A stretch of 64,000 bases of DNA from Comamonadaceae bacterium CD01. GTDB taxonomy: Bacteria; Pseudomonadota; Gammaproteobacteria; Burkholderiales; Burkholderiaceae_C. The notes below the pieces were generated by a model that had not been told where the DNA came from, searched no databases, and saw only the letters and a program-made list of their open reading frames with translations. This document shows, piece by piece, positions 1 through 64,000 of the stretch. Every line of letters starts with the position of its first letter. Within the stretch, counting starts at the first letter, position 1. The stretch spans positions 1 through 64,000 of the forward strand of contig PGEI01000001.1 of assembly GCA_002894305.1 (NCBI GenBank), written 5' to 3'. The translations under genes were made by a program, and so were the position numbers.

Positions 1-65
1 CGACAAGCGAAGCCGACAAAGTAATCGGTTGATATGGAAATGGAATAACCCGGCCGGGGCGCAAG

Positions 66-536
66 TCACCACCAGTCACCGTCCAGACGCGCCAGCCGCT
101 GGCCGGCCACCGCCTGCAGCGCCGCAGCATCCACCTGCTCGGGTGATATTTCCGCCAGCGGCAGCAGCACGAAGGCGCGCTCCTGCATGCGCGGGTGCGG
201 CAGCTGCAGCGCCGGCGTATCCAGCCGCTGGCCGGCGTAGAGCAGCAGGTCCAGGTCCAGCGTGCGCGGCGCGTTGCGGTAGGGGCGCTCGCGCCCGGCG
301 GCGTTCTCGATGGCCTGCAGAGCGTGCAGCAGCGCCAGCGGCGCAAGCGTGGTGTCCAGCCGCGCCACGGCGTTGAGGTAATCCGGGCCAGCGGCGTCCA
401 CCGGTGCGCTGGTGTACAGCGACGAGACCTGCTGCAGCCGCGTGCCGGGCAGCTGCGCCAGCGCCCGCACCGCCGCGGCAAGCGCGGCGCGCGCATCGCC
501 CAGATTGGCGCCCAGGCCGACCCAGGCCGCGCTCAC
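66..536 (-). CDS. folK: 2-amino-4-hydroxy-6-hydroxymethyldihydropteridine pyrophosphokinase (HPPK)
   Basis: This 156-residue cytosolic enzyme transfers pyrophosphate from ATP to hydroxymethyl-dihydropterin, the step before dihydropteroate synthase in folate synthesis. The sequence shows the N-terminal GLGANLGD motif (residues 7-14) and the HPPK signature around residues 88-98 (RTLDLDLL, with the two Mg-binding aspartates D94 and D96), followed by the conserved LPHPR motif. Length is normal for the family. The gene ends a minus-strand run: its start overlaps the 3' end of pcnB by 4 bases, so the two are probably co-translated. The pcnB-folK pairing is common in proteobacteria. I see no defects, and identification is secure. 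Confidence 0.96.
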
Positions 537-2128
537 GCGCCGTCGCCGGGCGGGTGCTGCGCCTCGCCCTGGCCGCTGCCGGCGGGCTTGCGCCGGCGCC
601 GGCGGCGTTTCTTGGGCGCGTCATGCGGCACGCCGTCGCCGGCGTCCGGCGGGGCCATGTCTGCATCTTCATGCGCTGCCAGCGCCTTGGCCACGCCGCG
701 CGCCGGGGCGGCACCGGCCTTGGCCGGCGCCTTGCGCTGGCGCTCGCGCTGCGACTGGCGCAGCTGCTCGCGCACCTGGGCGAGCATGTCCTCGCGGCGA
801 CCGTCGTCGGCAATCGAGAACTCCTGCCACCAGCTGACCAGTTCCTCCTCGACCTCGCCCACGTCGGCGCGCAGGCGCAGAAAGTCGAATCCGGCGCGAA
901 AGCGGATGTGCGCCACCATGCCAAAGGGCTGGTTGCCCGAGCGCTTCTCGAAGCGCGGCTGCATGGCCCAGATCTCGCGCATGTCGGCGGCCAGCTTGCC
1001 GCGGCCCGACACGTCGCCGATGCGCTGCTCGAACACCGAGTCGATCGCGCCCTGCAGCGCCGGAAACGCGTGCTCGCCGCGCACCAGGTTGTGCTGCCAG
1101 CGCTCCTGCACGTCCTGCCACAGCACGCAGGCCAGCAGAAAGCTGGGCGCAACGGCCTTGCCCTCGCCCACGCGCCGGTCGGTGTCGGCCAGCACGGCCT
1201 TCACCATGGGCAGATCGGCGCGCGCGACGACGATGTCGAGCAGCGGGTAGATGCCGCGCGCCAGGCCCAGCTTCCTGAGCTGCTCGACCGAGGCCAGCGA
1301 ATGCCCGGTCTGCAACAGCTTGAGCATTTCGTCGAACAGCCGGCTTTGCGGCACCTCCTGCAGCAGGTGCTCGCTGGCGACCAGCGGCTTGGCCGTCTTG
1401 GGCTCCAGCGCAAAGCCCAGGCGCGACAGCTTGGCGGCAAAGCGCACCGCGCGAATGATGCGCACCGGATCCTCGCGGTAGCGCGCGGCGGCGTCGCCAA
1501 TCATGCGCAGCACGCGCGCATTGGCGTCGGCAATGCCCTTGTGGTAGTCGACGACGATCTGCGTCTCGGGGTCGTAGTACATCGCGTTGACGGTGAAGTC
1601 GCGCCGCGCGGCGTCCTCGTCCTGCGGGCCCCAGACGTTGTCGCGCAGCACACGACCGCTGGAATCCACCGCGTGCTTCATGCCGGCCAGGGCCGCCTTG
1701 CTGGTCTTCTCGTTGCCGCTGACCTGCTCGGCGGCGGTGTTGTCCAGGTAGGCGCGGAAGGTGGAGACCTCGATCACCTCGTGCTCGCGCCCGCGCCCGT
1801 GCACCACGTGCACGATGCGAAAGCGCTTGCCGATGATGAAGGCGCGGCGGAACAGCCCTTTGACCTGCTCGGGCGTGGCGTTGGTGGCCACGTCGAAGTC
1901 CTTGGGTTTGAGGCCCAGCAGCAGGTCGCGCACCGCGCCGCCGACGATGTAGGCCTCGAAGCCCGCGTCCTTGAGCGTGCGCACCACGTCCACGGCGCGC
2001 CGGTCCACCAGCTGCGGGTCGATGCCATGCACGCTGGCGGGCACTTCCTGGCGCTTGCCGAAGCGGCGCTTGCCGCCCTTGCCGCCGGCGCCGTGGCCCA
2101 GCAGCTTGTCGATGAATTGTTTGATCAT
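533..2128 (-). CDS. pcnB: Poly(A) polymerase I / CCA-adding-type nucleotidyltransferase
   Basis: The 531-residue protein belongs to the class II polynucleotide nucleotidyltransferases that add poly(A) tails to RNA and promote RNA decay. The head domain shows GGAVRD (63-68) and the catalytic carboxylates in DFDVAT (77-82), then [13 protein letters not shown]. The C-terminal tail is rich in arginine and lysine, as in bacterial PcnB rather than tRNA CCA-adding enzymes. The open frame runs further upstream to 2740, but the start at 2128 fits the family N terminus ([10 protein letters not shown]) and forms an ATGA overlap with the upstream HAD phosphatase gene. The downstream neighbour folK overlaps by 4 bases, so HAD, pcnB and folK look like one transcription unit. 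Confidence 0.94.
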
Positions 2129-2841
2129 GTTTTTTCGTTGAACAGTTCGAGCACGGGCCAGCCGCGCTCCGTGGCCAGCGCGCGCAGGCGCTCGTCGGGG
2201 TTGGTGGCCACGGGGTGTTGCACGCGTTCGAGCAGCGGCACGTCGTTGAACGAGTCGCTGTAGAAGGTGGCGTCCACGTCCTCCCAGCCCAGGCCGCGCG
2301 CGGACAGCCATTCCTGCATGCGCGCGACCTTGCCCTCGCGCATCGACGGCACGCCGTCGATCTCGCCGGTGATCCAGCCGTCGGCGCCGCGCGCCAGCTG
2401 CACCGCCACCAGCTCCCGCACGCCCAAGAGCTGGGCGATGGGGCCGGTGACGAACTCGTTGGTCGCGGTGATGATGACCACCTCGTCGCCCGCGTCGCGG
2501 TGGCGCGCCAGCAACGCCAATGCCTCGGGGCGCACCGCCGGTACGATCACCTCGCGCATGAAGCGCGCATGCGCCTCGGCAGCGGCCTCGGGGCCGGCGC
2601 GGCGCACCGCGTCGGTGGCAAAGCGCACGTAGTCGTGCACGTCCAGGCGCCCGGCCAGGTAGTCGTCGAAGAAGGCCTGGTTGCGCCGCCCGAAGTCGCC
2701 CGGGTCGCACCAGCCGATGCGGATGGTGAACTCGCCCCACTCGTAGTCGGAGTCCAGCGGCAGCAGCGTATGGTCGAGGTCGAACAGCGCCAGCCGCGTT
2801 CGGGCGGACGCTGGTGCGCAGGTTGGTGGGTCAGTGGTCAT
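2125..2841 (-). CDS. HAD-IB family (SerB-like) phosphatase
   Basis: This 238-residue haloacid dehalogenase-superfamily hydrolase has the DxD nucleophile motif FDLDHTLL (D21 and D23), a helical cap region, the motif II TAT around residue 120, and motif IV SDSFNDVPLL near residue 195. Family members dephosphorylate small phosphoesters such as phosphoserine or histidinol phosphate; the substrate cannot be read from the sequence. In beta- and gammaproteobacteria HAD-IB genes of this kind often sit beside pcnB. It overlaps pcnB by 4 bases (ATGA) and lies 34 bases downstream of hda, so the four genes hda, HAD, pcnB and folK probably form an operon. The assignment to the family is firm, the substrate is not. 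Confidence 0.88.
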   Translation of the reverse strand: MTTDPPTCAPASARTRLALFDLDHTLLPLDSDYEWGEFTIRIGWCDPGDFGRRNQAFFDDYLAGRLDVHDYVRFATDAVRRAGPEAAAEAHARFMREVIVPAVRPEALALLARHRDAGDEVVIITATNEFVTGPIAQLLGVRELVAVQLARGADGWITGEIDGVPSMREGKVARMQEWLSARGLGWEDVDATFYSDSFNDVPLLERVQHPVATNPDERLRALATERGWPVLELFNEKT

Positions 2842-2875
2842 GCAACAGGAAAGAAGAAAACAACGGCGCCCATGC

Positions 2876-3568
2876 TCATTCGCTCTCCATCATGGTCTTG
2901 AGCAGCGCGATGGTGATCGCGCGCTGCGAGCGCAGCGCAAACGCGTCCAGGCGTTCGAGCAGCGCGCTCAGGCTGGCCAGGTCGCGCGAGAAGCGGCTTT
3001 GCATGTAGTCCAGCACCTCGTCGGACAGGAACACGCCGCGCGCGTCGGCCTGCTGGCGCAGCACGGCGCGCCGCCCGGCGTCGTCCAGCGGCTGTAGCCC
3101 GAACACGTGGCCCCAGCCCAGGCGGGTACGCAAGTCGTCGCGCAGCGGCAGGTCGGCCGGCGGCACGTCTCCCGTGGCCAGCACCCAGCGCGCCGCGCCC
3201 TGCATGGGGTTGATGGCGTTGACGAACCAGTTGAACGCCTGCGCCTGCTGCGCGCTGTCGTACAGGTGCACGCCGTCGAGCAGCACCGCGCTCCAGCGCT
3301 CGTCGAACGCGGCGGCATGCGCCACCGACGGATCCATCCAGCCGCAGCTGGCGCCCTGCTCGCGCAGCGCCTCGTGCACCGCGCGCAGCAAGTGTGTCTT
3401 GCCGCTGCCGGCCGCGCCCCACAGATAGGTGGGCACCGGCGGATAGGCACTGCCACCTGCGCCCAGCGCCAGGCGCAGGTGCTGCAGCGCCTGGGCATTG
3501 GGGCCGGGGTGAAAGTTGTCCAGCGTCGGGCCTGGCGTCAGCCCGATGTCCAGGGCCAGCTGCCTCAT
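2876..3568 (-). CDS. hda: DnaA regulatory inactivator Hda
   Basis: This 230-residue DnaA-like AAA+ protein, with the sliding clamp, stimulates hydrolysis of DnaA-bound ATP and so limits re-initiation of replication. The extreme N terminus [10 protein letters not shown] contains the QL-x-L-type clamp-binding motif expected of Hda, and a Walker A motif GAAGSGKTH follows at 51-59. The protein lacks the DNA-binding domain IV of DnaA, as Hda should. It is the first gene of the hda-HAD-pcnB-folK run and diverges from purM; the 224-base gap between them should hold both promoters. In many betaproteobacteria hda is found beside purM in this divergent arrangement. Confidence 0.93.
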
Positions 3569-3792
3569 CGCAGCGCAGGCCTGCCGCGGCAGGGGTGGAA
3601 AAACAACATGGAAGGCATGAAATACAGGCAGCGGCGCGGTGGTGCGCCAGGGTGCGCGGCATGCGCCAGGGCCGCCCGGTGTGCGTTTGCCCCCTGGCGG
3701 GGCGGGTCACTTGGACACTCCGGGACAGTCCGCGATTCTACGGCGGCTTAAAATTCGCCGTTTGCTGTCCACCCCAAGCGCTTGCATCTTCC

Positions 3793-4851
<1,059 letters not shown>

Positions 4852-4903
4852 CGCAGGCGCGGCCCCTGCCCCAGCATCTCCACCGCGCACCAGCGACCCA
4901 CCC

Positions 4904-5944
4904 ATGCCCTCTTCGCAACACGCGCACCACGGCGCCGGCGCCGTGGTCTCGCGCCCGGTCATCTGGGCCAGCTACCTGCTGATGGCTGCGGCGCTGCTGC
5001 TGGTCATGGTCTATGGCCTGCTGCCGGGCATGCTCAGCCTGTGCCTGGGCTTCGTGCTCACGCGCTGGGTGGCCGGGCAACTGGCGCGCCTGCCTGGCGG
5101 CCTGCCGCTGCGCCACCAGACGCTGGCGGCCACCGTCGTCATGCTGTTGTCGCTGCTGCCCATCGTGCTGGCGCTGTCGCAGTCGCGCAGCTATGTGCTG
5201 GCCGCGCCGCAGCAGTACCGCGAACTGCTCGATTTTCTGGCGCGCACCGTGCTGGAGCTGCGCGACAAGCTGCCGCCGGACATGGCAGCCCAACTGCCCG
5301 ACGAGGCCCAGGAGGTCCAGCGCGCGCTGGCGTCCTACCTGGCGGCCAAGGCCGGCGCGCTGGCGCATACCGGCCGCATCTGGCTGGGCGGGCTGCTGTA
5401 CGTCTACATGGGCCTGCTGATCGGCGCGCTGGCCGCCGCGCGCGCGCCCAGCCACCGGCGCCGGCCTCTGGCGCAGCAGCTGACGCTGCGCACCACGCGC
5501 ATGGGCGAGGCCTTCAGCCAGATCGTCGCCGCGCAGTTCTGGATCGCCTCGTTCAACACCCTGCTCACCGCCATCTTCCTGCTGGCGATCCTGCCCTGGT
5601 GGGGCATGCGCCTGCCCTACACGCCGGCGCTGATCACGCTGACCTTCGTCGCCGGGCTGGTGCCCATCGTCGGCAACCTGCTGTGCAACACGGTGCTGAC
5701 ACTCGTCGGCCTGTCGGTCTCGCCGGCCGTCGCCGCCGCCTGCCTGGCTTTCCTGGTGCTGATCCACAAGGCCGAATACGTGATCAACGCCAAGGTGGTC
5801 GGCCAGCGCACGCACATGAGCGTGTGGGAGCTGCTGGCCGTGATGTTCTTTGCGGAGGCGGTCTTCGGCCCCGCCGGCCTGGTGGCCGCGCCGCTGTTCT
5901 ACGCCTACCTGAAAAAGGAATTGCAGGCGGCGCGCCTGGTCTGA
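4904..5944 (+). CDS. AI-2E / PerM family transporter (integral membrane permease)
   Basis: This 346-residue polytopic membrane protein belongs to the AI-2E transporter superfamily (PerM/TqsA type). There are hydrophobic segments near residues 25-60 and 70-90, a central soluble stretch, then further membrane segments ending in a conserved LVAAPLFYAYLKKEL motif. Family members have been linked to autoinducer-2 export or Na+/H+ antiport; which applies here is unknown. The open frame begins at 4745 inside purM, but the ATG at 4904 (MPSSQHAHHG) is chosen because it lies after the purM stop and precedes the first membrane segment. The gene follows purM by 52 bases and may be co-transcribed, as is common in Burkholderiales. 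Confidence 0.82.
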   Translation: MPSSQHAHHGAGAVVSRPVIWASYLLMAAALLLVMVYGLLPGMLSLCLGFVLTRWVAGQLARLPGGLPLRHQTLAATVVMLLSLLPIVLALSQSRSYVLAAPQQYRELLDFLARTVLELRDKLPPDMAAQLPDEAQEVQRALASYLAAKAGALAHTGRIWLGGLLYVYMGLLIGALAAARAPSHRRRPLAQQLTLRTTRMGEAFSQIVAAQFWIASFNTLLTAIFLLAILPWWGMRLPYTPALITLTFVAGLVPIVGNLLCNTVLTLVGLSVSPAVAAACLAFLVLIHKAEYVINAKVVGQRTHMSVWELLAVMFFAEAVFGPAGLVAAPLFYAYLKKELQAARLV

Positions 5945-6082
5945 CGCCGCCATTCGCCACTGTCACGCGCCGCCCACACCCGGTATCGCACCGACTCGCC
6001 AACGCGGCTGCGTTGGGCTATCCTGCCGAGCTGCCGGCGCCCGCTGCGCCACCCCGCAACCACCCTACCGGAGAGACAACCC

Positions 6083-6472
6083 ATGACCTTGCTCGTCGCC
6101 TATGTTCCCCGCCCCGAAGGCCAGGCAGCGCTGGACGCCGCCATTGAGATCGCCGTCAACAACAACGAGGAGCTGATCGTCGTCAACGCCGGCCCGGGCG
6201 GGCGCGACGACGCCAGCATCGTCAACGGCTACGAGGTCGAGCGCGTGGAAGAGCGCCTGGCGGCCCTGCCGATCAAGGCACAGTTCAAGCAGTTCGTGCG
6301 CGGCAAGGGCACGATCGAGGAGATCGAGGAACTGGTCGACACAATGAACGTGCGCGTGCTCGTCATCGGCCTGCGCAAGCGCTCGCCGGTGGGCAAGCTG
6401 CTGATGGGCAGCATGGCCCAGGAAATCCTGCTCACGGTCTCCTGCCCGGTGCTGGCGGTCAAGGCCAACTGA
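6083..6472 (+). CDS. Universal stress protein (UspA family)
   Basis: This 129-residue single-domain UspA-fold protein shows the typical start (LLVAYVPRPEGQAALDAAI), a central acidic helix and a C-terminal LVIGLRKRSPVGKLLMGS. That last segment resembles the G-x2-G-x9-G-(S/T) ATP-binding motif, followed by CPVLAVK. Members bind ATP or AMP and modulate stress survival; the client here is unknown. A GGAGAG Shine-Dalgarno sequence lies about 8 bases before the ATG. The gene is closed by the strong hairpin terminator at 6500-6528. Confidence 0.88.
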   Translation: MTLLVAYVPRPEGQAALDAAIEIAVNNNEELIVVNAGPGGRDDASIVNGYEVERVEERLAALPIKAQFKQFVRGKGTIEEIEELVDTMNVRVLVIGLRKRSPVGKLLMGSMAQEILLTVSCPVLAVKAN

Positions 6473-6499
6473 CCCAGCGGATCACCGCCACTGCACATC

Positions 6500-6528
6500 A
6501 CGGAGTACGCCTGCGCGTACTCCGTTTT
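6500..6528 (+). terminator. Rho-independent terminator after the universal stress protein gene
   Basis: A perfect 11-base stem (ACGGAGTACGC / GCGTACTCCGT) with a CTGC loop is followed directly by a short T run. It starts 28 bases after the stop codon. The hairpin abuts the stop of the convergent SirB1-type gene (6527) and may also help stop transcription from that side, although no T tract exists in that direction. Confidence 0.88.
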
Positions 6529-7375
6529 ACATTGCGCCGCCGCTGCGCAGCGCCTGCACCAGCATCGTGATGGCCTGGGCGTCCTCGGCCTGGCGGGCGT
6601 GATCCAGATAGGTCTGCAAGTCCTGAGCGGCCTCCTGCATCTGGCCCAGTTGCATGCGGGTCAGGCCGCGGTCGCGCCACTCGGGCCAGTCGCGCGGCAG
6701 CAGCACCAGCAGGCGGTCGTGCACCGCCAGCAGCCGCTGCCAGGCCTGCGCCGCGTGGTGGATTTCCTTGAGGTTGTGCAGCATGCGCGCCAGGGTTTCG
6801 CGCGGCGGCGCCGCGCGCAGGTTCGCCTCGATCAAGGCGTCGTCGTGCACCGGCGCGTCGGCGGGCAGCACCAGTTGCAGCCGCTCGCTGACCGCCTCGC
6901 GCGACAGCGACTCGCCGGTCATCGGGTCGATCACGGCCCAGCCCTGCGTCAGGCGCACCTTGACCAGGAAATGCCCCGGAAAGGACACGCCGAACGCCTT
7001 CAGGCCGATGGCCTGCGCCAGCTCCAGCCACAGCACGGCCAGCGAGATCGGGATGCCGCGGCGCGTGCGCACCACCGCGTGCAGATAGCTGTTCTCGGGT
7101 GCGTAGTAGTCGTTGAGGTTGCCGGCAAAGCCCAGCTCGCGAAAAAAGAACTGCTGCAGCAGCCCCAGGCGCTGCAGCGCCGCGGCGTCGGCCGGAATGC
7201 GCCGCTGCAGCCGCGCCAGCCAGGCGTCGACCTGGTCGAGCACCTGCTGCACGTCCAGCCGCGGGTCCTCGTCGTGGCCGATGCACGCGGCTGCCTCCAG
7301 CAGGGCAATCGGCTCCTCCTGCACCAGGCTGGCGAAATACTGCAGAGGCGTGGGAACGTCGAAATGCATGGCCAT
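6527..7375 (-). CDS. SirB1 family transglutaminase-like/TPR protein
   Basis: This 282-residue protein matches the SirB1 family, a degenerate transglutaminase-like domain followed by tetratricopeptide-like helices. The core contains RRGIPISLAVLWLELAQ and the GVSFPGHFLVKV motif typical of the family, then VIDPMTGE. The C-terminal third is helical (LPRDWPEWRDRGL) and resembles a TPR. Function is not established; members are thought to act as scaffold or protease-like proteins. The open frame extends to 7651 within murJ, but ATG at 7375 (or 7369) gives the family N terminus. It starts 12 bases beyond the murJ stop and is probably co-transcribed with murJ. Confidence 0.85.
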   Translation of the reverse strand: MAMHFDVPTPLQYFASLVQEEPIALLEAAACIGHDEDPRLDVQQVLDQVDAWLARLQRRIPADAAALQRLGLLQQFFFRELGFAGNLNDYYAPENSYLHAVVRTRRGIPISLAVLWLELAQAIGLKAFGVSFPGHFLVKVRLTQGWAVIDPMTGESLSREAVSERLQLVLPADAPVHDDALIEANLRAAPPRETLARMLHNLKEIHHAAQAWQRLLAVHDRLLVLLPRDWPEWRDRGLTRMQLGQMQEAAQDLQTYLDHARQAEDAQAITMLVQALRSGGAM

Positions 7376-7386
7376 GGCGTTCGCCC

Positions 7387-8952
7387 TCACCGCCGCACCA
7401 GCTGGCGCAGCTTCACGCCGCTGGCCAGCAGCGCACCAAAATAAAGCAGTACCGCGGCGCCCAGCGTCGCGGCCAGCAGGCCCACGCGCTGCGCGGGATG
7501 GGCGCGCAGGGCCAGCCAGTCGAAATGCCGCGCGCCCCAGGCCAGCCACAGCGCCAGCGCCACCGACGCCAGCGCCACCTGCAGAGCAAAACGCCGCCAG
7601 CCCGGGCGCGGGCGGTAGCTGCCGCAGCGCACCAGGCCGGTGAGCAGCCACAGCGCATTGCCCAGCGCGCCCACGCCGATCGACAGCGCCAGCCCCACAT
7701 GCGCCAGCCAGGGGACGAGCGCCACATTGAGCAGCTGCGTGCCGATCAGCACGAAGATGGCGATGCGCACCGGCGTGCGGATGTCCTGGCGGGCGTAGAA
7801 GCCGGGCGCCAGCACCTTGACCGCCACCAGCCCCAGCAGCCCCACGCCATAGCCGACCAGGGCCGCCGCGATGCGCAGCACGTCGCCGTCGTGCAGCGCG
7901 CCATAGTGAAACAACGTGGCCACCAGCGGGCGGGCGTAGACCAGCAGGCCCACGGCACAGGGAACGGCCAGCAGCACGACCAGGCGCAGCCCCCAGTCGA
8001 GCATGGCCGAGTAGCGCTCACCATCGCCCGCCGCCTGCGCGGCCGACAGCTGGGGCGTGAGCACCACGCCCAGCGCCACGCCCAAGAGCGCGGTGGGAAA
8101 TTCCATCAGCCGGTCGGCGTAGAACAGCCAGGTCACGCTGCCCAGCGCCAGGTAGGAGGCGATCTGCGTATTGATCATCAGCGACACCTGCGCCACGCCC
8201 ACGCCCAGCAGCGCCGGCGCCATCAGCTGCAGGATGCGGCGCACTCCTGGATTGCGCCAGGCCTGCCCGATGACTGCGGCGCTCATGCCGATGCGCGGCA
8301 TCAGCGACAGGCGCATCAGCGCCGGCAGCTGCACCGCCAGCTGCAGCACGCCGCCGCCCATCACTCCGCCGACCATCGCGTAAATCGGCTCGACGCCGCG
8401 CTCGCCCAGCAGCGGCGCGCCCCACCAGGCGGCGGCGATCATGCACAGATTGAGCAGCACCGGCGTGATGGCCGGCACGGCAAAGCGCCTCCAGGTGTTC
8501 AAAATGCCCGCCGACAGCGCCACCAGCGACATGAAGCCGATGTAGGGGAACATCCAGCGCGTCATGAACACCGCCGCCTCCATGCCCTGCGGGTGCGCCC
8601 GCAGGCCGCTGGCCAGCAGCCAGACCAGCACCGGCGCGCCCACCGAGCCGACCACGCACACGGCCATCAGCACCCACAGCAGCACCGTGGCCACCGCGTC
8701 GATCAGCGCATGGGTGGACTCCTCGCCATGCTGCGCCCGGTGGCCAGCGAGCACCGGAACGAAGGCCTGGCTGAACGCACCCTCGGCAAACAGGCGGCGA
8801 AACAGGTTGGGAATGCGAAACGCGACGTTGAAGGCGTCGGTCAGCACGTTGGCGCCAAAGACCGAGGCCATCAGGAGGTCGCGCGCCAGGCCGGTCACAC
8901 GCGAGGCCAGGGTGAGCAGCGAGACGGTGGAGGCGGCTTTGAAGAGTGACAC
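7387..8952 (-). CDS. murJ: Lipid II flippase MurJ (MviN)
   Basis: This is an MOP-superfamily polytopic membrane protein that flips lipid II to the periplasmic face for peptidoglycan synthesis. Recognisable family segments include SRVTGLARDLLMASVFGA, DAFNVAFRIPNLFRRLFAEG (with conserved arginines), AGILNTWRRFAVPA, and about 14 hydrophobic helices. I choose the GTG at 8952, which gives 521 residues beginning VSLFKAASTVSLLTLAS, the usual MurJ N terminus and length. The longer frame to 9042 would run through the rpsT promoter region. Divergent from rpsT, as in many betaproteobacteria, and followed after 11 bases by the SirB1-type gene. Confidence 0.95.
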   Translation of the reverse strand: MSLFKAASTVSLLTLASRVTGLARDLLMASVFGANVLTDAFNVAFRIPNLFRRLFAEGAFSQAFVPVLAGHRAQHGEESTHALIDAVATVLLWVLMAVCVVGSVGAPVLVWLLASGLRAHPQGMEAAVFMTRWMFPYIGFMSLVALSAGILNTWRRFAVPAITPVLLNLCMIAAAWWGAPLLGERGVEPIYAMVGGVMGGGVLQLAVQLPALMRLSLMPRIGMSAAVIGQAWRNPGVRRILQLMAPALLGVGVAQVSLMINTQIASYLALGSVTWLFYADRLMEFPTALLGVALGVVLTPQLSAAQAAGDGERYSAMLDWGLRLVVLLAVPCAVGLLVYARPLVATLFHYGALHDGDVLRIAAALVGYGVGLLGLVAVKVLAPGFYARQDIRTPVRIAIFVLIGTQLLNVALVPWLAHVGLALSIGVGALGNALWLLTGLVRCGSYRPRPGWRRFALQVALASVALALWLAWGARHFDWLALRAHPAQRVGLLAATLGAAVLLYFGALLASGVKLRQLVRR

Positions 8953-9005
8953 CCGGGCGAGTGTATGCGCGCCATGAAGCCGGCCGGAGAAAATTACATT
9001 CGCGC

Positions 9006-9011
9006 TATAAT
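9006..9011 (+). promoter_or_regulatory. -10 element of the rpsT promoter
   Basis: A consensus TATAAT hexamer lies 46 bases before the rpsT ATG, in the murJ-rpsT divergent region. No good -35 hexamer is visible at 17 bases upstream, so the promoter is inferred from the -10 element and its position. Confidence 0.6.
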
Positions 9012-9056
9012 CTCCGGCTTTGCTGACAACATCCACAGACACAAGGAACTACCATC

Positions 9057-9350
9057 ATGGCATCAGGAAAACCCCGCAAGAACCCCCGCCTGGCATCGGG
9101 CCGCAAACGCGCGCGCCAGAACGTCGCGCTCAATGCAGCCAATACCTCGCTGCGCTCCAAGTACCGCACCGCGGTCAAGAACATTGAAAAGGCCGTGGTC
9201 GCCGGCGACAAGGCCAAGGCCGCCGAGCTGTTCACCAAGGCCCAGTCCGTGATCGACACGATTGCCGACAAGGGCATCTTCCACAAGAACAAGGCCGCGC
9301 GCGACAAGAGCCGACTGTCGGCCAAGATCAAGGCGCTGGCCGCCGCCTGA
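9057..9350 (+). CDS. rpsT: 30S ribosomal protein S20
   Basis: The 97-residue basic protein S20 binds 16S rRNA early in 30S assembly. It begins [21 protein letters not shown] and contains the S20-typical [16 protein letters not shown] and [22 protein letters not shown] segments. Composition is strongly lysine, arginine and alanine rich. The gene is monocistronic: it has its own promoter (TATAAT at 9006) and a terminator hairpin at 9427. Confidence 0.98.
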
Positions 9351-9426
9351 CCCCCACCGTCAGGCACCCGCACGGGCGGCCCGCGCCGCCCGCCGTTTGC
9401 ACTGGGTGCGCTGTCAGCAAAGCAAG

Positions 9427-9449
9427 AACCGCCTTCGTGGCGGTTTTTT
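9427..9449 (+). terminator. Rho-independent terminator after rpsT
   Basis: A 7-base stem AACCGCC / GGCGGTT with a TTCGT loop runs straight into TTTT. It lies 77 bases past the rpsT stop and separates rpsT from the nos operon. Confidence 0.82.
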
Positions 9450-9658
9450 GTTGCCCGCTCGAAAAACGACTGCACAAAAAATAAGCAACAACAAAAATAC
9501 CAACGATTGCTGCGGCACGGTAGTCCGCCCGCGGCACCTGCCCATGAAAGCGCAGGCACCGCGCACCGAGAACTGCGCAAACACACCAGGCGACGAGAAC
9601 ACGGGCAGCGCGCGCGACGAATCAAGCAACAGCGGATTTCCATGGGAAGACCCGAGTC

Positions 9659-9672
9659 TTGATTTCAATCAA
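9659..9672 (+). promoter_or_regulatory. FNR/DNR-type activator box upstream of nosR
   Basis: TTGATTTCAATCAA is a perfect match to the Crp-Fnr family anaerobic/nitric-oxide activator consensus TTGAT-N4-ATCAA. If it works as a class II site centred at -41.5, transcription would begin near 9707, and a TACTCT hexamer at 9695-9700 fits a -10 element for that start. Low oxygen or NO would then switch on the whole nos operon. Whether FNR, DNR or NnrR binds cannot be told from the box. Confidence 0.85.
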
Positions 9673-9740
9673 TTACTTTCATGGAAAACCCTACTACTCT
9701 CGCGTACAGGTTTTCCCTTATTCAACAATATCTCCAGACC

Positions 9741-12083
9741 ATGCTTGAAGCCACGCGCCGCGCAGCACGCAAAAGCCTTGCATTCCTCGCTTGCGCTGCC
9801 CTGTCTTTGTCCGTTCTGGTCGGCTCACCCTCGGTGCAGGCAAGCACCACCGCCGAAAAAATCGAGTCGCTGCTGAACAAAAAGCAGGCCATGGCGCGCC
9901 AGGATCAAAGTGGCCCGCGCCTGGCGGATTACCTGTCGGCCACGCCGGTGCAAGAACTGGTACCCGGTGCCAACCGCCTGGGCGCGCCCGGGGGCGACCC
10001 GACGGTGGCGCCCGCCTTCGCCGGTGACAAGCAGGTCGGCTATGTCTATCTGACCTCGGACGTCGTCAACACGCGCGGCTACTCCAGCCTGCCCATCGAC
10101 ATCCTGGTCGGTTTGTCCATGGACGGGGAAATCGTTGGCGCCAAGCTCGTCGACCACCACGAGCCCATCGTGCTGATCGGCGTTCCCGACTCGGCCGTGG
10201 TCAATTTCATCAACGGCTACGTCGGCAAGAACTACTACAAGGCGCCGCCGCGCCCGGGCGACGCGCCGCCGGTGGACATCGTCAGCGGCGCGACCGTCAC
10301 GCTGATGGTCGTGGGCGACAGCATCACGCGCTCTTCGATGCTGGTGGCGCGCGCCCACATCGACGGCGAGCAGAGCACGGCCGGAGCCGCCACCGCCGCC
10401 GCCGCAGCCGCACCCACCGAAAAGCGCAGCGTCATCATGGACGAGGGCAGCGTCCAGTCCTGGGACGAACTGCTCGCCAGCGGTGCCATCTCGCACCTGC
10501 ACGTCAGCGTCGACGACGTCAACCAGGCTTTCATCAAGAGCGGGCGCCAGGGCGCCATCGACAGGCCCGAGCCGGGCGACCCCGAGGACAGCTTCATCGA
10601 CCTGTACGCCGCCCTGGTGAGCGTGCCGTCCATCGGCCGCAGCGTACTGGGCCAGGCCGACTGGGACTGGCTCAAAGAGCGCCTCAAACCCGGCCAGCAG
10701 GCCATCGTCGTGGCCGGTGAGGGGCGCTACTCCTTCAAGGGGTCGGGCTATGTGCGCGGCGGCGTGTTCGACCGCATCGAAGTGATCCAGGGCGACAACG
10801 GCATTCAGTTCAGCGATTCCGACCACGAGCGCCTGGGCGACATCATGGCCGCCGGTGCACCGAGTTTTCGCGAAATCGCGCTGTTCACCATTCCCGCCGA
10901 TGCCACGTTTGACCCCACCGAGCCCTGGCGCCTGCAGCTGATGGTGCAGCGCGTGATGAACGTGCAGCAAAAGGCCTTCACGACCTTCAACCTCAACTAC
11001 GAACTGCCTGCCAGCCTGGTCAAGGTCGAACCGATTGCCGCCGCACCTGCAGCCCAAGGCGCAGCCCCAGCGGGCGCCACCGACTGGGAGCAAGGCCCGC
11101 AGCTGTGGAAGCAGATCTGGATCGCCAAGACCGGGCAAATCATCGTCATCAGCTTTGCGCTGGTCACGCTCATCGGCTTGTTCTTCTTCCAGGATCAGCT
11201 GACCAAGCACGAGAAGTTCTACAAGCGCTTTCGCATTGCCTTTCTGCTGTTCTCGCTGTTCTGGATAGGCTGGTATGCCAAGGCACAGCCGTCGGTGGTC
11301 AACGTCCTGACCTTCACCCACGCGCTGATGAACGGCTTTCACTGGGACTACTTCCTGATGGATCCCATCGTCTTCCTGCTGTGGGTGGCCACCGCGGTGT
11401 CGATGATTTTCTGGAACCGCGGTGCCTTCTGCGGCTGGCTGTGCCCGTTCGGCGCGCTGCAGGAGCTCACCAACAAGCTGGCGCGCGCGCTGCACGTGCC
11501 GCAGATCAAGGTGCGCCACGGCGTGCACACCCGCCTGGCCGGGCTCAAGTACGTGATCTTCATCGGTCTGTTCGGCGTCTCGCTCTACCAGATGGCGCTG
11601 GCCGAGATGCTCGCCGAAATCGAGCCTTTCAAGACCGCCATCATCCTGAAGTTCATCCGCGACTGGCCGTTCGTGATCTTCGCCGTCTTGCTGGTGGGCG
11701 CCGGCCTGTTCATCGAGCGCTTCTACTGCCGCTACCTGTGCCCCATGGGCGCGGCGCTGGCCATTCCCGCCAAGCTGCGCATCTTCGACTGGCTGCGCCG
11801 CTACAAGATGTGCGGCAACCCCTGCCAGCTGTGTGCCGTCGAGTGCCCGGTGCAGGCGATCAAGCCCGAGGGCGACATCGACCCCAACGAGTGCATCCAG
11901 TGCCTGAACTGCCAGCAGCTCTACCACAACGACAACCGCTGCCCGCACCTGATCCAGAAGAACGCCAAGCTGCGCAAAAAACCCGCACCCGCGTCCGCCA
12001 CACCCGCAGCCCCCGTCACCGTGGTCACGCGGCGCAAGAGCATCGGCAAGGGCGACGGCGACGTCCAACCCCAGGCCCACTGA
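9741..12083 (+). CDS. nosR: NosR, membrane-bound flavin and iron-sulfur regulatory/electron-transfer protein
   Basis: NosR is required for nosZ expression and for electron supply to N2O reductase. The protein shows a signal-like N terminus, a periplasmic FMN-binding domain with the covalent flavin motif SGATVT (Thr near residue 185), several membrane helices, and two cytoplasmic CxxxCP polyferredoxin motifs ([16 protein letters not shown]). A C-terminal cysteine-rich domain ([13 protein letters not shown] and CIQCLNC) binds [4Fe-4S] clusters. I start at 9741 ([13 protein letters not shown], 780 residues) rather than the in-frame ATG at 9681, because the FNR box at 9659-9672 predicts a transcript start near 9707. 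First gene of the nosRZDFYLX operon. Confidence 0.95.
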
Positions 12084-12154
12084 GTTTTTCGCTCCAGGCG
12101 TGTAGCAGCCCAGCACGGCACACGCCCCCCTTTTCAACTCCACAGGAGAAATCC

Positions 12155-14083
12155 ATGTCTGATCACAACGAAGAGCAAACCAAGCTGAAGAGGCGTGGTT
12201 TCCTGGGCGCTGCCGCCGTCGGTGGTGTCGCCGCCGTGGGCGCTGCCCACCTGGCCACCAGCGCGCATGCGCAAAGCAACAAGAAAGCCCAGAAAGGCCT
12301 GACCAGCGAAGTGGGCCCGGGCGAGCTCGACGAGTACTACGCCTTCGCCTCGGGCGGCCAGTCGGGCGAGGTGCGCATTCTGGGCCTGCCCTCGATGCGC
12401 GAGCTCATGCGCATCCCAATCTTCAACATCTGCAGCGCCACCGGCTGGGGTCTGACCAACGAGAGCCGCAAGATCATGACGGAGAACCTGACGCCCGAGA
12501 CGCTCAAGTTCGCCAAGCAGGCCTACGGCATGGGCGGCGTGCTGCCCAACGGCGACGCGCACCACCCCCACATGTCGTTCACCGACGGCACCTACGACGG
12601 GCGCTACATCTTCATCAACGACAAGGCCAACACCCGCGTGGCGCGCATCCGCTGCGACGTGATGAAGGTCGACAAGATCGTCGAAGTGCCCAACGCCAGC
12701 TCCATCCACGGGCTGCGCCCGCAGCGCTACCCCAAGACCGGCTACGTGTTCGCCAACGGCGAGCACATCGTGCCCATCCCCAACGACGGCAGCGTGTTTG
12801 GCGACCCCGAGAAAAACTACTGGGCCGTGTTCACCGCCATCGACGGCGACACCATGAAGATCGCCTGGCAGGTGATCGTCGACGGCAACCTGGACAACAT
12901 GGACGCCGACTACCAGGGCAAGTACGCGGTCTCGACCTGCTACAACTCCGAGAAGGGCCTGAACGTCACCGAAATGTCGTCCAACGAGCAGGACTGGGCG
13001 GTGGTGTTCAACATCGCGCGCATCGAGCAAGGCATCAAGAGTGGCGACTTCAAGACCATCAATGGCGTCAAGGTGCTCGACGGCCGCCACGGCTCCAAGT
13101 ACACGCGCTACATTCCGGTGCCCAACTCGCCGCACGGCTGCAACGCCGCGCCCGACCAGGTGCACATCGTGCTCAACGGCAAGCTCTCGCCGACGGTGAC
13201 CATGATCGACGTGCGCAAGCTCGACGACCTGTTTGCCGACAAGATCAAGCCGCGCGACGTCGTCGTCGCCGAGCCCGAGCTGGGCCTGGGCCCGCTGCAC
13301 ACGGCCTTTGACGGCCGCGGCAACGCCTACACCACGCTGTTCATCGACAGCCAGGTCGTCAAGTGGAACATGGCCAAGGCCATCGAGGCCTACAACGGCA
13401 AGAAGGTCGATCCCATCATCGAGAAGATCGACGTGCACTTCCAGCCCGGCCACAACCACACGACCATGGGCGAGACCAAGGAAGCCGACGGCAAGTGGCT
13501 GATCTCGCTCAACAAGTTCTCCAAGGACCGTTTCCTCAACGTCGGCCCGCTCAAGCCCGAGTGCGACCAGCTGATCGACATCTCCGGCGACAAGATGCGC
13601 CTGGTGCACGACGGCCCCAGCTTTGCCGAGCCGCACGACATGCTGCTGGTGCACCGCTCCAAGATCCGCCCGCGCCACACCTGGAAGCGCGACGACCCGA
13701 TGTGGGACGACATCCGCCAGCAGGCCAAGAAGGACGGCGTGGAGCTGGAGTCGGCGGCGGAGGTAATCCGCGACGGCAACAAGGTGCGCGTCTACATGAC
13801 GGCCGTCGCGCCCACTTTCAGCGTGCACAACTTCGAGGTCAACGAGGGCGACGAAGTCACGGTGGTGGTCACCAACGTCGACACCATCGAAGACCTGACG
13901 CACGGCTTCACCCTGACCGGCTACGGCCTAGCCATGGAGGTCGGCCCGCAGGCAACCTCGTCGATTACCTTCGTCGCCTCGCGCCCCGGCGTGCACTGGT
14001 ACTACTGCCAGTGGTTCTGCCACGCGCTGCACATGGAGATGTCGGGCCAGATGAACGTCAAACCCAAGAAGAAAAAGGCCTGA
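12155..14083 (+). CDS. nosZ: Nitrous-oxide reductase NosZ (clade I, TAT-exported)
   Basis: The periplasmic copper enzyme reduces N2O to N2, the last step of denitrification. The 642-residue precursor starts with a twin-arginine signal ([13 protein letters not shown], cleavage near the AHA motif at about residue 40), which marks clade I. A seven-bladed propeller carries the CuZ histidines (for example DAHHPHM and SPHGCN), and the C-terminal cupredoxin domain has the CuA site [12 protein letters not shown] near residues 615-630. An AGGAGAA ribosome site lies 5 bases before the chosen ATG; the open frame upstream overlaps nosR in another frame. All recognisable copper ligands appear intact, so the enzyme should be functional. 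Confidence 0.98.
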
Positions 14084-14088
14084 CCGCC

Positions 14089-15514
14089 ATGCGCCTTCCC
14101 GCCGTCACAAAGCATGTGGCGGCACTGGCCGCCGCGCTGGTGCTGCAAGGCACCGGCGCGGCGCTCGTGCACGCCGCCACCATCGCGGTCCAGCCCACGG
14201 CCGACCTACAGTCGGTCGTGGACGCGGCCGCGCCCGGCGACGTGCTCCAGCTGGCCAGCGGCGACTACCCGGGCAACCTGGTGCTGAACAAACCCATCAC
14301 CCTGCAAGGCCCCGAAGACCGCAGCGCCCGCATCATCGGCAAGCGCAAGGGCCGCACCATCTGGGTCAAGGGCAACGACGTTACGCTCACGGGCCTGACG
14401 GTGCGCAACTCCGGCCTGAGCCTGGCCGACATGGACGCCGGCATCTTTCTGCACAAGGGCAGCGAGCGCGCCCACGTCGCGCACAACGACATCCTCGACA
14501 ACTCGGTCGGCGTCTACCTCTGGGGCACCCGGGACGCGCTGGTCGAGCACAACCGCATCGTCGGCAATGCCGAGCTGCGCATCAACGAGCGCGGCAATGG
14601 CGTGACGGTGTGGAACGCCCCCGGCTCGCAGGTGGTGGACAACGATATTTCGCTGGGACGCGACGGCATTTTTTCGAACAACAGCACGCACAACGTCTTC
14701 TCACGCAACCGCTTTCACGACCTGCGCTACGCGGTGCACTACATGTACACCAACGACAGCGTGGTCAGCGACAACATCTCGACGGGCAACCAGATCGGCT
14801 ACGCGCTGATGTTCTCGCGCAACCTCATCGTCCACGGCAACATCGCCATCGACAACCTGGCCCAGGGCCTGATGCTCAACGCAACCAACTACTCGGCAGT
14901 CGACGCCAACATCGTCATCGGCGCCGAGAAATGCGTGTTCGTCTACAACTCCAACGTCAACCAGATCAAGGGCAACCACTTCGAGGACTGCGACATCGGC
15001 GTGCACTACACCGCCTCGCAGAACAACGAATTCCACGACAACGCCTTCGTCGGCAACCGCAACCAGGTCAAGTACGTGAGCACTCAGCTGGTCGAATGGT
15101 CGCACCAGGGCCGCGGCAACTACTGGTCGGACGCGTCGATCTTCGACCTTGACGGCAACGGCATTGGCGACACCGCCTACCGCCCCAACGGCATCATGGA
15201 CCAGGTGGTCTGGCGCGCGCCCAACGCCCGCCTGCTGCTCAACAGCCCGGCCGTGACCATCGTGCGCTGGGCGCAGTCGCAGTTCCCGGCCATCCTGCCC
15301 GGCGGCGTCGTCGACAGCGCGCCGCTGATGGAGCCGCCCGCGTCCAAGACGCTGGACGCCATCGACGCGCTGGGCATTCGCCCCGAGCAGGGCGCGGCCG
15401 GCGCGCAAAAGCGCGAGCAGGAGCGCCAGAAATGGCAAGGCGTGCCCATGAGCGCGGCGCCCGCCACCCCCTCTCTCACCCACTCGTTCATCACCCACCC
15501 AGGAGGAAGCCTGC

Positions 15515-15522
<8 letters not shown>
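14089..15522 (+). CDS. nosD: NosD, periplasmic copper-site assembly protein
   Basis: The 477-residue protein has an N-terminal signal peptide (cleavage near LVHAA, about residue 30) followed by parallel beta-helix repeats (CASH/PbH1 type), seen as recurrent HNDIxDN, NRIVGN, DNDISLG and GNHFED units. NosD works with the NosFY ABC transporter to supply a sulfur species for the CuZ cluster of NosZ. The start at 14089 lies 5 bases after the nosZ stop. Its 3' end overlaps nosF by 8 bases, and the nosF ribosome site AGGAGGA lies within nosD. Length and repeats are normal for the family. Confidence 0.95.
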
Positions 15523-16440
<918 letters not shown>

Positions 16441-16444
<4 letters not shown>

Positions 16445-17271
16445 ACGCCACGCTCACCCTCATCGGCAAGGAAGTGCGCGACGGCCTGCGCAACCGCTGG
16501 GTGCTGGCCGTGGCGCTGCTGCTGGCGGCGCTGGCGCTGGCGCTGGGCCTGCTGGGCAGCGCGCCCACGGGCAGCGTCAAGGTCGACCCGCTGGTCGTCA
16601 CCGTCGTCAGCCTGTCGAGCCTGTCGATCTTTCTCGTGCCGCTCATCGCCCTGCTGCTGTCGTACGACGCCATCGTCGGCGAGATCGACCGCGGCACCAT
16701 GGCGCTCTTGCTGTCCTACCCGGTCTCGCGCGCGCAGGTGCTCACCGGCAAGTTCTGCGGCCACCTGGTCGTGCTGTCGCTGGCCATCGTCGGCGGCTAT
16801 GGCGCCGCCGGCATCCTCCTGCAGCTGTGGCACGGCGGGCTCGATGTCTCGGGCTGGACGCCTTTTCTCCTCCTGATCGGCGCCAGCATCCTGCTGGGCG
16901 CGGGCTTTCTGGCGCTGGGCTATCTGATCAGCGCGCTGGTGAGCGACCGCGTCACCGCCGCCGGCATTGCCGTCGGCGTCTGGCTGTTTCTGGTGGTGAT
17001 CTTCGACATGGGCCTGATCGGCCTGCTCGTCGTCGACCAGGGCCGCGTCGTCACGGCGCAGATGCTCAACGTCATCCTGCTGTTCAACCCCACCGACGTG
17101 TACCGCCTGCTCAACCTCACGGGCCACGAGAACATCGCCATGTTCTCGGGCATGGCGGGGCTGACCGACAAGGCCACGCTGCCCACGGCGGCGCTGCTGC
17201 TGGCGCAGGCGCTGTGGGTGGTCGTGCCGCTCACCTTGGCGGCCATGCGCTTCAAACGGAGGGCTTTGTAA
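16441..17271 (+). CDS. nosY: NosY, ABC transporter permease
   Basis: The 276-residue inner-membrane protein has about six hydrophobic helices (for example WVLAVALLLAALALALGLLG near residue 20) and the loop GEIDRGTMALLLSYPVSR typical of ABC-2 type NosY permeases. It forms the channel of the NosFY complex. The start is set by the ATGA overlap with nosF; the longer open frame to 16288 lies within nosF. The stop overlaps the first base of the nosL ATG (TAATG). Confidence 0.95.
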
Positions 17272-17822
17272 TGCTGACTTCATACCGCCAACCCTGGCTG
17301 CGGCTGGCCGCGACAGTCGCCCTGGCGTTGACTCTGGCCGCCTGCGGCAGCGGCGCAAGCGACGCGCCGCCGCCCCCGCCCAGCGCGCTCACCGCAAACG
17401 CCACCGGGCATTTCTGCACCATGAACCTGAGCGAGCACATCGGCCCCAAGGGGCAGATCCACCTGCGCGACAACAAGGAGACCGTCTGGTTGTCCGACGT
17501 CACCCAGGTGTTTGCCTTCACCCTGCTGCCCGAAGAGGCCAAGACCATCACCGCCATCTACGTGCAGGACATGGCCCGCGCCGACGCCCAGGGCAACCCG
17601 CCGGATGACGCCTGGATCGACGCACGCAGCGCGCACTACGTCATTCGCAGCGAATTCGTCGGCGGCATGGGCGCGCCAGACGCCCTGCCCTTTGCCGACC
17701 TTGAACAGGCGCGCGACTTCGTTGCGCGCCACGGCGGCGAGATCGTCACCTTCGACACCATGCCCGAGGACTACGTCTTCGGGCCGCAGCCCCAGACACC
17801 CGCCAAAGGCCCCGCGTCATGA
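17271..17822 (+). CDS. nosL: NosL, outer-membrane copper lipoprotein
   Basis: NosL is a periplasm-facing copper(I) chaperone for NosZ. The 183-residue protein has a lipoprotein signal with lipobox LAAC (Cys25), a short proline linker, then the family copper motif HFCTMNL (C49 and M51). The C-terminal half (VWLSDVTQVFAF, YVIRSEFVGGMGAPDALPF) is conserved in NosL. It begins with a one-base overlap with nosY and ends in an ATGA overlap with the nosX gene, so the operon stays tightly coupled. Confidence 0.94.
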   Translation: MLTSYRQPWLRLAATVALALTLAACGSGASDAPPPPPSALTANATGHFCTMNLSEHIGPKGQIHLRDNKETVWLSDVTQVFAFTLLPEEAKTITAIYVQDMARADAQGNPPDDAWIDARSAHYVIRSEFVGGMGAPDALPFADLEQARDFVARHGGEIVTFDTMPEDYVFGPQPQTPAKGPAS

Positions 17823-18811
17823 CCCACGCCCCCGCCACCCGCCGCCGTTTCATTCGTATCCTGGCCGCCAGCGGCGCGGCCCTGGCCGCCGGCCCGCTGG
17901 CCGCTGCGGTGCGCAGCGAACCCGTCACCTGGAGCGGCATCGCGCTGGGCGCCGACGCCCAGATGCAGCTGCTGCACCCCGACCGCGCCCACGCCGAAAA
18001 ACTGGTCGCCCTGGCCGTCGCCGAGGTGCATCGGCTGGAAAAAATCTTCAGCCTCTACCAGGACGACAGCGCGCTGGTGCAGCTCAACCGCAGCGGCCGG
18101 CTCGACCGCCCGGCGGCCGACATGGCCCGCCTCATCTCCGAAGCCCTGCAGTTCAGCCGCGCGACCGATGGCTGTTTCGACGTGAGCGTCCAGCCGCTGT
18201 GGCAGCTCTACGCGCGCCAGCTGCAGGCGGGCAAACCGCTGCCGCCCGCACCACGGGACTTGCAGCGCGCGCTGGCGTCGGTGGGCTGGCAGCACGTGCT
18301 GGTGGACGAGCAGGCGATTGCCCTGGCACGCCCCGGCATGGCGCTCACGCTCAACGGCATCGCCCAGGGCTACATCACCGACCGCGTCACCGAGCTGCTG
18401 CGCGCCAACGGGCTCGAACACGCCCTGGTCGACCTGGGCGAGACCCGCGCCATCGGCCGCCCCGAACACCGCGATGCCTGGCTGGCCGGCATTGCCGACC
18501 CCGCCAACCGCGCTCAGCTGCTGGGAAAAGTCGCGCTGCGCGACCAGGCACTGGCCACTTCGGGCGGCTATGGCACGCCCTTGACCGCCGACGGCAGCGC
18601 CACCCACCTGTTCGACCCGCGCAGCGGCCTGGCCCGCCCGCGCTGGGCCAGCGTCACCGTGCGCGCGGCCAACGCCACCACGGCCGACGCGCTGTCCACC
18701 GCCTTCTCGCTCATGGATGAACACGCCATCACCCGCGTCGCGCGCGAATACCAGGCGCAAGCCTGGCTGCTCGCCCACGGCCAGGGCCAGCAGCTCATCC
18801 GCATCGGCTGA
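17819..18811 (+). CDS. nosX: NosX / ApbE-family FAD:protein FMN transferase
   Basis: This 330-residue periplasmic flavin transferase probably attaches FMN to the SGAT threonine of NosR. The N terminus has a twin-arginine signal (RRRFIRILAASGAALAAGP). Family motifs include EKIFSLYQDDSALVQLN, the DGCFDVSVQPL segment, GIAQGYITDRV and the C-terminal TADALSTAFSLM. The start overlaps nosL by 4 bases. It is the last gene of the nos operon; the only downstream hairpin (18813-18843) has its T run for the opposite strand, though it may act both ways. Confidence 0.92.
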   Translation: MTHAPATRRRFIRILAASGAALAAGPLAAAVRSEPVTWSGIALGADAQMQLLHPDRAHAEKLVALAVAEVHRLEKIFSLYQDDSALVQLNRSGRLDRPAADMARLISEALQFSRATDGCFDVSVQPLWQLYARQLQAGKPLPPAPRDLQRALASVGWQHVLVDEQAIALARPGMALTLNGIAQGYITDRVTELLRANGLEHALVDLGETRAIGRPEHRDAWLAGIADPANRAQLLGKVALRDQALATSGGYGTPLTADGSATHLFDPRSGLARPRWASVTVRAANATTADALSTAFSLMDEHAITRVAREYQAQAWLLAHGQGQQLIRIG

Positions 18812-18812
18812 C

Positions 18813-18843
18813 AAAAAAGCGGCGCCTGCAAAACAGGTGCCGC
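18813..18843 (-). terminator. Rho-independent terminator for the DUF3579 gene
   Basis: A 10-base stem GCGGCGCCTG / CAGGTGCCGC (one G-U pair) with a CAAAA loop is preceded on the plus strand by AAAAAA, which is the U tract for minus-strand transcripts. It sits directly after the nosX stop and may also end nos transcripts. Confidence 0.75.
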
Positions 18844-18919
18844 GAGTCGGTGTCGGTGTGGAAGGCCAGTCCTCTGGCCGATGGCTCCATCGCGGCGGGC
18901 ACGCCGCGCCCGCAGCCGC

Positions 18920-19237
18920 TTATTTCGCGTCCGGCAGCAGGCAGGCCTCGACCACCTGCAGGCTGTTGTCCTTGGCAAAGTTCATCACGAAGTCCCAGGC
19001 CATCGGCTCGTGGCCCTGCAGGTCGCGGTGCACGACGACGCACTTGACGCCGCCCATCGACGTGGGAATGCACCAGGGCGAATAGCTCAGGTGGCTGCCC
19101 GGATTGGAGCAGGCGCCCCCGGGCCGGAACTGGCTCATCACGCCCGCCAGCCTCTCGGCCCAATCACTGGGCCGAAAGGTCTTGCCTTCCTTGGTAAGGC
19201 CTTGAATGAAGACTTCTTTGGACGAGGGTGCAGCCAT
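18920..19237 (-). CDS. DUF3579 domain-containing protein
   Basis: This 105-residue protein of unknown function matches DUF3579, a small family found mainly in betaproteobacteria. Conserved features are KEVFIQGLTKEGKTFRPSDWAERLAG, then the tryptophan and cysteine containing YSPWCIPTSMGGVKCVVV and a C-terminal LQVVEACLLPD. The open frame extends to 19492, but the ATG at 19237 (MAAPSSKEVF) matches the family N terminus; the extra residues upstream are cysteine-rich and low-quality. It is divergent from argD-argF, an arrangement I recall as common in Burkholderiales, though no role in arginine metabolism is shown. The transcript ends at the hairpin at 18813-18843. Confidence 0.82.
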   Translation of the reverse strand: MAAPSSKEVFIQGLTKEGKTFRPSDWAERLAGVMSQFRPGGACSNPGSHLSYSPWCIPTSMGGVKCVVVHRDLQGHEPMAWDFVMNFAKDNSLQVVEACLLPDAK

Positions 19238-19294
19238 CGGTGGTGGAGCGTTGGAATGGGTGCGGCCTGTTGGGTCGCAACCCGGCATTCTAAC

Positions 19295-19306
19295 TCTTAT
19301 ACAAGA
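19295..19306. promoter_or_regulatory. Candidate operator palindrome TCTTATACAAGA
   Basis: A near-perfect 12-base dyad (TCTT-A-TA-C-AAGA) lies in the DUF3579-argD divergent gap, about 58 bases upstream of the DUF3579 start. It resembles TCTTATATAAGA-like sites seen near central metabolism genes in betaproteobacteria. The regulator is unknown and the call is tentative. Confidence 0.25.
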
Positions 19307-19448
19307 CCTGGGGTTTATACGGTGCCATGCACCGCCCGGCCTTGACGCCGCGCAACAAGCTGGAAACGCCACACTAGAATGTTCAGTTTGCTGCGCCGCG
19401 ACAAGACCATGTCCGCCACAGCGCCATCCATCTGAGGAGTTGATTCCC

Positions 19449-20645
19449 ATGACCGCTACCGCCGAGGCTGCCTCGCCCCACGTGATGAACACCTATGGCC
19501 GCGTGCCCATCGCACTGGAGCGCGGCCAGGGCGTACGCGTATGGGACACCAACGGCCGGCAGTACCTGGACGCGCTGGCGGGCATCGCGGTCAACACCCT
19601 GGGGCACAACCACCCCAAGCTGGTGCCTGCGCTGCAGGATCAGGTGGCCAAGATCATCCACTGCTCCAACTATTACCACGTGCCCAACCAGGAGCGACTG
19701 GCGCAGCTCTTGACCGAGCGCGCGCACATGACCAACGTGTTCTATTGCAGCACCGGGCTGGAGGCGAACGAGGCGGCCATCAAGATCGCGCGCAAGTACG
19801 GCGTGGACAAGGGCATTGAAAAACCCGTCATCGTCGTCTACGACCACGCCTTCCACGGCCGCTCGTTCGCGACGATGACCGCCACCAGCAACCCCAAGGT
19901 GCGCAACGGCTTCGGCCCGCTGCTCGACGGTTTCCTGCGCGTCGCGCCCAACGACATCGAGGCGCTCCGGGAGGCGACCGAAGGCAACCCGAACGTCGTC
20001 GCGGTAATGATGGAGCCCATCCAGGGCGAGGGCGGCCTGCATCCGATGCGCGTGGAATACATGCAGCAGGTGCGCCGGCTGTGCGACGAGCACGGCTGGC
20101 TGATGATGTTCGACGAAGTGCAGGCCGGCATGGGCCGCACCGGCAAGTGGTTCGCCCATCAGTGGGCGGGCATCGTCCCCGACGTGATGACGCTGGCCAA
20201 GGGCCTTGGGTCGGGCGTGCCGATCGGCGCGGTGCTGGCCCACGGCGCGGCGGCGCAGGTACTGCAACCGGGCAACCATGGCACGACGTTCGGCGGCAAC
20301 CCGCTGGCCATGCGCGCCGGGGTCGAGACCATCCGCATCATGGAAGAAGACCGCCTGCTGGCCAACGCCACCGAGGTCGGCGCCTATCTGAAGGCTGCGC
20401 TGGAAAAGGCGCTGCTGCCGATTGCCGGCGTCAACGAGGTGCGCGGCCAGGGCCTGATCATCGGCGTCGAGCTCGACCGCCCCTGCGGTGCGCTGATCAA
20501 CCTGGCGGCCGAGGCCGGCCTGCTGCTGTCGGTCACCTCCGACAGCGTGATCCGCATCGTCCCCGCGCTCATCCTCACGCGCGAGGAAGCCGACGAGATC
20601 GCCTCCCGGCTCACCCCCGTGGTGCGCGACTTCCTGGCCCAATGA
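19449..20645 (+). CDS. argD: Acetylornithine aminotransferase
   Basis: This 398-residue class III, PLP-dependent aminotransferase makes N-acetylornithine from the semialdehyde in arginine synthesis. Visible family features are the FYCSTGLEANEAAIKIARKY stretch, HAFHGRSFATMTAT, MEPIQGEGG, FDEVQAGMGRTGKWF and the PLP lysine in LAKGLGSGVPIGAV (about K251). A GAGGAG ribosome site lies 9 bases before the ATG at 19449; the open frame to 19206 is an extension without family similarity. argF follows after 10 bases, and a five-codon overlapping mini-ORF bridges the two genes. Confidence 0.95.
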   Translation: MTATAEAASPHVMNTYGRVPIALERGQGVRVWDTNGRQYLDALAGIAVNTLGHNHPKLVPALQDQVAKIIHCSNYYHVPNQERLAQLLTERAHMTNVFYCSTGLEANEAAIKIARKYGVDKGIEKPVIVVYDHAFHGRSFATMTATSNPKVRNGFGPLLDGFLRVAPNDIEALREATEGNPNVVAVMMEPIQGEGGLHPMRVEYMQQVRRLCDEHGWLMMFDEVQAGMGRTGKWFAHQWAGIVPDVMTLAKGLGSGVPIGAVLAHGAAAQVLQPGNHGTTFGGNPLAMRAGVETIRIMEEDRLLANATEVGAYLKAALEKALLPIAGVNEVRGQGLIIGVELDRPCGALINLAAEAGLLLSVTSDSVIRIVPALILTREEADEIASRLTPVVRDFLAQ

Positions 20646-20655
20646 AAGCCGCCCA

Positions 20656-21606
20656 ATGAAGCACTACCTGCAGTTCTCTGATTTTTCCGCCGACGAATAC
20701 GCCTACCTGTTCCAGCGCGCGGCGGTGATCAAGGCCAAGTTCAAGGGCTACGAGAAATACCACCCGCTGGCCGACCGCACGCTGGCCATGATCTTCGAGA
20801 AGGCCAGCACGCGCACGCGCGTGTCCTTCGAGGCCGGCATGTACCAGCTGGGCGGCTCAGTCGTCCACCTGACCACCGGCGACAGCCAGCTGGGCCGCGC
20901 CGAGCCGATCGAGGACAGCGCGCGCGTCATCAGCCGCATGACCGACCTGGTGATGATCCGCACCTTCGGCCAGGACAAGATCGAGCGCTTTGCCGAGTTC
21001 TCGCGCGTGCCGGTCATCAACGGCCTGACCAACGAGTTCCACCCCTGCCAGATCATGGCCGACCTGTTCACCTTCATAGAGCACCGCGGCTCACGCGGCG
21101 ACGCAGGCGACGCACTCTCATGCCTTCAGGGCAAGGTGGTCGCCTGGGTGGGCGACGGCAACAACATGGCCAACACCTGGCTGCAGGCCGCCGACCTGCT
21201 GGGCTTCACTGTGCACGTCAGCACCCCCGGCGGCTACGAGGTCGACGAGAAGCTGGCCTTTGGCGGCAAGCCCCACCGCGCCGGCTGCTACAAGGTCTTC
21301 GCCAACCCGATGGACGCCTGCCGCGGCGCCGACCTGGTCACCACCGACGTGTGGACCAGCATGGGCTACGAGGCCGAGAACGAGGCCCGCCGCAAGGCCT
21401 TCGCCGACTGGTGCGTGGACGCCGAGATGATGTCCGCTGCCCAGCCCGACGCCCTGTTCATGCACTGCCTGCCCGCCCACCGCGGCGAGGAAGTCATGGC
21501 CGACGTCATCGACGGCCCCCAATCCGTAGTCTGGGACGAGGCAGAAAACAGAATGCACGTGCAAAAGGCACTCATGGAGTACCTTTTGCTCGGCCGGCTG
21601 GCGTAG
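20656..21606 (+). CDS. argF: Ornithine carbamoyltransferase
   Basis: The 316-residue enzyme condenses ornithine and carbamoyl phosphate to citrulline. It shows the carbamoyl-phosphate site STRTR (51-55), FHPCQIMADL near residue 130, the ornithine-side TDVWTSMGYE, and the catalytic HCLPAHRGEEV loop. Length matches the anabolic OTCase family. The gene lacks a clear Shine-Dalgarno sequence and probably depends on translation arriving from argD. Its last 45 bases are repeated at 21709-21753, apparently a duplicated 3' end. Confidence 0.97.
   Translation: MKHYLQFSDFSADEYAYLFQRAAVIKAKFKGYEKYHPLADRTLAMIFEKASTRTRVSFEAGMYQLGGSVVHLTTGDSQLGRAEPIEDSARVISRMTDLVMIRTFGQDKIERFAEFSRVPVINGLTNEFHPCQIMADLFTFIEHRGSRGDAGDALSCLQGKVVAWVGDGNNMANTWLQAADLLGFTVHVSTPGGYEVDEKLAFGGKPHRAGCYKVFANPMDACRGADLVTTDVWTSMGYEAENEARRKAFADWCVDAEMMSAAQPDALFMHCLPAHRGEEVMADVIDGPQSVVWDEAENRMHVQKALMEYLLLGRLA
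21553..21597 (+). repeat. Direct repeat copy 1, within the 3' end of argF
   Basis: This 45-base segment encodes the last part of ArgF (MHVQKALMEYLLLGR). It recurs at 21709-21753 with a single A/G difference, giving a repeat period of 156 bases. The first copy continues into CTGGCGTAG (L-A-stop), the working end of argF. Confidence 0.9.
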
Positions 21607-21639
21607 CCAGGCGGCTGTGCGCCAGCGCAGGCAGACTGT

Positions 21640-21698
21640 TTCGGCGCAGGCTCATGTGCGCGCAGCGCACGTGAAGCGGCCGCAGGCCGCGCGCCGAA
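21640..21698. repeat. Compact palindromic element with a three-way-junction fold
   Basis: An outer 8-base stem (TTCGGCGC at 21640-21647 with GCGCCGAA at 21691-21698) encloses two tandem hairpins, GTGCGC-GCA-GCGCAC (21656-21670) and GCGGCC-GCA-GGCCGC (21676-21690). Both have the same GCA loop. The shape resembles a REP/BIME-type mobile palindrome. It lies between the two copies of the argF tail, which suggests that its arrival and the duplication are one event. Confidence 0.6.
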
Positions 21699-21708
21699 GC
21701 CACAACGG

Positions 21709-21753
21709 ATGCACGTGCAGAAGGCACTCATGGAGTACCTTTTGCTCGGCCGG
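21709..21753 (+). repeat. Direct repeat copy 2, remnant of an argF 3' end
   Basis: This second copy of the argF tail matches copy 1 (21553-21597) at 44 of 45 bases and continues into ATTGCCTGA (I-A-stop), a plausible alternative OTCase C terminus. It has no start of its own and is presumably the ancestral gene end displaced by the inserted 156-base unit. Confidence 0.85.
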
Positions 21754-21796
21754 ATTGCCTGACAAGGCAAGCTGCCAGCGCGATCAACACCGGCAC

Positions 21797-22339
21797 TCAC
21801 CCCGCCGGCTGCAGCGGATAGCTGACCTGTCCGCCCTCGCCCACCACCGCCCCGGCGCTCAGCCGCGCCGGCTCGACCTTGCCCAGACCCATGATGTGCA
21901 GCACCTGGCAGCCATGCGCCAGCAGGTGGTCGGTCACGATGCGCCGGTGGCAGCGCCACCACAGCACCTCGGCGCACATGAGCGCACAGCGCTTTTGCTC
22001 TCCCAGCGCCAGAAGTTCCTGCAGGCCCTGGGCAAACGCGGGCGTGCAGGCGTAGTCGGCATAGCGGTGAAAGCTGGCGTTGCTCCACCAGCCGTTGGCG
22101 CGCGCATCCACGCCCGGCGTGCGCCCGCGCAGACCGCCCAGCGCCGCCATGTGGCAGTAGTCGATTCCCTGTGCGCGCAGCGCCGGCGCCAGAGCGTCGG
22201 CGTCGAACTGGGGCTGGGCGCGCGACCCTGTCATCTTGCGGATGTCGACCAGGCAGCCAATCTGCACCTGCCGCAGCAGCGCAGCGAACTCCTCCAGGCT
22301 GTGGTTGGAGTGGCCGATGGTGTAGAAGATCGGCGCCAT
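21797..22339 (-). CDS. DUF488 family protein
   Basis: This 180-residue protein of the DUF488 family begins FYTIGHSNHSLEEFAALL, a strongly conserved family start, followed by CLVDIRKMTGSR, a GLRGR loop and the C-terminal CAEVLWWRCHRRIVTDHL, which contains the CxE-x-CHR cysteine/histidine motif of the family. The biochemical role is unknown. The ATG at 22339 is chosen because it overlaps the stop of the upstream DUF2945 gene by one base (TGATG) and starts at the family motif. The open frame extends to 22633 but overlaps that gene. Confidence 0.85.
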   Translation of the reverse strand: MAPIFYTIGHSNHSLEEFAALLRQVQIGCLVDIRKMTGSRAQPQFDADALAPALRAQGIDYCHMAALGGLRGRTPGVDARANGWWSNASFHRYADYACTPAFAQGLQELLALGEQKRCALMCAEVLWWRCHRRIVTDHLLAHGCQVLHIMGLGKVEPARLSAGAVVGEGGQVSYPLQPAG

Positions 22340-22548
22340 CACAGGCGCTCGAGCACCGCGCCGCGATGGGCGGCGATGTGATCGGTCTTGTCGCTGCGGA
22401 TTTCGTACTGCGGGTTGTCGGGCGTGGCCCGGTGACGGTGGCCCTTGTAGTCGAAGTCCTGCGTGTGCACCGCAATGATGTGACCACTCACATGGCCCGC
22501 CTCGCTGTTCCATCGCACATGGTCGCCAACCTGAAATAATCGGGTCAT
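22339..22548 (-). CDS. DUF2945 (HVA1/TUDOR-like) small protein
   Basis: This 69-residue protein matches the DUF2945 or hypervirulence-associated TUDOR-like family. The evidence is an N-terminal FQVGDHVRWNSEAGHVSGHI, then a charged YKGHRHRATPDNPQYEIRSDKTDHIAAHRG segment typical of the family. The fold is a small SH3-like barrel; the function is unknown. It is translationally coupled to the DUF488 gene by a one-base overlap. The two are probably co-transcribed. Confidence 0.82.
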   Translation of the reverse strand: MTRLFQVGDHVRWNSEAGHVSGHIIAVHTQDFDYKGHRHRATPDNPQYEIRSDKTDHIAAHRGAVLERL

Positions 22549-22751
22549 CGGTATATCTCCATCCGATCTTGTCGCATCCGAAATGAACGCCTATCTGCAC
22601 GCCATGGTGCGCCCGCCGCACCGCTTCACGCAATAGACCGCCCTGTTTGGTGGTAGGTGCATCCCGCGCGGACGCATCGCCAGCGTTTCACCCCCCGCCC
22701 GCCTCCTGGCCTGCGACGCCAGCGACTGCCGGGCCATTTTCAGATCCGATC

Positions 22752-23099
22752 ATGTCACTGGACGATCACCCCTGCCTGCACTGCGGAGCCTGTTGCCACG
22801 AGTACCGCGTGGAATTTTCGGTCTATGAACTGCAATCGATGGGCGGGCTGGTGCCCGACGCGCTGGCGCACGAAGTGAACGGCAACCGCTGGCGCATGAA
22901 CGGCACGGCGCGCCGCCCGGTGCGCTGCGACGCGCTGACCGGCTGCCTGGGCGAGACCTCGGTGTGCGGTATTTACGAGCAGCGCCCCAGCGCCTGCCGC
23001 AGCTTCGAGATGGGCAGCGAGCGCTGCAACGAGGCCCGCGCGCGCCACGGCCTGGCGCCGCTGCCCACGCCCTGGCCCGATCTGCCGCAGGCGGCCTGA
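22752..23099 (+). CDS. YkgJ family cysteine-cluster protein (copy 1)
   Basis: The 115-residue protein has the CxxCGxCC-type metal cluster at its N terminus (CLHCGACC, residues 9-16) and further cysteines at CDALTGCLG, SVCGIYEQRPSAC and RC. This pattern of about eight cysteines is thought to bind zinc or an iron-sulfur cluster. The function is unknown. The ATG at 22752 sits just before the cysteine motif; the longer frame to 22647 has an unrelated lead. It is followed 3 bases later by a paralog with the same motif order. Confidence 0.82.
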   Translation: MSLDDHPCLHCGACCHEYRVEFSVYELQSMGGLVPDALAHEVNGNRWRMNGTARRPVRCDALTGCLGETSVCGIYEQRPSACRSFEMGSERCNEARARHGLAPLPTPWPDLPQAA

Positions 23100-23102
23100 C
23101 AC

Positions 23103-23429
23103 ATGAATGCGCCCGACCACCCCTGCCTGCACTGCGGCGCCTGCTGCGCCAGCCTGCGCGTGGATTTTTCGGTGATGGAGACCGAGGCCGAGGGCGGCAG
23201 CGTGCCGGACGGACTGGCTGTTCCCGTCACGCCGACCATGGTGCGCATGCGCGGCACCGACCACAGCCCGCCGCGCTGCGCGGCGCTCGTGGGCAAAGTC
23301 GGCGAGCAGGCCAGCTGCGGCATCTACGAATGGCGCCCCGGACCCTGCCGCGAGTTCGAGCCCGGCTCCGACGCCTGCCGGCGTGCCCGCGCGCGCCATG
23401 GGCTGGCGCCACTGGCCGAGCCGTTCTGA
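23103..23429 (+). CDS. YkgJ family cysteine-cluster protein (copy 2)
   Basis: This 108-residue protein is paralogous to the gene just upstream. It shares the N-terminal CLHCGACC cluster, the central RCAALVGKVGE, the SCGIYEWRPGPCREFE motif, and the C-terminal RARHGLAPL. The 3-base spacing and matching architecture point to a tandem duplication followed by divergence. Metal binding through the cysteines is inferred, and the biological role is unknown. It converges on the deaminase gene. Confidence 0.82.
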   Translation: MNAPDHPCLHCGACCASLRVDFSVMETEAEGGSVPDGLAVPVTPTMVRMRGTDHSPPRCAALVGKVGEQASCGIYEWRPGPCREFEPGSDACRRARARHGLAPLAEPF

Positions 23430-23454
23430 CCCGGCGCGACGGCAGCGCGCAGGC

Positions 23455-24507
23455 TCACCCGCCGTCCGCGACGCGCTCCACACAGGCCTGCAGCTGCTGC
23501 TGCCAGGCGCGCTTGTCGGCCTCGGGTGCAAAGCTGGCGGCAAAACTGTTGTGCGCCAGCTGCCAGGCATCGCGTGCATCCAGCTGCGGCAGCGCGGCAA
23601 AGGTCTGGGTGAAGTTGTCGTTGATGTAGCCGCCGAAGTAGGCCGGATCATCGCTGTTGATCGTGGCGGCCAGCCCGGCCTGCAGCAGCTGCGGCAGGCT
23701 ATGCCTGGCCAGGTCGGGGAACACGCGCAGCTTGACGTTGGACAGCGGACACACCGTGAGCGGAATGCGCTCGCGGGCCAGGCGCTGCATCAGCAGCGCG
23801 TCCTGTACCGCGCGCACGCCATGGTCGATGCGCTCGGCGCCGAGCACGTCCAGCGCCGCCCAGACATAGGCCGGCGGCCCCTCCTCGCCCGCATGGGCGA
23901 CGACATGCAGGCCCAGCTCGCGGCAGCGGGCGAACACGCGGGCGAACTTCTCCGGCGGGTGGCCCAGCTCGCTGCTGTCCAGCCCCACGCCGATGAACTC
24001 GCCCAGGAACGGCAGTGCCTGCTCCAGCGTCTCGAACGCCTCCTCCTCGCTCAAGTGGCGCAAAAAGGACAGGATCAGCGCTGCGCTGATGCCCCACTGG
24101 GCGTGCGCATCCACGCAGGCGCGGCGCAGGCCACGCACCACCGTCTCCATCGCCACGCCGCGCGCGGTGTGCGTCTGCGGGTCGAAGAAGATCTCGGCGC
24201 GCACCACATTGTCGCGCGCCGCGCGCTGCAGATAGGCCAGCGCCATGTCGTAGAAATCCTGCTCGTGCAGCAGCACGCTGGCGCCGGCGTAGTAGATGTC
24301 CAGAAAACTCTGCAAGTCGGTGAACGCATAGGCGCTGCGCAGCGCCTCGATGCTGTCGTAGGGCAGGTGCACGCCGTTGCGTTGCGCCAGCGCAAAAATC
24401 ATCTCGGGCTCAAGCGAACCTTCGATGTGGATGTGCAGCTCGGCCTTCGGGATGGCGGCCAGCAGCGCGGGCAGGTGGTCGGAGGCGATCGTTGGGAAGG
24501 TGGTCAT
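23455..24507 (-). CDS. add: Adenosine/adenine deaminase family protein (probably adenine deaminase)
   Basis: This 350-residue zinc hydrolase of the adenosine deaminase superfamily shows the metal motif HIHIEGS (H25 and H27), a metal-site HAGEEGP near residue 200, RIDHG, and the C-terminal [11 protein letters not shown]. The segment [20 protein letters not shown] and [12 protein letters not shown] resemble the bacterial adenine deaminase subgroup (Pseudomonas PA0148 type) more than true adenosine deaminases. This is recognition from memory, not a search. A GGGAGA ribosome site favours the ATG at 24507 over 24558. Downstream of the BMP-type ABC transporter on the same strand, consistent with purine salvage. 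Confidence 0.85.
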
Positions 24508-24562
24508 CGGTGCTTGTCTCCCTGTTGTCGTGGGCATACGACTGTGCATGCCGCTCAAACAC

Positions 24563-24587
24563 CAAGGGCTGCCCGCGGCAGCCCTTG
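24563..24587 (-). terminator. Hairpin terminator after the BMP transporter operon
   Basis: A perfect 11-base stem (CAAGGGCTGCC / GGCAGCCCTTG) with a three-base loop lies 26 bases past the stop of the BMP-binding protein gene. The T tract on the minus strand is weak, so some read-through into the deaminase gene is possible. Confidence 0.6.
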
Positions 24588-24612
24588 TGTGCGGTTGCGT
24601 CAGTGCGCAAGC

Positions 24613-25707
24613 TTACTTGCCCGGCACCTTGCCTTCCACGCCCTCGACGTAGAACTGGATGGCCTTGAGGAAGTCGTCATCGGCCACCTTGCCGCCGGTC
24701 AGCACTTCCTTGCCCTGGTTGTCCTTGACAGGGCCGGTCCAGATCGAGAACGAGCCGTCCTTCAGGCCGGCCTTGGCTTTTTCGACGCGCGCACGCGCGT
24801 CGGCGGGCACGCTGTCGGGGACGTCGATCAGGTCGATCGCGCCCTCCTTGACGCCCCACCACTGGTTGGGGCCGACCTTCCAGCCGCCATCGAGCGCCTG
24901 GCCGACGGCGTGGGTGTAGTACGGCGCCCAGTCGATGATGGACGAGCCCAGGTGCGCCTTGGGTCCGTAGCTGGCCATCGGTGAGTTCCAGCCGAAAGCG
25001 TGCTTGCCCATCGACTCTGCGGTCTTGAGCACGGCCGACGAGTCGGTGTTCTGGAACAGCACGTCGGCGCCGGCGTTGATCAGCGTCGTGGCCGCCTCGA
25101 CCTCCTTGGGCGGGTTGTGCCACTCGTTGAGCCAGACCACCTGCAGCGTGGCCTTGGGGTTCACCGCGCGCGCACCCAGCGCAAAGCTGTTGAGGTTGCG
25201 CAACACCTCGGGGATCGGCACCGTGGCGACGTGGCCGAGCTTGCCGGTCTTGCTGACGCTGCCTGCAATCAGGCCGGCCAGGTAGGCGCCCTCGTAGTTG
25301 CGCGCCTCGTAGGTGCGCAGATTCTTGGCCGTCTTGTAGCCGGTGCAGTGCTCGAACATGACCTTGGGGTTGTCCTTGGCTACCTTGAGCATCGGGTTCA
25401 TGAAGCCAAAGCTGGTGCCGAAGATCAGCCCGCAGCCCTGCTTGACCAGGTCGCGCGCGACGCGCTCGGCGTCCGGGCCCTCGGGCACGTTCTCGACGAA
25501 CACGGTCTGCACGCGGTCGCCGAACATCTTCTCCACCGCCTTGCGCCCGTTGTCGTGGGCAAACGTCCAGCCGCCGTCGCCCACCGGGCCCACGTAGATC
25601 CAGCCGACTTTCAAGGGCTTGCCACCCGCGGCGTAGCTGGGCAGCGCAAGCCCGGCCGCAGAGGCGGCGGCCAGTTGCAGCATCTGGCGCTTGTTCAGGT
25701 CGATCAT
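24613..25707 (-). CDS. BMP family ABC transporter substrate-binding protein
   Basis: The 364-residue periplasmic protein of the BMP/PnrA family binds purine nucleosides or related purines. It has an N-terminal signal (cleavage near SYAAG, about residue 27) without a lipobox cysteine, then the family motif VGWIYVGPVGDGGWTFAHDNGR and RNYEGAYLAGLIAG. The start at 25707 is set by the family N terminus and an AGAGA ribosome site. It is followed by the deaminase gene and preceded by two permeases and an ATPase, so the set is probably a purine importer. The ligand is inferred from context. Confidence 0.88.
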   Translation of the reverse strand: MIDLNKRQMLQLAAASAAGLALPSYAAGGKPLKVGWIYVGPVGDGGWTFAHDNGRKAVEKMFGDRVQTVFVENVPEGPDAERVARDLVKQGCGLIFGTSFGFMNPMLKVAKDNPKVMFEHCTGYKTAKNLRTYEARNYEGAYLAGLIAGSVSKTGKLGHVATVPIPEVLRNLNSFALGARAVNPKATLQVVWLNEWHNPPKEVEAATTLINAGADVLFQNTDSSAVLKTAESMGKHAFGWNSPMASYGPKAHLGSSIIDWAPYYTHAVGQALDGGWKVGPNQWWGVKEGAIDLIDVPDSVPADARARVEKAKAGLKDGSFSIWTGPVKDNQGKEVLTGGKVADDDFLKAIQFYVEGVEGKVPGK

Positions 25708-25760
25708 TGGTGTCTCTCCATGGGAAGGGGTCGGGAAATTCCGTTGCGGCCCGCAGGCCG

Positions 25761-26681
25761 TCAACTGTTGGGGGTGAAGGGTTTGCCAAGCGACGCCGGC
25801 ATGTTGGTGCGAATCCACGCCGCGTTGCGCGAGATCAGCGCCAGCACGACGATGGTGGCCAGGTACGGCGTCATCGCCAGGAACTGCGGCGCAATCGCCG
25901 TGCCCTGGCTCTGCGAGTAGAACTGCAGCATGGTCACGCCGCCGAACAGGTAGGCGCCCAGCAGCACGCGCGCCGGCCTCCATGTGCCGAACACCACCAG
26001 CGCCAGCGCGATCCAGCCCTTGCCGGCCACCATGCCCTCGGTCCACAACGGGGTGTAGACCAGCGTCAGATAGGCGCCGGCCAGGCCCGCCATCGCACCA
26101 CCGAAGACCACCGCCGCCAGGCGGATCCAGCGCACCGGATAGCCCAGCGCATGCGCCGACTGCGGACTCTCGCCCACCGAGCGCAGCACCAGGCCGGCGC
26201 GCGTGCGGTACAGCCACCACACCAGCGCCGCGGCCAGCAGCATCGTCAGATAAACCATCGGATGCAGGCGAGCCAGCGCGGGGCCGAGCAGCGGAACGTC
26301 GCCCAGCCCCAGCCAGCTGAAACTGGGCCGCGCGCTCAGCGTGGCCTGCACGTAATCGATGCCGACAAAGGCCGACAGCCCGCTGCCGAACAGCATCAGC
26401 GCCAGGCCGGTGGCGTACTGGTTGGTGCCCAGCCAGATCACCAGCCAGCCGAACACCGCCGCCAGCGCCGCACCCGCGACGGCGCCGCCCACAAAGCCCA
26501 GCAGGTCGCTGCCGCTGTGCACGCCGACGGCGAACGCGGCGATCGCCGCGCACAGCATCATGCCCTCGACGCCCAGGTTGAGCACGCCGGCCTTCTCGGC
26601 AACCAGTTCACCCAGCGCCGCCAGCGCCAGCACGGTGCCGGCGTTCAGGGTGGATGCAAACAGCAGTGCGTAGACGTCCAT
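25761..26681 (-). CDS. Nucleoside/simple-sugar type ABC transporter permease (second permease)
   Basis: This 306-residue inner-membrane permease matches the branched-chain/ribose/nucleoside permease family (YufQ/NupQ type). It has multiple hydrophobic helices, the conserved ELVAEKAGVLNLGVEGMML near residue 30, and GTNQYATGLALMLFGSG. It pairs with the first permease, which is interrupted by an amber codon, and with the double ABC ATPase upstream. The gene starts directly after the first permease ends, with no gap. This copy is intact. Confidence 0.88.
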   Translation of the reverse strand: MDVYALLFASTLNAGTVLALAALGELVAEKAGVLNLGVEGMMLCAAIAAFAVGVHSGSDLLGFVGGAVAGAALAAVFGWLVIWLGTNQYATGLALMLFGSGLSAFVGIDYVQATLSARPSFSWLGLGDVPLLGPALARLHPMVYLTMLLAAALVWWLYRTRAGLVLRSVGESPQSAHALGYPVRWIRLAAVVFGGAMAGLAGAYLTLVYTPLWTEGMVAGKGWIALALVVFGTWRPARVLLGAYLFGGVTMLQFYSQSQGTAIAPQFLAMTPYLATIVVLALISRNAAWIRTNMPASLGKPFTPNS

Positions 26682-27734
26682 TCAGCTCTTGCGCAGTCGG
26701 TGGTGGATCAGGATGTCGCAGGCCAGCAGCGCGAACAGCAGCAGGCCCTGGAACACGTCGGTAAGCGACTTGGGCAGGCCCAGGCGCGACTGCGCCAGCT
26801 CCCCGCCGATGTAGAACATGCTCATCAGGATGGACGCCAGCACGATGCCCAGCGGGTGCAGCCGCCCGACGAAGGCGACGATGATGGCGGCAAAGCCGTA
26901 GCCGGCCGGAATGTGGGGCGTGAGCTGCTCGATCGGCCCGGCCACCTCCAGTGCGCCGGCCAGCCCGGCCGCGCCACCCGAGACCAGCAGCACCGTCCAC
27001 AGCGCACGGCGCGACGAAAACCCCGCGTAGCGCGCCGCCGCCGGCGCCAGCCCCCCCACTTGCAGCGCAAAGCCGCTGCGCGTGCGGTACATGTACAGCC
27101 ACATCACGAATGCGCCAACCAGCGCCAGCACCACGCCCAAATTCATGCGCGCGCCCTCGATCAGGCGCGGCACCAGCACGCCTGGCTCGAAATTCTTGGT
27201 CTGCGGAAAGTTGTAGCCCATCGGATCCTTCCACGGCCCGAAGACGAAGTAATACAGCACCTGGATGGCCACGTAGACCAGCATCAGGCTGACCAGGATC
27301 TCGTTGGCGTTGAAGCGGTCGCGCAAAAAGGCGACGATGGCCGCCCACGCCATGCCGCCGGCCATGCCCGCCAGCAGCACCGCGCCCATGATCCAGCGCC
27401 CGGTATCTTCATCGGCCTGCAGCGCCACCCAGGTGGCGGCCACGGCGCCGATCACGTACTACCCCTCGGCGCCGATGTTCCAGACGTTGGAGCGAAAGCC
27501 CATCGCCAGCCCCAGGCCGATGAGCAGCAGCGGCGTGGCCTTCATGCTCAGCTCGCCCCAGGCCTCGGCCGAGTTGATCGGCTCCCAGAAGAACACGCGC
27601 AGCCCCTGCAGCGGATCCTTGCCCAGCGCCACGAACAGCACGCTGCCCAGCAGCATGGTGATGGCCAGCGCCAGCAGCGGCGAACCGACGGACCAGGCGC
27701 GCGAGGGCTGCGCCCGCAGCTCAAGACGCGGCAT
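26682..27734 (-). pseudogene. ABC transporter permease (first permease) interrupted by an in-frame amber codon
   Basis: The frame from 27734 to 26682 encodes a 350-codon permease of the same family as its neighbour, but a TAG at 27459-27461 splits it after the motif VWNIGAEG. Reading continues in the same frame as YVIGAVAATWV with no shift. Homologues usually have GAEGQY at this point, so one CAG to TAG change (Gln to amber) explains the break. Upstream there are two helices, downstream about seven. With no downstream start likely to restore a full protein, I call it a pseudogene. A base-call error or natural suppression are alternatives. Confidence 0.8.
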
Positions 27735-29322
27735 GGGCGACCTCCTCCTGCCGTGCCACAGCACCCAGGTGTGCCTGCACCTCGGCGTGCCACAGCCCGC
27801 TCATCCACTCGCCAATGCGCTGCACCGTTGCGTCGGCGCGCGCCACCGACGGCGACAGCCGCCCCTTGGCAAGCACGTACAGGCGGTCGCTGATCTCGAA
27901 CAATTCGTCCAGCTCCTCGCTGAGCACCAGCACCGCGCAACCCTGGTCGCGCAGCGCCAGAATGGCGCTACGGATCTGCGCCGCCGCGCCCACGTCCACG
28001 CCCCAGGTGGGCTGCGAGACGATGAGCAGGCGCGGGCGCGCGTCTATGGCGCGTCCGACGATGAATTTCTGCAGGTTGCCGCCCGACAGCGACTGCGCCG
28101 GCGCCTGCGGCCCGGCCGCCTTGACCTGGAAGCGCTCGATGATGGCCTGCGCCTGCGCGCGCAGTTGCCCCATGCGAATCCAGCCGCCCGGACCCAGCGC
28201 CTCCTCGCGCGTGAGCAGCAGGTTGTGCGCCAGCGCCATGCCTGGTACCGCGCCGCGTCCCAGGCGCTCCTCGGGAACGAAATGCAGGCCCAGCGCACGG
28301 CGCTGGCGCGGGCCCAGGCGCGCGGCGGGCCGCCCGCCCAGCTGCACCATGTGCGCCGCGGCGCGGCAGTCTTCGCCCGACAGCGCGGCCAGCAGCTCCT
28401 TCTGGCCGTTGCCCGAGATGCCGGCAATGCCGACCACCTCGCCGGCGCACACGCGCAGGTCGACGTCGATCAGGTCGACGCCGAAGGCATCGGCTCGCGC
28501 CAGCGCCAGCGCCTGGGTGCGCAACACCTCGGCGCCCGGCGGTGTGCTGTGCGGCGCCAGCTCTGCGGGCTCGGCGCCAATCATCAGCCGCGACAGCGAG
28601 GCATTGCTCTCCTGGCGCGGGTCGCACACGCCGGTCACACGGCCGGCGCGCATCACGGTGCACCGGGTGCACAGCGCGCGGATCTCGTGCAGCTTGTGGC
28701 TGATGTAGAGGATGGAGCAGCCCTCGCTTGCGAGCTGGCGCAGCACGACGAAGAGTTTCTCGACCGCCTGCGGCGTCAGCACCGAGGTGGGCTCATCCAG
28801 GATCAGCAGGCGCGGGTTGGTCAGCAGCGCACGGATGATCTCCACGCGCTGCATCTCGCCCACGCTCAGCGAATGCACCGGCCGCTCGGGGTCGACCTCA
28901 AGCCCGTATTGCGCGGCCACCGCGGTGATGCACTCGCGCACCTGCGCCAGCGTCATGCCGCGCTCCAGGCCCAGCCAGACGTTCTCGGCCACGCTCAGCG
29001 TGTCGAACAGGCTGAAGTGCTGGAACACCATTGCAATACCCAGGCGGCGCGCATCCTGCGGGTCGTGGCCCTTGAGCGGCCGGCCGTCAAATTCGACGGT
29101 GCCGGCGTCGGGCTGGACCGCGCCGTAGATGATCTTCATCAGCGTGGACTTGCCCGCGCCGTTCTCGCCCAGCACCGCATGGATTTCGCCCGGCGCCACG
29201 TCCAGCGCTACGCCGTCGTTGGCCAGCACGGCCGGGTAGCGCTTGGTGATGCCGCGCAGCCGCAGGCGCGGCGGCGTCTGTCCATCGCTGGGGGGGGTGT
29301 CAAACATGGCAGCGATTGTCAC
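27721..29322 (-). CDS. Nucleoside-type ABC transporter, double ATP-binding protein
   Basis: The 533-residue protein carries two ABC cassettes. The first has a full Walker A (GENGAGKST, about residues 52-60), signature LSVGEMQRV and Walker B LLILDEPTSVLTP. The second has a degenerate loop (GISGNGQKE), signature LSGGNLQKF and LLIVSQPTWGVDVG, as usual for the ribose/nucleoside importer class. It energises the two downstream permeases and overlaps the first by 14 bases. The ATG at 29322 (or the internal one at 29307) is the start of the BMP transporter operon. The ATPase itself is intact. Confidence 0.9.
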   Translation of the reverse strand: MTIAAMFDTPPSDGQTPPRLRLRGITKRYPAVLANDGVALDVAPGEIHAVLGENGAGKSTLMKIIYGAVQPDAGTVEFDGRPLKGHDPQDARRLGIAMVFQHFSLFDTLSVAENVWLGLERGMTLAQVRECITAVAAQYGLEVDPERPVHSLSVGEMQRVEIIRALLTNPRLLILDEPTSVLTPQAVEKLFVVLRQLASEGCSILYISHKLHEIRALCTRCTVMRAGRVTGVCDPRQESNASLSRLMIGAEPAELAPHSTPPGAEVLRTQALALARADAFGVDLIDVDLRVCAGEVVGIAGISGNGQKELLAALSGEDCRAAAHMVQLGGRPAARLGPRQRRALGLHFVPEERLGRGAVPGMALAHNLLLTREEALGPGGWIRMGQLRAQAQAIIERFQVKAAGPQAPAQSLSGGNLQKFIVGRAIDARPRLLIVSQPTWGVDVGAAAQIRSAILALRDQGCAVLVLSEELDELFEISDRLYVLAKGRLSPSVARADATVQRIGEWMSGLWHAEVQAHLGAVARQEEVAHAAS

Positions 29323-29395
29323 CGACTTGGCGGGCCGTATTTTTCGGGTTTGACCCGAATGCGCGGCGCACGATCAGGGGCCATGGGCCGGCCCC

Positions 29396-30976
29396 TCATG
29401 CAAACACGTCCTGGTACTGCGCGCGCAGCAAATTCTTCTGCACCTTGCCCATGGTGTTGCGCGGCAGCTCGGCGGCGACGACGCAGCGCTTCGGAATCTT
29501 GTAGTTGGCCATGCTTTGCCGCAGCGCTTGCAGAATGGCCTCGGGGTCGGGCGAGGCGCCGGGCCGGGGCACGACGACGGCAACGCCCACCTCGCCGAAG
29601 TCCGGGTGCGGCACACCGACGACCGCGCTCTCGTCGACGCCGGACAACTCGTTGATGACCGACTCGATCTCGGCCGGGTAGACGTTGTAGCCGCCGCTGA
29701 TGATCAAGTCCTTGCTGCGCCCAACGATGGTCACATAGCCGCGCGCGTCCTGGCTGCCAACGTCGCCGGTGCGAAACCAGCCGCCCGCGGCAAACTCCTC
29801 GGCGGTCTTCTCGGGCATGCGCCAGTAGCCCTTGAACACATTGGGTCCGCGCACCTGGATGGCGCCGATCTCGCCCGCCGCCAGCGGCCCGTCCTGCTCG
29901 TCGACCACGCGCAGATCGACGCCCGGCAGCGGGAAGCCGACGGTGGCGCCGATGCGCTCGCTCTGGCCCTGGTGACGCGCGTCCGCCGCGTAGGGGTTGG
30001 AGGTCAGCATGATGGTCTCGCTCATGCCGTAGCGCTCCAGGATGGTGTGGCCGGTGCGCTCCTGCCAGGCGTTGAAGGTCTCGATCAGCAGCGGCGCCGA
30101 GCCCGAGATGAACAGCCGCATGTGGCGCGCCGCCTCGCGCGTGAGCGCCGGGTCGGCCAGCATGCGCACGTACAGCGTGGGCACACCCATGAAGACGGTG
30201 GCGCGCGGCAGCGCCGCAATCACCGCGGCCGGGTCGAACTTCGCCATCCATATCATCTTGCTGCCGTTGATCAGCGCGCCATGGATGGCGACGAACAGCC
30301 CGTGCACGTGAAAGATGGGCAGCGCGTGGATCAGCACGTCGCCCCGGCCCTCGGGCCCGCCGGTGGCCGTCCAGCCCCAGTAGTCCTTGAGCACGCGCGC
30401 GTTGGACAGCAGGTTGCCGTGCGTCAGCATCGCGCCCTTGCTGCGCCCCGTGGTGCCGCTGGTGTAGACGATGGCGGCCAGGTCGTCCTCGGCGCGCGGG
30501 GCGGTGGCAAACGCATCGGGCTGCACCGCCGCGCGCTCCAGCAGCGAGCCATTGCGATCGTCGCCCAGCGTGAACACATGGCCCACGCCGGCGCTGAAGG
30601 CCAGCTGCGACACCCAGCCGAAGCTGCCCGGCGTGCAGACGACGACGGCGGGCTCGGCGTTGCCGATGAAGTACTCGATCTCGGCCTTGCGGTAGGCGGT
30701 GTTCAGCGGCAGAAACACATGGCCGGTGCGCAGCACGGCCAGGTACAGCAGCATGGCCTCGACCGACTTGTCCACCTGCACAGCGATGCGGCTGCCCGCC
30801 GGCAGTTGCAGCGACGCCAGCAGATTGGCCAGCCGGCCGCTGGCATGATCCAGGTCGCGCCACGAATAGTTCAGTGCCTCGCCCATCGGGCTGGTGGCCT
30901 CGACTGCAATCTGATCCAGGTTCGCAGGAAACGCGGCGCGCAGCGCGCCATACAGGTTGAAGTCTTGCATTGCCAT
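29396..30976 (-). CDS. matB: Malonyl-CoA synthetase (acyl-CoA synthetase family)
   Basis: This 526-residue ANL-superfamily enzyme activates malonate with ATP and CoA. It has the P-loop-like YTSGTTGRSKGAML, the A5 motif RYGMSETIML, and the C-terminal GRSKDLIISGGYNVYPAEIE hinge and PRNTMGKVQKNLL lysine. The MatB identity rests on overall resemblance to malonyl-CoA synthetases and on the adjacent malonyl-CoA decarboxylase. The two enzymes together turn malonate into acetyl-CoA. Length is normal. The gene is last in the three-gene run and starts 12 bases after the enoyl-CoA hydratase-like gene. Confidence 0.86.
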   Translation of the reverse strand: MAMQDFNLYGALRAAFPANLDQIAVEATSPMGEALNYSWRDLDHASGRLANLLASLQLPAGSRIAVQVDKSVEAMLLYLAVLRTGHVFLPLNTAYRKAEIEYFIGNAEPAVVVCTPGSFGWVSQLAFSAGVGHVFTLGDDRNGSLLERAAVQPDAFATAPRAEDDLAAIVYTSGTTGRSKGAMLTHGNLLSNARVLKDYWGWTATGGPEGRGDVLIHALPIFHVHGLFVAIHGALINGSKMIWMAKFDPAAVIAALPRATVFMGVPTLYVRMLADPALTREAARHMRLFISGSAPLLIETFNAWQERTGHTILERYGMSETIMLTSNPYAADARHQGQSERIGATVGFPLPGVDLRVVDEQDGPLAAGEIGAIQVRGPNVFKGYWRMPEKTAEEFAAGGWFRTGDVGSQDARGYVTIVGRSKDLIISGGYNVYPAEIESVINELSGVDESAVVGVPHPDFGEVGVAVVVPRPGASPDPEAILQALRQSMANYKIPKRCVVAAELPRNTMGKVQKNLLRAQYQDVFA

Positions 30977-30988
30977 GTTCCGTATCGA

Positions 30989-31774
30989 TCAAAAACAGGG
31001 GGATCGCTTGGCCAGGAATGCGCCAATGCCCTCGCGGTGCTCGGCGCTGTCGGCATAGGCATAGGGGTCGGGCAGCGCATCGACCGGCACGCCGGCCTGC
31101 AGCGCGCGCAGCGTCTGCTTGTTCATGCGCGCAGCCTGCGGCGCAAGTGCGGCCACGCGCTGCGCCAGCACCTGCGCCTGGGCATGCAGCTGGTCTGCTT
31201 CGACCACCTGGCCCAGAAAACCCTGGGCAAGCAGCGTCTGCGCATCCAGCGTGGCCGCCTCCAGCAACATGCGCCGCGCCAGCGTCTGGCCGACCGCGCC
31301 CATCACCAGCTGCGCCTCGCGCGGCGCCATCGGAAAGCCCAGCCTGGCGATCGGCGCGCCAAAGCGCGCGTCGTGCGCGGCAATGCGCAAGTCGCAACAG
31401 CTGGCGATCTCCACGCCCGCTCCCATGCAGGCGCCGGCAATCGCGGCGACGACGGGCGCGTCGCAGGCCAGCATGGCCGATAGCGCGCCCCAGACCTCGT
31501 CCTCGTGAAAGCTGCGCAGCGCGGCCGCGTCGAAGCGGAAGCCGGGGTATTCGGAGATGTCGCCGCCGGCGCAGAACGCCGCGCCCTCGCCCGCCACCAG
31601 CACGCAGCGCACCGCCGTGCCGGCGCGCTGGATGTCCTCGAACACCGTGCGCAGCTGGCGCCACATCGCGCGGTTCATCGCGTTCAGCCGCCCGTCGTTG
31701 CACAGCACGACCTGCAGCACGCCCGCCCGCCCCGGCGCGCCCGGTGCAGGCGCGCAACGCACTTCAGCGCCCAT
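30989..31774 (-). CDS. Enoyl-CoA hydratase/isomerase family protein
   Basis: This 261-residue crotonase-fold protein has an N-terminal hydrophobic beta strand, the oxyanion-hole region AGEGAAFCAGGDISEY, and the ACMGAGVEIASCCDLRIA stretch that forms the second half of the active site. The substrate is unknown. A GGAGG ribosome site sits 7 bases before the ATG at 31774, which I prefer to the TTG at 31792. It lies between malonyl-CoA decarboxylase and malonyl-CoA synthetase genes with short gaps, so it is probably part of the same acyl-CoA pathway. Confidence 0.85.
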   Translation of the reverse strand: MGAEVRCAPAPGAPGRAGVLQVVLCNDGRLNAMNRAMWRQLRTVFEDIQRAGTAVRCVLVAGEGAAFCAGGDISEYPGFRFDAAALRSFHEDEVWGALSAMLACDAPVVAAIAGACMGAGVEIASCCDLRIAAHDARFGAPIARLGFPMAPREAQLVMGAVGQTLARRMLLEAATLDAQTLLAQGFLGQVVEADQLHAQAQVLAQRVAALAPQAARMNKQTLRALQAGVPVDALPDPYAYADSAEHREGIGAFLAKRSPCF

Positions 31775-31798
31775 CGCGCCACCTCCGGTCAAAAAGCT

Positions 31799-33238
31799 TC
31801 ATAGACCTTCGCGCGCCAGCGCCTGCACCTGGCTGGAGACGGCCGCCTTCCCCTGCGCCAGCTGGGCGCGGTGGCGATCCAGGCGCTTCAAGTCGTACAG
31901 ATAGTTGACCATCAGCCCGAACGACTGCTTCAGGCCCTTGGCCGAGGGGTCGCCCATCCAGTTGATCTGCTCGACGCGCGCGCCGTTGCCCAGATGAAAA
32001 CGCGCCACCGCATCCAGCGCACGGCCATCGCGCATGCCCGACAGATAACGCGCAGCGCAGCCGAGCAGAAAGGCGCGCAGCGGCGACTTGGACGTCAGCT
32101 GCGCGGCCTGGTCGGCCGCGGCCAGCAACTGGGCCGCCGTGGCCGACTGGCCAGCATCCACGCCCATCGCACGCGCCAGCGCGCCGTACTGGCGGGGAGC
32201 CAGCAGCGCCAGCTGCGCGTCGCTCTCGCGCGCCAGCCAGGCACGAAAACCCGGAATGGGCGACAGCGTGGCGAAGTGGCGCAGCCGCGCGAACTCTGCC
32301 TGCAGCTGGTCGACCACATGCTTGATCAGCGAGTCGCCAAAACTCACGCCGCGCAGCCCCTCCTGGGTGCTGCTGATCGAATAGAAGATGGCGGTCGTCG
32401 CACGGCTCAGATCCACTGGCGCGGCCGCCTCGTCGAGCAGCGGCGTGATGCTGCCGGCCAGCGCATCGAGCAGCGCGACCTCGACGAAGATCAGCGGCTC
32501 GCCGGGCAGGCTGGGATGGAAGAAGCCATAGCAGCGCCGGTCGCTGTCCAGGCGGTTCTTCAGGTCGTCCCAGCTGCGGATGTCGTGCACCGCCTCGTAC
32601 TGGATCAGTTTTTCCAGCAGCGACGCCGGCGAGTCCCAGGACAGGCGGCGCAGCTCCAGGAAGGCCACGTCGAACCAGGTGGAGAACAGATGCTCCAGCT
32701 CGCCGTCCAGCGCCTGCAGCTGCGGGTTTTCGCGCACCAGCGCCAGCAGCTCGGCACGCAGGTCGACCAGAAAGCGCATGCCCCCTGGCGGCACCGCAAA
32801 GCGCTGCAGCAGCCGGGTGCGCGGCGACACCAGCGCCTGGCGCAGCGCCGCCTCGGCCCGGGCGGCCTGGGGCGTGCCGGCGACGGCCTCGTAGCGCTGG
32901 TGCGCGGCCTTCAGGCGCTCGGTGTCGGGCGCGTACTGTTCGGTGAGCAGCGCCCACAGATCGCTGCGCTGCGCTGCTGGTGCCTGGGCGTACCAGTCGA
33001 TCACGGCCTGCGCGCGCCGCCCAGCCTCCACCTCGCTGATGCGCGGCGCCACCACCTGCTGCAACTGCTCGTGCAGCTGACGCAGCGCGCGCGGCGCCAG
33101 CGCCTCATCCTTGCGGCGCAGCGTCGCCGCCAGGCGTTCGTGCGTGCTGCGCGGCGCGGCCTGGCCGTCGGCAGGCTGCGCGGCGGCCGGGCGCAGGCGC
33201 TCCACATGGCGTGCAATCCAGGAAGACGTATCGCTCAT
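31799..33238 (-). CDS. matA: Malonyl-CoA decarboxylase
   Basis: The 479-residue enzyme decarboxylates malonyl-CoA to acetyl-CoA. Family landmarks are WDDLKNRLDSDRRCYGFFHP, FVEVALLDALAGSI, the serine-containing FYSISSTQEGLRGVSFGDSL and the histidine in FHLGNGARVEQINWMGD. The Ser and His probably correspond to the catalytic dyad described for human MCD. The N-terminal helical domain is present and length is normal. An in-frame ATG at 33265 is possible, but 33238 (MSDTSSWIARHVERL) fits the family. First gene of the malonate cluster. Confidence 0.92.
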   Translation of the reverse strand: MSDTSSWIARHVERLRPAAAQPADGQAAPRSTHERLAATLRRKDEALAPRALRQLHEQLQQVVAPRISEVEAGRRAQAVIDWYAQAPAAQRSDLWALLTEQYAPDTERLKAAHQRYEAVAGTPQAARAEAALRQALVSPRTRLLQRFAVPPGGMRFLVDLRAELLALVRENPQLQALDGELEHLFSTWFDVAFLELRRLSWDSPASLLEKLIQYEAVHDIRSWDDLKNRLDSDRRCYGFFHPSLPGEPLIFVEVALLDALAGSITPLLDEAAAPVDLSRATTAIFYSISSTQEGLRGVSFGDSLIKHVVDQLQAEFARLRHFATLSPIPGFRAWLARESDAQLALLAPRQYGALARAMGVDAGQSATAAQLLAAADQAAQLTSKSPLRAFLLGCAARYLSGMRDGRALDAVARFHLGNGARVEQINWMGDPSAKGLKQSFGLMVNYLYDLKRLDRHRAQLAQGKAAVSSQVQALAREGL

Positions 33239-33352
33239 CGTTGTCACCGCAGGCATAGATTGCACAAATCATAGCGGCCGACGCCAGCGCTGCAACGCTT
33301 TTGCAGCGGTCGTCCTGTCTCTCTGGCGATCAGGCGCGCCGAGCGGTCCAGT

Positions 33353-33383
33353 AAAAACGCCGCCTGCAATGCAGGCGGCGTTT
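33353..33383 (-). terminator. Rho-independent terminator after clpA
   Basis: A nearly uninterrupted 13-base stem (AAACGCCGCCTGC / GCAGGCGGCGTTT, small AAT loop) is followed on the minus strand by a T run (CGTTTTTAC). It lies 22 bases beyond the clpA stop and insulates clpA from the malonate genes. Confidence 0.88.
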
Positions 33384-33405
33384 GCCGTGGAGGAGCCAAG
33401 TGCGC

Positions 33406-35754
33406 TCAGCTGGTCGCGGCCTCGGGCTCGGCGGGCTCGGACTTCGTGCCGCGCTCCTTCTTGGCCGTCGGCTGGATGTCGAGCATCACCTCGGCCACGT
33501 CGTCCCCCTTGTCGTCCTGGTGGTGGGTGATGTCCACCGTCAGGCGCCCGCCCTCGGTCAGGCGGCCAAAGAGCAGTTCGTCGGCCAGCGCCTTGCGGAT
33601 GGTGTCCTGAATCAGGCGCTGCATCGGACGCGCGCCCATCAGTGGGTCGAACCCCTTCTTGGCCAGGTGCTTGCGCACCGCGTCGGTGAAGGTGACCTCC
33701 ACCTTCTTCTCGGCCAGCTGCTGCTCCAACTGCAGCAGGAACTTGTCGACCACGCGCAGGATGACCTGCTCGTCCAGCGCCTTGAAGCTGACCACCGCAT
33801 CCAGGCGATTGCGGAACTCGGGCGTGAACAAACGCTTGATGTCGGCCATCTCGTCGCCCGCCTGGCGCTGGGTGGTGAAGCCCATGGTCGCCTTGTTCAT
33901 GGTCTCGGCGCCCGCGTTCGTCGTCATGATGATGATGACGTTGCGGAAATCCGCCTTGCGGCCGTTGTTGTCGGTCAGCGTGCCGTGATCCATGACCTGC
34001 AGCAGCACGTTGAAGATGTCCGGGTGCGCCTTCTCGATCTCGTCGAGCAGCAGCACCGCGTGCGGCTTCTTCGTGACCGCCTCGGTCAAGAGTCCACCCT
34101 GGTCGAAGCCGACGTAGCCCGGGGGCGCACCGATCAGGCGGCTGACCGCATGGCGCTCCATGTACTCGGACATGTCGAAGCGGATCAGGTCGACACCCAT
34201 GATGAAGGCCAGCTGGCGCGCAGCCTCGGTCTTGCCCACGCCCGTGGGGCCGCTGAACAGGAAGGAGCCGATCGGCTTGTCGCCCTTGCCCAGACCCGAG
34301 CGCGCCATCTTGACGCTTGATGCCAGCACCTCAAGCGCCTTGTCCTGGCCGAACACCACGCTTTTGAGGTCACGCTCGAGTGTCTGCAGCTTGCCGCGGT
34401 CGTCGTTGCTGACGTTGGCCGGCGGAATGCGGGCAATCTTGGCGATGATTTCCTCGATCTCGGTCTTGCCGATGGTCTTCTTGCGCTTGGACGGCGCCAG
34501 GATGCGCTGGGCCGCGCCGGCCTCGTCGATCACGTCGATGGCCTTGTCGGGCAGGTGGCGGTCGTTGATGTACTTGGCCGACAGCTCGGCCGCCGCCTGC
34601 AGTGCAGCCGCGGCGTACTTGACGCTGTGGTGCTCCTCGAAGCGACTCTTGAGACCCTTCAGGATGTCCACCGTCTCGGCCACCGTCGGCTCGACCACGT
34701 CGATCTTCTGAAAGCGTCTTGAGAGCGCCGCGTCCTTCTCGAAGATGCCGCGGTACTCGGTGAAGGTGGTCGCGCCGATGCACTTGAGGTGGCCCGACGA
34801 CAGCGCGGGCTTGAGCAGGTTGCTCGCATCCAGCGTACCGCCCGAGGCAGCGCCCGCGCCGATCAGCGTGTGGATCTCGTCGATGAACAGAATCGCGCCG
34901 GGCTTGTCCTTGAGGTTCTTCAGGACGCCCTTCAGGCGCTGCTCGAAGTCGCCGCGATACTTGGTGCCGGCCAGCAGCGCGCCCATGTCGAGCGCGTAGA
35001 CCGTGGCTTCTTGCAGCACCTCGGGCACCGTGCCCTCGGTAATGCGCCAGGCCAGGCCCTCGGCGATCGCGGTCTTGCCCACGCCCGCCTCACCCACCAG
35101 CAGCGGGTTGTTCTTGCGCCGGCGGCACAGGATCTGGATGGTGCGCTCGACCTCGTAGTCGCGCCCGATCAGCGGATCGATCTTGCCGTCCTTGGCCGCC
35201 TGGTTGAGGTTTTGCGTGTACTGCTCCAGCGCCGAGGCCTTCTCGCTGCGTTCGCCGCCCTGGACGGCCTCCTCGTTCTCTGCCTGGGCCTCGGGCTTGG
35301 GCGCCTCGGCGCTGTCGCCCTTCTTGATGCCGTGGGCAATGAAGTTGACCACGTCCAGGCGCGTCACGCCCTGCTGGTGCAGGTAGTAGACGGCGTGCGA
35401 GTCCTTCTCGCCGTAGATGGCGACCAGCACGTTGGCGCCGGTGACCTCCTTCTTGCCGTTACCGGTGGACTGCACGTGCATGATGGCGCGCTGGATCACG
35501 CGCTGGAAACCCAGCGTGGGCTGGGTGTCGACCTCGCCCTCGCCGGCCACCTGGGGCGTGTTGTCCTGAATGAAGTGGGCCAGCGCCGAGCGCAGGTCGT
35601 CGATGTTGGCCGCGCAGGCGCGCAGCACCTCCGACGCGCTGGGGTTGTCCAGCAGGGCGAGCAACAGGTGCTCGACGGTGATGAATTCGTGGCGTTGCTT
35701 GCGTGCCTCGACAAAAGCCATGTGCAAGCTGACTTCCAGTTCCTGGGCAATCAT
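33406..35754 (-). CDS. clpA: ATP-dependent Clp protease ATP-binding subunit ClpA
   Basis: The 782-residue hexameric unfoldase feeds substrates to ClpP. An N-terminal Clp repeat domain (binding ClpS) is followed by AAA-1 with Walker [13 protein letters not shown] and Walker [14 protein letters not shown], and AAA-2 with Walker [14 protein letters not shown] and Walker [15 protein letters not shown]. The C terminus is acidic and slightly longer than in E. coli. The adaptor gene clpS lies 61 bases upstream on the same strand, as expected for a clpS-clpA operon. A strong hairpin follows the gene. Confidence 0.97.
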
Positions 35755-35815
35755 GTGAGAACTCCTTTCGCTTGCTCTGGATGGGACGTTACATCAAATC
35801 GGGGTGGCGCGCTGC

Positions 35816-36172
35816 TTATTCAACCGGCTCGCTCACGCATTGCAGCGGGTGGCCCGCGTGGTGGGCCGCCTGCATGACCTGGTCGACCTTGGTGGCGGCC
35901 ACGTCGGGCGTGTAGACGCCGCACACGCCCCGACCATCGAGGTGGATCTTGAGCATGATCTGCGTGGCCGCCTCGCGGTTCTTGTGAAAATATTCCTGCA
36001 AAACGACGACGACGAACTCCATGGGCGTGAAGTCGTCGTTGAGCATGACGACCTGATGCATGGCCGGGGGTTGCAGTTTCTGGGTGCGCCGCTCGAGCAC
36101 GACCGAGCCACCGTCGTCGTGCGACGGCGTTTGTCGGGGAAGCTGGGGCGGCACAGGTGCTTGGGTTGCCAT
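35816..36172 (-). CDS. clpS: ATP-dependent Clp protease adaptor ClpS
   Basis: The 118-residue N-end-rule adaptor delivers substrates with bulky N-terminal residues to ClpA. It has a flexible N-terminal tail, then the conserved [17 protein letters not shown]-like segment ([20 protein letters not shown]) and the [21 protein letters not shown] region that forms the N-degron pocket. The open frame starts further upstream at 36220, but the ATG at 36172 ([11 protein letters not shown]) gives a family-typical tail. It lies just upstream of clpA. Confidence 0.95.
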
Positions 36173-36277
36173 GCAGGTCATTCTAGTCAGCGGCCTTGGC
36201 GCGCGCTGCCTCAAGGACATGGTGTTTGTGCCGCTTTTTTCAAGTCTGCGAGCGCGCCGGAGCCAGTGAATCGGCGC

Positions 36278-39200
36278 CTATACCTGCGCCGCCTCATAGA
36301 CCACGCGCACCTGGCCGTTGCCGGCCTGGGTCAGCCATGCGGCCAGCGCCGCGTCGCTGGGAAAGAAGCGGCTGGCCTCGCCCAGCTGCAGCTCGGCGCG
36401 GGCCTGGTTCTGGCCGTCCTGGCCGCACAGCAGTTGCAGGCGCACGCGCAGGCCGTGGCTGAGCGTCTCGCCGTGCTCGGTGTCCTCGCGCCGGGGCGGA
36501 AACTCCCGCACGATGGCCGCCACGTCCGGCGCCGCAGCGCCCACCTGCACCTGCAGGTAGCGGCCAAAGCGCGCACGCGCGTCGGCCAGGCTCCAGGCCT
36601 GCTGCACCTTGACGCGCAGCCCGCCGCTGAAGTGATCCAGCTGCAGCCGTCCGCTGACCACCACCGGCTGGTCGTCTTTCAGCGCGCCGGCGCAGGCCTG
36701 GGCGACGGCCTCGTCGGCCGAGGCCTCGATGGCCTGCGTGCCGTCGTCGATCTTGAACAGCAGCAGCCGCCCGCGCTGGCCATTGATGCTGCGGCTTTCG
36801 CTGACGATGCCGGCCAGCAACTGCGGTTCGCGGCTGTCCTTGAGCTCGGCCAGCGGCGTGCGCACGATGCGGCGCACCTCGTCGCGCACCTCGTCGAACA
36901 GATGGCCCGACAGGTAGAAGCCAATCGCGGTCTTCTCCTGCACCAGGCGCTCGCGCACGCCCCAGGGCGCCACCTGCGCCAGCGGCGGCTCCTGCGTGCT
37001 CGACCCCTGGGCGTCGTCGCCCATCATGTCGAACAGCCCGCCCTGGTTGGCGTTGGCCAGCTGTGCCGCGGCCCAGTCGAAGGCCATGTCCAGCGACGCA
37101 GCCAGCGCCGCGCGGTCGCGCTGCAGGCCGTCAAAGGCGCCGGCCTTGATCAACGCCTCGACGGTGCGCTTGTTGATGCGCGTGCGGTCGACGCGCACGC
37201 AGAAGTCGAACAGATTGGCAAACGGCCCCGTCTCGTGGCCGCGCGGGCCTTCGCCGCGGCCCTCGCGCGCAGCGATGATGGCCTCGATGGCCTGCTGGCC
37301 CGTGCCCTTGACCGCGCCCAGGCCATAGCGGATGACCTTGTCGGTGACCGGCTCGAAGCGGTACATGCCGCGGTTGATGTCCGGCGGCTCGAACGTCAGC
37401 CCCTCCTTGAGCGCGTCCTCGTACAACACCTTGAGCTTGTCGGTGTCGTCCATCTCCACGGTCATGTTGGCGCAGAAGAACTCGGCCGTGTAGTGCACCT
37501 TGAGCCAGCCGGTGTGGTAGGCCAGCAGCGAATAGGCGGCGGCATGCGACTTGTTGAAGCCGTAGCCGGCGAACTTCTCCATCAGGTCGAACACCTCGTC
37601 GGCCTGATCCTGCCCAATGCCCTTCCCGGCCGCGCCCTTGCGGAAGATCTCGCGGTGCTCGGCCATCTCCTCGGCCTTCTTCTTGCCCATGGCGCGGCGC
37701 AGCATGTCGGCGCCGCCCAGGCTGTAGCCGCCCAGCACCTGGGCGGTCTGCATCACCTGCTCCTGGTAGACCATGATGCCGTAGGTCTCGGCCAGCACCG
37801 GCTCGACCAGCGGGTGCGGGTACTCCACCACCTCCTTGCCGTGCTTGCGGTTGATGAAGCTGGGAATCAGATCCATCGGCCCGGGGCGGTACAGCGCGTT
37901 GAGCGCGATCAGGTCTTCCAGCCGGCTGGGACGCGCCTCTTTCAGCATGCCCTGCATGCCGCGGCTTTCAAACTGGAACACCGCCTCGGTGCGCCCCTCG
38001 GAGAACAGGCGATAGGTGGGCGCGTCATCGAGCGGGATGTTCTCGAAGGCGAAGTGCGCCTGTCCCTTGTGGCGGCGCACGATCAACTCTTTGGCGATCT
38101 CCAGGATGGTCAGCGTCGCCAGCCCCAGAAAGTCGAACTTCACCAGGCCGATGGCCTCGACGTCGTCCTTGTCGTACTGGCTCACCGCCGACTCGCTGCC
38201 CGGCTGCTGGTACAGCGGGCAAAAATCGGTCAGCTTGCCCGGCGCGATCAGCACTCCGCCGGCGTGCATGCCGATGTTGCGCGTCATGCCTTCGAGCTGC
38301 TGCGCCATCTCAATGACGGTGCGCACGTCTTCCTCGTTGCGCACCCGCTCGTACAGCTGGGGTTCCAGCTCGAGCGCGTAGTTGTTCTTGTCGCCTTCCT
38401 TCTTGACCTCGGGCGGATAGGCCAGCGTATAGGTCTGCCCAGGCTTGCCCGGCACCAGCTTGGAGATGCCGTCGCAAAAGGTGTAGCTCATGTCCATCAC
38501 CCGCCCGACGTCGCGGATCGCCGCCTTGGCGGCCATGGTGCCGAAGGTGGCGATCTGGCTGACCGCGTCCTTGCCGTACTTGTCCTTGACGTAGTCGATC
38601 ACCCGGTCGCGGTTGGCCTGGCAGAAGTCGATGTCGAAGTCGGGCATCGACACCCGCTCGGGATTGAGGAAACGCTCGAACAGCAGGTTGTATTGCAGCG
38701 GATCCAGGTCGGTGATCTTGAGCGCATACGCCACCAGCGACCCGGCGCCCGAGCCTCGCCCCGGCCCCACCGGGCAGGCGTTGTTCTTGGCCCACTGGAT
38801 GAAGTCGCCCACGATCAGGAAATAGCCCGGGAAACCCATCTTGAGAATGGTGCCCAGCTCGAACTCCAGGCGCTCTACGTAGCGCGGGCGCTGCTTCTCG
38901 CGCTCGGCCTCGTTCGGGTACAGATGCTGCAGGCGCTGCTCCAGGCCTTCATAGGAGGCAACGCGGAAATACTCGTCGATCGGCATGCCGCCGGGCGTCG
39001 GAAAGTCCGGCAGGCGCGGCTTGCCCAGCACCAGCGTGAGGTTGCAGCGGCGCGCGATCTCCACCGTGTTGGCCAGTGCCGACGGAATGTCGGCGAACAG
39101 CGCCTGCATCTGCGCACTGCTCTTGAAGTGCTGCTCGCGCGTGAAGCGGCGCACGCGCCGCGGATTGGCCAGGATCTCGCCCTCGGCAATGCATACCCGC

Positions 39201-39829
39201 GCCTCGTGCGCCTCGTAGTCCTCGGGCGCCAGGAACTGGATCGGGTGGGTTGCCACCACCGGCAACTGCAGCCGCGCGGCCAGTTGCACCACCGCGCTCA
39301 CGTGGGCCTCGTCGTCGGCGCGGCCCGCGCGCTGCAGCTCCAGGTAGAAGCGGTGCGGGAACAACTGCGCCAGGCGCAGCGCCAGCGCCGCCGCCTCCTC
39401 GTCATTGCCGCGCGCCAGCGCCTGCCCCACCGGGCCTGCCTGCGCGCCCGACAGCGCGATCAGCCCCTCGCCCAGCTCCTGCAGCCCCTGCCAGGTGCAC
39501 AGCGGCTGGCTCCGGGCGACGCCCTGGGTCCACGCGCGCGCCAACAGCTCGCACAGATTCAGGTAGCCCTGGCGGTTTTGCACCAGCAGCAGCATGCGCG
39601 CCGGCGCCTGGTCGGGTTGCACCTGCAGGTTGATCTCGGCGCCGATGACCGGCTTGACCCCCTTGCCCCGTCCCTGGCGGTAGAACTTGATCGCGCCAAA
39701 CAGGTTGTTCAGGTCGGTGATGGCCATCGCCGGCTGGCCGTCTGCGGCGGCCGCCTTGATGGCCTGGTCGATACGGACGATTCCGTCGACGACGGAAAAC
39801 TCGGAGTGCAGGCGCAAATGGACAAACAT
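36278..39829 (-). CDS. dnaE: DNA polymerase III alpha subunit
   Basis: This 1183-residue replicative polymerase core subunit of the C family has a PHP domain at the N terminus (FVHLRLHSEFSVVDG), the palm active-site PDFDIDF near residue 400 with its metal-binding aspartates, and the HhH and OB-fold regions toward the C terminus. Length is normal for betaproteobacterial DnaE. The ATG at 39829 is preferred over the 9-codon extension to 39856 because MFVHLRLHSEF is the family start. Divergent from bamD. Confidence 0.97.
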   Translation of the reverse strand: MFVHLRLHSEFSVVDGIVRIDQAIKAAAADGQPAMAITDLNNLFGAIKFYRQGRGKGVKPVIGAEINLQVQPDQAPARMLLLVQNRQGYLNLCELLARAWTQGVARSQPLCTWQGLQELGEGLIALSGAQAGPVGQALARGNDEEAAALALRLAQLFPHRFYLELQRAGRADDEAHVSAVVQLAARLQLPVVATHPIQFLAPEDYEAHEARVCIAEGEILANPRRVRRFTREQHFKSSAQMQALFADIPSALANTVEIARRCNLTLVLGKPRLPDFPTPGGMPIDEYFRVASYEGLEQRLQHLYPNEAEREKQRPRYVERLEFELGTILKMGFPGYFLIVGDFIQWAKNNACPVGPGRGSGAGSLVAYALKITDLDPLQYNLLFERFLNPERVSMPDFDIDFCQANRDRVIDYVKDKYGKDAVSQIATFGTMAAKAAIRDVGRVMDMSYTFCDGISKLVPGKPGQTYTLAYPPEVKKEGDKNNYALELEPQLYERVRNEEDVRTVIEMAQQLEGMTRNIGMHAGGVLIAPGKLTDFCPLYQQPGSESAVSQYDKDDVEAIGLVKFDFLGLATLTILEIAKELIVRRHKGQAHFAFENIPLDDAPTYRLFSEGRTEAVFQFESRGMQGMLKEARPSRLEDLIALNALYRPGPMDLIPSFINRKHGKEVVEYPHPLVEPVLAETYGIMVYQEQVMQTAQVLGGYSLGGADMLRRAMGKKKAEEMAEHREIFRKGAAGKGIGQDQADEVFDLMEKFAGYGFNKSHAAAYSLLAYHTGWLKVHYTAEFFCANMTVEMDDTDKLKVLYEDALKEGLTFEPPDINRGMYRFEPVTDKVIRYGLGAVKGTGQQAIEAIIAAREGRGEGPRGHETGPFANLFDFCVRVDRTRINKRTVEALIKAGAFDGLQRDRAALAASLDMAFDWAAAQLANANQGGLFDMMGDDAQGSSTQEPPLAQVAPWGVRERLVQEKTAIGFYLSGHLFDEVRDEVRRIVRTPLAELKDSREPQLLAGIVSESRSINGQRGRLLLFKIDDGTQAIEASADEAVAQACAGALKDDQPVVVSGRLQLDHFSGGLRVKVQQAWSLADARARFGRYLQVQVGAAAPDVAAIVREFPPRREDTEHGETLSHGLRVRLQLLCGQDGQNQARAELQLGEASRFFPSDAALAAWLTQAGNGQVRVVYEAAQV

Positions 39830-39970
39830 GGGAAGCGATTGTAGAAAGCCCGCCATGCCCGCGGCGCGACAAAACCGTCCGAGTGCCTGGGCGCTTCCTT
39901 ACAATGCGCCGTTACGCCCAGGTTTTGCGCCCTGAGCCCCACATCTCTTTTACTGCCCGCGCCCGCCGAC

Positions 39971-40768
39971 ATGCCGCGTTTTTCACCGTCTCTGATCCCT
40001 GCCCTCCTCGCCGCCAGCCTGCTGGCCGCCTGCTCCAGCACGCCCAAAGACCCAACGGCCGGCTGGAGTCCCGACAAAATCTATTCAGAGGCGCGCGACG
40101 AGCTCAACAGCGGCGCCTATGAAAAAGCCGTTCCGCTGTTCGAGAAACTCGAAGGCCGCGCCGCCGGCACGCCGCTGGCCCAACAGGCGCAACTGGAGAA
40201 GGCCTACGCGCAGTACAAGGACGGCGACCGCATCCAGGCGGTGGCGACGCTGGATCGCTTCATGAAGCTGCACCCGGCCAGCCCGGCCTACGACTACGCG
40301 CTCTACCTCAAGGGCCTGGTCAACTTCAACGACGACCTGGGGCTGTTCGCCTGGATCTCGCGCCAGGACCTGTCCGAGCGCGACCAGAAGGCGGCCAAGG
40401 AGTCGTTCGAGGCGTTTCGCGAGCTGGTCACGCGCTTTCCCGAGTCGCGCTACACGCCCGACGCGCGCCAGCGCATGACCTACATCGTCAACGCACTGGC
40501 GCAGTACGAGGTGCACGTGGCGCGCTACTACTATGAGCGCGGCGCCTACGTGGCCGCGATCAGCCGCGCGCAAAGCGCCATTGCCGACTACCAGCAGGTG
40601 CCAGCGACCGAAGAGGCGCTGGTCATCCTGGTGCGCTCCTACGACGCGCTGGGCATGACGCAGCTGCGCGACGACGCCCAGCGCGTGCTGCAGGTCTCCT
40701 ATCCCGACAGCCGTATGCTGCAAGGCGGGCTCAAGGACAAGGACAATCCCTGGTGGAAATTCTGGTAA
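39971..40768 (+). CDS. bamD: Outer membrane protein assembly factor BamD (YfiO/ComL)
   Basis: The 265-residue lipoprotein is an essential part of the BAM complex that inserts outer-membrane proteins. The N terminus shows a lipoprotein signal with lipobox LLAAC (Cys21). The mature part is a series of TPR-like helices with the family motifs SPAYDYALYLKG and the NDDLGLFAWISRQDLSERDQ loop. A -10-like TACAAT lies at 39901-39906, 65 bases before the ATG. The gene ends WWKFW, as commonly seen in Burkholderiales BamD. Confidence 0.95.
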   Translation: MPRFSPSLIPALLAASLLAACSSTPKDPTAGWSPDKIYSEARDELNSGAYEKAVPLFEKLEGRAAGTPLAQQAQLEKAYAQYKDGDRIQAVATLDRFMKLHPASPAYDYALYLKGLVNFNDDLGLFAWISRQDLSERDQKAAKESFEAFRELVTRFPESRYTPDARQRMTYIVNALAQYEVHVARYYYERGAYVAAISRAQSAIADYQQVPATEEALVILVRSYDALGMTQLRDDAQRVLQVSYPDSRMLQGGLKDKDNPWWKFW

Positions 40769-40783
40769 ACACCCCCGCCCGCC

Positions 40784-41614
40784 ATGAGCAAAGCCTTCAG
40801 GCTCACCGCCTCCACCGGCATCCACAAGGGTGACCGCAGCTACCAGCAGGATCAGGTGCTGGTGCTCCCGCACCCGCGCCACAACGGCTGCCTGCTGTGC
40901 ATCGTGGCCGACGGCATGGGTGGCAGGAGCGGCGGGCGCAAGGCCTCCGACCAGGTTCTGATGACCGCGCGCCAGCTGTTCGAGCGCTACAGCCCCGACA
41001 GCGACGACGCGGCCGCGCTGCTCAAGCTCATCGTGCAGGAGTCGCACATCGTCATCCGGCTCACCGCGCTGTCGTCCGAGCAGGAGCCGCACAGCACGAT
41101 TGCCGCCTTTCTGATCAACCCCCAGGGCGACTGCCACTGGCTGCACGCGGGCGACTCGCGCATCTACCACTTCCACAACGGCAAGCTGGTGTACCGCACG
41201 ACCGACCACTCCTACGTGCAGTCGCTGGTCGACCGCGGCGAGATCACCGAGGCGCAGGCCAACACCCACCCGCACGCCAACATCCTGGTCGGCTGCCTGG
41301 GCGCCGAGAACGACCCGCCGATCACGCCCCACCTGATCAGCCAGCTGCGCCCGGGCGACGTGCTGATGGCCTGCAGCGACGGCCTGTGGCACTACTTCTC
41401 GCCGGCCGAGCTCGCGTCGGTGCTGCACGCGCTGACGCCGCGCGAGGCCACCGAATTCCTGATCGCCAAGGCCCGCGCACGCGCGCGCGGCACCGGCGAC
41501 AACCTGTCGCTCGTCGTGGTCAAGGTCGATGCGCTGGAGCAGGCCTCGCAGCGCTTTGCCGGTTTCGACCAGGACGCGCCGCCGGCCACCACGGCGCCGG
41601 CCCCGGCGCCCTGA
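40784..41614 (+). CDS. PP2C family serine/threonine protein phosphatase
   Basis: The 276-residue PPM/PP2C-type protein has the metal-binding motifs GDRSYQQDQ, VADGMGGRSGGRKAS, HAGDSRIYHF and the late GTGDNLSLVVV, all with the expected aspartates. It probably dephosphorylates Ser/Thr phosphoproteins or type VI secretion regulators; the client is unknown. It has no membrane segment and ends in a proline and alanine rich tail. It follows bamD by 15 bases and may be co-transcribed. Confidence 0.88.
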   Translation: MSKAFRLTASTGIHKGDRSYQQDQVLVLPHPRHNGCLLCIVADGMGGRSGGRKASDQVLMTARQLFERYSPDSDDAAALLKLIVQESHIVIRLTALSSEQEPHSTIAAFLINPQGDCHWLHAGDSRIYHFHNGKLVYRTTDHSYVQSLVDRGEITEAQANTHPHANILVGCLGAENDPPITPHLISQLRPGDVLMACSDGLWHYFSPAELASVLHALTPREATEFLIAKARARARGTGDNLSLVVVKVDALEQASQRFAGFDQDAPPATTAPAPAP

Positions 41615-41643
41615 CCACCCCTCGGGCGCCTGCACCGTCGCCG

Positions 41644-42666
41644 TCAACGCCCTCGCCAGGCCTGCGCCAGCGCCTGCTGCGCCGGCGGCGCCAACACCCC
41701 CAGGCGCACGCAGCCGGGCAGGCCGAACGAGGCGCAGTCGCGCAGCTTGATGCCCTGCCCGCGCAACCGGCGCAGCGCCTGCTCCATGTCCGCCACCGGC
41801 AGGCGCGCGACGAAGAAATTGGCCAGACTGCCCTCCTGCACCTGCCAACCCAGGCCGACGCACAGCGCCAGCTGCTGCGCCTTGTAGCGCCGCAGCCGCT
41901 GCAGCGACTGCGCCAGCCAGTCCTGCGTCTGCGCCAGCACCCAGCCCGACAGCAGCGCCACGCCGTCGGCGCCCACCGGCCATGACGGCGCCAGCGCCTG
42001 CAGCGCCAGCGCCACCTCCACGGCCTGCGCCGGCGCCACCGCGTAGGCGGCGCGCACGCCGGTCAGGCCCAGCGCCTTGTTGGGCGTCCACAGCTGCCAG
42101 GCGTCGCCCGCCAACGTTGGTGCAGCTGCGTCATCCAGCACCAGCGGCGCATAGGCACAGTCAATCACGCGCAGCGCGCCCTGCGCCGTGGGTTGCCGCG
42201 TCCAGCGGGCCAGCACCGCATCCGGCATGCCCAGCGGGCTGGACGGCTGGCAGGCCCAATGCAGCGCGGGGACTCCGTCATGCTGCGCCGCAGCGGTGCA
42301 GACATCCAGCCCCCACAGCCGCGCGGCGCGCGCATAGTCGCCGTAGGCATGTGCCGGCAGCACCGCGCGACGCAGCCCAGTGCGCGCCGCATGGGCGCTG
42401 ATGCGGTGAATGAACTCACTGGCGCTTGCCGCCAGCACGATGCGCCTGGGATCCACGCCATGGAACCGCGCCAGCTGCGCGCGTAGCTGCGTGTATGCCG
42501 GGTCGGGGTAATGGCGGGGGTCGGCCGCCTGCAGCAGCTGCAGCACCTGCGGGCAGGGGCCGCAGGCGTTGGCGTTGGTCGAAAAGTCGTGCAGCGGCAC
42601 GCCCAGTGCATCGGGGCCGCCGTGCAGCGGCGCCTCGCCCGTCGCGTTTTCATGCCAGGCATCCAT
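41644..42666 (-). CDS. cobC: Threonine-phosphate decarboxylase-like aminotransferase (CobC)
   Basis: This 340-residue class I/II PLP enzyme probably makes (R)-1-amino-2-propanol phosphate, the linker used by CobD in cobalamin synthesis. Motifs include the HDFSTNANACGPCP start (conserved FSTNxNPxGP type), AYAPLVLDD, the PLP lysine in WTPNKALGLTGVRAAYAV, and the C-terminal RLPVADMEQALRRL. The start ATG is 42666, 6 bases downstream of the cobD stop, so the pair are likely one transcript. An unusual proline-free turn at ACGPCP is noted but may be tolerated. Confidence 0.86.
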   Translation of the reverse strand: MDAWHENATGEAPLHGGPDALGVPLHDFSTNANACGPCPQVLQLLQAADPRHYPDPAYTQLRAQLARFHGVDPRRIVLAASASEFIHRISAHAARTGLRRAVLPAHAYGDYARAARLWGLDVCTAAAQHDGVPALHWACQPSSPLGMPDAVLARWTRQPTAQGALRVIDCAYAPLVLDDAAAPTLAGDAWQLWTPNKALGLTGVRAAYAVAPAQAVEVALALQALAPSWPVGADGVALLSGWVLAQTQDWLAQSLQRLRRYKAQQLALCVGLGWQVQEGSLANFFVARLPVADMEQALRRLRGQGIKLRDCASFGLPGCVRLGVLAPPAQQALAQAWRGR

Positions 42667-42672
42667 GCCGTC

Positions 42673-43686
42673 CTACCTCTTGCCCATCATCCAGACCGCA
42701 AACACCAGGGCCACCGCCAGCAGCGGCAACAGCGCCCGCAGCGCCCGGCCCGCCCACAGCACCGCGCGCGCCACGTCGCCCGCCTGCGCCGGCGCGCCCT
42801 GGTCATGCAGCACATACACGCCGGGCTTGCCCAGGCGCCGGTCGAGCAGCAGCGCCATCGCCGCCATCGGCCAACCGCCGTTGGGCGACGGCGTCAGCCG
42901 CGCCTGGCAGGCCAGCGTGCGCCACGCAAAGGCCGCGCCGCCGCCAAAGCGCGCCACGGCCCACAGCAGCGCGCCGGTGATGCGCGCCGGCAGCCAGGAC
43001 AGCACGTCGTCGGCGCGCGCCGCCCATTTGCCGGCCCATTGCCAGTGGCGCCCGCCGCGCTGCCCGGGGTAGCCCCACATCGCATCGGCCGTGTTGGCCA
43101 GCCGGTACAGCGCAGCGCCGGGCAGGCCCAGCAGCGCAAACCACAGAAGCGGCGCGACGACCGAGTCGCTCAGGTTTTCGGCCAGGGTCTCTATGGCGCT
43201 CTCGCGCACCGCGGTGGCGTCCAGCTGCGCGACGTCGCGGCTGACCAGCCAGGACAGGCGCTCGCGCCCCTGCTGCAGCGATTGCGCCAGTGCAGCCTCG
43301 ACGGCCAGCACCTCGCTGCGCAGCATGCGCCAGGCCAGCAGCGGCTTGAGCAGCAGCGCCAGCACCACCGCGGCCAGCCAAGCGGGCAGCAGCGCCAGCG
43401 CCGCCGCTTGCAGCGCCGCGGCCAGCAGCATGGCCAGCGCGGCCAGCACGCACCACGCCAGCGCGCCGCGGGCCCAGGCGCCCAGGTCGCGCCCTGGCGC
43501 TGGTGCAACCGGTGCCACCCAGGCGCTGCATGCGCCCAGCGCCCGGCCCATCCAGACCACCGGGTGCAGGCGCACGGGCGGCTCGCCCCAAAGATGGTCG
43601 ACCGCCATGGCCAGCACCAGCGCCGCGCCCAGCGTGGCGGCGGCATGCCAGGGCGCGAGATGCGCCCAGATCCACGCCTGCGTCAC
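42673..43686 (-). CDS. cobD: Adenosylcobinamide-phosphate synthase (CbiB/CobD)
   Basis: The 337-residue membrane enzyme attaches the aminopropanol linker to adenosylcobyric acid. The family marks are AMAVDHLWGEPPVRLHPVVWMG near the N terminus, DATAVRESAIETLAENLSDSVVAPL in the middle, and the NTADAMWGYPG loop. There are four to five hydrophobic segments. I take the GTG at 43686 as start (VTQAWIWAHLA), which leaves 77 bases to the divergent methyltransferase gene; a later ATG is possible. Downstream cobC follows after 6 bases. Confidence 0.88.
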   Translation of the reverse strand: MTQAWIWAHLAPWHAAATLGAALVLAMAVDHLWGEPPVRLHPVVWMGRALGACSAWVAPVAPAPGRDLGAWARGALAWCVLAALAMLLAAALQAAALALLPAWLAAVVLALLLKPLLAWRMLRSEVLAVEAALAQSLQQGRERLSWLVSRDVAQLDATAVRESAIETLAENLSDSVVAPLLWFALLGLPGAALYRLANTADAMWGYPGQRGGRHWQWAGKWAARADDVLSWLPARITGALLWAVARFGGGAAFAWRTLACQARLTPSPNGGWPMAAMALLLDRRLGKPGVYVLHDQGAPAQAGDVARAVLWAGRALRALLPLLAVALVFAVWMMGKR

Positions 43687-43763
43687 CGGCGCGCCCCAGC
43701 GACGCGCGCCGGCAATGGCATGATGGCTTTTCCCATCCCCCCACGGCGCCCCGCCCACACGCC

Positions 43764-44456
43764 ATGACCACCGTGATCTCCGACGAAATCGACCTGCTTG
43801 CCCAGCTTCTGCCCGCCCCCGGCCCACGCGTGATCGAGCTGGGCTGCGGCAGCGCCCGCATGGCGCGCCAGATGCTGCAGCGCTGGCCGGACATGAGCTA
43901 CCTGGGCCTGGAGGTCGATCAGGTGCAGCACGCGCGCAACCTGCAGGACGTGCCGCCGCGCATGCGCTTCGAGGCCGCTGGCGCGCAGGACATTCCGTGT
44001 GCCGATGCGCGGTTCGACCTGGCGCTGATGCTCAAGTCGCTGCACCACGTGCCCGTGGACCTGATGGACAAGGCGCTGGCCGAGGTCGCCCGCGTGCTCG
44101 CGCCCGGCGGCTACCTGTATGTGTCCGAGCCGGTCTACGCCGGCCCGCTCAACGAGGTCGTGCGCCTGTACAACGACGAGGGCGTGGTTCGCGCTGCCGC
44201 GCAGGCGGCGCTCGACCGCGCGCTTGCCGCACCGAACAGCCTCTGGCGCGAGGCGGCGCAGCAGCGCTTTGAAACCCCGGTGAAGTTTGCCGATTTCGAC
44301 GACTTCGCCCAGCGCATGATGTACCCGAGCTTTGCCAACCACCAGATCACGCCCGCGCTGCGCGACCAGGTGGCCGCCGCCTTTGCGCCGCACTGCACGG
44401 CCAGCGGCGCGCACTTTGTGCGGCCCATGCACGTGCGTCTGCTGCAGCGCGCCTGA
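43764..44456 (+). CDS. Class I SAM-dependent methyltransferase
   Basis: The 230-residue protein has a Rossmann-type SAM site with motif I RVIELGCGSARMA, a downstream acidic residue at GLEVDQVQ, motif DARFDLALMLKSLHHVP and motif VLAPGGYLYVSEPV. This is a typical class I (UbiE/Methyltransf_11) fold; the substrate is unknown. It is the only plus-strand gene in the cobalamin region and diverges from cobD. A role in corrinoid methylation cannot be claimed because it lacks the CobA/CysG type fold. Confidence 0.8.
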   Translation: MTTVISDEIDLLAQLLPAPGPRVIELGCGSARMARQMLQRWPDMSYLGLEVDQVQHARNLQDVPPRMRFEAAGAQDIPCADARFDLALMLKSLHHVPVDLMDKALAEVARVLAPGGYLYVSEPVYAGPLNEVVRLYNDEGVVRAAAQAALDRALAAPNSLWREAAQQRFETPVKFADFDDFAQRMMYPSFANHQITPALRDQVAAAFAPHCTASGAHFVRPMHVRLLQRA

Positions 44457-44494
44457 CCCGAAGAATCCTGCGCGCGCCCATCCGGCACCGCGCC

Positions 44495-45190
44495 TCACGC
44501 CTCGCTCACCAGCCAATCGGCGCCCCGGCCCCAGGTGTCGTCGAACACCACCTGCGCCAGCGGCGCGCGCCGCGCCCAACGCTCGCGCTGCAGCATCGGC
44601 TCCTCGTAGAAGTCGTGCACCGGCCCCAGGCACAGCAGGGCCACGCAGCGCGCACCATGGGGCAATTGCAGCAATCGCCCAACTTCCTCGGGGTCGAAGA
44701 TCGACACCCAGCCCATGCCCAGGCCTTCGGCGCGCGCGGCCAGCCACAGGTTCTGGATCGCGCAGGCGACCGAGGCCAAGTCCATCTCGGGCAGCGTGCG
44801 CCGGCCGAACACATGGGCCTCGCGCCCGTCCATCAGCGCCACGGCCAGCACCTCGGCCGCGTCCATCAGCCCCTCGACCTTCAGGCGCAGAAAGCCGCTG
44901 CGCTGCGCACCCAGCGCGTCGGCCGTGCGCAGGCGTTCGGCCTCGACCAGCGCCTGCAGCTCGCAGCGCAGCGCGCGGCTGCGCACGCGGATGAAACGCC
45001 ACGGCTGCATGAAGCCCACGCTGGGCGCCAGGTGGGCCGCGGTGAGCAGCCGGGTGAGCAGCTCGTCGGGCACCGCGCCGCCGGCAAAGTGGCGCATGTC
45101 GCGCCGCTCGCCGATCACGCGGTACAGCGCCGCGCGCTCGGCCGGGCCGTAGGCGTGCGCGCCCGCAGGGCGCGCCGCGTCAACCGGCAT
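44495..45190 (-). CDS. bluB: 5,6-dimethylbenzimidazole synthase (BluB)
   Basis: The 231-residue nitroreductase-fold enzyme cuts FMN with oxygen to give 5,6-dimethylbenzimidazole, the lower ligand of cobalamin. It has RRDMRHFAGGAVPDELLTRLL, the APSVGFMQPWRFI stretch (with the serine-valine-glycine-phenylalanine motif of BluB), and the GLGMGWVSIFDPE segment. Length is typical. Its start overlaps the end of ogt by 11 bases. It supports complete, oxygen-dependent B12 synthesis in this organism. Confidence 0.94.
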   Translation of the reverse strand: MPVDAARPAGAHAYGPAERAALYRVIGERRDMRHFAGGAVPDELLTRLLTAAHLAPSVGFMQPWRFIRVRSRALRCELQALVEAERLRTADALGAQRSGFLRLKVEGLMDAAEVLAVALMDGREAHVFGRRTLPEMDLASVACAIQNLWLAARAEGLGMGWVSIFDPEEVGRLLQLPHGARCVALLCLGPVHDFYEEPMLQRERWARRAPLAQVVFDDTWGRGADWLVSEA

Positions 45191-45704
45191 AAAGCCCTTC
45201 CAGCGACTGCCCGCCTTCGAGCGCCAGCAGCGCCTCTTTGCGCGGCAGGCCGCCGCCGTAGCCGGTCAGCCGCCCGTTGCTGCCGATGACGCGGTGGCAG
45301 GGCACGACGATGCTGATCTTGTTCATGCCGTTGGCGGCCGCCACGGCGCGCGTGGCCGTGGGCTGGCCGATGTGGGCCGCCTCCTGGGCGTAGCTCCAGG
45401 TCTGGCCGTAGGGAATCTCCAGCAGCGCGCGCCATACGCGCAGCTGAAACGGCGTTCCCACCAAGTCCAGCGGCAGGTCGAACGCACGGCGCTTGCCGGC
45501 AAAGTAGGCCGCCAGCTGGTCGCGCGTGCGCGCAAGCGTCGGGCTGATGCCCGCGTGCGCCGCTCCGCGCGCGGCCTGCACCTGGGCGACCTCGCGCTCC
45601 AGGCCCTTCTGGCCGGCAAATTCCAGCAAGCACAGCCCGGTGTCCGACGCCATGGCCAGCATGTCGCCCAGCGGCGTGGGCAGATGGCAGCTCAACAGAC
45701 TCAT
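45180..45704 (-). CDS. ogt: Methylated-DNA-protein-cysteine S-methyltransferase
   Basis: The 174-residue suicide alkyltransferase repairs O6-methylguanine. The acceptor motif is VVPCHRVIG (Cys136), preceded by the DNA-binding helix and the RVWRALLEIPYGQTWSYAQ region. A GGAGG site 9 bases before ATG 45704 decides the start over the longer frame to 45854. It lies 91 bases downstream of the chelatase gene and overlaps bluB by 11 bases, an unexpected DNA repair gene within a vitamin cluster. Confidence 0.94.
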   Translation of the reverse strand: MSLLSCHLPTPLGDMLAMASDTGLCLLEFAGQKGLEREVAQVQAARGAAHAGISPTLARTRDQLAAYFAGKRRAFDLPLDLVGTPFQLRVWRALLEIPYGQTWSYAQEAAHIGQPTATRAVAAANGMNKISIVVPCHRVIGSNGRLTGYGGGLPRKEALLALEGGQSLEGLYAG

Positions 45705-45795
45705 CGGTAATACCTCCATGCAATAGCGCCCCTTGACTACGAGCGCGTCCAGACCAGCATACGCCAGTTGCACCGCGGTCGCACCCATTTCCCGG

Positions 45796-46494
45796 TCACA
45801 CGCCCTGCGCCGCGTGCAGGTAACGCGCGCCCCAGCGTGCGGCCCAGGCGGCACACTGGCCGGCCGGGCGCAGCGGGTCGTCGAAGTCCACCAGCACCAG
45901 TTGCTGCGCGTGCGCCGGGCGCTGCGGCGCGGCCAACGTGCGCCCGTCGGTCAGCAGCCACAGCCACGCACCCCCCGTGCGGCCGCTGCGCGCGGCCTGT
46001 GCCAGCAGTTGGTCGGCCTGCGCCAGCGCGTTGTCCAGCGGCGTGCCGCCGCCCCCGCCCAACGGGCGCACCCGCACCACGGCGCTGGCGCGTGCCGGCG
46101 CGGGTGGCAGCAGCAGCTGCACGCCCTGGCCACCAAACGACAGCAGGGCCACATGGTCGCCGGCGCGGGCGGCCTGGGCGATCAGCGCGCCCGCCCAGCC
46201 CTTGGCCTGCGCCAGCCGCTCGCCGCGCATCGAGCCCGAGGTGTCGAGCACCAGCAGGTGCAGCGCCGGCACGCGCTGGGGCACTCGGCGCCAGCGCAGA
46301 TGGGGCGCAGCCAGCGGCTGCGGCCCCTTGGCCGTCAGCGTGCGCGGCCAGTCGATCTGCGCGCCTGCCGTCTGGGCGCCGTCGTGCGCCAGCGCCAGGC
46401 CGGGGCGTGGCGGCGCATTGGCCGCGCTGCTGCGCCACCGCCAGCTGGCCTGCGCGCGCGGCGCGGCCGGGCTGCGGTGGCTCAGGCTTTTTTT
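45796..46494 (-). CDS. chlD: VWA domain part of ChlD-like cobalt chelatase subunit, reached by -1 frameshift
   Basis: This frame encodes a von Willebrand A domain (MIDAS motif LVLDTSGSMRGERL, later VRVRPLGGGGGTPLDNAL and a TDGRT loop), the C-terminal part of ChlD/CobT-type subunits. It has no ribosome site or plausible ATG before the domain; the first in-frame GTGs lie in the domain itself. It joins the upstream ChlI-like frame at the A7 run 46488-46494 by a -1 shift. The joint product from 47570 would be about 591 residues, AAA+ domain, proline-rich linker, VWA domain, as in ChlD. The extension is therefore annotated as part of one gene. Confidence 0.85.
   Translation of the reverse strand, partial: KKSLSHRSPAAPRAQASWRWRSSAANAPPRPGLALAHDGAQTAGAQIDWPRTLTAKGPQPLAAPHLRWRRVPQRVPALHLLVLDTSGSMRGERLAQAKGWAGALIAQAARAGDHVALLSFGGQGVQLLLPPAPARASAVVRVRPLGGGGGTPLDNALAQADQLLAQAARSGRTGGAWLWLLTDGRTLAAPQRPAHAQQLVLVDFDDPLRPAGQCAAWAARWGARYLHAAQGV
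46434..46494 (-). promoter_or_regulatory. Programmed -1 ribosomal frameshift signal (A7 slippery run and stem-loop)
   Basis: On the message, the frame-0 codons GCA AAA AAA GCC TGA give the slippery heptamer A-AAA-AAA (46494-46488). Six bases (GCCTGA) separate it from an 8-base GC-only-but-two stem GCCACCGC / GCGGTGGC (46481-46474 with 46441-46434), with extra GGCC pairing in the loop. The frame-0 stop is inside the spacer. The spacing, heptamer and stem match classic -1 signals such as dnaX. The downstream frame carries the VWA domain. Confidence 0.85.
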
Positions 46495-47570
46495 GCGGAG
46501 AGCGCCCCGGTGTTGACCCGCCGCACCTGCGTCTCGGGCTCGGGCGCCAGCGCGCCCCAGTCGCCCTCGGGGCGCGGGCGAAGGTTCTGCGCGGTGGGTG
46601 CATCTGCCGGCGCCTGCGGCGGCCGGGCGGGTGCGGGCGGCTGCGCCTGGGCTTGCTGCGGGGGCTGCGCCTGCCCGCGGCGGTGCGCCAGCGCCAGCTC
46701 GGCCACCGCGTCCACGCTCTCGGGCAGCACTTGGTCGCGCGCCTGCAGCGCCGCCAGCGCACGCGCGGCGCGCAGCATCACCAGGTCGGCGCGCACGCCG
46801 TCGACGCTGGCTTGCTGCGCCAGGTCGGCCGCGCGCGCCAGCACCGCGTCGCTCCAGACGAGCTGCGGCAGGCGGGCGCGGGCGTCGGCAATCTGCTGCG
46901 CCAGTTGCGCCAGTGCCAGCGCGTGCGCGGCGTGCAGCGCCTCGGGCTCGGACTCGAAGCTCAGGCGGGCGCGCACGATGGCCTGGCGCTCGCGCGCGTC
47001 CTGCGGGTTGGCCAGCTGCAGCGACAGGCCGAAGCGGTCGAGCAGTTGCGGGCGCAGCGCGCCCTCCTCGGGGTTCATCGTGCCGATCAGCACGAAGCGC
47101 GCCGCGTGCTGGCGCGAAACGCCGTCGCGCTCGACGGTGTTCACGCCGCTGGCGGCAGCGTCCAGCAGCGCGTCGACCAACGCGTCGGGCAACAGGTTGA
47201 CCTCGTCCACATAGAGCACGCCGCCGTGGGCGCGCGCCAGCAGCCCGGGCGAGAGCACGACGCGCCCGCTTTGCAGCGCGTCCTGCACGCTGAGCGTGCC
47301 GACGAGCTGCTCCAGACTGGCCGCCAGCGGCAGCGTGACGAAGGGCGCGCCCGGCAGCAGCGCCGCCAGCGCCCGCGCCGCGGTGGACTTGGCCGTGCCG
47401 CGCGGGCCGGCGATCAGCACGCCGCCGATGGCTGGGTCGATGGCGGCGAGCAGCAGCGCACGCTGCAGCGCGTCGTGGCCGACGAGGGCGGTGAACGGAA
47501 ACGCTGGCGCCGGCGCGTACAGCTGGGTGGCGGCGGTATCTGCCAGAGAGGAGGCGGTGGATGCGGTCAT
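46482..47570 (-). CDS. chlI: ChlI-like AAA+ chelatase subunit (frame-0 product of chlD)
   Basis: The 362-residue frame-0 product is an AAA+ ATPase of the Mg-chelatase small-subunit type. It has Walker A GPRGTAKST (55-63), Walker B GVLYVDEVNLL near residue 125, the sensor GTMNPEEG and arginine finger region LLDRFGLSL, and the ADLVMLRAARALAAL lid. A proline, alanine and glutamine rich linker precedes the stop, which lies just after the slippery A7 run. The start overlaps cobN by 4 bases. Together with CobN it should form the cobalt chelatase; the VWA partner is made by frameshifting on the same message. Confidence 0.88.
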   Translation of the reverse strand: MTASTASSLADTAATQLYAPAPAFPFTALVGHDALQRALLLAAIDPAIGGVLIAGPRGTAKSTAARALAALLPGAPFVTLPLAASLEQLVGTLSVQDALQSGRVVLSPGLLARAHGGVLYVDEVNLLPDALVDALLDAAASGVNTVERDGVSRQHAARFVLIGTMNPEEGALRPQLLDRFGLSLQLANPQDARERQAIVRARLSFESEPEALHAAHALALAQLAQQIADARARLPQLVWSDAVLARAADLAQQASVDGVRADLVMLRAARALAALQARDQVLPESVDAVAELALAHRRGQAQPPQQAQAQPPAPARPPQAPADAPTAQNLRPRPEGDWGALAPEPETQVRRVNTGALSAKKA

Positions 47571-50500
47571 GCGCTCGGCTCGCTGTCTTCCAGGTGTTGT
47601 TCCAGCGCCAGCAGGTGCTGGCGGATGCGGTCGCGGTGCGCGCCAGGCTCGGCCCACTGCCCGCGGGCCATGGCTTCGAGCAGGCGCTCGGCCACGCTGC
47701 GCAGCGCCTGCGGGTTGTGCTGCCGCAAGAAGGCGCGCGTGTCGTCGTCGTGCAGATAGGCGTCGGCCACCAGCGCGTACTGGTGGTCGGCCACCACATC
47801 GGCGGCGGCGTCGAAGGCGAACAGATAGTCCACCGTGGCGGCGATCTCGAACGCGCCCTTGTAGCCATGGCGCTTGACGCCGTCTATCCACTTGGGGTTG
47901 ACCGCGCGCGAGCGCACCACGCGGGCGACCTCTTCGCTCAGTGGCCGGATGCGCGGCGCGCCGGGCACGCTCAGGTCGCCGTGGTAGAGCGCGGGCAGCG
48001 CGCCGGCCAGGTGCTCGACGGCCGCGGCCATGCCGCCGTGGAACTGGTAGTAGTCGTCCGAATCCAGGATGTCGTGCTCGCGGTTGTCCTGGTTGTGCAA
48101 CACCGCCTGCACGCCCGCCAGGCGCTGGGCAAAGCTGGCCGGCGCGCTCAATCCGGGCGAGTCCTGGCCATAGGCAAAGCTGCCGGCGCGCAGATAGGCC
48201 TGGCCCAGGTCGGCGCGGCCCTGCCAGCGGCCGCTGTTGATCAGCTCCTGCAGCCCCGCGCCGTAGCCGCCCGGGCGTGGGCCGAAGACGCGCCAGCTGG
48301 CCTGGCGCCGCGCCTGCGCGGGCGTCGCGCCCTGGGCCTGGGCGGCGGCCGCGTCGCGCTGCACGCGGGCGCGGATGGGGTTGACCTCGTCGCTCTCGTC
48401 CTCCACCGGGATGGCGGCGACGGCCTGCACCGCGGTGTCGAACAGCGCGATGACGTTGGGAAACGCGTCGCGGAAAAAGCCCGAGACGCGCAGCGTCACG
48501 TCCACACGCGGGCGGTCGGCGATGGCCATCGGCAGCACCTCGACGTCGACCACGCGGTTGCTGCCCGGCGCCCATCGGGGGCGCACGCCGATCAGCGCCA
48601 GCGCCTGGGCGATGTCCTCGCCGCCCGAGCGCATGGTGCTGGTGCCCCACACCGTCAGGCCCACGCTGTCCGGGTAGCTGCCGTGGTCCTGCAGGTGGCG
48701 CTCGATCACGCGCTCGGCGGCCAACCGGCCCATCTCGTAGGCCATGGGCGTGGGCACGGCACGGGTATCGACCGAATAGAAGTTGCGCCCGGTGGGCAGC
48801 GTGTCGGGCCGCCCGCGCGAGGGTGCGCCGCTGGGGCCGGCGGGCACGAAGCGCCCCTGCAGGCCGCGCAGCAGCTGGCGCATTTCGTTGGCGCCACTGG
48901 CGTCCAGCCGCGGGGCAATGCGCTCGCGCAGGTGCTGCAGCACGGGCGCGGCCTGCGGCCAGGCGGCGGCATGGGGCGCCGGTGCGTCGGGCGCGGCGTG
49001 CTCTGCCACCAGGCGCGCGGCCAGCTGCTCCAGGCGCTCGCGCGCGTGGCCGGCGTGGCGCCAGGGCGCATCACTCACCGCCTGCAACAGCGCGGGACGC
49101 GGCCCCTGCCAGGGCGCGGCCCAGTCGGGGGTGAGCGGGTCAAACCCGGACAGTCCCAGGTCTGCGGCCAGCGCGGCCAGCAGCCCGCCCTGCCCCGCGC
49201 CCTGGCCGCTGGCGTGGCGCGCCAGCGCCACCAGCGTGTCGGTGCGCAGCCGCCCGGCGGGGCTCTGGCCCAGCGTGTGCAAGCCGTCGCGGATCTGCGA
49301 CTCCTTGATCTCGCACAGATAGGCGTCGAGCCGCGCCAGCAGCGCCTCGCGCGCGGCGTCGGTGGCGGGCGCGTCAAAGCCCAGCTCCTGGTGCAGGCCG
49401 GCGGCCACCACCTGTTCGAGCATCACGGCGCGCAGGCGCTGGGCGCGACGCGGGTCGAGCTGCAGCGCGTCGTAGTACTCGTCCATGCTGCGCTCCAGCG
49501 CCTGCAGCGGGCCGTAGCTCTCGGCGCGGGTCAGCGCCGGCATCAGGTGGTCGATGATCACCGCCTGCGTGCGCCGCTTGGCCTGGCTGCCCTCGCCCGG
49601 GTCGTTGACGATGAAGGGGTACAGGTGGGGCAGCGGCCCGAGGATGGCGTCGGGCCAGCAGTCGGCGCCCAGCGCCACGCTCTTGCCCGGCAGCCATTCC
49701 AGGTTGCCGTGCTTGCCCACGTGCACCACCGCATCGACCGCGAACGCGCGGCGCAGCCAGAAGTAGAACGCCAGGTAGCCGTGGGGCGGCACCAGGTCGG
49801 CGTCGTGGTAGCGGGTGGCGAGGTCCGCGTCGCGCCCGCGCGCGGGCTGGATGCCGATGAACACTTTGCCCAGCCGCAGGCCCGAGACCATGAAGCGCCC
49901 GGCGCGCAGCATCGGGTCCTGCTCGGGCCGGCCCCACAGCTCGTTGATCGCCTGGCGGCTCTCAGGCGCCAGCCACTCGAAGTCGGCCAGGTAGTCGGCC
50001 AGCGCCAGGCTCTGGAAGGCCGGGCGGTGGGCATTGGCGTCCAGCGCGTTGGTCACGCCCTGCACCAGGCGGCGCATCAGCGCGTCGCCGTCCTCGGGCA
50101 ACGGATCGGCGCCCAGGTCGTAGCCCTCGGCCTGCAGCGCGTGCAGGAGGGCCATGGTCGAGGCTGGCGTGTCCAGCCCCACGCCGTTGGCCAGGCGCGC
50201 GTCGTCGTGCGGGTAGTTGGCCAGGATCAGCGCGATGCGCTTGTTCGGCGCGGGCAGGCGGCGCAGCGCGCACCAGTTGCGCGCCAGCCGGGCGACGAAG
50301 CCGATGCGCTCGGGCTCGGGCTGGTAGCGCACCACGTCCACCTCGGTGCGCTCGCAGCGGTGCGCCAGGCCCTTGAAGCTGACCGCGCGCGTGGTGATGC
50401 GCCCGTCCACCTCGGGCAGCACGACGTGCATCGCCAGGTCGCGCGGGCTCAATCCGTGGGGGTCGTCCTGCCACTGCTCGCGCGTGCCACCGGCCATGAT

Positions 50501-51370
50501 GAGCTGCAGCACCGGCGCGTCGCCGGCCAGCAGCACCGGCTCGGGCGGCGCGTCGCCGCTGGCGTCCAGCGAGACGATGGCGAAGCTGGTGGCGTTGAGC
50601 ACCAGGTCCACGCCCTGCTCGGCCGCCAGCGCCTGCACAGCGGCCAGCGTCGAGGGAGTCTTGAGCGAATCGATGGCCAGCGCCTGCGCGCGCAGGCCCT
50701 GCGCCGCCAGCGCGGCCAGCAGCGCGTCGAACACCGCGGTGTTGCCCGACTGCGCATGCGCCCGGTAGAACAACAGCAGCGCCAGCGGCGCATCAGGCGC
50801 GACCGGCGGGCAGGCCGGGCCCGCATAGGGCAGCACCGCCGGCAGCGCCCGCGGCGGCGGCGGGCGCTGGCCACGGCCGAAGGCGGCGTGGGCGATCAGC
50901 GCGTAAAAGCCCAGCGCGTTGCCCCGCCCGCCGGCGCGCAGCGCGCGCCACAGCTGGTCGCAGTCGGCCGGCGCGGCGGTGCTGCGCAGCAGGAGCTGCC
51001 CGTCGGGCTGGTTGTCGCCCGAGAACAGCGCCAGCCACTGGCCCTGCCTGCGCGCCAGCGCCTGCACCTGCTCGACGACGTAGGCCCAGTCGCTGGTCGC
51101 GCCCAGGTGGTCGATGACGATGGCGCGCGCATGAACCAGCACGTCGTCGATGTACATGTCGGTCGACGCCGGCTGGCGCAGCCACATCAGGTTGGCCAGG
51201 CGCACGCTGGGAAAATCTGCGGGCAGTTGCTGAGCGGCGTCCGAGAGCAGCGACAGCGTCGTGTCGGCGGCGCTCAGGATGACGATGTCGCCCGGCGTCT
51301 GCACCACGCGCACCACGCCCTGGCCGCCGTCGTCCACATAGCCGCCGGGGCGCGTCGAGAGCAGGTGCAT
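47567..51370 (-). CDS. cobN: Cobaltochelatase large subunit CobN
   Basis: The 1267-residue protein is the large, substrate-binding subunit that inserts cobalt into hydrogenobyrinic acid a,c-diamide with the help of AAA+ subunits. Family signatures include FNVVHVGKHGNLEWLPGK-like VVHVGKHGNLEWLPGK, NYPHDDARLANGVGLDTPAS, and the C-terminal DYYQFHGGMAAAVEHLAG and WIDGVKRHGYKGAFE. Start ATG 51370 fits MHLLSTRPGGY; it follows cobW by one base. The stop overlaps the ChlI-like start (ATGA). Presence of CobN but no CobS/CobT gene implies the ChlI/ChlD-type partners. Confidence 0.96.
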   Translation of the reverse strand: MHLLSTRPGGYVDDGGQGVVRVVQTPGDIVILSAADTTLSLLSDAAQQLPADFPSVRLANLMWLRQPASTDMYIDDVLVHARAIVIDHLGATSDWAYVVEQVQALARRQGQWLALFSGDNQPDGQLLLRSTAAPADCDQLWRALRAGGRGNALGFYALIAHAAFGRGQRPPPPRALPAVLPYAGPACPPVAPDAPLALLLFYRAHAQSGNTAVFDALLAALAAQGLRAQALAIDSLKTPSTLAAVQALAAEQGVDLVLNATSFAIVSLDASGDAPPEPVLLAGDAPVLQLIMAGGTREQWQDDPHGLSPRDLAMHVVLPEVDGRITTRAVSFKGLAHRCERTEVDVVRYQPEPERIGFVARLARNWCALRRLPAPNKRIALILANYPHDDARLANGVGLDTPASTMALLHALQAEGYDLGADPLPEDGDALMRRLVQGVTNALDANAHRPAFQSLALADYLADFEWLAPESRQAINELWGRPEQDPMLRAGRFMVSGLRLGKVFIGIQPARGRDADLATRYHDADLVPPHGYLAFYFWLRRAFAVDAVVHVGKHGNLEWLPGKSVALGADCWPDAILGPLPHLYPFIVNDPGEGSQAKRRTQAVIIDHLMPALTRAESYGPLQALERSMDEYYDALQLDPRRAQRLRAVMLEQVVAAGLHQELGFDAPATDAAREALLARLDAYLCEIKESQIRDGLHTLGQSPAGRLRTDTLVALARHASGQGAGQGGLLAALAADLGLSGFDPLTPDWAAPWQGPRPALLQAVSDAPWRHAGHARERLEQLAARLVAEHAAPDAPAPHAAAWPQAAPVLQHLRERIAPRLDASGANEMRQLLRGLQGRFVPAGPSGAPSRGRPDTLPTGRNFYSVDTRAVPTPMAYEMGRLAAERVIERHLQDHGSYPDSVGLTVWGTSTMRSGGEDIAQALALIGVRPRWAPGSNRVVDVEVLPMAIADRPRVDVTLRVSGFFRDAFPNVIALFDTAVQAVAAIPVEDESDEVNPIRARVQRDAAAAQAQGATPAQARRQASWRVFGPRPGGYGAGLQELINSGRWQGRADLGQAYLRAGSFAYGQDSPGLSAPASFAQRLAGVQAVLHNQDNREHDILDSDDYYQFHGGMAAAVEHLAGALPALYHGDLSVPGAPRIRPLSEEVARVVRSRAVNPKWIDGVKRHGYKGAFEIAATVDYLFAFDAAADVVADHQYALVADAYLHDDDTRAFLRQHNPQALRSVAERLLEAMARGQWAEPGAHRDRIRQHLLALEQHLEDSEPSA

Positions 51371-51371
51371 A

Positions 51372-52421
51372 TCAGGCGTCCAGCGCCGCCTGCAGCTCCT
51401 GCTGCAGCGCCGGGCCGTCCAGGTGGTCGCCAATCAGCACCAGGCGCGAGGCGCGCTCCTCGCCCGGCAGCCAGCGGCGGTCGAACTGGCTGTCGAAGCG
51501 CTGGCCCACGCCCTGCACCACCAGGCGCATGGCCGCGCCCGGCAGCGCGACGAAGCCCTTGGCGCGGTAAATCTCGTGGCGCTGCACCAGCGCGGCGAGC
51601 GCGGCGATCAGCCGGTCGCGGTCGGCGACGGCCAGCGTGACGGCGACCGAGTCGAAGGCGTCGTGGTCGTGGTCTTCCTCCGCGTCGTGGTGGGTCTTGC
51701 GCGCGTCGATCACGTCCTCGACCGCGCGGCCCAGGCCCAGCACCAGCTCGGGCACGACCTGCCCGTGGTGGGCGTGCACCAGCTGCACGCCGGCGGGCGT
51801 CTCGGCGCGCACCAGCGCCTCGACGCGGGCGACGTCGGCCGCGTCCATGCCTTCGAGCTTGTTGAGCACCACCAGGTCGGCGGTGGCCAGCTGATCCTCG
51901 AACAGCTCGGCCAGCGGCGATTCGTGGTCCAGGTTGTCGTCGGCGCGGCGCTGCGCGTCCACCGCCTGCGGGTCGTCGGCAAAGCGGCCGGCGGCCGCCG
52001 CCGGCGCGTCGACCACGGTGACCACTGCATCGACGGTGAAGGCGTTGCGGATCTGCGGCCACTGGAAGGCCTGCACCAGCGGCTTGGGCAGCGCCAGGCC
52101 CGAGGTCTCGATCACCAGGTGGTCGATCTGCCCACGGCGCGCGGCCAGCTGCTCCATCACCGGCGCGAATTCCTCCTGCACCGTGCAGCACAGGCAGCCG
52201 TTGGCCAGCTCGAACAGCTGGCCGTTGTCCTCGCCCGATTCGTCGCAGCCGATGCCGCAGCCGCGCAGCAGCTCGCCGTCGATGCCCAGCGCGCCGAACT
52301 CGTTGACGATGACCGCGATGCGCCGGCCCTGGGACTGCGTCAGCAGGTGGCGCAGCAGCGTGGTTTTGCCGGCGCCCAGAAAGCCGGTGACGATGGTGGC
52401 GGGGATTTTGTTCAGTTGCAT
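51372..52421 (-). CDS. cobW: Cobalamin biosynthesis GTPase CobW
   Basis: This 349-residue G3E-family GTPase probably delivers cobalt to the chelatase. Motifs are Walker A GFLGAGKTT (13-21), the metal-binding CLCC (GCLCCTVQEE), the guanine specificity NKLE and a histidine/aspartate-rich linker HHDAEEDHDHDAFD suited to metal binding. The C-terminal domain is CobW_C like. It precedes cobN by one base, so the two are translated together. Distinguished from zinc GTPases mainly by its setting in the cob cluster. Confidence 0.95.
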   Translation of the reverse strand: MQLNKIPATIVTGFLGAGKTTLLRHLLTQSQGRRIAVIVNEFGALGIDGELLRGCGIGCDESGEDNGQLFELANGCLCCTVQEEFAPVMEQLAARRGQIDHLVIETSGLALPKPLVQAFQWPQIRNAFTVDAVVTVVDAPAAAAGRFADDPQAVDAQRRADDNLDHESPLAELFEDQLATADLVVLNKLEGMDAADVARVEALVRAETPAGVQLVHAHHGQVVPELVLGLGRAVEDVIDARKTHHDAEEDHDHDAFDSVAVTLAVADRDRLIAALAALVQRHEIYRAKGFVALPGAAMRLVVQGVGQRFDSQFDRRWLPGEERASRLVLIGDHLDGPALQQELQAALDA

Positions 52422-52464
52422 CGGTGTTCCTTCAGTGAATCGCGCAGCGGCGCTGCGCAGTGGT

Positions 52465-53298
52465 TCAGGGCAGCGCGCGCAGGCAGTCGACCAGCATCTG
52501 CGCCGCCTCGCCCAGGCGCGGGCCGGGGCGCTCCAGCAGTGCCATGCGCTCGGCGTCGAGCGCGCAGACCCGGCCGCCCTGCACCGCGGGCAGCTGCGCC
52601 CAGCCGGGGCGCTGCGCCAGGTTGGAGAGCATGGCGGCCGGGCCGACGATCAGCTCGGGCCTGCGGCGCACGATCCACTCGGGGTTGATCTTGGGAAACA
52701 GCCCCAGATCGCCGCCGACGATGTTGACCAGCCCCAGGCGGGTCAGCGTCTCGCCGATGAAGGTGGCGCTGCTCGCCGCCTTCGGCCCCAGGCCGATCTC
52801 GACGTAGACGCTGCGCCCGCGCAGGCGAGCGGGCAGGCGCGCGGCGGCGGCGTCCAGCTCGCGCTCTATCTTTGCGATCAGCGCCTCGGCACGCGCGGGC
52901 TCGCCCAGCGTGCGGCCCAGCGCGCGCAGCATGGCCTGCTGGTCGGCATGGGTGCGCACCACAAAGGTCTGCACCGGTATGCCCAGCTCGGCCAGCCGCT
53001 CGTCGAGGCGCGAGCGCGGGCCCAGCAGCACCAGGTCGGGGTGCAGCGCGGCAATGCGCTCGATCGACGCGTCGGCCATGCCGCCGATCTTGGGCAGGTT
53101 GGCGACCGGGCCGGGGCCGGTGGAATAGCGGTCGGTGCCGACGATGCGGTCGCAGTAGCCCAGCGCGCACACCGCGTCGGTCAACGACGGCGAGACGGTG
53201 ACAATGCGCTGCTGCGCCTGCGCCGGGCCGGCCGCAAGACAGCCCAGCAGCGCCAGCAGCGGCAGCGGGCGCTGCGCCCGCTCGGGAGCCGCCAGCAT
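52465..53298 (-). CDS. Cobalamin-type ABC transporter substrate-binding protein (second BtuF-like copy)
   Basis: The 277-residue periplasmic protein of the BtuF/FepB family has a signal peptide (cleavage near PAQAQ, about residue 29), the SPSLTDAVCALGYCDRIVGTD start, then PKIGGMADASIERIAAL and PEWIVRRRPELIVG. It is paralogous to the BtuF gene at 55771-56688. Only one btuC and one btuD are present, so both binding proteins may share the transporter, or this one may bind another corrinoid. Its start overlaps the disrupted cobO stop by one base (TGATG). Confidence 0.85.
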   Translation of the reverse strand: MLAAPERAQRPLPLLALLGCLAAGPAQAQQRIVTVSPSLTDAVCALGYCDRIVGTDRYSTGPGPVANLPKIGGMADASIERIAALHPDLVLLGPRSRLDERLAELGIPVQTFVVRTHADQQAMLRALGRTLGEPARAEALIAKIERELDAAAARLPARLRGRSVYVEIGLGPKAASSATFIGETLTRLGLVNIVGGDLGLFPKINPEWIVRRRPELIVGPAAMLSNLAQRPGWAQLPAVQGGRVCALDAERMALLERPGPRLGEAAQMLVDCLRALP

Positions 53299-53812
53299 CA
53301 GTCTTCGATTCCGCGCTGCGCGGGCACGCCGGCCTTGAAGTGGTGCTTGATCAGCGTCATCTCGGTGACGGTGTCGGCCAGGTCGATCAACTCCTGCGGC
53401 GCGCCGCGGCCGGTCAACACCACGTGCACATGGCCGGGGCGCTCGCGCAGGCAGGCCAGCACGTCGGCCAGTTGCAGCCAGCCGTAGCGCAGCGGGTACA
53501 TGATTTCGTCGAGCACCACCATGAACAGCTCGCCGCCGCGGATGCTGGCCTCGGCCTTGGCCCAGCCGTCGCGCGCCAGTTGCGCCGAATGCTCCAGGTC
53601 GCGGCTCTTCCAGGAAAAGCCATCGCCCAGCCCTTCGATGGGCACGCCCAGCTGCTCGAACAGGCGGTGCTCGCCAAAGCGCGCCGACGGCACCTTCATG
53701 AGGCGGCCGTGCTTTTGCCCTTGCCGTTGCCGGTGTGCACCAGCACCAGGCCGCGGCGCTCGCCCTGGGGTTTGGGGGTGTCGCGGTGAATGGGAGGGGC
53801 TTCGATTTCCAT
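53298..53812 (-). pseudogene. cobO: Corrinoid adenosyltransferase CobO, disrupted by an internal deletion and frameshift
   Basis: From ATG 53812 the frame reads a normal CobO start with the P-loop HTGNGKGKSTAA (residues 26-37), then ends at TGA 53696-53698 one residue later. A second frame continues at once with MKVPSARFGEHRLFEQLG, and the rest of CobO down to 53298. In intact CobO proteins about 19 residues lie between the P-loop and MKVP; here they are gone and the frame has moved. About 55 bases appear deleted. The rest of the protein is well preserved, so the loss is recent, or the region is mis-assembled. Confidence 0.82.
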
Positions 53813-53870
53813 GTCTCTTTCCTTTACGGGAGCCAGGCGCCACTGCGGGCGCGGGTTGAAATTGCATCGG

Positions 53871-54674
53871 TCAGCACGGCAGCGCCACCCACTGGCCGGC
53901 CAGCGAGTGCACGGCCACGCGGCGGTCGAACACCTGCTCGACCGCGCGGTGGGTGCGCTCGTCGGCGCAGCCGCCGTGGTGCACCACCTGGCCGGCGCGC
54001 ATCACCACCAATTCGTCGGCGGCCAGCGCCATGCCCACCTCATGCAGCACGCTGACCACGGTGCAGCCGCGCGCCACCTCATTGCGCACCAGCGCCAGCC
54101 AGTCGGCCTGGTGCGGCGGATCCAGATTGGCCAGCGGCTCGTCCATCAGCAGCACGCGCGCCTGCACCGCCAGCACGCGCGCCAGCAACACGCGCTGGCG
54201 CTCGCCGCCCGACAGCTGCGCCAGCGGCCGATCGCGCCAGTCCCAGGCCTGGGTGGCGCGCAACGCCTGCTCGACGGCGGCGTGGTCGGCGGCGCTGGCC
54301 GGCTGCATCCAGCGCTGGTGCGGCAGCCGCCCAAGCATCGCCACGTCGTAGACGCGCAGGTCGTCGGCCGTGGCCTCGTTCTGGCCCAGCCAGGCCAGCG
54401 CCAGCGCGCGCTCGCGCCGGCCCCAGGCGCGCAGCTCGCGCCCCAGCAGCAGCACCTGGCCGCTGGCAGGCGCCAGCAGCCCGGCCAGCACCTTGAGCAG
54501 CGTGGACTTGCCCGCGCCGTTGGGGCCGACGATGGAGGTCCAGCGGCCCTCGGCCAGCGCCAGGTCCACGCTCTGCAAAATGGGGCGCGCGCCATAGGCC
54601 ACGCCCACGCGGCGCGCGACCAGCGCGGCGTCGTGGCTGGTTTTGTGCTCGGCCTGCATCGGCTCGGCGCTCAC
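53871..54674 (-). CDS. btuD: Cobalamin ABC transporter ATP-binding protein BtuD
   Basis: This 267-residue FecE/BtuD-type ATPase has Walker A GPNGAGKST, signature LSGGERQRV and Walker B VLLMDEPLANLDP, with the switch histidine in VLHEVGMAL. It powers uptake through BtuC. The GTG at 54674 is chosen because GGGAGG lies 8 bases upstream and the codon overlaps the btuC stop (GTGA); the alternative is ATG 54659. The gene precedes cobO by 58 bases. Confidence 0.9.
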   Translation of the reverse strand: MSAEPMQAEHKTSHDAALVARRVGVAYGARPILQSVDLALAEGRWTSIVGPNGAGKSTLLKVLAGLLAPASGQVLLLGRELRAWGRRERALALAWLGQNEATADDLRVYDVAMLGRLPHQRWMQPASAADHAAVEQALRATQAWDWRDRPLAQLSGGERQRVLLARVLAVQARVLLMDEPLANLDPPHQADWLALVRNEVARGCTVVSVLHEVGMALAADELVVMRAGQVVHHGGCADERTHRAVEQVFDRRVAVHSLAGQWVALPC

Positions 54675-55774
54675 AGCACGCCTCCCGCGCCGGTGCGCCG
54701 GTGCATCAGCCACAGCAGGTAGCCGCCGCCGAGCACCGCGGTCAGCACGCCCACCGGCAGCTCCTGCGGCGCCAGCAGCCCGCGCGCCAGCAGGTCGGCG
54801 CCGGCCAGCAGCGCCGCGCCCATCAGGCTGGCCAGCCACATCAGCCGGCCATGGGTGACATGCACCGCCGCGCGCACCAAATGGGGCGCGGCCAGGCCGA
54901 CGAAGGCGATCAGCCCGGTCTGCGCCACCGCGGTGCCGGTGGCCAGCGCCAGCACCGCCACCAGCGCCGCGCGCAGCGGCGCCAGACGCAGGCCCAGGCT
55001 GAGCGCGGTCGATTCGCCCAGCGCCAGCGCGTCCAGCGTGCGCGACAATGCCCAGGCCGCGGCCAGGCTGGGCAGCCACACGGCCAGCATCAGCAGGCAC
55101 GAGGTCCAGCCGACGAAGCCCGTCGAACCCAGCAGAAAACCCTGCATGGCCTGCAGCGAATCGGGCGACAGCAGCAGGATGAGCGAAGTGCACGCGCCCA
55201 GCACCACGCCGACGACCACGCCCGCCAGCAGCAGGCGCAGCGTGTGCTGCACGCCGCGCGCCAGCGCCAGCGTCAGCAGCACCGCGGCCACCGCGCCGAC
55301 GAAGGCCGCGCCCGTGAGCCCCAGGCGCACCAGCCAGTGGCCCGAATACACCGAGACCACGGCCACGCTGGTGGATGCGCCCAGCATGCTGCCGGCGCCG
55401 CCCATCAGCGCCAGCACCGCGGCCACGCCCAGCGACGCGCCCGAGGCGCTGCCCAGCAGATAGGGGTCGGCCAGCGGGTTGCGAAACAGCCCCTGCGCCA
55501 CCGCGCCGGCCAGGCCCAGCAGCGCGCCGGCGGCCCAGGCGCCCAGCGTGCGCGGCAGGCGGATGTCCCAGACGATCTGGCGCGCCATGGCGGCCTGCGC
55601 ACCCTCGCCCGACCACAGCGGGCGCAGGCTCTCCACGCCGGTGCTGCCCACGGCAAGGCCCGCCAGCAGCAGCGCCGCGCCCAGCGCCAGCAGCACCAGC
55701 GTGAGCCAGTGCCCGGCGCTGCGCGGCACGGCCGGCGCGCGCACGCGGCTCAAGGGGCGAACCGATGTGTTCAC
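54671..55774 (-). CDS. btuC: Cobalamin ABC transporter permease BtuC (FecCD family)
   Basis: The 367-residue FecCD-family permease has about ten membrane helices, the conserved IRLPRTLGAWAAGALLGLAGAVAQGLFRNPLADPYLLG-type segment (RLPRTLGAWAAG and FRNPLADPYLLG visible), and FVGLAAPHLVR with HGRLM near the cytoplasmic ATPase contact. It starts with a 4-base overlap with btuF and ends overlapping btuD. Vitamin B12 is the probable substrate, from the riboswitch and btuB context; iron siderophores cannot be excluded on sequence alone. Confidence 0.9.
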   Translation of the reverse strand: MNTSVRPLSRVRAPAVPRSAGHWLTLVLLALGAALLLAGLAVGSTGVESLRPLWSGEGAQAAMARQIVWDIRLPRTLGAWAAGALLGLAGAVAQGLFRNPLADPYLLGSASGASLGVAAVLALMGGAGSMLGASTSVAVVSVYSGHWLVRLGLTGAAFVGAVAAVLLTLALARGVQHTLRLLLAGVVVGVVLGACTSLILLLSPDSLQAMQGFLLGSTGFVGWTSCLLMLAVWLPSLAAAWALSRTLDALALGESTALSLGLRLAPLRAALVAVLALATGTAVAQTGLIAFVGLAAPHLVRAAVHVTHGRLMWLASLMGAALLAGADLLARGLLAPQELPVGVLTAVLGGGYLLWLMHRRTGAGGVL

Positions 55775-56688
55775 CGCGCCGCCCCCTGCCCGGCCGCCGC
55801 GCCGGCGTTGCGGCGCAGGCAGTCGGCCATCAGCCGCGCGCCCTCGTCCATGCGCGGGCCGGGACGGATCAGCATGTCCGACTCCTGCGCATTGAACACG
55901 CAGACATGGCCCTGGCGCAGCGCGCGCATCGCGCTCCAGCCCGGGCGCGCCAGCAATCCGTCGGCACTGCGCGCGCCGACCATGACCACGTCGGGGTCGG
56001 CGCGCACGACGAACTCGGGGTTGATCTTGGGGAACGGCCCCAGTGACGCCGGCAGCACGTTGCGCGCGCCCAGGCGCGCCAGCGTCTGGCCGATGAACGA
56101 CGCCTCGCCCGCGCCGAACGGCCCGGGGCTGACCTCGAAATACACGCGCAGGCCGCGCGCCTGGGGCGGCAGCGAGCGCGCCTGCGCATCAACCGCGGCG
56201 TCGATGCGCTGCCAGACCTGCTGCGCACCGTCGACGCCCAGCAACTGCCCCAGCTTGGTGATGACGCGCTGCACGTCGGCATGGGTCTTGGGCTCCAGCG
56301 CCGCCACCGGCACGCCCAGCGCGCGCAGGCGCTCGGCCGCGCGCGAGGAGGCGCTCATCAGCACCAGGTCCGGGCGCAACGCCACGACCATCTCGATGTT
56401 CGGATCCAGCCCACCGCCCACCTGCGGCAGCTGCTGCACGCTGGCGGGCCAGTTGGTGTAGCGGTCCACGCCCACCAGCCGGCCGCACGCGCCCAGCGCG
56501 CACACCGTCTCGGCCAGCGAGGGCAGCAGGCTGACGATGCGCTGCGGCGGCTGCGCCAGCACGACCGTCTGGCCGCGGTCGTCGACCACCTGCACCGGCT
56601 GCGCCTGCGCCGCGCCGAACATCAGCAGCAACAGGGCCAGCAGCACGGCAACGACGATCAGGATGCGCTTGGGCGGCGTGGGCTTCAT
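55771..56688 (-). CDS. btuF: Cobalamin ABC transporter substrate-binding protein BtuF
   Basis: This 305-residue periplasmic binding protein has a hydrophobic N-terminal anchor or signal ([22 protein letters not shown], cleavage near residue 29), [21 protein letters not shown], then [10 protein letters not shown] and [16 protein letters not shown]. The tryptophan in the WP motif fits BtuF. Its start overlaps the end of cobU and its stop overlaps btuC (4 bases each), placing it in the middle of the B12 operon. A paralog lies at 52465-53298. Confidence 0.88.
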
Positions 56689-57314
56689 GGCGCTTCGTCC
56701 TTCAGGGCCAGCGGCAGGCCGGCGGCCATCAGCGTCACCCGCGTGCAGGCCGCCGCCACCTGCTGGTTGAGCCGGCCGAGCGCGTCGACAAAGGCGCGCA
56801 CCTCGCGCCCGAGCGGAATCACGCCCAGGCCGATCTCGTTGCCCACCAGCACGACCGGGCCGGGGGCTTGCTGCAAGACCTTCAAAAACAGAGCTGCCTG
56901 TGCCGGCCAGTCCTGAGCCTCATCGGTACTTGCTCCTTCCCCCTTTGGGGGAAGGTTGGGATGGGGGCCGCCCCCCGGCGCCACCGGCATCAACCAGTTC
57001 GTCAGCCACAGCGTCAGGCAATCGACCACCACCAGCGCCTGCGGGCTGCCCACGCGCGCCAGCGCCCCCGCCAGATCGCGCGGCTCCTCCAGCGTCAGCA
57101 TGCCGGGCACGCGCTCGGCGCGGTCGCGCTGGTGGCGCGCGATGCGCTCGGCCATCTCTTCGTCCCAGGCCTGGCCGGTGGCGATGAGCACCGCGCGGTG
57201 CGTCGGCGACTGCGCCAGCCACTGGCGCGCCAGCAGCTCGGCGCGGCGCGACTTGCCGCTTTTCTGCCCGCCCAGGATCAGCTCGCTGCGCGCGATGGAC
57301 AGGTCTGCAGTCAT
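56685..57314 (-). CDS. cobU: Adenosylcobinamide kinase / adenosylcobinamide-phosphate guanylyltransferase (with in-frame repeat insertion)
   Basis: The 209-residue bifunctional enzyme activates the nucleotide-loop precursor in B12 assembly. It has the P-loop GGQKSGKSR (15-23), LIATGQAWDEEMAERI, and VVVDCLTLWLTNWL, then VLVGNEIGLGVIP. The family norm is about 180-190 residues. The extra stretch at about 112-130 (GGGPHPNLPPKGEG) is encoded by a palindromic repeat and lies between conserved segments, in a likely surface loop. The start overlaps cobB by 4 bases. Conserved catalytic parts are intact, so activity is plausible. Confidence 0.92.
   Translation of the reverse strand: MTADLSIARSELILGGQKSGKSRRAELLARQWLAQSPTHRAVLIATGQAWDEEMAERIARHQRDRAERVPGMLTLEEPRDLAGALARVGSPQALVVVDCLTLWLTNWLMPVAPGGGPHPNLPPKGEGASTDEAQDWPAQAALFLKVLQQAPGPVVLVGNEIGLGVIPLGREVRAFVDALGRLNQQVAAACTRVTLMAAGLPLALKDEAP
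56935..56955. repeat. Palindromic repeat element inside cobU
   Basis: A 21-base perfect dyad, CCTTCCCCC-TTT-GGGGGAAGG, is followed by G-rich and C-rich runs (to about 56980). In the cobU frame it reads NLPPKGEG, a peptide well known from REP-like elements translated within genes. The element is a sign of repeat insertion into a coding sequence without breaking the frame. Confidence 0.75.
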
Positions 57315-58654
57315 GGCGCCTCCGCGGTGAACAGCGCCGCCGTGGCCTCGGGGCTGGAGGCAAACCAGGCGTGAAAGAAGCTGGCGCGCACGCTGCCCTG
57401 CCGGTACAGCGCCTCGCCCGCGCCCGGCGCCGGCATCTGCCCCGGCCGCGCGCTGCGCGTGGCCACGGGCGCGGCGCTGTCCAGCGTCGCGTAATGAAAG
57501 GTATGGCCACGCAGCACGCCCGCATCCAGCGCCAGCTGCTGCGGCCCCAGCCCCGCCAGGCGCTGCTGCAGCACGGCCCGCCCGGGCAGCAGGCCCCACA
57601 GCGGCTGCACGTGGCCGTCCGGCAGCGCGATCGACTCGGCCAGCGCCAGCATGCCGCCACACTCGGCCCACACCGGCCGGCCTGCGTCAACATGCACGCG
57701 CAGGTCCTGCTGCAACGTGGCGTTGGCGGCAATCTGCGCGGCGTGCAGCTCCGGATAGCCGCCAGGCAGCCACAGCGCATCGCACGCCGGCAGGCGGTCG
57801 CCGGCCAGCGGCGAGAAGAACACCACGCGGGCGCCCAGCCGCTCCAGGGTCTGGATGTTGGCCGGGTAGATGAAGGCAAAGGCCGCGTCGCGCGCCACCG
57901 CCACGGTGCGCCCGGCCAGTAGCGGCGGTACGACGGCCGGCGGCTGCGGCGCGAAATCGACCGCAAAGCACTGCAGCGCCGCCGCGTCCATCCGGCCCAG
58001 CGGCGTGGCGGCCAGCGCGTCGGCGGCGGCGTCCAGGCGCTCCAGCGCATCGGGCAGCTCGTGCGCCGCGACCAGGCCCAGGTGCCGCTCGGGCAGCAGC
58101 GGCCCGCCGCCCTCGCCCGCCAATCGAGGCAATGCGCCCAGCCAGTCGGCGCCATCCTTCAGGCCATCGCGCAACATCTGAGCGTGGCGTTCACCGGCCA
58201 CACGGTTGGCCAGCACGCCGGCCCAGGGCAGGCCGGCGCGGTAGGTCTTGAGGCCATGGACGATGGCACCCAGCGTGCCGCCCATGGCTTGTGCATCGAC
58301 CACGGCGAGCACCGGCATGCCGAAATACTCTGCCAAATCGGCCACGCTGTCCGCGCCGTCGAACAGGCCCATCACGCCCTCGACCAGGATCAGGTCGGCC
58401 TCGCGCGCCGCAGCATGCAGGCGCGCAGCGCAGTCCTCGGGGCCGGTCATCCACAGGTCGAGCTGCTCGACCGGCGCGCCGCTGGCCAGTTGGTGCCAGT
58501 GCGGGTCGAGGTAGTCCGGCCCGCACTTGAACACCCGCACGCGCCGCCCCTGCCGCGCGTGCAGGCGCGCCAGCGCGGCGGTGACGGTGGTCTTGCCCTG
58601 GCCGGAGGCACAGGCGGCAATCACCAGGGCGGGGCAGCGGGCTGAGATGGTCAT
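57311..58654 (-). CDS. cobB: Cobyrinate / hydrogenobyrinate a,c-diamide synthase
   Basis: The 447-residue enzyme amidates the a and c side chains of the corrin ring using glutamine. The N-terminal ATPase half has CASGQGKTTV (15-24), FKCGPDYLDPHWH, and GVMGLFDGAD. The C-terminal glutamine amidotransferase half has ALWLPGGYPELHA and the nucleophile CGGM (WAECGGMLAL). Length is normal. It lies 18 bases after btuB on the same strand and overlaps cobU by 4 bases, so it shares the riboswitch-controlled transcript. Confidence 0.95.
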   Translation of the reverse strand: MTISARCPALVIAACASGQGKTTVTAALARLHARQGRRVRVFKCGPDYLDPHWHQLASGAPVEQLDLWMTGPEDCAARLHAAAREADLILVEGVMGLFDGADSVADLAEYFGMPVLAVVDAQAMGGTLGAIVHGLKTYRAGLPWAGVLANRVAGERHAQMLRDGLKDGADWLGALPRLAGEGGGPLLPERHLGLVAAHELPDALERLDAAADALAATPLGRMDAAALQCFAVDFAPQPPAVVPPLLAGRTVAVARDAAFAFIYPANIQTLERLGARVVFFSPLAGDRLPACDALWLPGGYPELHAAQIAANATLQQDLRVHVDAGRPVWAECGGMLALAESIALPDGHVQPLWGLLPGRAVLQQRLAGLGPQQLALDAGVLRGHTFHYATLDSAAPVATRSARPGQMPAPGAGEALYRQGSVRASFFHAWFASSPEATAALFTAEAP

Positions 58655-58672
58655 CGCGTCTTCAATGCCGCG

Positions 58673-60535
58673 TCAGTACTGCGGCGCCCATTTCAGGCCG
58701 ACGTAGAAGGTGCGGCCTGCGGTGGCGTAGTCCTTGGCCAGCACGTAGTCGCGGTCATTCAGGTTGTCCACGCGCGCCACCAGCTGCCAATCGCGCGCGA
58801 GGCGGGTGGAGGCACTCAGGTTGAGCATCCCATAACCCCCAAGCACCGTCGTATTCGCCGGGTTGTCATAGCGACGGCTGGCCAATTGCCACTCGCCACC
58901 CAGATTCCACCCTGCGAGGGCCGTTTCGGCGCCCAACGTGGCATAGCGCTTGGAACGGCGCGCCAGCAGCTTGCCCGTGTCACGGTCGCGGGGGTTTTGC
59001 CAGTCGATCGAGCCGTGCAGCAGAACCTGGCCCAGTTTGGTCGCTCCGGCCAGGGTTACGCCCTCCAGTTGCGCCTTGCCTACGTTGGCATAGCAACCCG
59101 GGTACATGCCAGCACTCCCCCCCGGGCACGGCCCCGGCCCCGAAACATAATTGATCAGGTTGCTGACCCTGTTGCGGTAGGCCGTCAACGACACGCCATG
59201 AACACCGTCCTGCCAGTGCAATCCCAGTTCTGCATTGCGGCTGGTCTCGGGTTGCAGCGTGGCATCGCCGTAGTCGCTGAAACGCTGATACAGCGTAGGC
59301 GCCCGGAACGCAGTGCCCACCGAGGCCGTGGCGCGCCAGTTCTTGACGAACTCATAGCCATAGGCGGCACTGCCCGTGGTCTTGCCGCCAAATTCACTGT
59401 CGCGATCATGCCGTGCATTGAGCTGCAGCGTATGGGCGCCGGTACGCAGGCCATAGCCCAGCGCCAGCGCGTTTTGCGCACGTTGACGATCATGGTCGAT
59501 CGATGTGCTCTCCAGGTGGTCTTCTCGCCGCTCCAATGTCGCGCTCAACTGGTGAATGCCGAAGTGCCAGTCGTTCTGGAAGAGGTAGCCGCGCAGGCGG
59601 GTCTCGGTCAAATAGGGCGAGGGCCGGGTTTCATAGCGGTCGCGCGACTCGGAAACAGACAGGCGGGTGCTGTAGTGCTCCGTCCAGCGCGCCTGCCAGT
59701 TCAAGCCCAGCGCCTGGGTGCGCCGCAGGTTGCGGTCATCGGCGGCGCTGGTGTCATAGCCACTGTTGGTGTCGTTGTACAGCAACGAGCCTTCCAGCCG
59801 GTGCGCGTCGTCGATTTGAAAGCCAAGGCGGCCGTTGGCGGCGGTGCTGCGGTAGCCGTCACGGTCGGGGTTGTGGCCAGCGTTGGTCTTGCTGTCAAAG
59901 CCCTTGCTGGTCTCGCGCGCCACGCCAAGCGCGTAGTCCCACGCGCCCGTGGCGCCGCTCACGCCCGCCTCGCCGCGCCAAGTGCCGTGCGATCCCGCGC
60001 CAACACCCACATAGGGCGCCATGCCGGCCTCGCCCTTCTTGGTAAAGATCTGAACGACACCGGCAATCGAATCCGAGCCATACACCGCTGCGGCGGGGCC
60101 ACGCAGCACTTCGATTCGATCGACCATCGACAGCGGCAAAGCCTCCCAGCTCGCACCACCGCTGCCGGCCTGGGAATCCATGCGAATGCCGTCGACGTAC
60201 ACGGCGGTGTAGTTGGTGGACGCGCCGCGCAGGTACAGGCTGGAGCTGGTGCCTGGCCCGCCATTGCGCACGAACTGCACACCCGGCAACCGCGCCAGCA
60301 CGTCCACCAGGCCGGTGGCACCGCTGCGTTCTATGGTTTCACGGTCGACGATGGACACGTCGGCCACGACGTCGGTCAAAGGTTGCGCGATGCGCGTGGC
60401 GGTCACCACGGTCTCCTGCAACTGGCTGGCGGGCGTGAGCAGCGCCACCTGGGTCTGCGCCTGGACTGCCACGGCAGCGCACAGCGCCAAAGGCAGGGCG
60501 GCCATGCGCATCGGAATGGAACGAGAAATCGACAT
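58673..60535 (-). CDS. btuB: TonB-dependent vitamin B12 receptor BtuB
   Basis: The 620-residue outer-membrane receptor has a signal peptide (cleavage near VQAQT), a TonB box region QLQETVVTA about residue 40, a plug domain (GATGLVDVLARLPGVQF, IEVLRGPAAAVYGSDSIAGVVQIFT) and a 22-strand barrel ending with an aromatic C-terminal residue (KWAPQY). The start ATG 60535 is preferred; the longer frame to 60694 overlaps the riboswitch. The leader carries a cobalamin riboswitch, which confirms the ligand. First gene of the operon. Confidence 0.95.
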   Translation of the reverse strand: MSISRSIPMRMAALPLALCAAVAVQAQTQVALLTPASQLQETVVTATRIAQPLTDVVADVSIVDRETIERSGATGLVDVLARLPGVQFVRNGGPGTSSSLYLRGASTNYTAVYVDGIRMDSQAGSGGASWEALPLSMVDRIEVLRGPAAAVYGSDSIAGVVQIFTKKGEAGMAPYVGVGAGSHGTWRGEAGVSGATGAWDYALGVARETSKGFDSKTNAGHNPDRDGYRSTAANGRLGFQIDDAHRLEGSLLYNDTNSGYDTSAADDRNLRRTQALGLNWQARWTEHYSTRLSVSESRDRYETRPSPYLTETRLRGYLFQNDWHFGIHQLSATLERREDHLESTSIDHDRQRAQNALALGYGLRTGAHTLQLNARHDRDSEFGGKTTGSAAYGYEFVKNWRATASVGTAFRAPTLYQRFSDYGDATLQPETSRNAELGLHWQDGVHGVSLTAYRNRVSNLINYVSGPGPCPGGSAGMYPGCYANVGKAQLEGVTLAGATKLGQVLLHGSIDWQNPRDRDTGKLLARRSKRYATLGAETALAGWNLGGEWQLASRRYDNPANTTVLGGYGMLNLSASTRLARDWQLVARVDNLNDRDYVLAKDYATAGRTFYVGLKWAPQY

Positions 60536-60637
60536 GGGAAATAAATAAGAATCGTCGCCACCACCGACCTCCCCGTCGGCATCTGGGCACCACGGCCTCG
60601 TCGCGCTTGCAGACAGGCGCGTCAAAACCACCGTGTT

Positions 60638-60830
60638 GGCCGGTATCCGGGCTGGCGAAACGCCCTGGCAGCGCCTTCCCAAGCACTTGTTCAAGGCGCT
60701 CAGTGGCTGTGTTGCTGGAGGGTGGACCGGTGCGATCCGTTCGCTGACCGTTGCGGGGGCAGCGCAGGCTCGGCGCCACCGTGGCGGTGGCTACCTCCCT
60801 GCTTCCCGTTGAACTGCGGCGTGTGAACCA
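60638..60830 (-). ncRNA. Cobalamin riboswitch in the btuB leader
   Basis: Reading the minus strand, the conserved elements occur in the correct order: AACGGGAA, then GCTGCCCCCGCAAC, GCCACTG, GGGAAGGCG and the B12 box GCCAGCCCGGATACCGGCC (60656-60638). The 5' limit is approximate. It ends about 100 bases before the btuB ATG and should repress expression when adenosylcobalamin or related B12 is bound. A TAGAAT hexamer at 60855-60860 (minus strand) could be the -10 element of the promoter; no clear -35 was found. Confidence 0.92.
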
Positions 60831-60893
60831 CGACCGCGAGCACCAACGCCGGCGATTCTATCGCTGTCTGGCGCGCCACTTCCTTGGAGCGCA

Positions 60894-60920
60894 TTGACAA
60901 TCTCGGCACGCTCTTACAAT
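60894..60920 (+). promoter_or_regulatory. Promoter of the zapB-like/zapA genes
   Basis: TTGACA (60894-60899) and TACAAT (60915-60920) are spaced by 15 bases, shorter than the usual 17. Transcription would start near 60927, only three bases before the ATG at 60930, so the message is nearly leaderless and lacks a Shine-Dalgarno sequence. Confidence 0.65.
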
Positions 60921-60929
60921 ACCGGCCCT

Positions 60930-61154
60930 ATGGCCTCACCCTCTCCCATCGATCAGGTCGCCGAGCGCATCGAGCGCCTGCTGCTGCGCCACGCCGAGTT
61001 GCAGCGCACCAATGCGCTGCTGTCCGAGCAGGTGGCAACGCTGACGCAGGAGCGCGACTCGCTCAGGTCGCGCCTGCAGGCGGCGCGCGCGCGCATCAAC
61101 ACATTGATCGAGCGCCTGCCCAGCGCCTCACAGGATCAGGAGCAGCAGCCATGA
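60930..61154 (+). CDS. Small ZapB-like/DUF904-type coiled-coil protein
   Basis: The 74-residue protein is almost entirely helical, with a heptad pattern (IERLLLRHAELQRTNALLSEQVATL) that predicts a coiled coil, and ends in a polar tail. It resembles the small coiled-coil proteins (DUF904/TIGR02449 or ZapB-like) encoded before zapA in betaproteobacteria, so a role in Z-ring positioning is inferred. The ATG at 60930 lies only 10 bases after the -10 hexamer. It overlaps zapA by 4 bases (ATGA). Confidence 0.75.
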   Translation: MASPSPIDQVAERIERLLLRHAELQRTNALLSEQVATLTQERDSLRSRLQAARARINTLIERLPSASQDQEQQP

Positions 61155-61489
61155 CGTCCCGACAGATCGAAGTGCAGATCCTGCAGCAAAGCTATCTTCT
61201 GGCCTGCCCCGAGGGGCAGGAGACGCGGCTGCTGGAGGCGGTCGAGCGCGTGGATACGGCGATGACGCGCATCCGCGACGCGGGCAAGGTACGTGCACGC
61301 GAGCGCATCGCGGTGCTGGCGGCGCTCAATCTGGCTTTCGAGATTGCCGACCAGCACGCGGCGGCGGCCAGTACGCCCGCCCCGGCGCCGCGCGACGATG
61401 ACGCGCTGGCGCCTGAAGACGGCGCGCGGCTGCAAGCACTGGCCGCGCGCCTGGACGAGGTGTTGGGCGACGACGGGCGCCTGCTGTAG
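61151..61489 (+). CDS. zapA: Cell division protein ZapA
   Basis: The 112-residue FtsZ-associated protein promotes Z-ring bundling. It has the ZapA start MTSRQIEVQILQQSYLLAC (EGQE follows), LLEAVERVDTAMTRIRDAGKVRARERIAVLAALNLAFEI and a C-terminal coiled coil. An alanine/proline-rich insertion near residue 75 is unusual but short. It is coupled to the upstream coiled-coil gene by an ATGA overlap. 6S RNA lies immediately downstream, the arrangement common in proteobacteria. Confidence 0.92.
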   Translation: MTSRQIEVQILQQSYLLACPEGQETRLLEAVERVDTAMTRIRDAGKVRARERIAVLAALNLAFEIADQHAAAASTPAPAPRDDDALAPEDGARLQALAARLDEVLGDDGRLL

Positions 61490-61576
61490 GCGGCTGGCCT
61501 TTTCGGCCCATGTTGCACTGCGAATCGGGGGCACGCGGCGGATGAATTTGCCGCCGGCAGGGCTTACAATGAAATC

Positions 61577-61747
61577 GTCTGCGGAGTTGCCGGGCTTTAT
61601 AGTTCCTTGAACCAATGCTCCTTGAGCTCGGGTCTGGTACATCGCCTGGCGGGCGTGATCATCTCGCGTCAGATGAACCCAACGCCTAGCTGCCCGGACC
61701 CACCTGAACCCCCGGTTCAGGATGACGGCCCGGCACCTTCCGCAGAC
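61577..61747 (+). ncRNA. ssrS: 6S RNA
   Basis: A -10 TACAAT (61565-61570) is followed by GTCTGCGGA-GTT-GCCGGG, whose reverse complement closes the element at CCCGGC-ACC-TTCCGCAGAC (ends 61747). The roughly 171-base transcript thus has the long closing stem of 6S RNA, a central bubble, and lies after zapA as usual. A T run (61751-61760) follows. It sequesters sigma-70 RNA polymerase in stationary phase. The central bubble pairing was not computed. Confidence 0.85.
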
Positions 61748-61770
61748 ACCTTCCCTTTTTTGAGCGCCAG

Positions 61771-64000
61771 CTACCCTTGCTGGCAGGTGGCGCGCAGTTT
61801 GACGCCCAGTTCTGCCGCAGGCAGCGCCGGCGCGCACAGAAACCCCTGGAAGCTGTCGCAGGCCATGTCCTGCAGGATCTTGCGCTGCGCTTCGGTCTCG
61901 ACGCCTTCGGCCACCACCTTCATGCGCAGGGCGCTGCCCATGTTCAAAATGGCCTGCACGATGACCAGGTCGTCGCCGTCTTCGGCCAGCCCCTGCACGA
62001 AGGAGCGGTCGATTTTCAGCTTGTAGATGGGCAGGCGCTTGAGGTAGGCCAAGCTTGAGTAGCCGGTGCCGAAATCGTCGATGGACAGCCCCACGCCCAG
62101 TTGCGCCAGGGCGCTCAGCAGGTGCTCCATCTCCTGTGCGTCCTGCAGCAGAATGCTCTCGGTCAGCTCCAGCTCCAGCAGGTAGGCCGGCAGGCCGGCA
62201 GCGGCCAGCAGCCGGGCCACGCGCTCGACATAGCCGGGCTGGCGAAATTCCAGCGCCGAGACGTTGACCGACACCGCCAGCGGCGTGCCCGCCTGCAGCC
62301 AGTGCAGCGCCTGCTGCACGGCCTGCTCCATCACCCACTCGCCCAGCGTGACGATGTAGCCCGACTCCTCCGCCAACGGGATGAACACGCTGGGCGCGAT
62401 GGCACCGATCTCGGGATCGGTCCAGCGCAGCAGCGCCTCTGCGCCAACGATGTCGCCGCTGGTCAGGCTGACCTGGGGCTGGTAGTGCACCCGCATGTGG
62501 CCCTGACCCAGGGCCTGGCGCATCGCGTGTTCGAGCTTGATGCGCGGCAGCAGGTCGGCGTTCATCTGCGGCTGGTAGAAGCCGTAGTTGCCGCGCCCGC
62601 GCTCCTTGATGCGGTACATCGCGATATCGGCCTGCTTGATCAGGTCGTCCAGCGTCTCGCCGTCGGTGGGGTACAGGCTCAGGCCCATGCTGCACTGCAC
62701 CGAGAACTTGAGCTCGTCGAGCATGAACGGGTAGCTCATGGTCTCCAGCACGCGCTGGGCCACTTTTTGCGCCACCGAGGTGCCCGCGCCGTGCAAATAG
62801 ATCACGAACTCGTCGCCGCCCAGCCGGCACAGCATGTCCACCGGGCGCAGGCAGGTCTGCAGGCGCTGTGCGACCAGCTTGAGCACCCGATCGCCAAAGG
62901 TGTGCCCCAGCGAGTCGTTGACGATCTTGAACCGATCCAGGTCCAGAAAGCAGATGGCAAAGCTCTGGCCCTGGCTGCGGGCCTGCTCGATCGCGGTGTT
63001 GACCCGCTGGCGCAGCATCAGGCGGTTGGGCAGGCCGGTGAGCACGTCGGTGTAGGCCAGCTCCTCGATGCGTTTTTGCGCCGCGTGCTGCGCGGTCAGG
63101 TCACGCAGAAAGCCGATGCTTTGCGTCAACCGCCCGGTCGCGTCGCGCAGCGCCACCCACGACAGCCAGACGACGCAGGGCGTGCCGTCGCTCGTCGGCA
63201 GGTGCAGTTCACCCTTCCAGACGCCGCAGTCCTTCCATTGCTGCTCGACCTGCGCCATGAAGGCGCTGGACGAGCGCGCATCGCACAGCAGATCGATGGC
63301 CGGGCGCTCCAGCACCTCTTGTGCAAACTGGCCCAGCAGTTGTTCTCCGCTGGGGTTGATGCGCACCACCTGGTGGCGCGCGTCGGCAATGAAAATGGCG
63401 TCCAGGCTGGACTCGAACGATTGCGCCGCCAGGCGCAGGTCGGCCTGATCCTGCAACTGCTGCGTGATGTCGCGAAAGGTGAAGATGCGTCCAACGGCGC
63501 GCCCCTTGACGCGCTGCGCCATCGAGCGGCGCTCGACGATCGTGCCGTCGTTCAAGTGCAACACGTCATGGCTTTCGTGCAGCGGGTCGAGCGTGATTTC
63601 GGTCAGCCGCTGCTCATAGGCCTGGGGGTCGGGCACCTGCTCGCGCATGAACGCGCTCATGGCTGGGGTGTTGCGCTTGCGCACCAGTGCGCGCGGCAGC
63701 TTCCAAATCTGCACCAGGCGCTCGTTGAACACGCGAATGCTGCCGTCCAGATTGCAACTGAGCACGCCGTCGGCGGCCGAGTCGAGCGTGGCCTTGAGCT
63801 CGGACTGCACCGCCTCCAGATCCTGCTCGCTGCGCTGCAGCGCAGTGATGCCGAGCATGGTCATCAACAGCCAGGGCCCGCCATCGGCCGGCGGGGCGTC
63901 CAGGCGCACGACGCGCCGCTGCACTGGCACCAGGCCATGGTTGCCGCGGTGCTCTACCACGGTACGCGAATGGATGCCGCGGCCGATCTCGGCCAGATCC
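61771..64000 (-). CDS. PAS-GGDEF-EAL cyclic-di-GMP turnover protein (5' end beyond the window)
   Basis: Over 740 residues are visible and the frame stays open to base 64000, so the N terminus is missing; a GTG at 63960 is unlikely to be the true start. There are two PAS domains (near LDSAADGVLSCNLDG and SLDAIFIADARHQVV), then a GGDEF domain with intact GGDEF and an RPVD inhibitory site five residues before it, and an EAL domain with GAEALLRW, ELTES, IDDFGTGYSS and KIDRSFV. Both activities may be functional. It is convergent with 6S RNA. Confidence 0.92.
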   Translation of the reverse strand, partial: DLAEIGRGIHSRTVVEHRGNHGLVPVQRRVVRLDAPPADGGPWLLMTMLGITALQRSEQDLEAVQSELKATLDSAADGVLSCNLDGSIRVFNERLVQIWKLPRALVRKRNTPAMSAFMREQVPDPQAYEQRLTEITLDPLHESHDVLHLNDGTIVERRSMAQRVKGRAVGRIFTFRDITQQLQDQADLRLAAQSFESSLDAIFIADARHQVVRINPSGEQLLGQFAQEVLERPAIDLLCDARSSSAFMAQVEQQWKDCGVWKGELHLPTSDGTPCVVWLSWVALRDATGRLTQSIGFLRDLTAQHAAQKRIEELAYTDVLTGLPNRLMLRQRVNTAIEQARSQGQSFAICFLDLDRFKIVNDSLGHTFGDRVLKLVAQRLQTCLRPVDMLCRLGGDEFVIYLHGAGTSVAQKVAQRVLETMSYPFMLDELKFSVQCSMGLSLYPTDGETLDDLIKQADIAMYRIKERGRGNYGFYQPQMNADLLPRIKLEHAMRQALGQGHMRVHYQPQVSLTSGDIVGAEALLRWTDPEIGAIAPSVFIPLAEESGYIVTLGEWVMEQAVQQALHWLQAGTPLAVSVNVSALEFRQPGYVERVARLLAAAGLPAYLLELELTESILLQDAQEMEHLLSALAQLGVGLSIDDFGTGYSSLAYLKRLPIYKLKIDRSFVQGLAEDGDDLVIVQAILNMGSALRMKVVAEGVETEAQRKILQDMACDSFQGFLCAPALPAAELGVKLRATCQQG

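Follow-up and report, generated by a model that had tools for sequence, protein, structure and literature searches.

A cobO gene carrying a 55-base deletion just past its P-loop codons, and a PduO-type adenosyltransferase gene, in a draft genome of a Comamonadaceae bacterium

We have found that, in the assembly of Comamonadaceae bacterium CD01, cobO is broken by an internal deletion when compared with the 86 loci of relatives that we examined, as had been proposed in an earlier reading of the same DNA (here called the first-pass annotation). The window, i.e. the whole stretch of DNA analysed, comprises positions 1 to 64,000 of contig PGEI01000001.1 (assembly GCA_002894305.1). With moderate confidence we regard this cobO as a recent pseudogene produced by a 55-base deletion, with no functional CobO being made and with an intact PduO-type enzyme encoded on another contig (C201) taking over adenosylation. 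The most likely explanation is an ordinary one: a gene that the organism can do without lost its function through a recent deletion.

The cobO locus is read on the minus strand. Its 5′ frame begins with the ATG at 53812, which has a ribosome-binding-like stretch, AAAGGAAAGAGAC, on its 5′ side; the frame reads MEIEAPPIHRDTPKPQGERRGLVLVHTGNGKGKSTAAS, encodes the P-loop GNGKGKST and ends at the TGA at 53698-53696. A second frame starts at the ATG at 53699 with MKVPSARFGEHR and continues for 133 aa to the stop at 53300-53298; the TGA of the 5′ frame and this ATG share bases as ATGA. Both pieces match the profile PF02572 (model positions in Table 1), the 5′ piece with E 4.4e-5 and 24.2 bits, slightly below the cut-off of 25.7 bits, and the 3′ piece with 138.9 bits, above it. 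These frames and matches confirm what the first-pass annotation had said of the locus: that the frame from 53812 carries the P-loop and stops at 53696, and that the family segment resumes in another frame. The P-loop and the remaining CobO domain do not lie in one continuous frame, as the P-loop frame ends at 53696. A nominal ORF of 189 aa starting at 53867 includes the 3′ part; its initial 56 codons are the P-loop region read in the wrong frame.

In the relatives, the P-loop (counted from its first G) and the M of the MKVP motif are 29 residues apart in 80 of 86 loci and 33 in the other six, which are copies from the same genus with a four-residue insert (the count omits the window's own loci, L001 and L002; the 80 represent the best of 315 confirmed places). 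The segment lost from the window cobO is kept in all 86 loci. One of these, L010, belongs to a Comamonadaceae metagenome-assembled genome and is 93% identical to the window cobO in the C-terminal part. In comparison with L010 exactly 55 bases are gone, with two equivalent placements of the gap, that is, one base of microhomology. Since 55 bases make 18 codons and one base, the earlier estimate of some 19 lost residues and a shifted frame holds. Chance or misreading of the locus can be discarded, because each piece matches the family and the length lost is always the same in comparison with the 80 loci that share the usual spacing. Programmed frameshifting was rejected as well, because the bases are absent altogether rather than merely out of frame. 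A deletion between repeats was also considered and rejected, the microhomology at the junction being just one base.

In a predicted structure of the intact L010 CobO, the absent residues (36-54 in L010 numbering) cover helix 32-44 in 9 of its 13 residues and strand 49-53 in full; this model has a mean pLDDT of 70 with a low-confidence C-terminus, and was used for the secondary structure near the P-loop alone. Judged by it, the window cobO lacks most of the helix and all of the strand that follow the P-loop in CobO. A search by sequence identified 4hut and 1g5r/1g5t/1g64 as solved relatives. The window gene thus resembles the CobO/CobA/BtuR-type ATP:corrinoid adenosyltransferases (PF02572, TIGR00708) in the family matches of both pieces, in its close identity to an intact relative over the C-terminal part and in its B12 operon setting, and differs from them in lacking 55 bases past the P-loop, with a broken frame and no continuous domain. 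The proposed course of events is that the deletion, falling just past the P-loop codons, would remove the greater part of the first helix, together with the next strand, from the nucleotide-binding core; with the frame shifted, no functional CobO would be produced. The corrinoid uptake and salvage neighbours that were checked, downstream of a cobalamin riboswitch, are still open, and the PduO-type enzyme on C201 would take over adenosylation of imported corrinoids.

The riboswitch (RF00174) is matched over its full length, positions 1-189 of 189, with 71.3 bits against a gathering threshold of 31.5. It is followed by a one-strand run btuB-cobB-cobU-btuF-btuC-btuD-cobO-btuF-cobW-cobN-ChlI-like subunit, then by an ogt-like gene and bluB, and later by cbiB and cobC (Table 1). 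The btuB-like ORF as listed enters the riboswitch, and its true start is probably later; the true start of cbiB is probably also later than listed. The genes flanking cobO had been described as tightly packed and overlapping. This is true on the downstream side, where the next gene overlaps the cobO stop (TGATG), and does not apply upstream, where some 60 bases separate the end of the preceding gene from the start of cobO. L010 shares the order btuD-cobO-btuF-cobW-cobN, with a btuD-cobO gap about 0.75 kb longer.

Table 1. Features of the cobO locus and the surrounding B12 genes (positions in the window)
Feature	Positions	Strand	Evidence
cobO 5′ remnant, 38 codons with P-loop GNGKGKST, then TGA	53696..53812	-	PF02572 positions 2-19
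Deletion junction, 55 bases fewer than L010, two equivalent placements	53700..53702	-	alignment to L010
cobO 3′ part, 133 aa from ATG 53699, ATGA overlap	53298..53699	-	PF02572 positions 40-171, E 2.6e-40
Second BtuF-like periplasmic binding protein, start overlaps cobO stop	52465..53298	-	
cobW	51372..52421	-	PF02492 and PF07683
cobN-type chelatase large subunit	47567..51376	-	TIGR02257 1547.6 bits, cut-off 822.05
ChlI-like chelatase ATPase subunit	46482..47597	-	PF07728, PF17863, PF01078; TIGR02442 385.1 bits, below cut-off 779.45 (longer model)
BtuD-like ABC transporter ATPase, directly upstream of cobO	53871..54671	-	
BtuC-like permease (FecCD)	54671..55774	-	
First BtuF-like binding protein	55771..56688	-	
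cobU/cobP, adenosylcobinamide kinase/guanylyltransferase	56685..57323	-	PF02283 E 9.1e-46; NCBIfam 159.5 against cut-off 161
cobB/cbiA-type amidase	57311..58654	-	PF07685 and PF01656
btuB-like TonB receptor, ORF as listed	58673..60694	-	above Pfam cut-offs, below NCBIfam cut-off
Cobalamin riboswitch preceding the gene run	60621..60862	-	RF00174
bluB, 5,6-dimethylbenzimidazole synthase	44495..45190	-	TIGR02476 248.4 bits, cut-off 150
cbiB, ORF as listed	42673..43827	-	
cobC/cobD-type aminotransferase	41644..42666	-	PF00155; below NCBIfam cut-offs

The genome assembly (3.76 Mb in 212 contigs, completeness 99.96, estimated contamination 4.97%) was searched for an intact second cobO, and none was found. 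The PF02572 profile detected a single locus, in two pieces, among the 212 contigs. A 201-base stretch of intact L010 DNA matched the cobO locus and two short places (26 and 35 bases), partly inside the missing stretch, at which tblastn with the intact L010 CobO gave a chance-level match or none. The first-pass annotation had named a PduO- or EutT-type enzyme as the alternative; a PduO-type gene (PF01923) is indeed present on contig C201 as an ORF of 208 aa, with one match covering positions 1-170 of 171 (E 1.7e-54) and no internal stop. It is the sole adenosyltransferase candidate found in the genome. PduO-type ATP:corrinoid adenosyltransferases carry out the same reaction as CobO, and the gene on C201 is intact; they form a separate protein family, however, the gene lies away from the cobO locus, and it is proposed here as a backup only. 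That it shares a cell with cobO depends on the assembly or the binning, as the two are on different contigs; a PduO-type gene is, however, present in all genus members that were searched.

Methylmalonyl-CoA mutase needs adenosylcobalamin. The gene for this enzyme (PF01642) was found in all nine genomes of the genus, that of the window included; therefore, the organism probably needs adenosylcobalamin. PF01923 was likewise found in every genus member searched (nine of nine, one PduO each), and PF02572 in seven of the nine with the broken window copy counted. The two genus members with no CobO match (G001 and G003) nevertheless keep btuB-btuF-btuC-btuD; their 14-kb stretches gave no match to the window cobB, cobU, cobO or cbiB, and both contain a cobQ-like match. 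Absence of CobO is common in the family as a whole: PF02572 is matched in 243 of 399 genomes and unmatched in 156. All 21 family genomes with broken or unmatched CobO that were tested contain PF01923 (two with broken CobO, G024 and G048, plus 19 from among the 156 that lack a PF02572 match). In Acinetobacter baumannii, which does not synthesize the corrin ring, the PduO-type enzyme is described as functional, and as needed for cobinamide salvage in a complementation test in Salmonella, in the passages of PMC9426561 that bear on it. For the organism studied here we infer three things: a genuine deletion, an inactive cobO remnant, and a PduO that acts on both cobinamide and cobalamin.

If so, this is one more redundant cofactor gene broken while an unrelated enzyme can cover its step, and the strain would be a natural test of PduO alone supporting corrinoid adenosylation. 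The locus also calls for caution in annotation-based pathway prediction: the C-terminal part alone exceeds the PF02572 cut-off, and therefore this genome would be counted among those that have CobO. A narrow literature search for work joining cobO, frameshift and Comamonadaceae found none.

The main rival to a recent loss-of-function deletion is an error of assembly or consensus, in which the cobO of the organism is intact and the draft has dropped 55 bases by a wrong join. We consider this possible, though rather unlikely. In its favour are the number of contigs and the estimated contamination of the draft, the one-base microhomology, with which repeat slippage does not explain the deletion, and the state of the remaining cobO, which bears no sign of relaxed selection. 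Over the 133-codon part, window and L010 differ with pN 0.041 and pS 0.295 (uncorrected; ratio 0.14); against five outgroups pN/pS is 0.19-0.23 for the window and 0.18-0.25 for L010. At nine amino-acid differences between the two, the outgroup majority residue (eight outgroup rows, chosen by hand) is in the window at four and in L010 at two, with three ties or neither. The end branch is 0.019 for the window cobO and 0.067 for L010. We thus see no sign of decay in the sequence of the C-terminal part since the break, and therefore the break is either recent or an assembly error. The conservation of this part, which is like that of intact genes and without a second lesion, counts against reading the locus as a recent pseudogene, because an assembly error would give the same.

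Evidence against an assembly error comes from a frame control, in which ORFs of two genus members (G002 and G005) were compared with part of the window. Among 29 ORFs matching at >50% identity, six had a second frame nearby: cobO twice (once per genome), 60751-61151 twice, the btuB ORF once, at its 5′ end, and a shadow frame once. That end of btuB lies in the riboswitch, as does the first part of 60751-61151; apart from cobO, no genuine gene in this part of the window was divided between frames. The control speaks weakly against a generally error-ridden assembly.

Broken cobO copies occur elsewhere in the family. The best E-value was weaker than 1e-50 in five of the 243 PF02572-positive genomes (the window's genome, G024, G048, G097 and G136), and in three of the 243 cobO is internally broken, each time differently; the count of three comes from the E-value screen, which lesions leaving a high-scoring match would escape. 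In the G024 copy (L118/L137, contig C75) an in-frame loss has taken out the whole P-loop region and left an open frame of 144 aa in a similar operon; the sequence is consistent with a loss between the two GGCGAGC copies seen in the intact copy L009. The G048 copy (L117/L138, contig C348) has a small frameshift just past MKVP. Both resemble the window cobO in that the break falls across the P-loop region or just past it and their genomes contain an intact PduO match; they differ from it in the lesion itself, an in-frame loss in G024 and a small frameshift past MKVP in G048. Of the other two genomes, G097 has its cobO split over two contig ends and G136 has a diverged, open copy.

A frameshifted cobO is also carried by plasmids of Methylibium sp. 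T29; on plasmid pT29A (L102, 5832-6402) it adjoins cobW-cobN and is unannotated in the PLSDB table. As that project is reported as Ion Torrent sequencing in the relevant passage of PMC4517660, a one-base sequencing error is plausible there, and this broken copy can be counted on the side of a technical origin for the window's deletion.

It is very unlikely that the C-terminal protein, having no P-loop, is kept for another role without ATP binding, e.g. corrinoid binding. The 133-aa ORF is conserved, and the in-frame loss in G024 leaves an open protein in a similar operon. Still, only two such cases were seen among 243 PF02572-positive genomes, they are of different origin, and recency of the break explains the conservation equally well. 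Equally improbable is the wider proposal that a P-loop-less CobO is a recurring retained form in the family, the 133-aa and 144-aa proteins having given up ATP binding and serving as corrinoid-binding partners of PduO or of the uptake system. Least credible of all is a split working CobO, in which the P-loop peptide and the 133-aa part would be made by coupled translation at the ATGA and then assemble: both ORFs are open and overlapping and the second is conserved, but most of a core helix and a core strand is gone altogether with the intervening residues, the arrangement is seen at no locus among the 86 from relatives, the other broken copies that were read, those of G024 and G048, differ from it, and the ATGA overlap arises from any such deletion ending beside ATGAAG in this frame.

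As for the lineage of the broken gene, the window cobO groups with L010 (98/94) in a tree and stands apart from the six genus copies, which form a clade without it (100/100); the tree has 33 rows, the window and 32 of the 86 relatives chosen by hand, and its bootstrap values had not settled. A contig foreign to the genome was considered and rejected, because the dnaE gene of this contig shares 79-85% identity, over the long matches, with that of the eight other genus members and so fits the genus, though cobO groups outside the genus copies. Because cobO lies outside the genus clade although dnaE fits the genus, horizontal transfer from another lineage may have brought in the cobO-btuF-cobW-cobN stretch (within 46482-53699) in place of the genus copy. 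In G002 and G005, the operon stretches of 20 kb gave no match to cobW or cobN.

Complete cobinamide salvage is putative in this organism: cobQ, cobT and cobS gave no match within the window, and matches to them are found near the operon in G002 and G005. PF00590 has four matches in the whole genome, and two or three in other genus members. De novo corrin synthesis appears unlikely, because there are only four such matches, counted as a class; the salvage reading rests on this count. Two different BtuF-like proteins flank one btuCD pair in the window, and in G002 and G005 the operon stretches show a single BtuF-like place.

The CobN-type chelatase, the ChlI-like subunit and CobW (46482-51376) are kept despite the presence of only four PF00590 methyltransferase matches; a genome that keeps a CobN-type chelatase is here probably one without corrin ring synthesis. 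Just downstream of these genes, a putative von Willebrand-type frame was read by eye.
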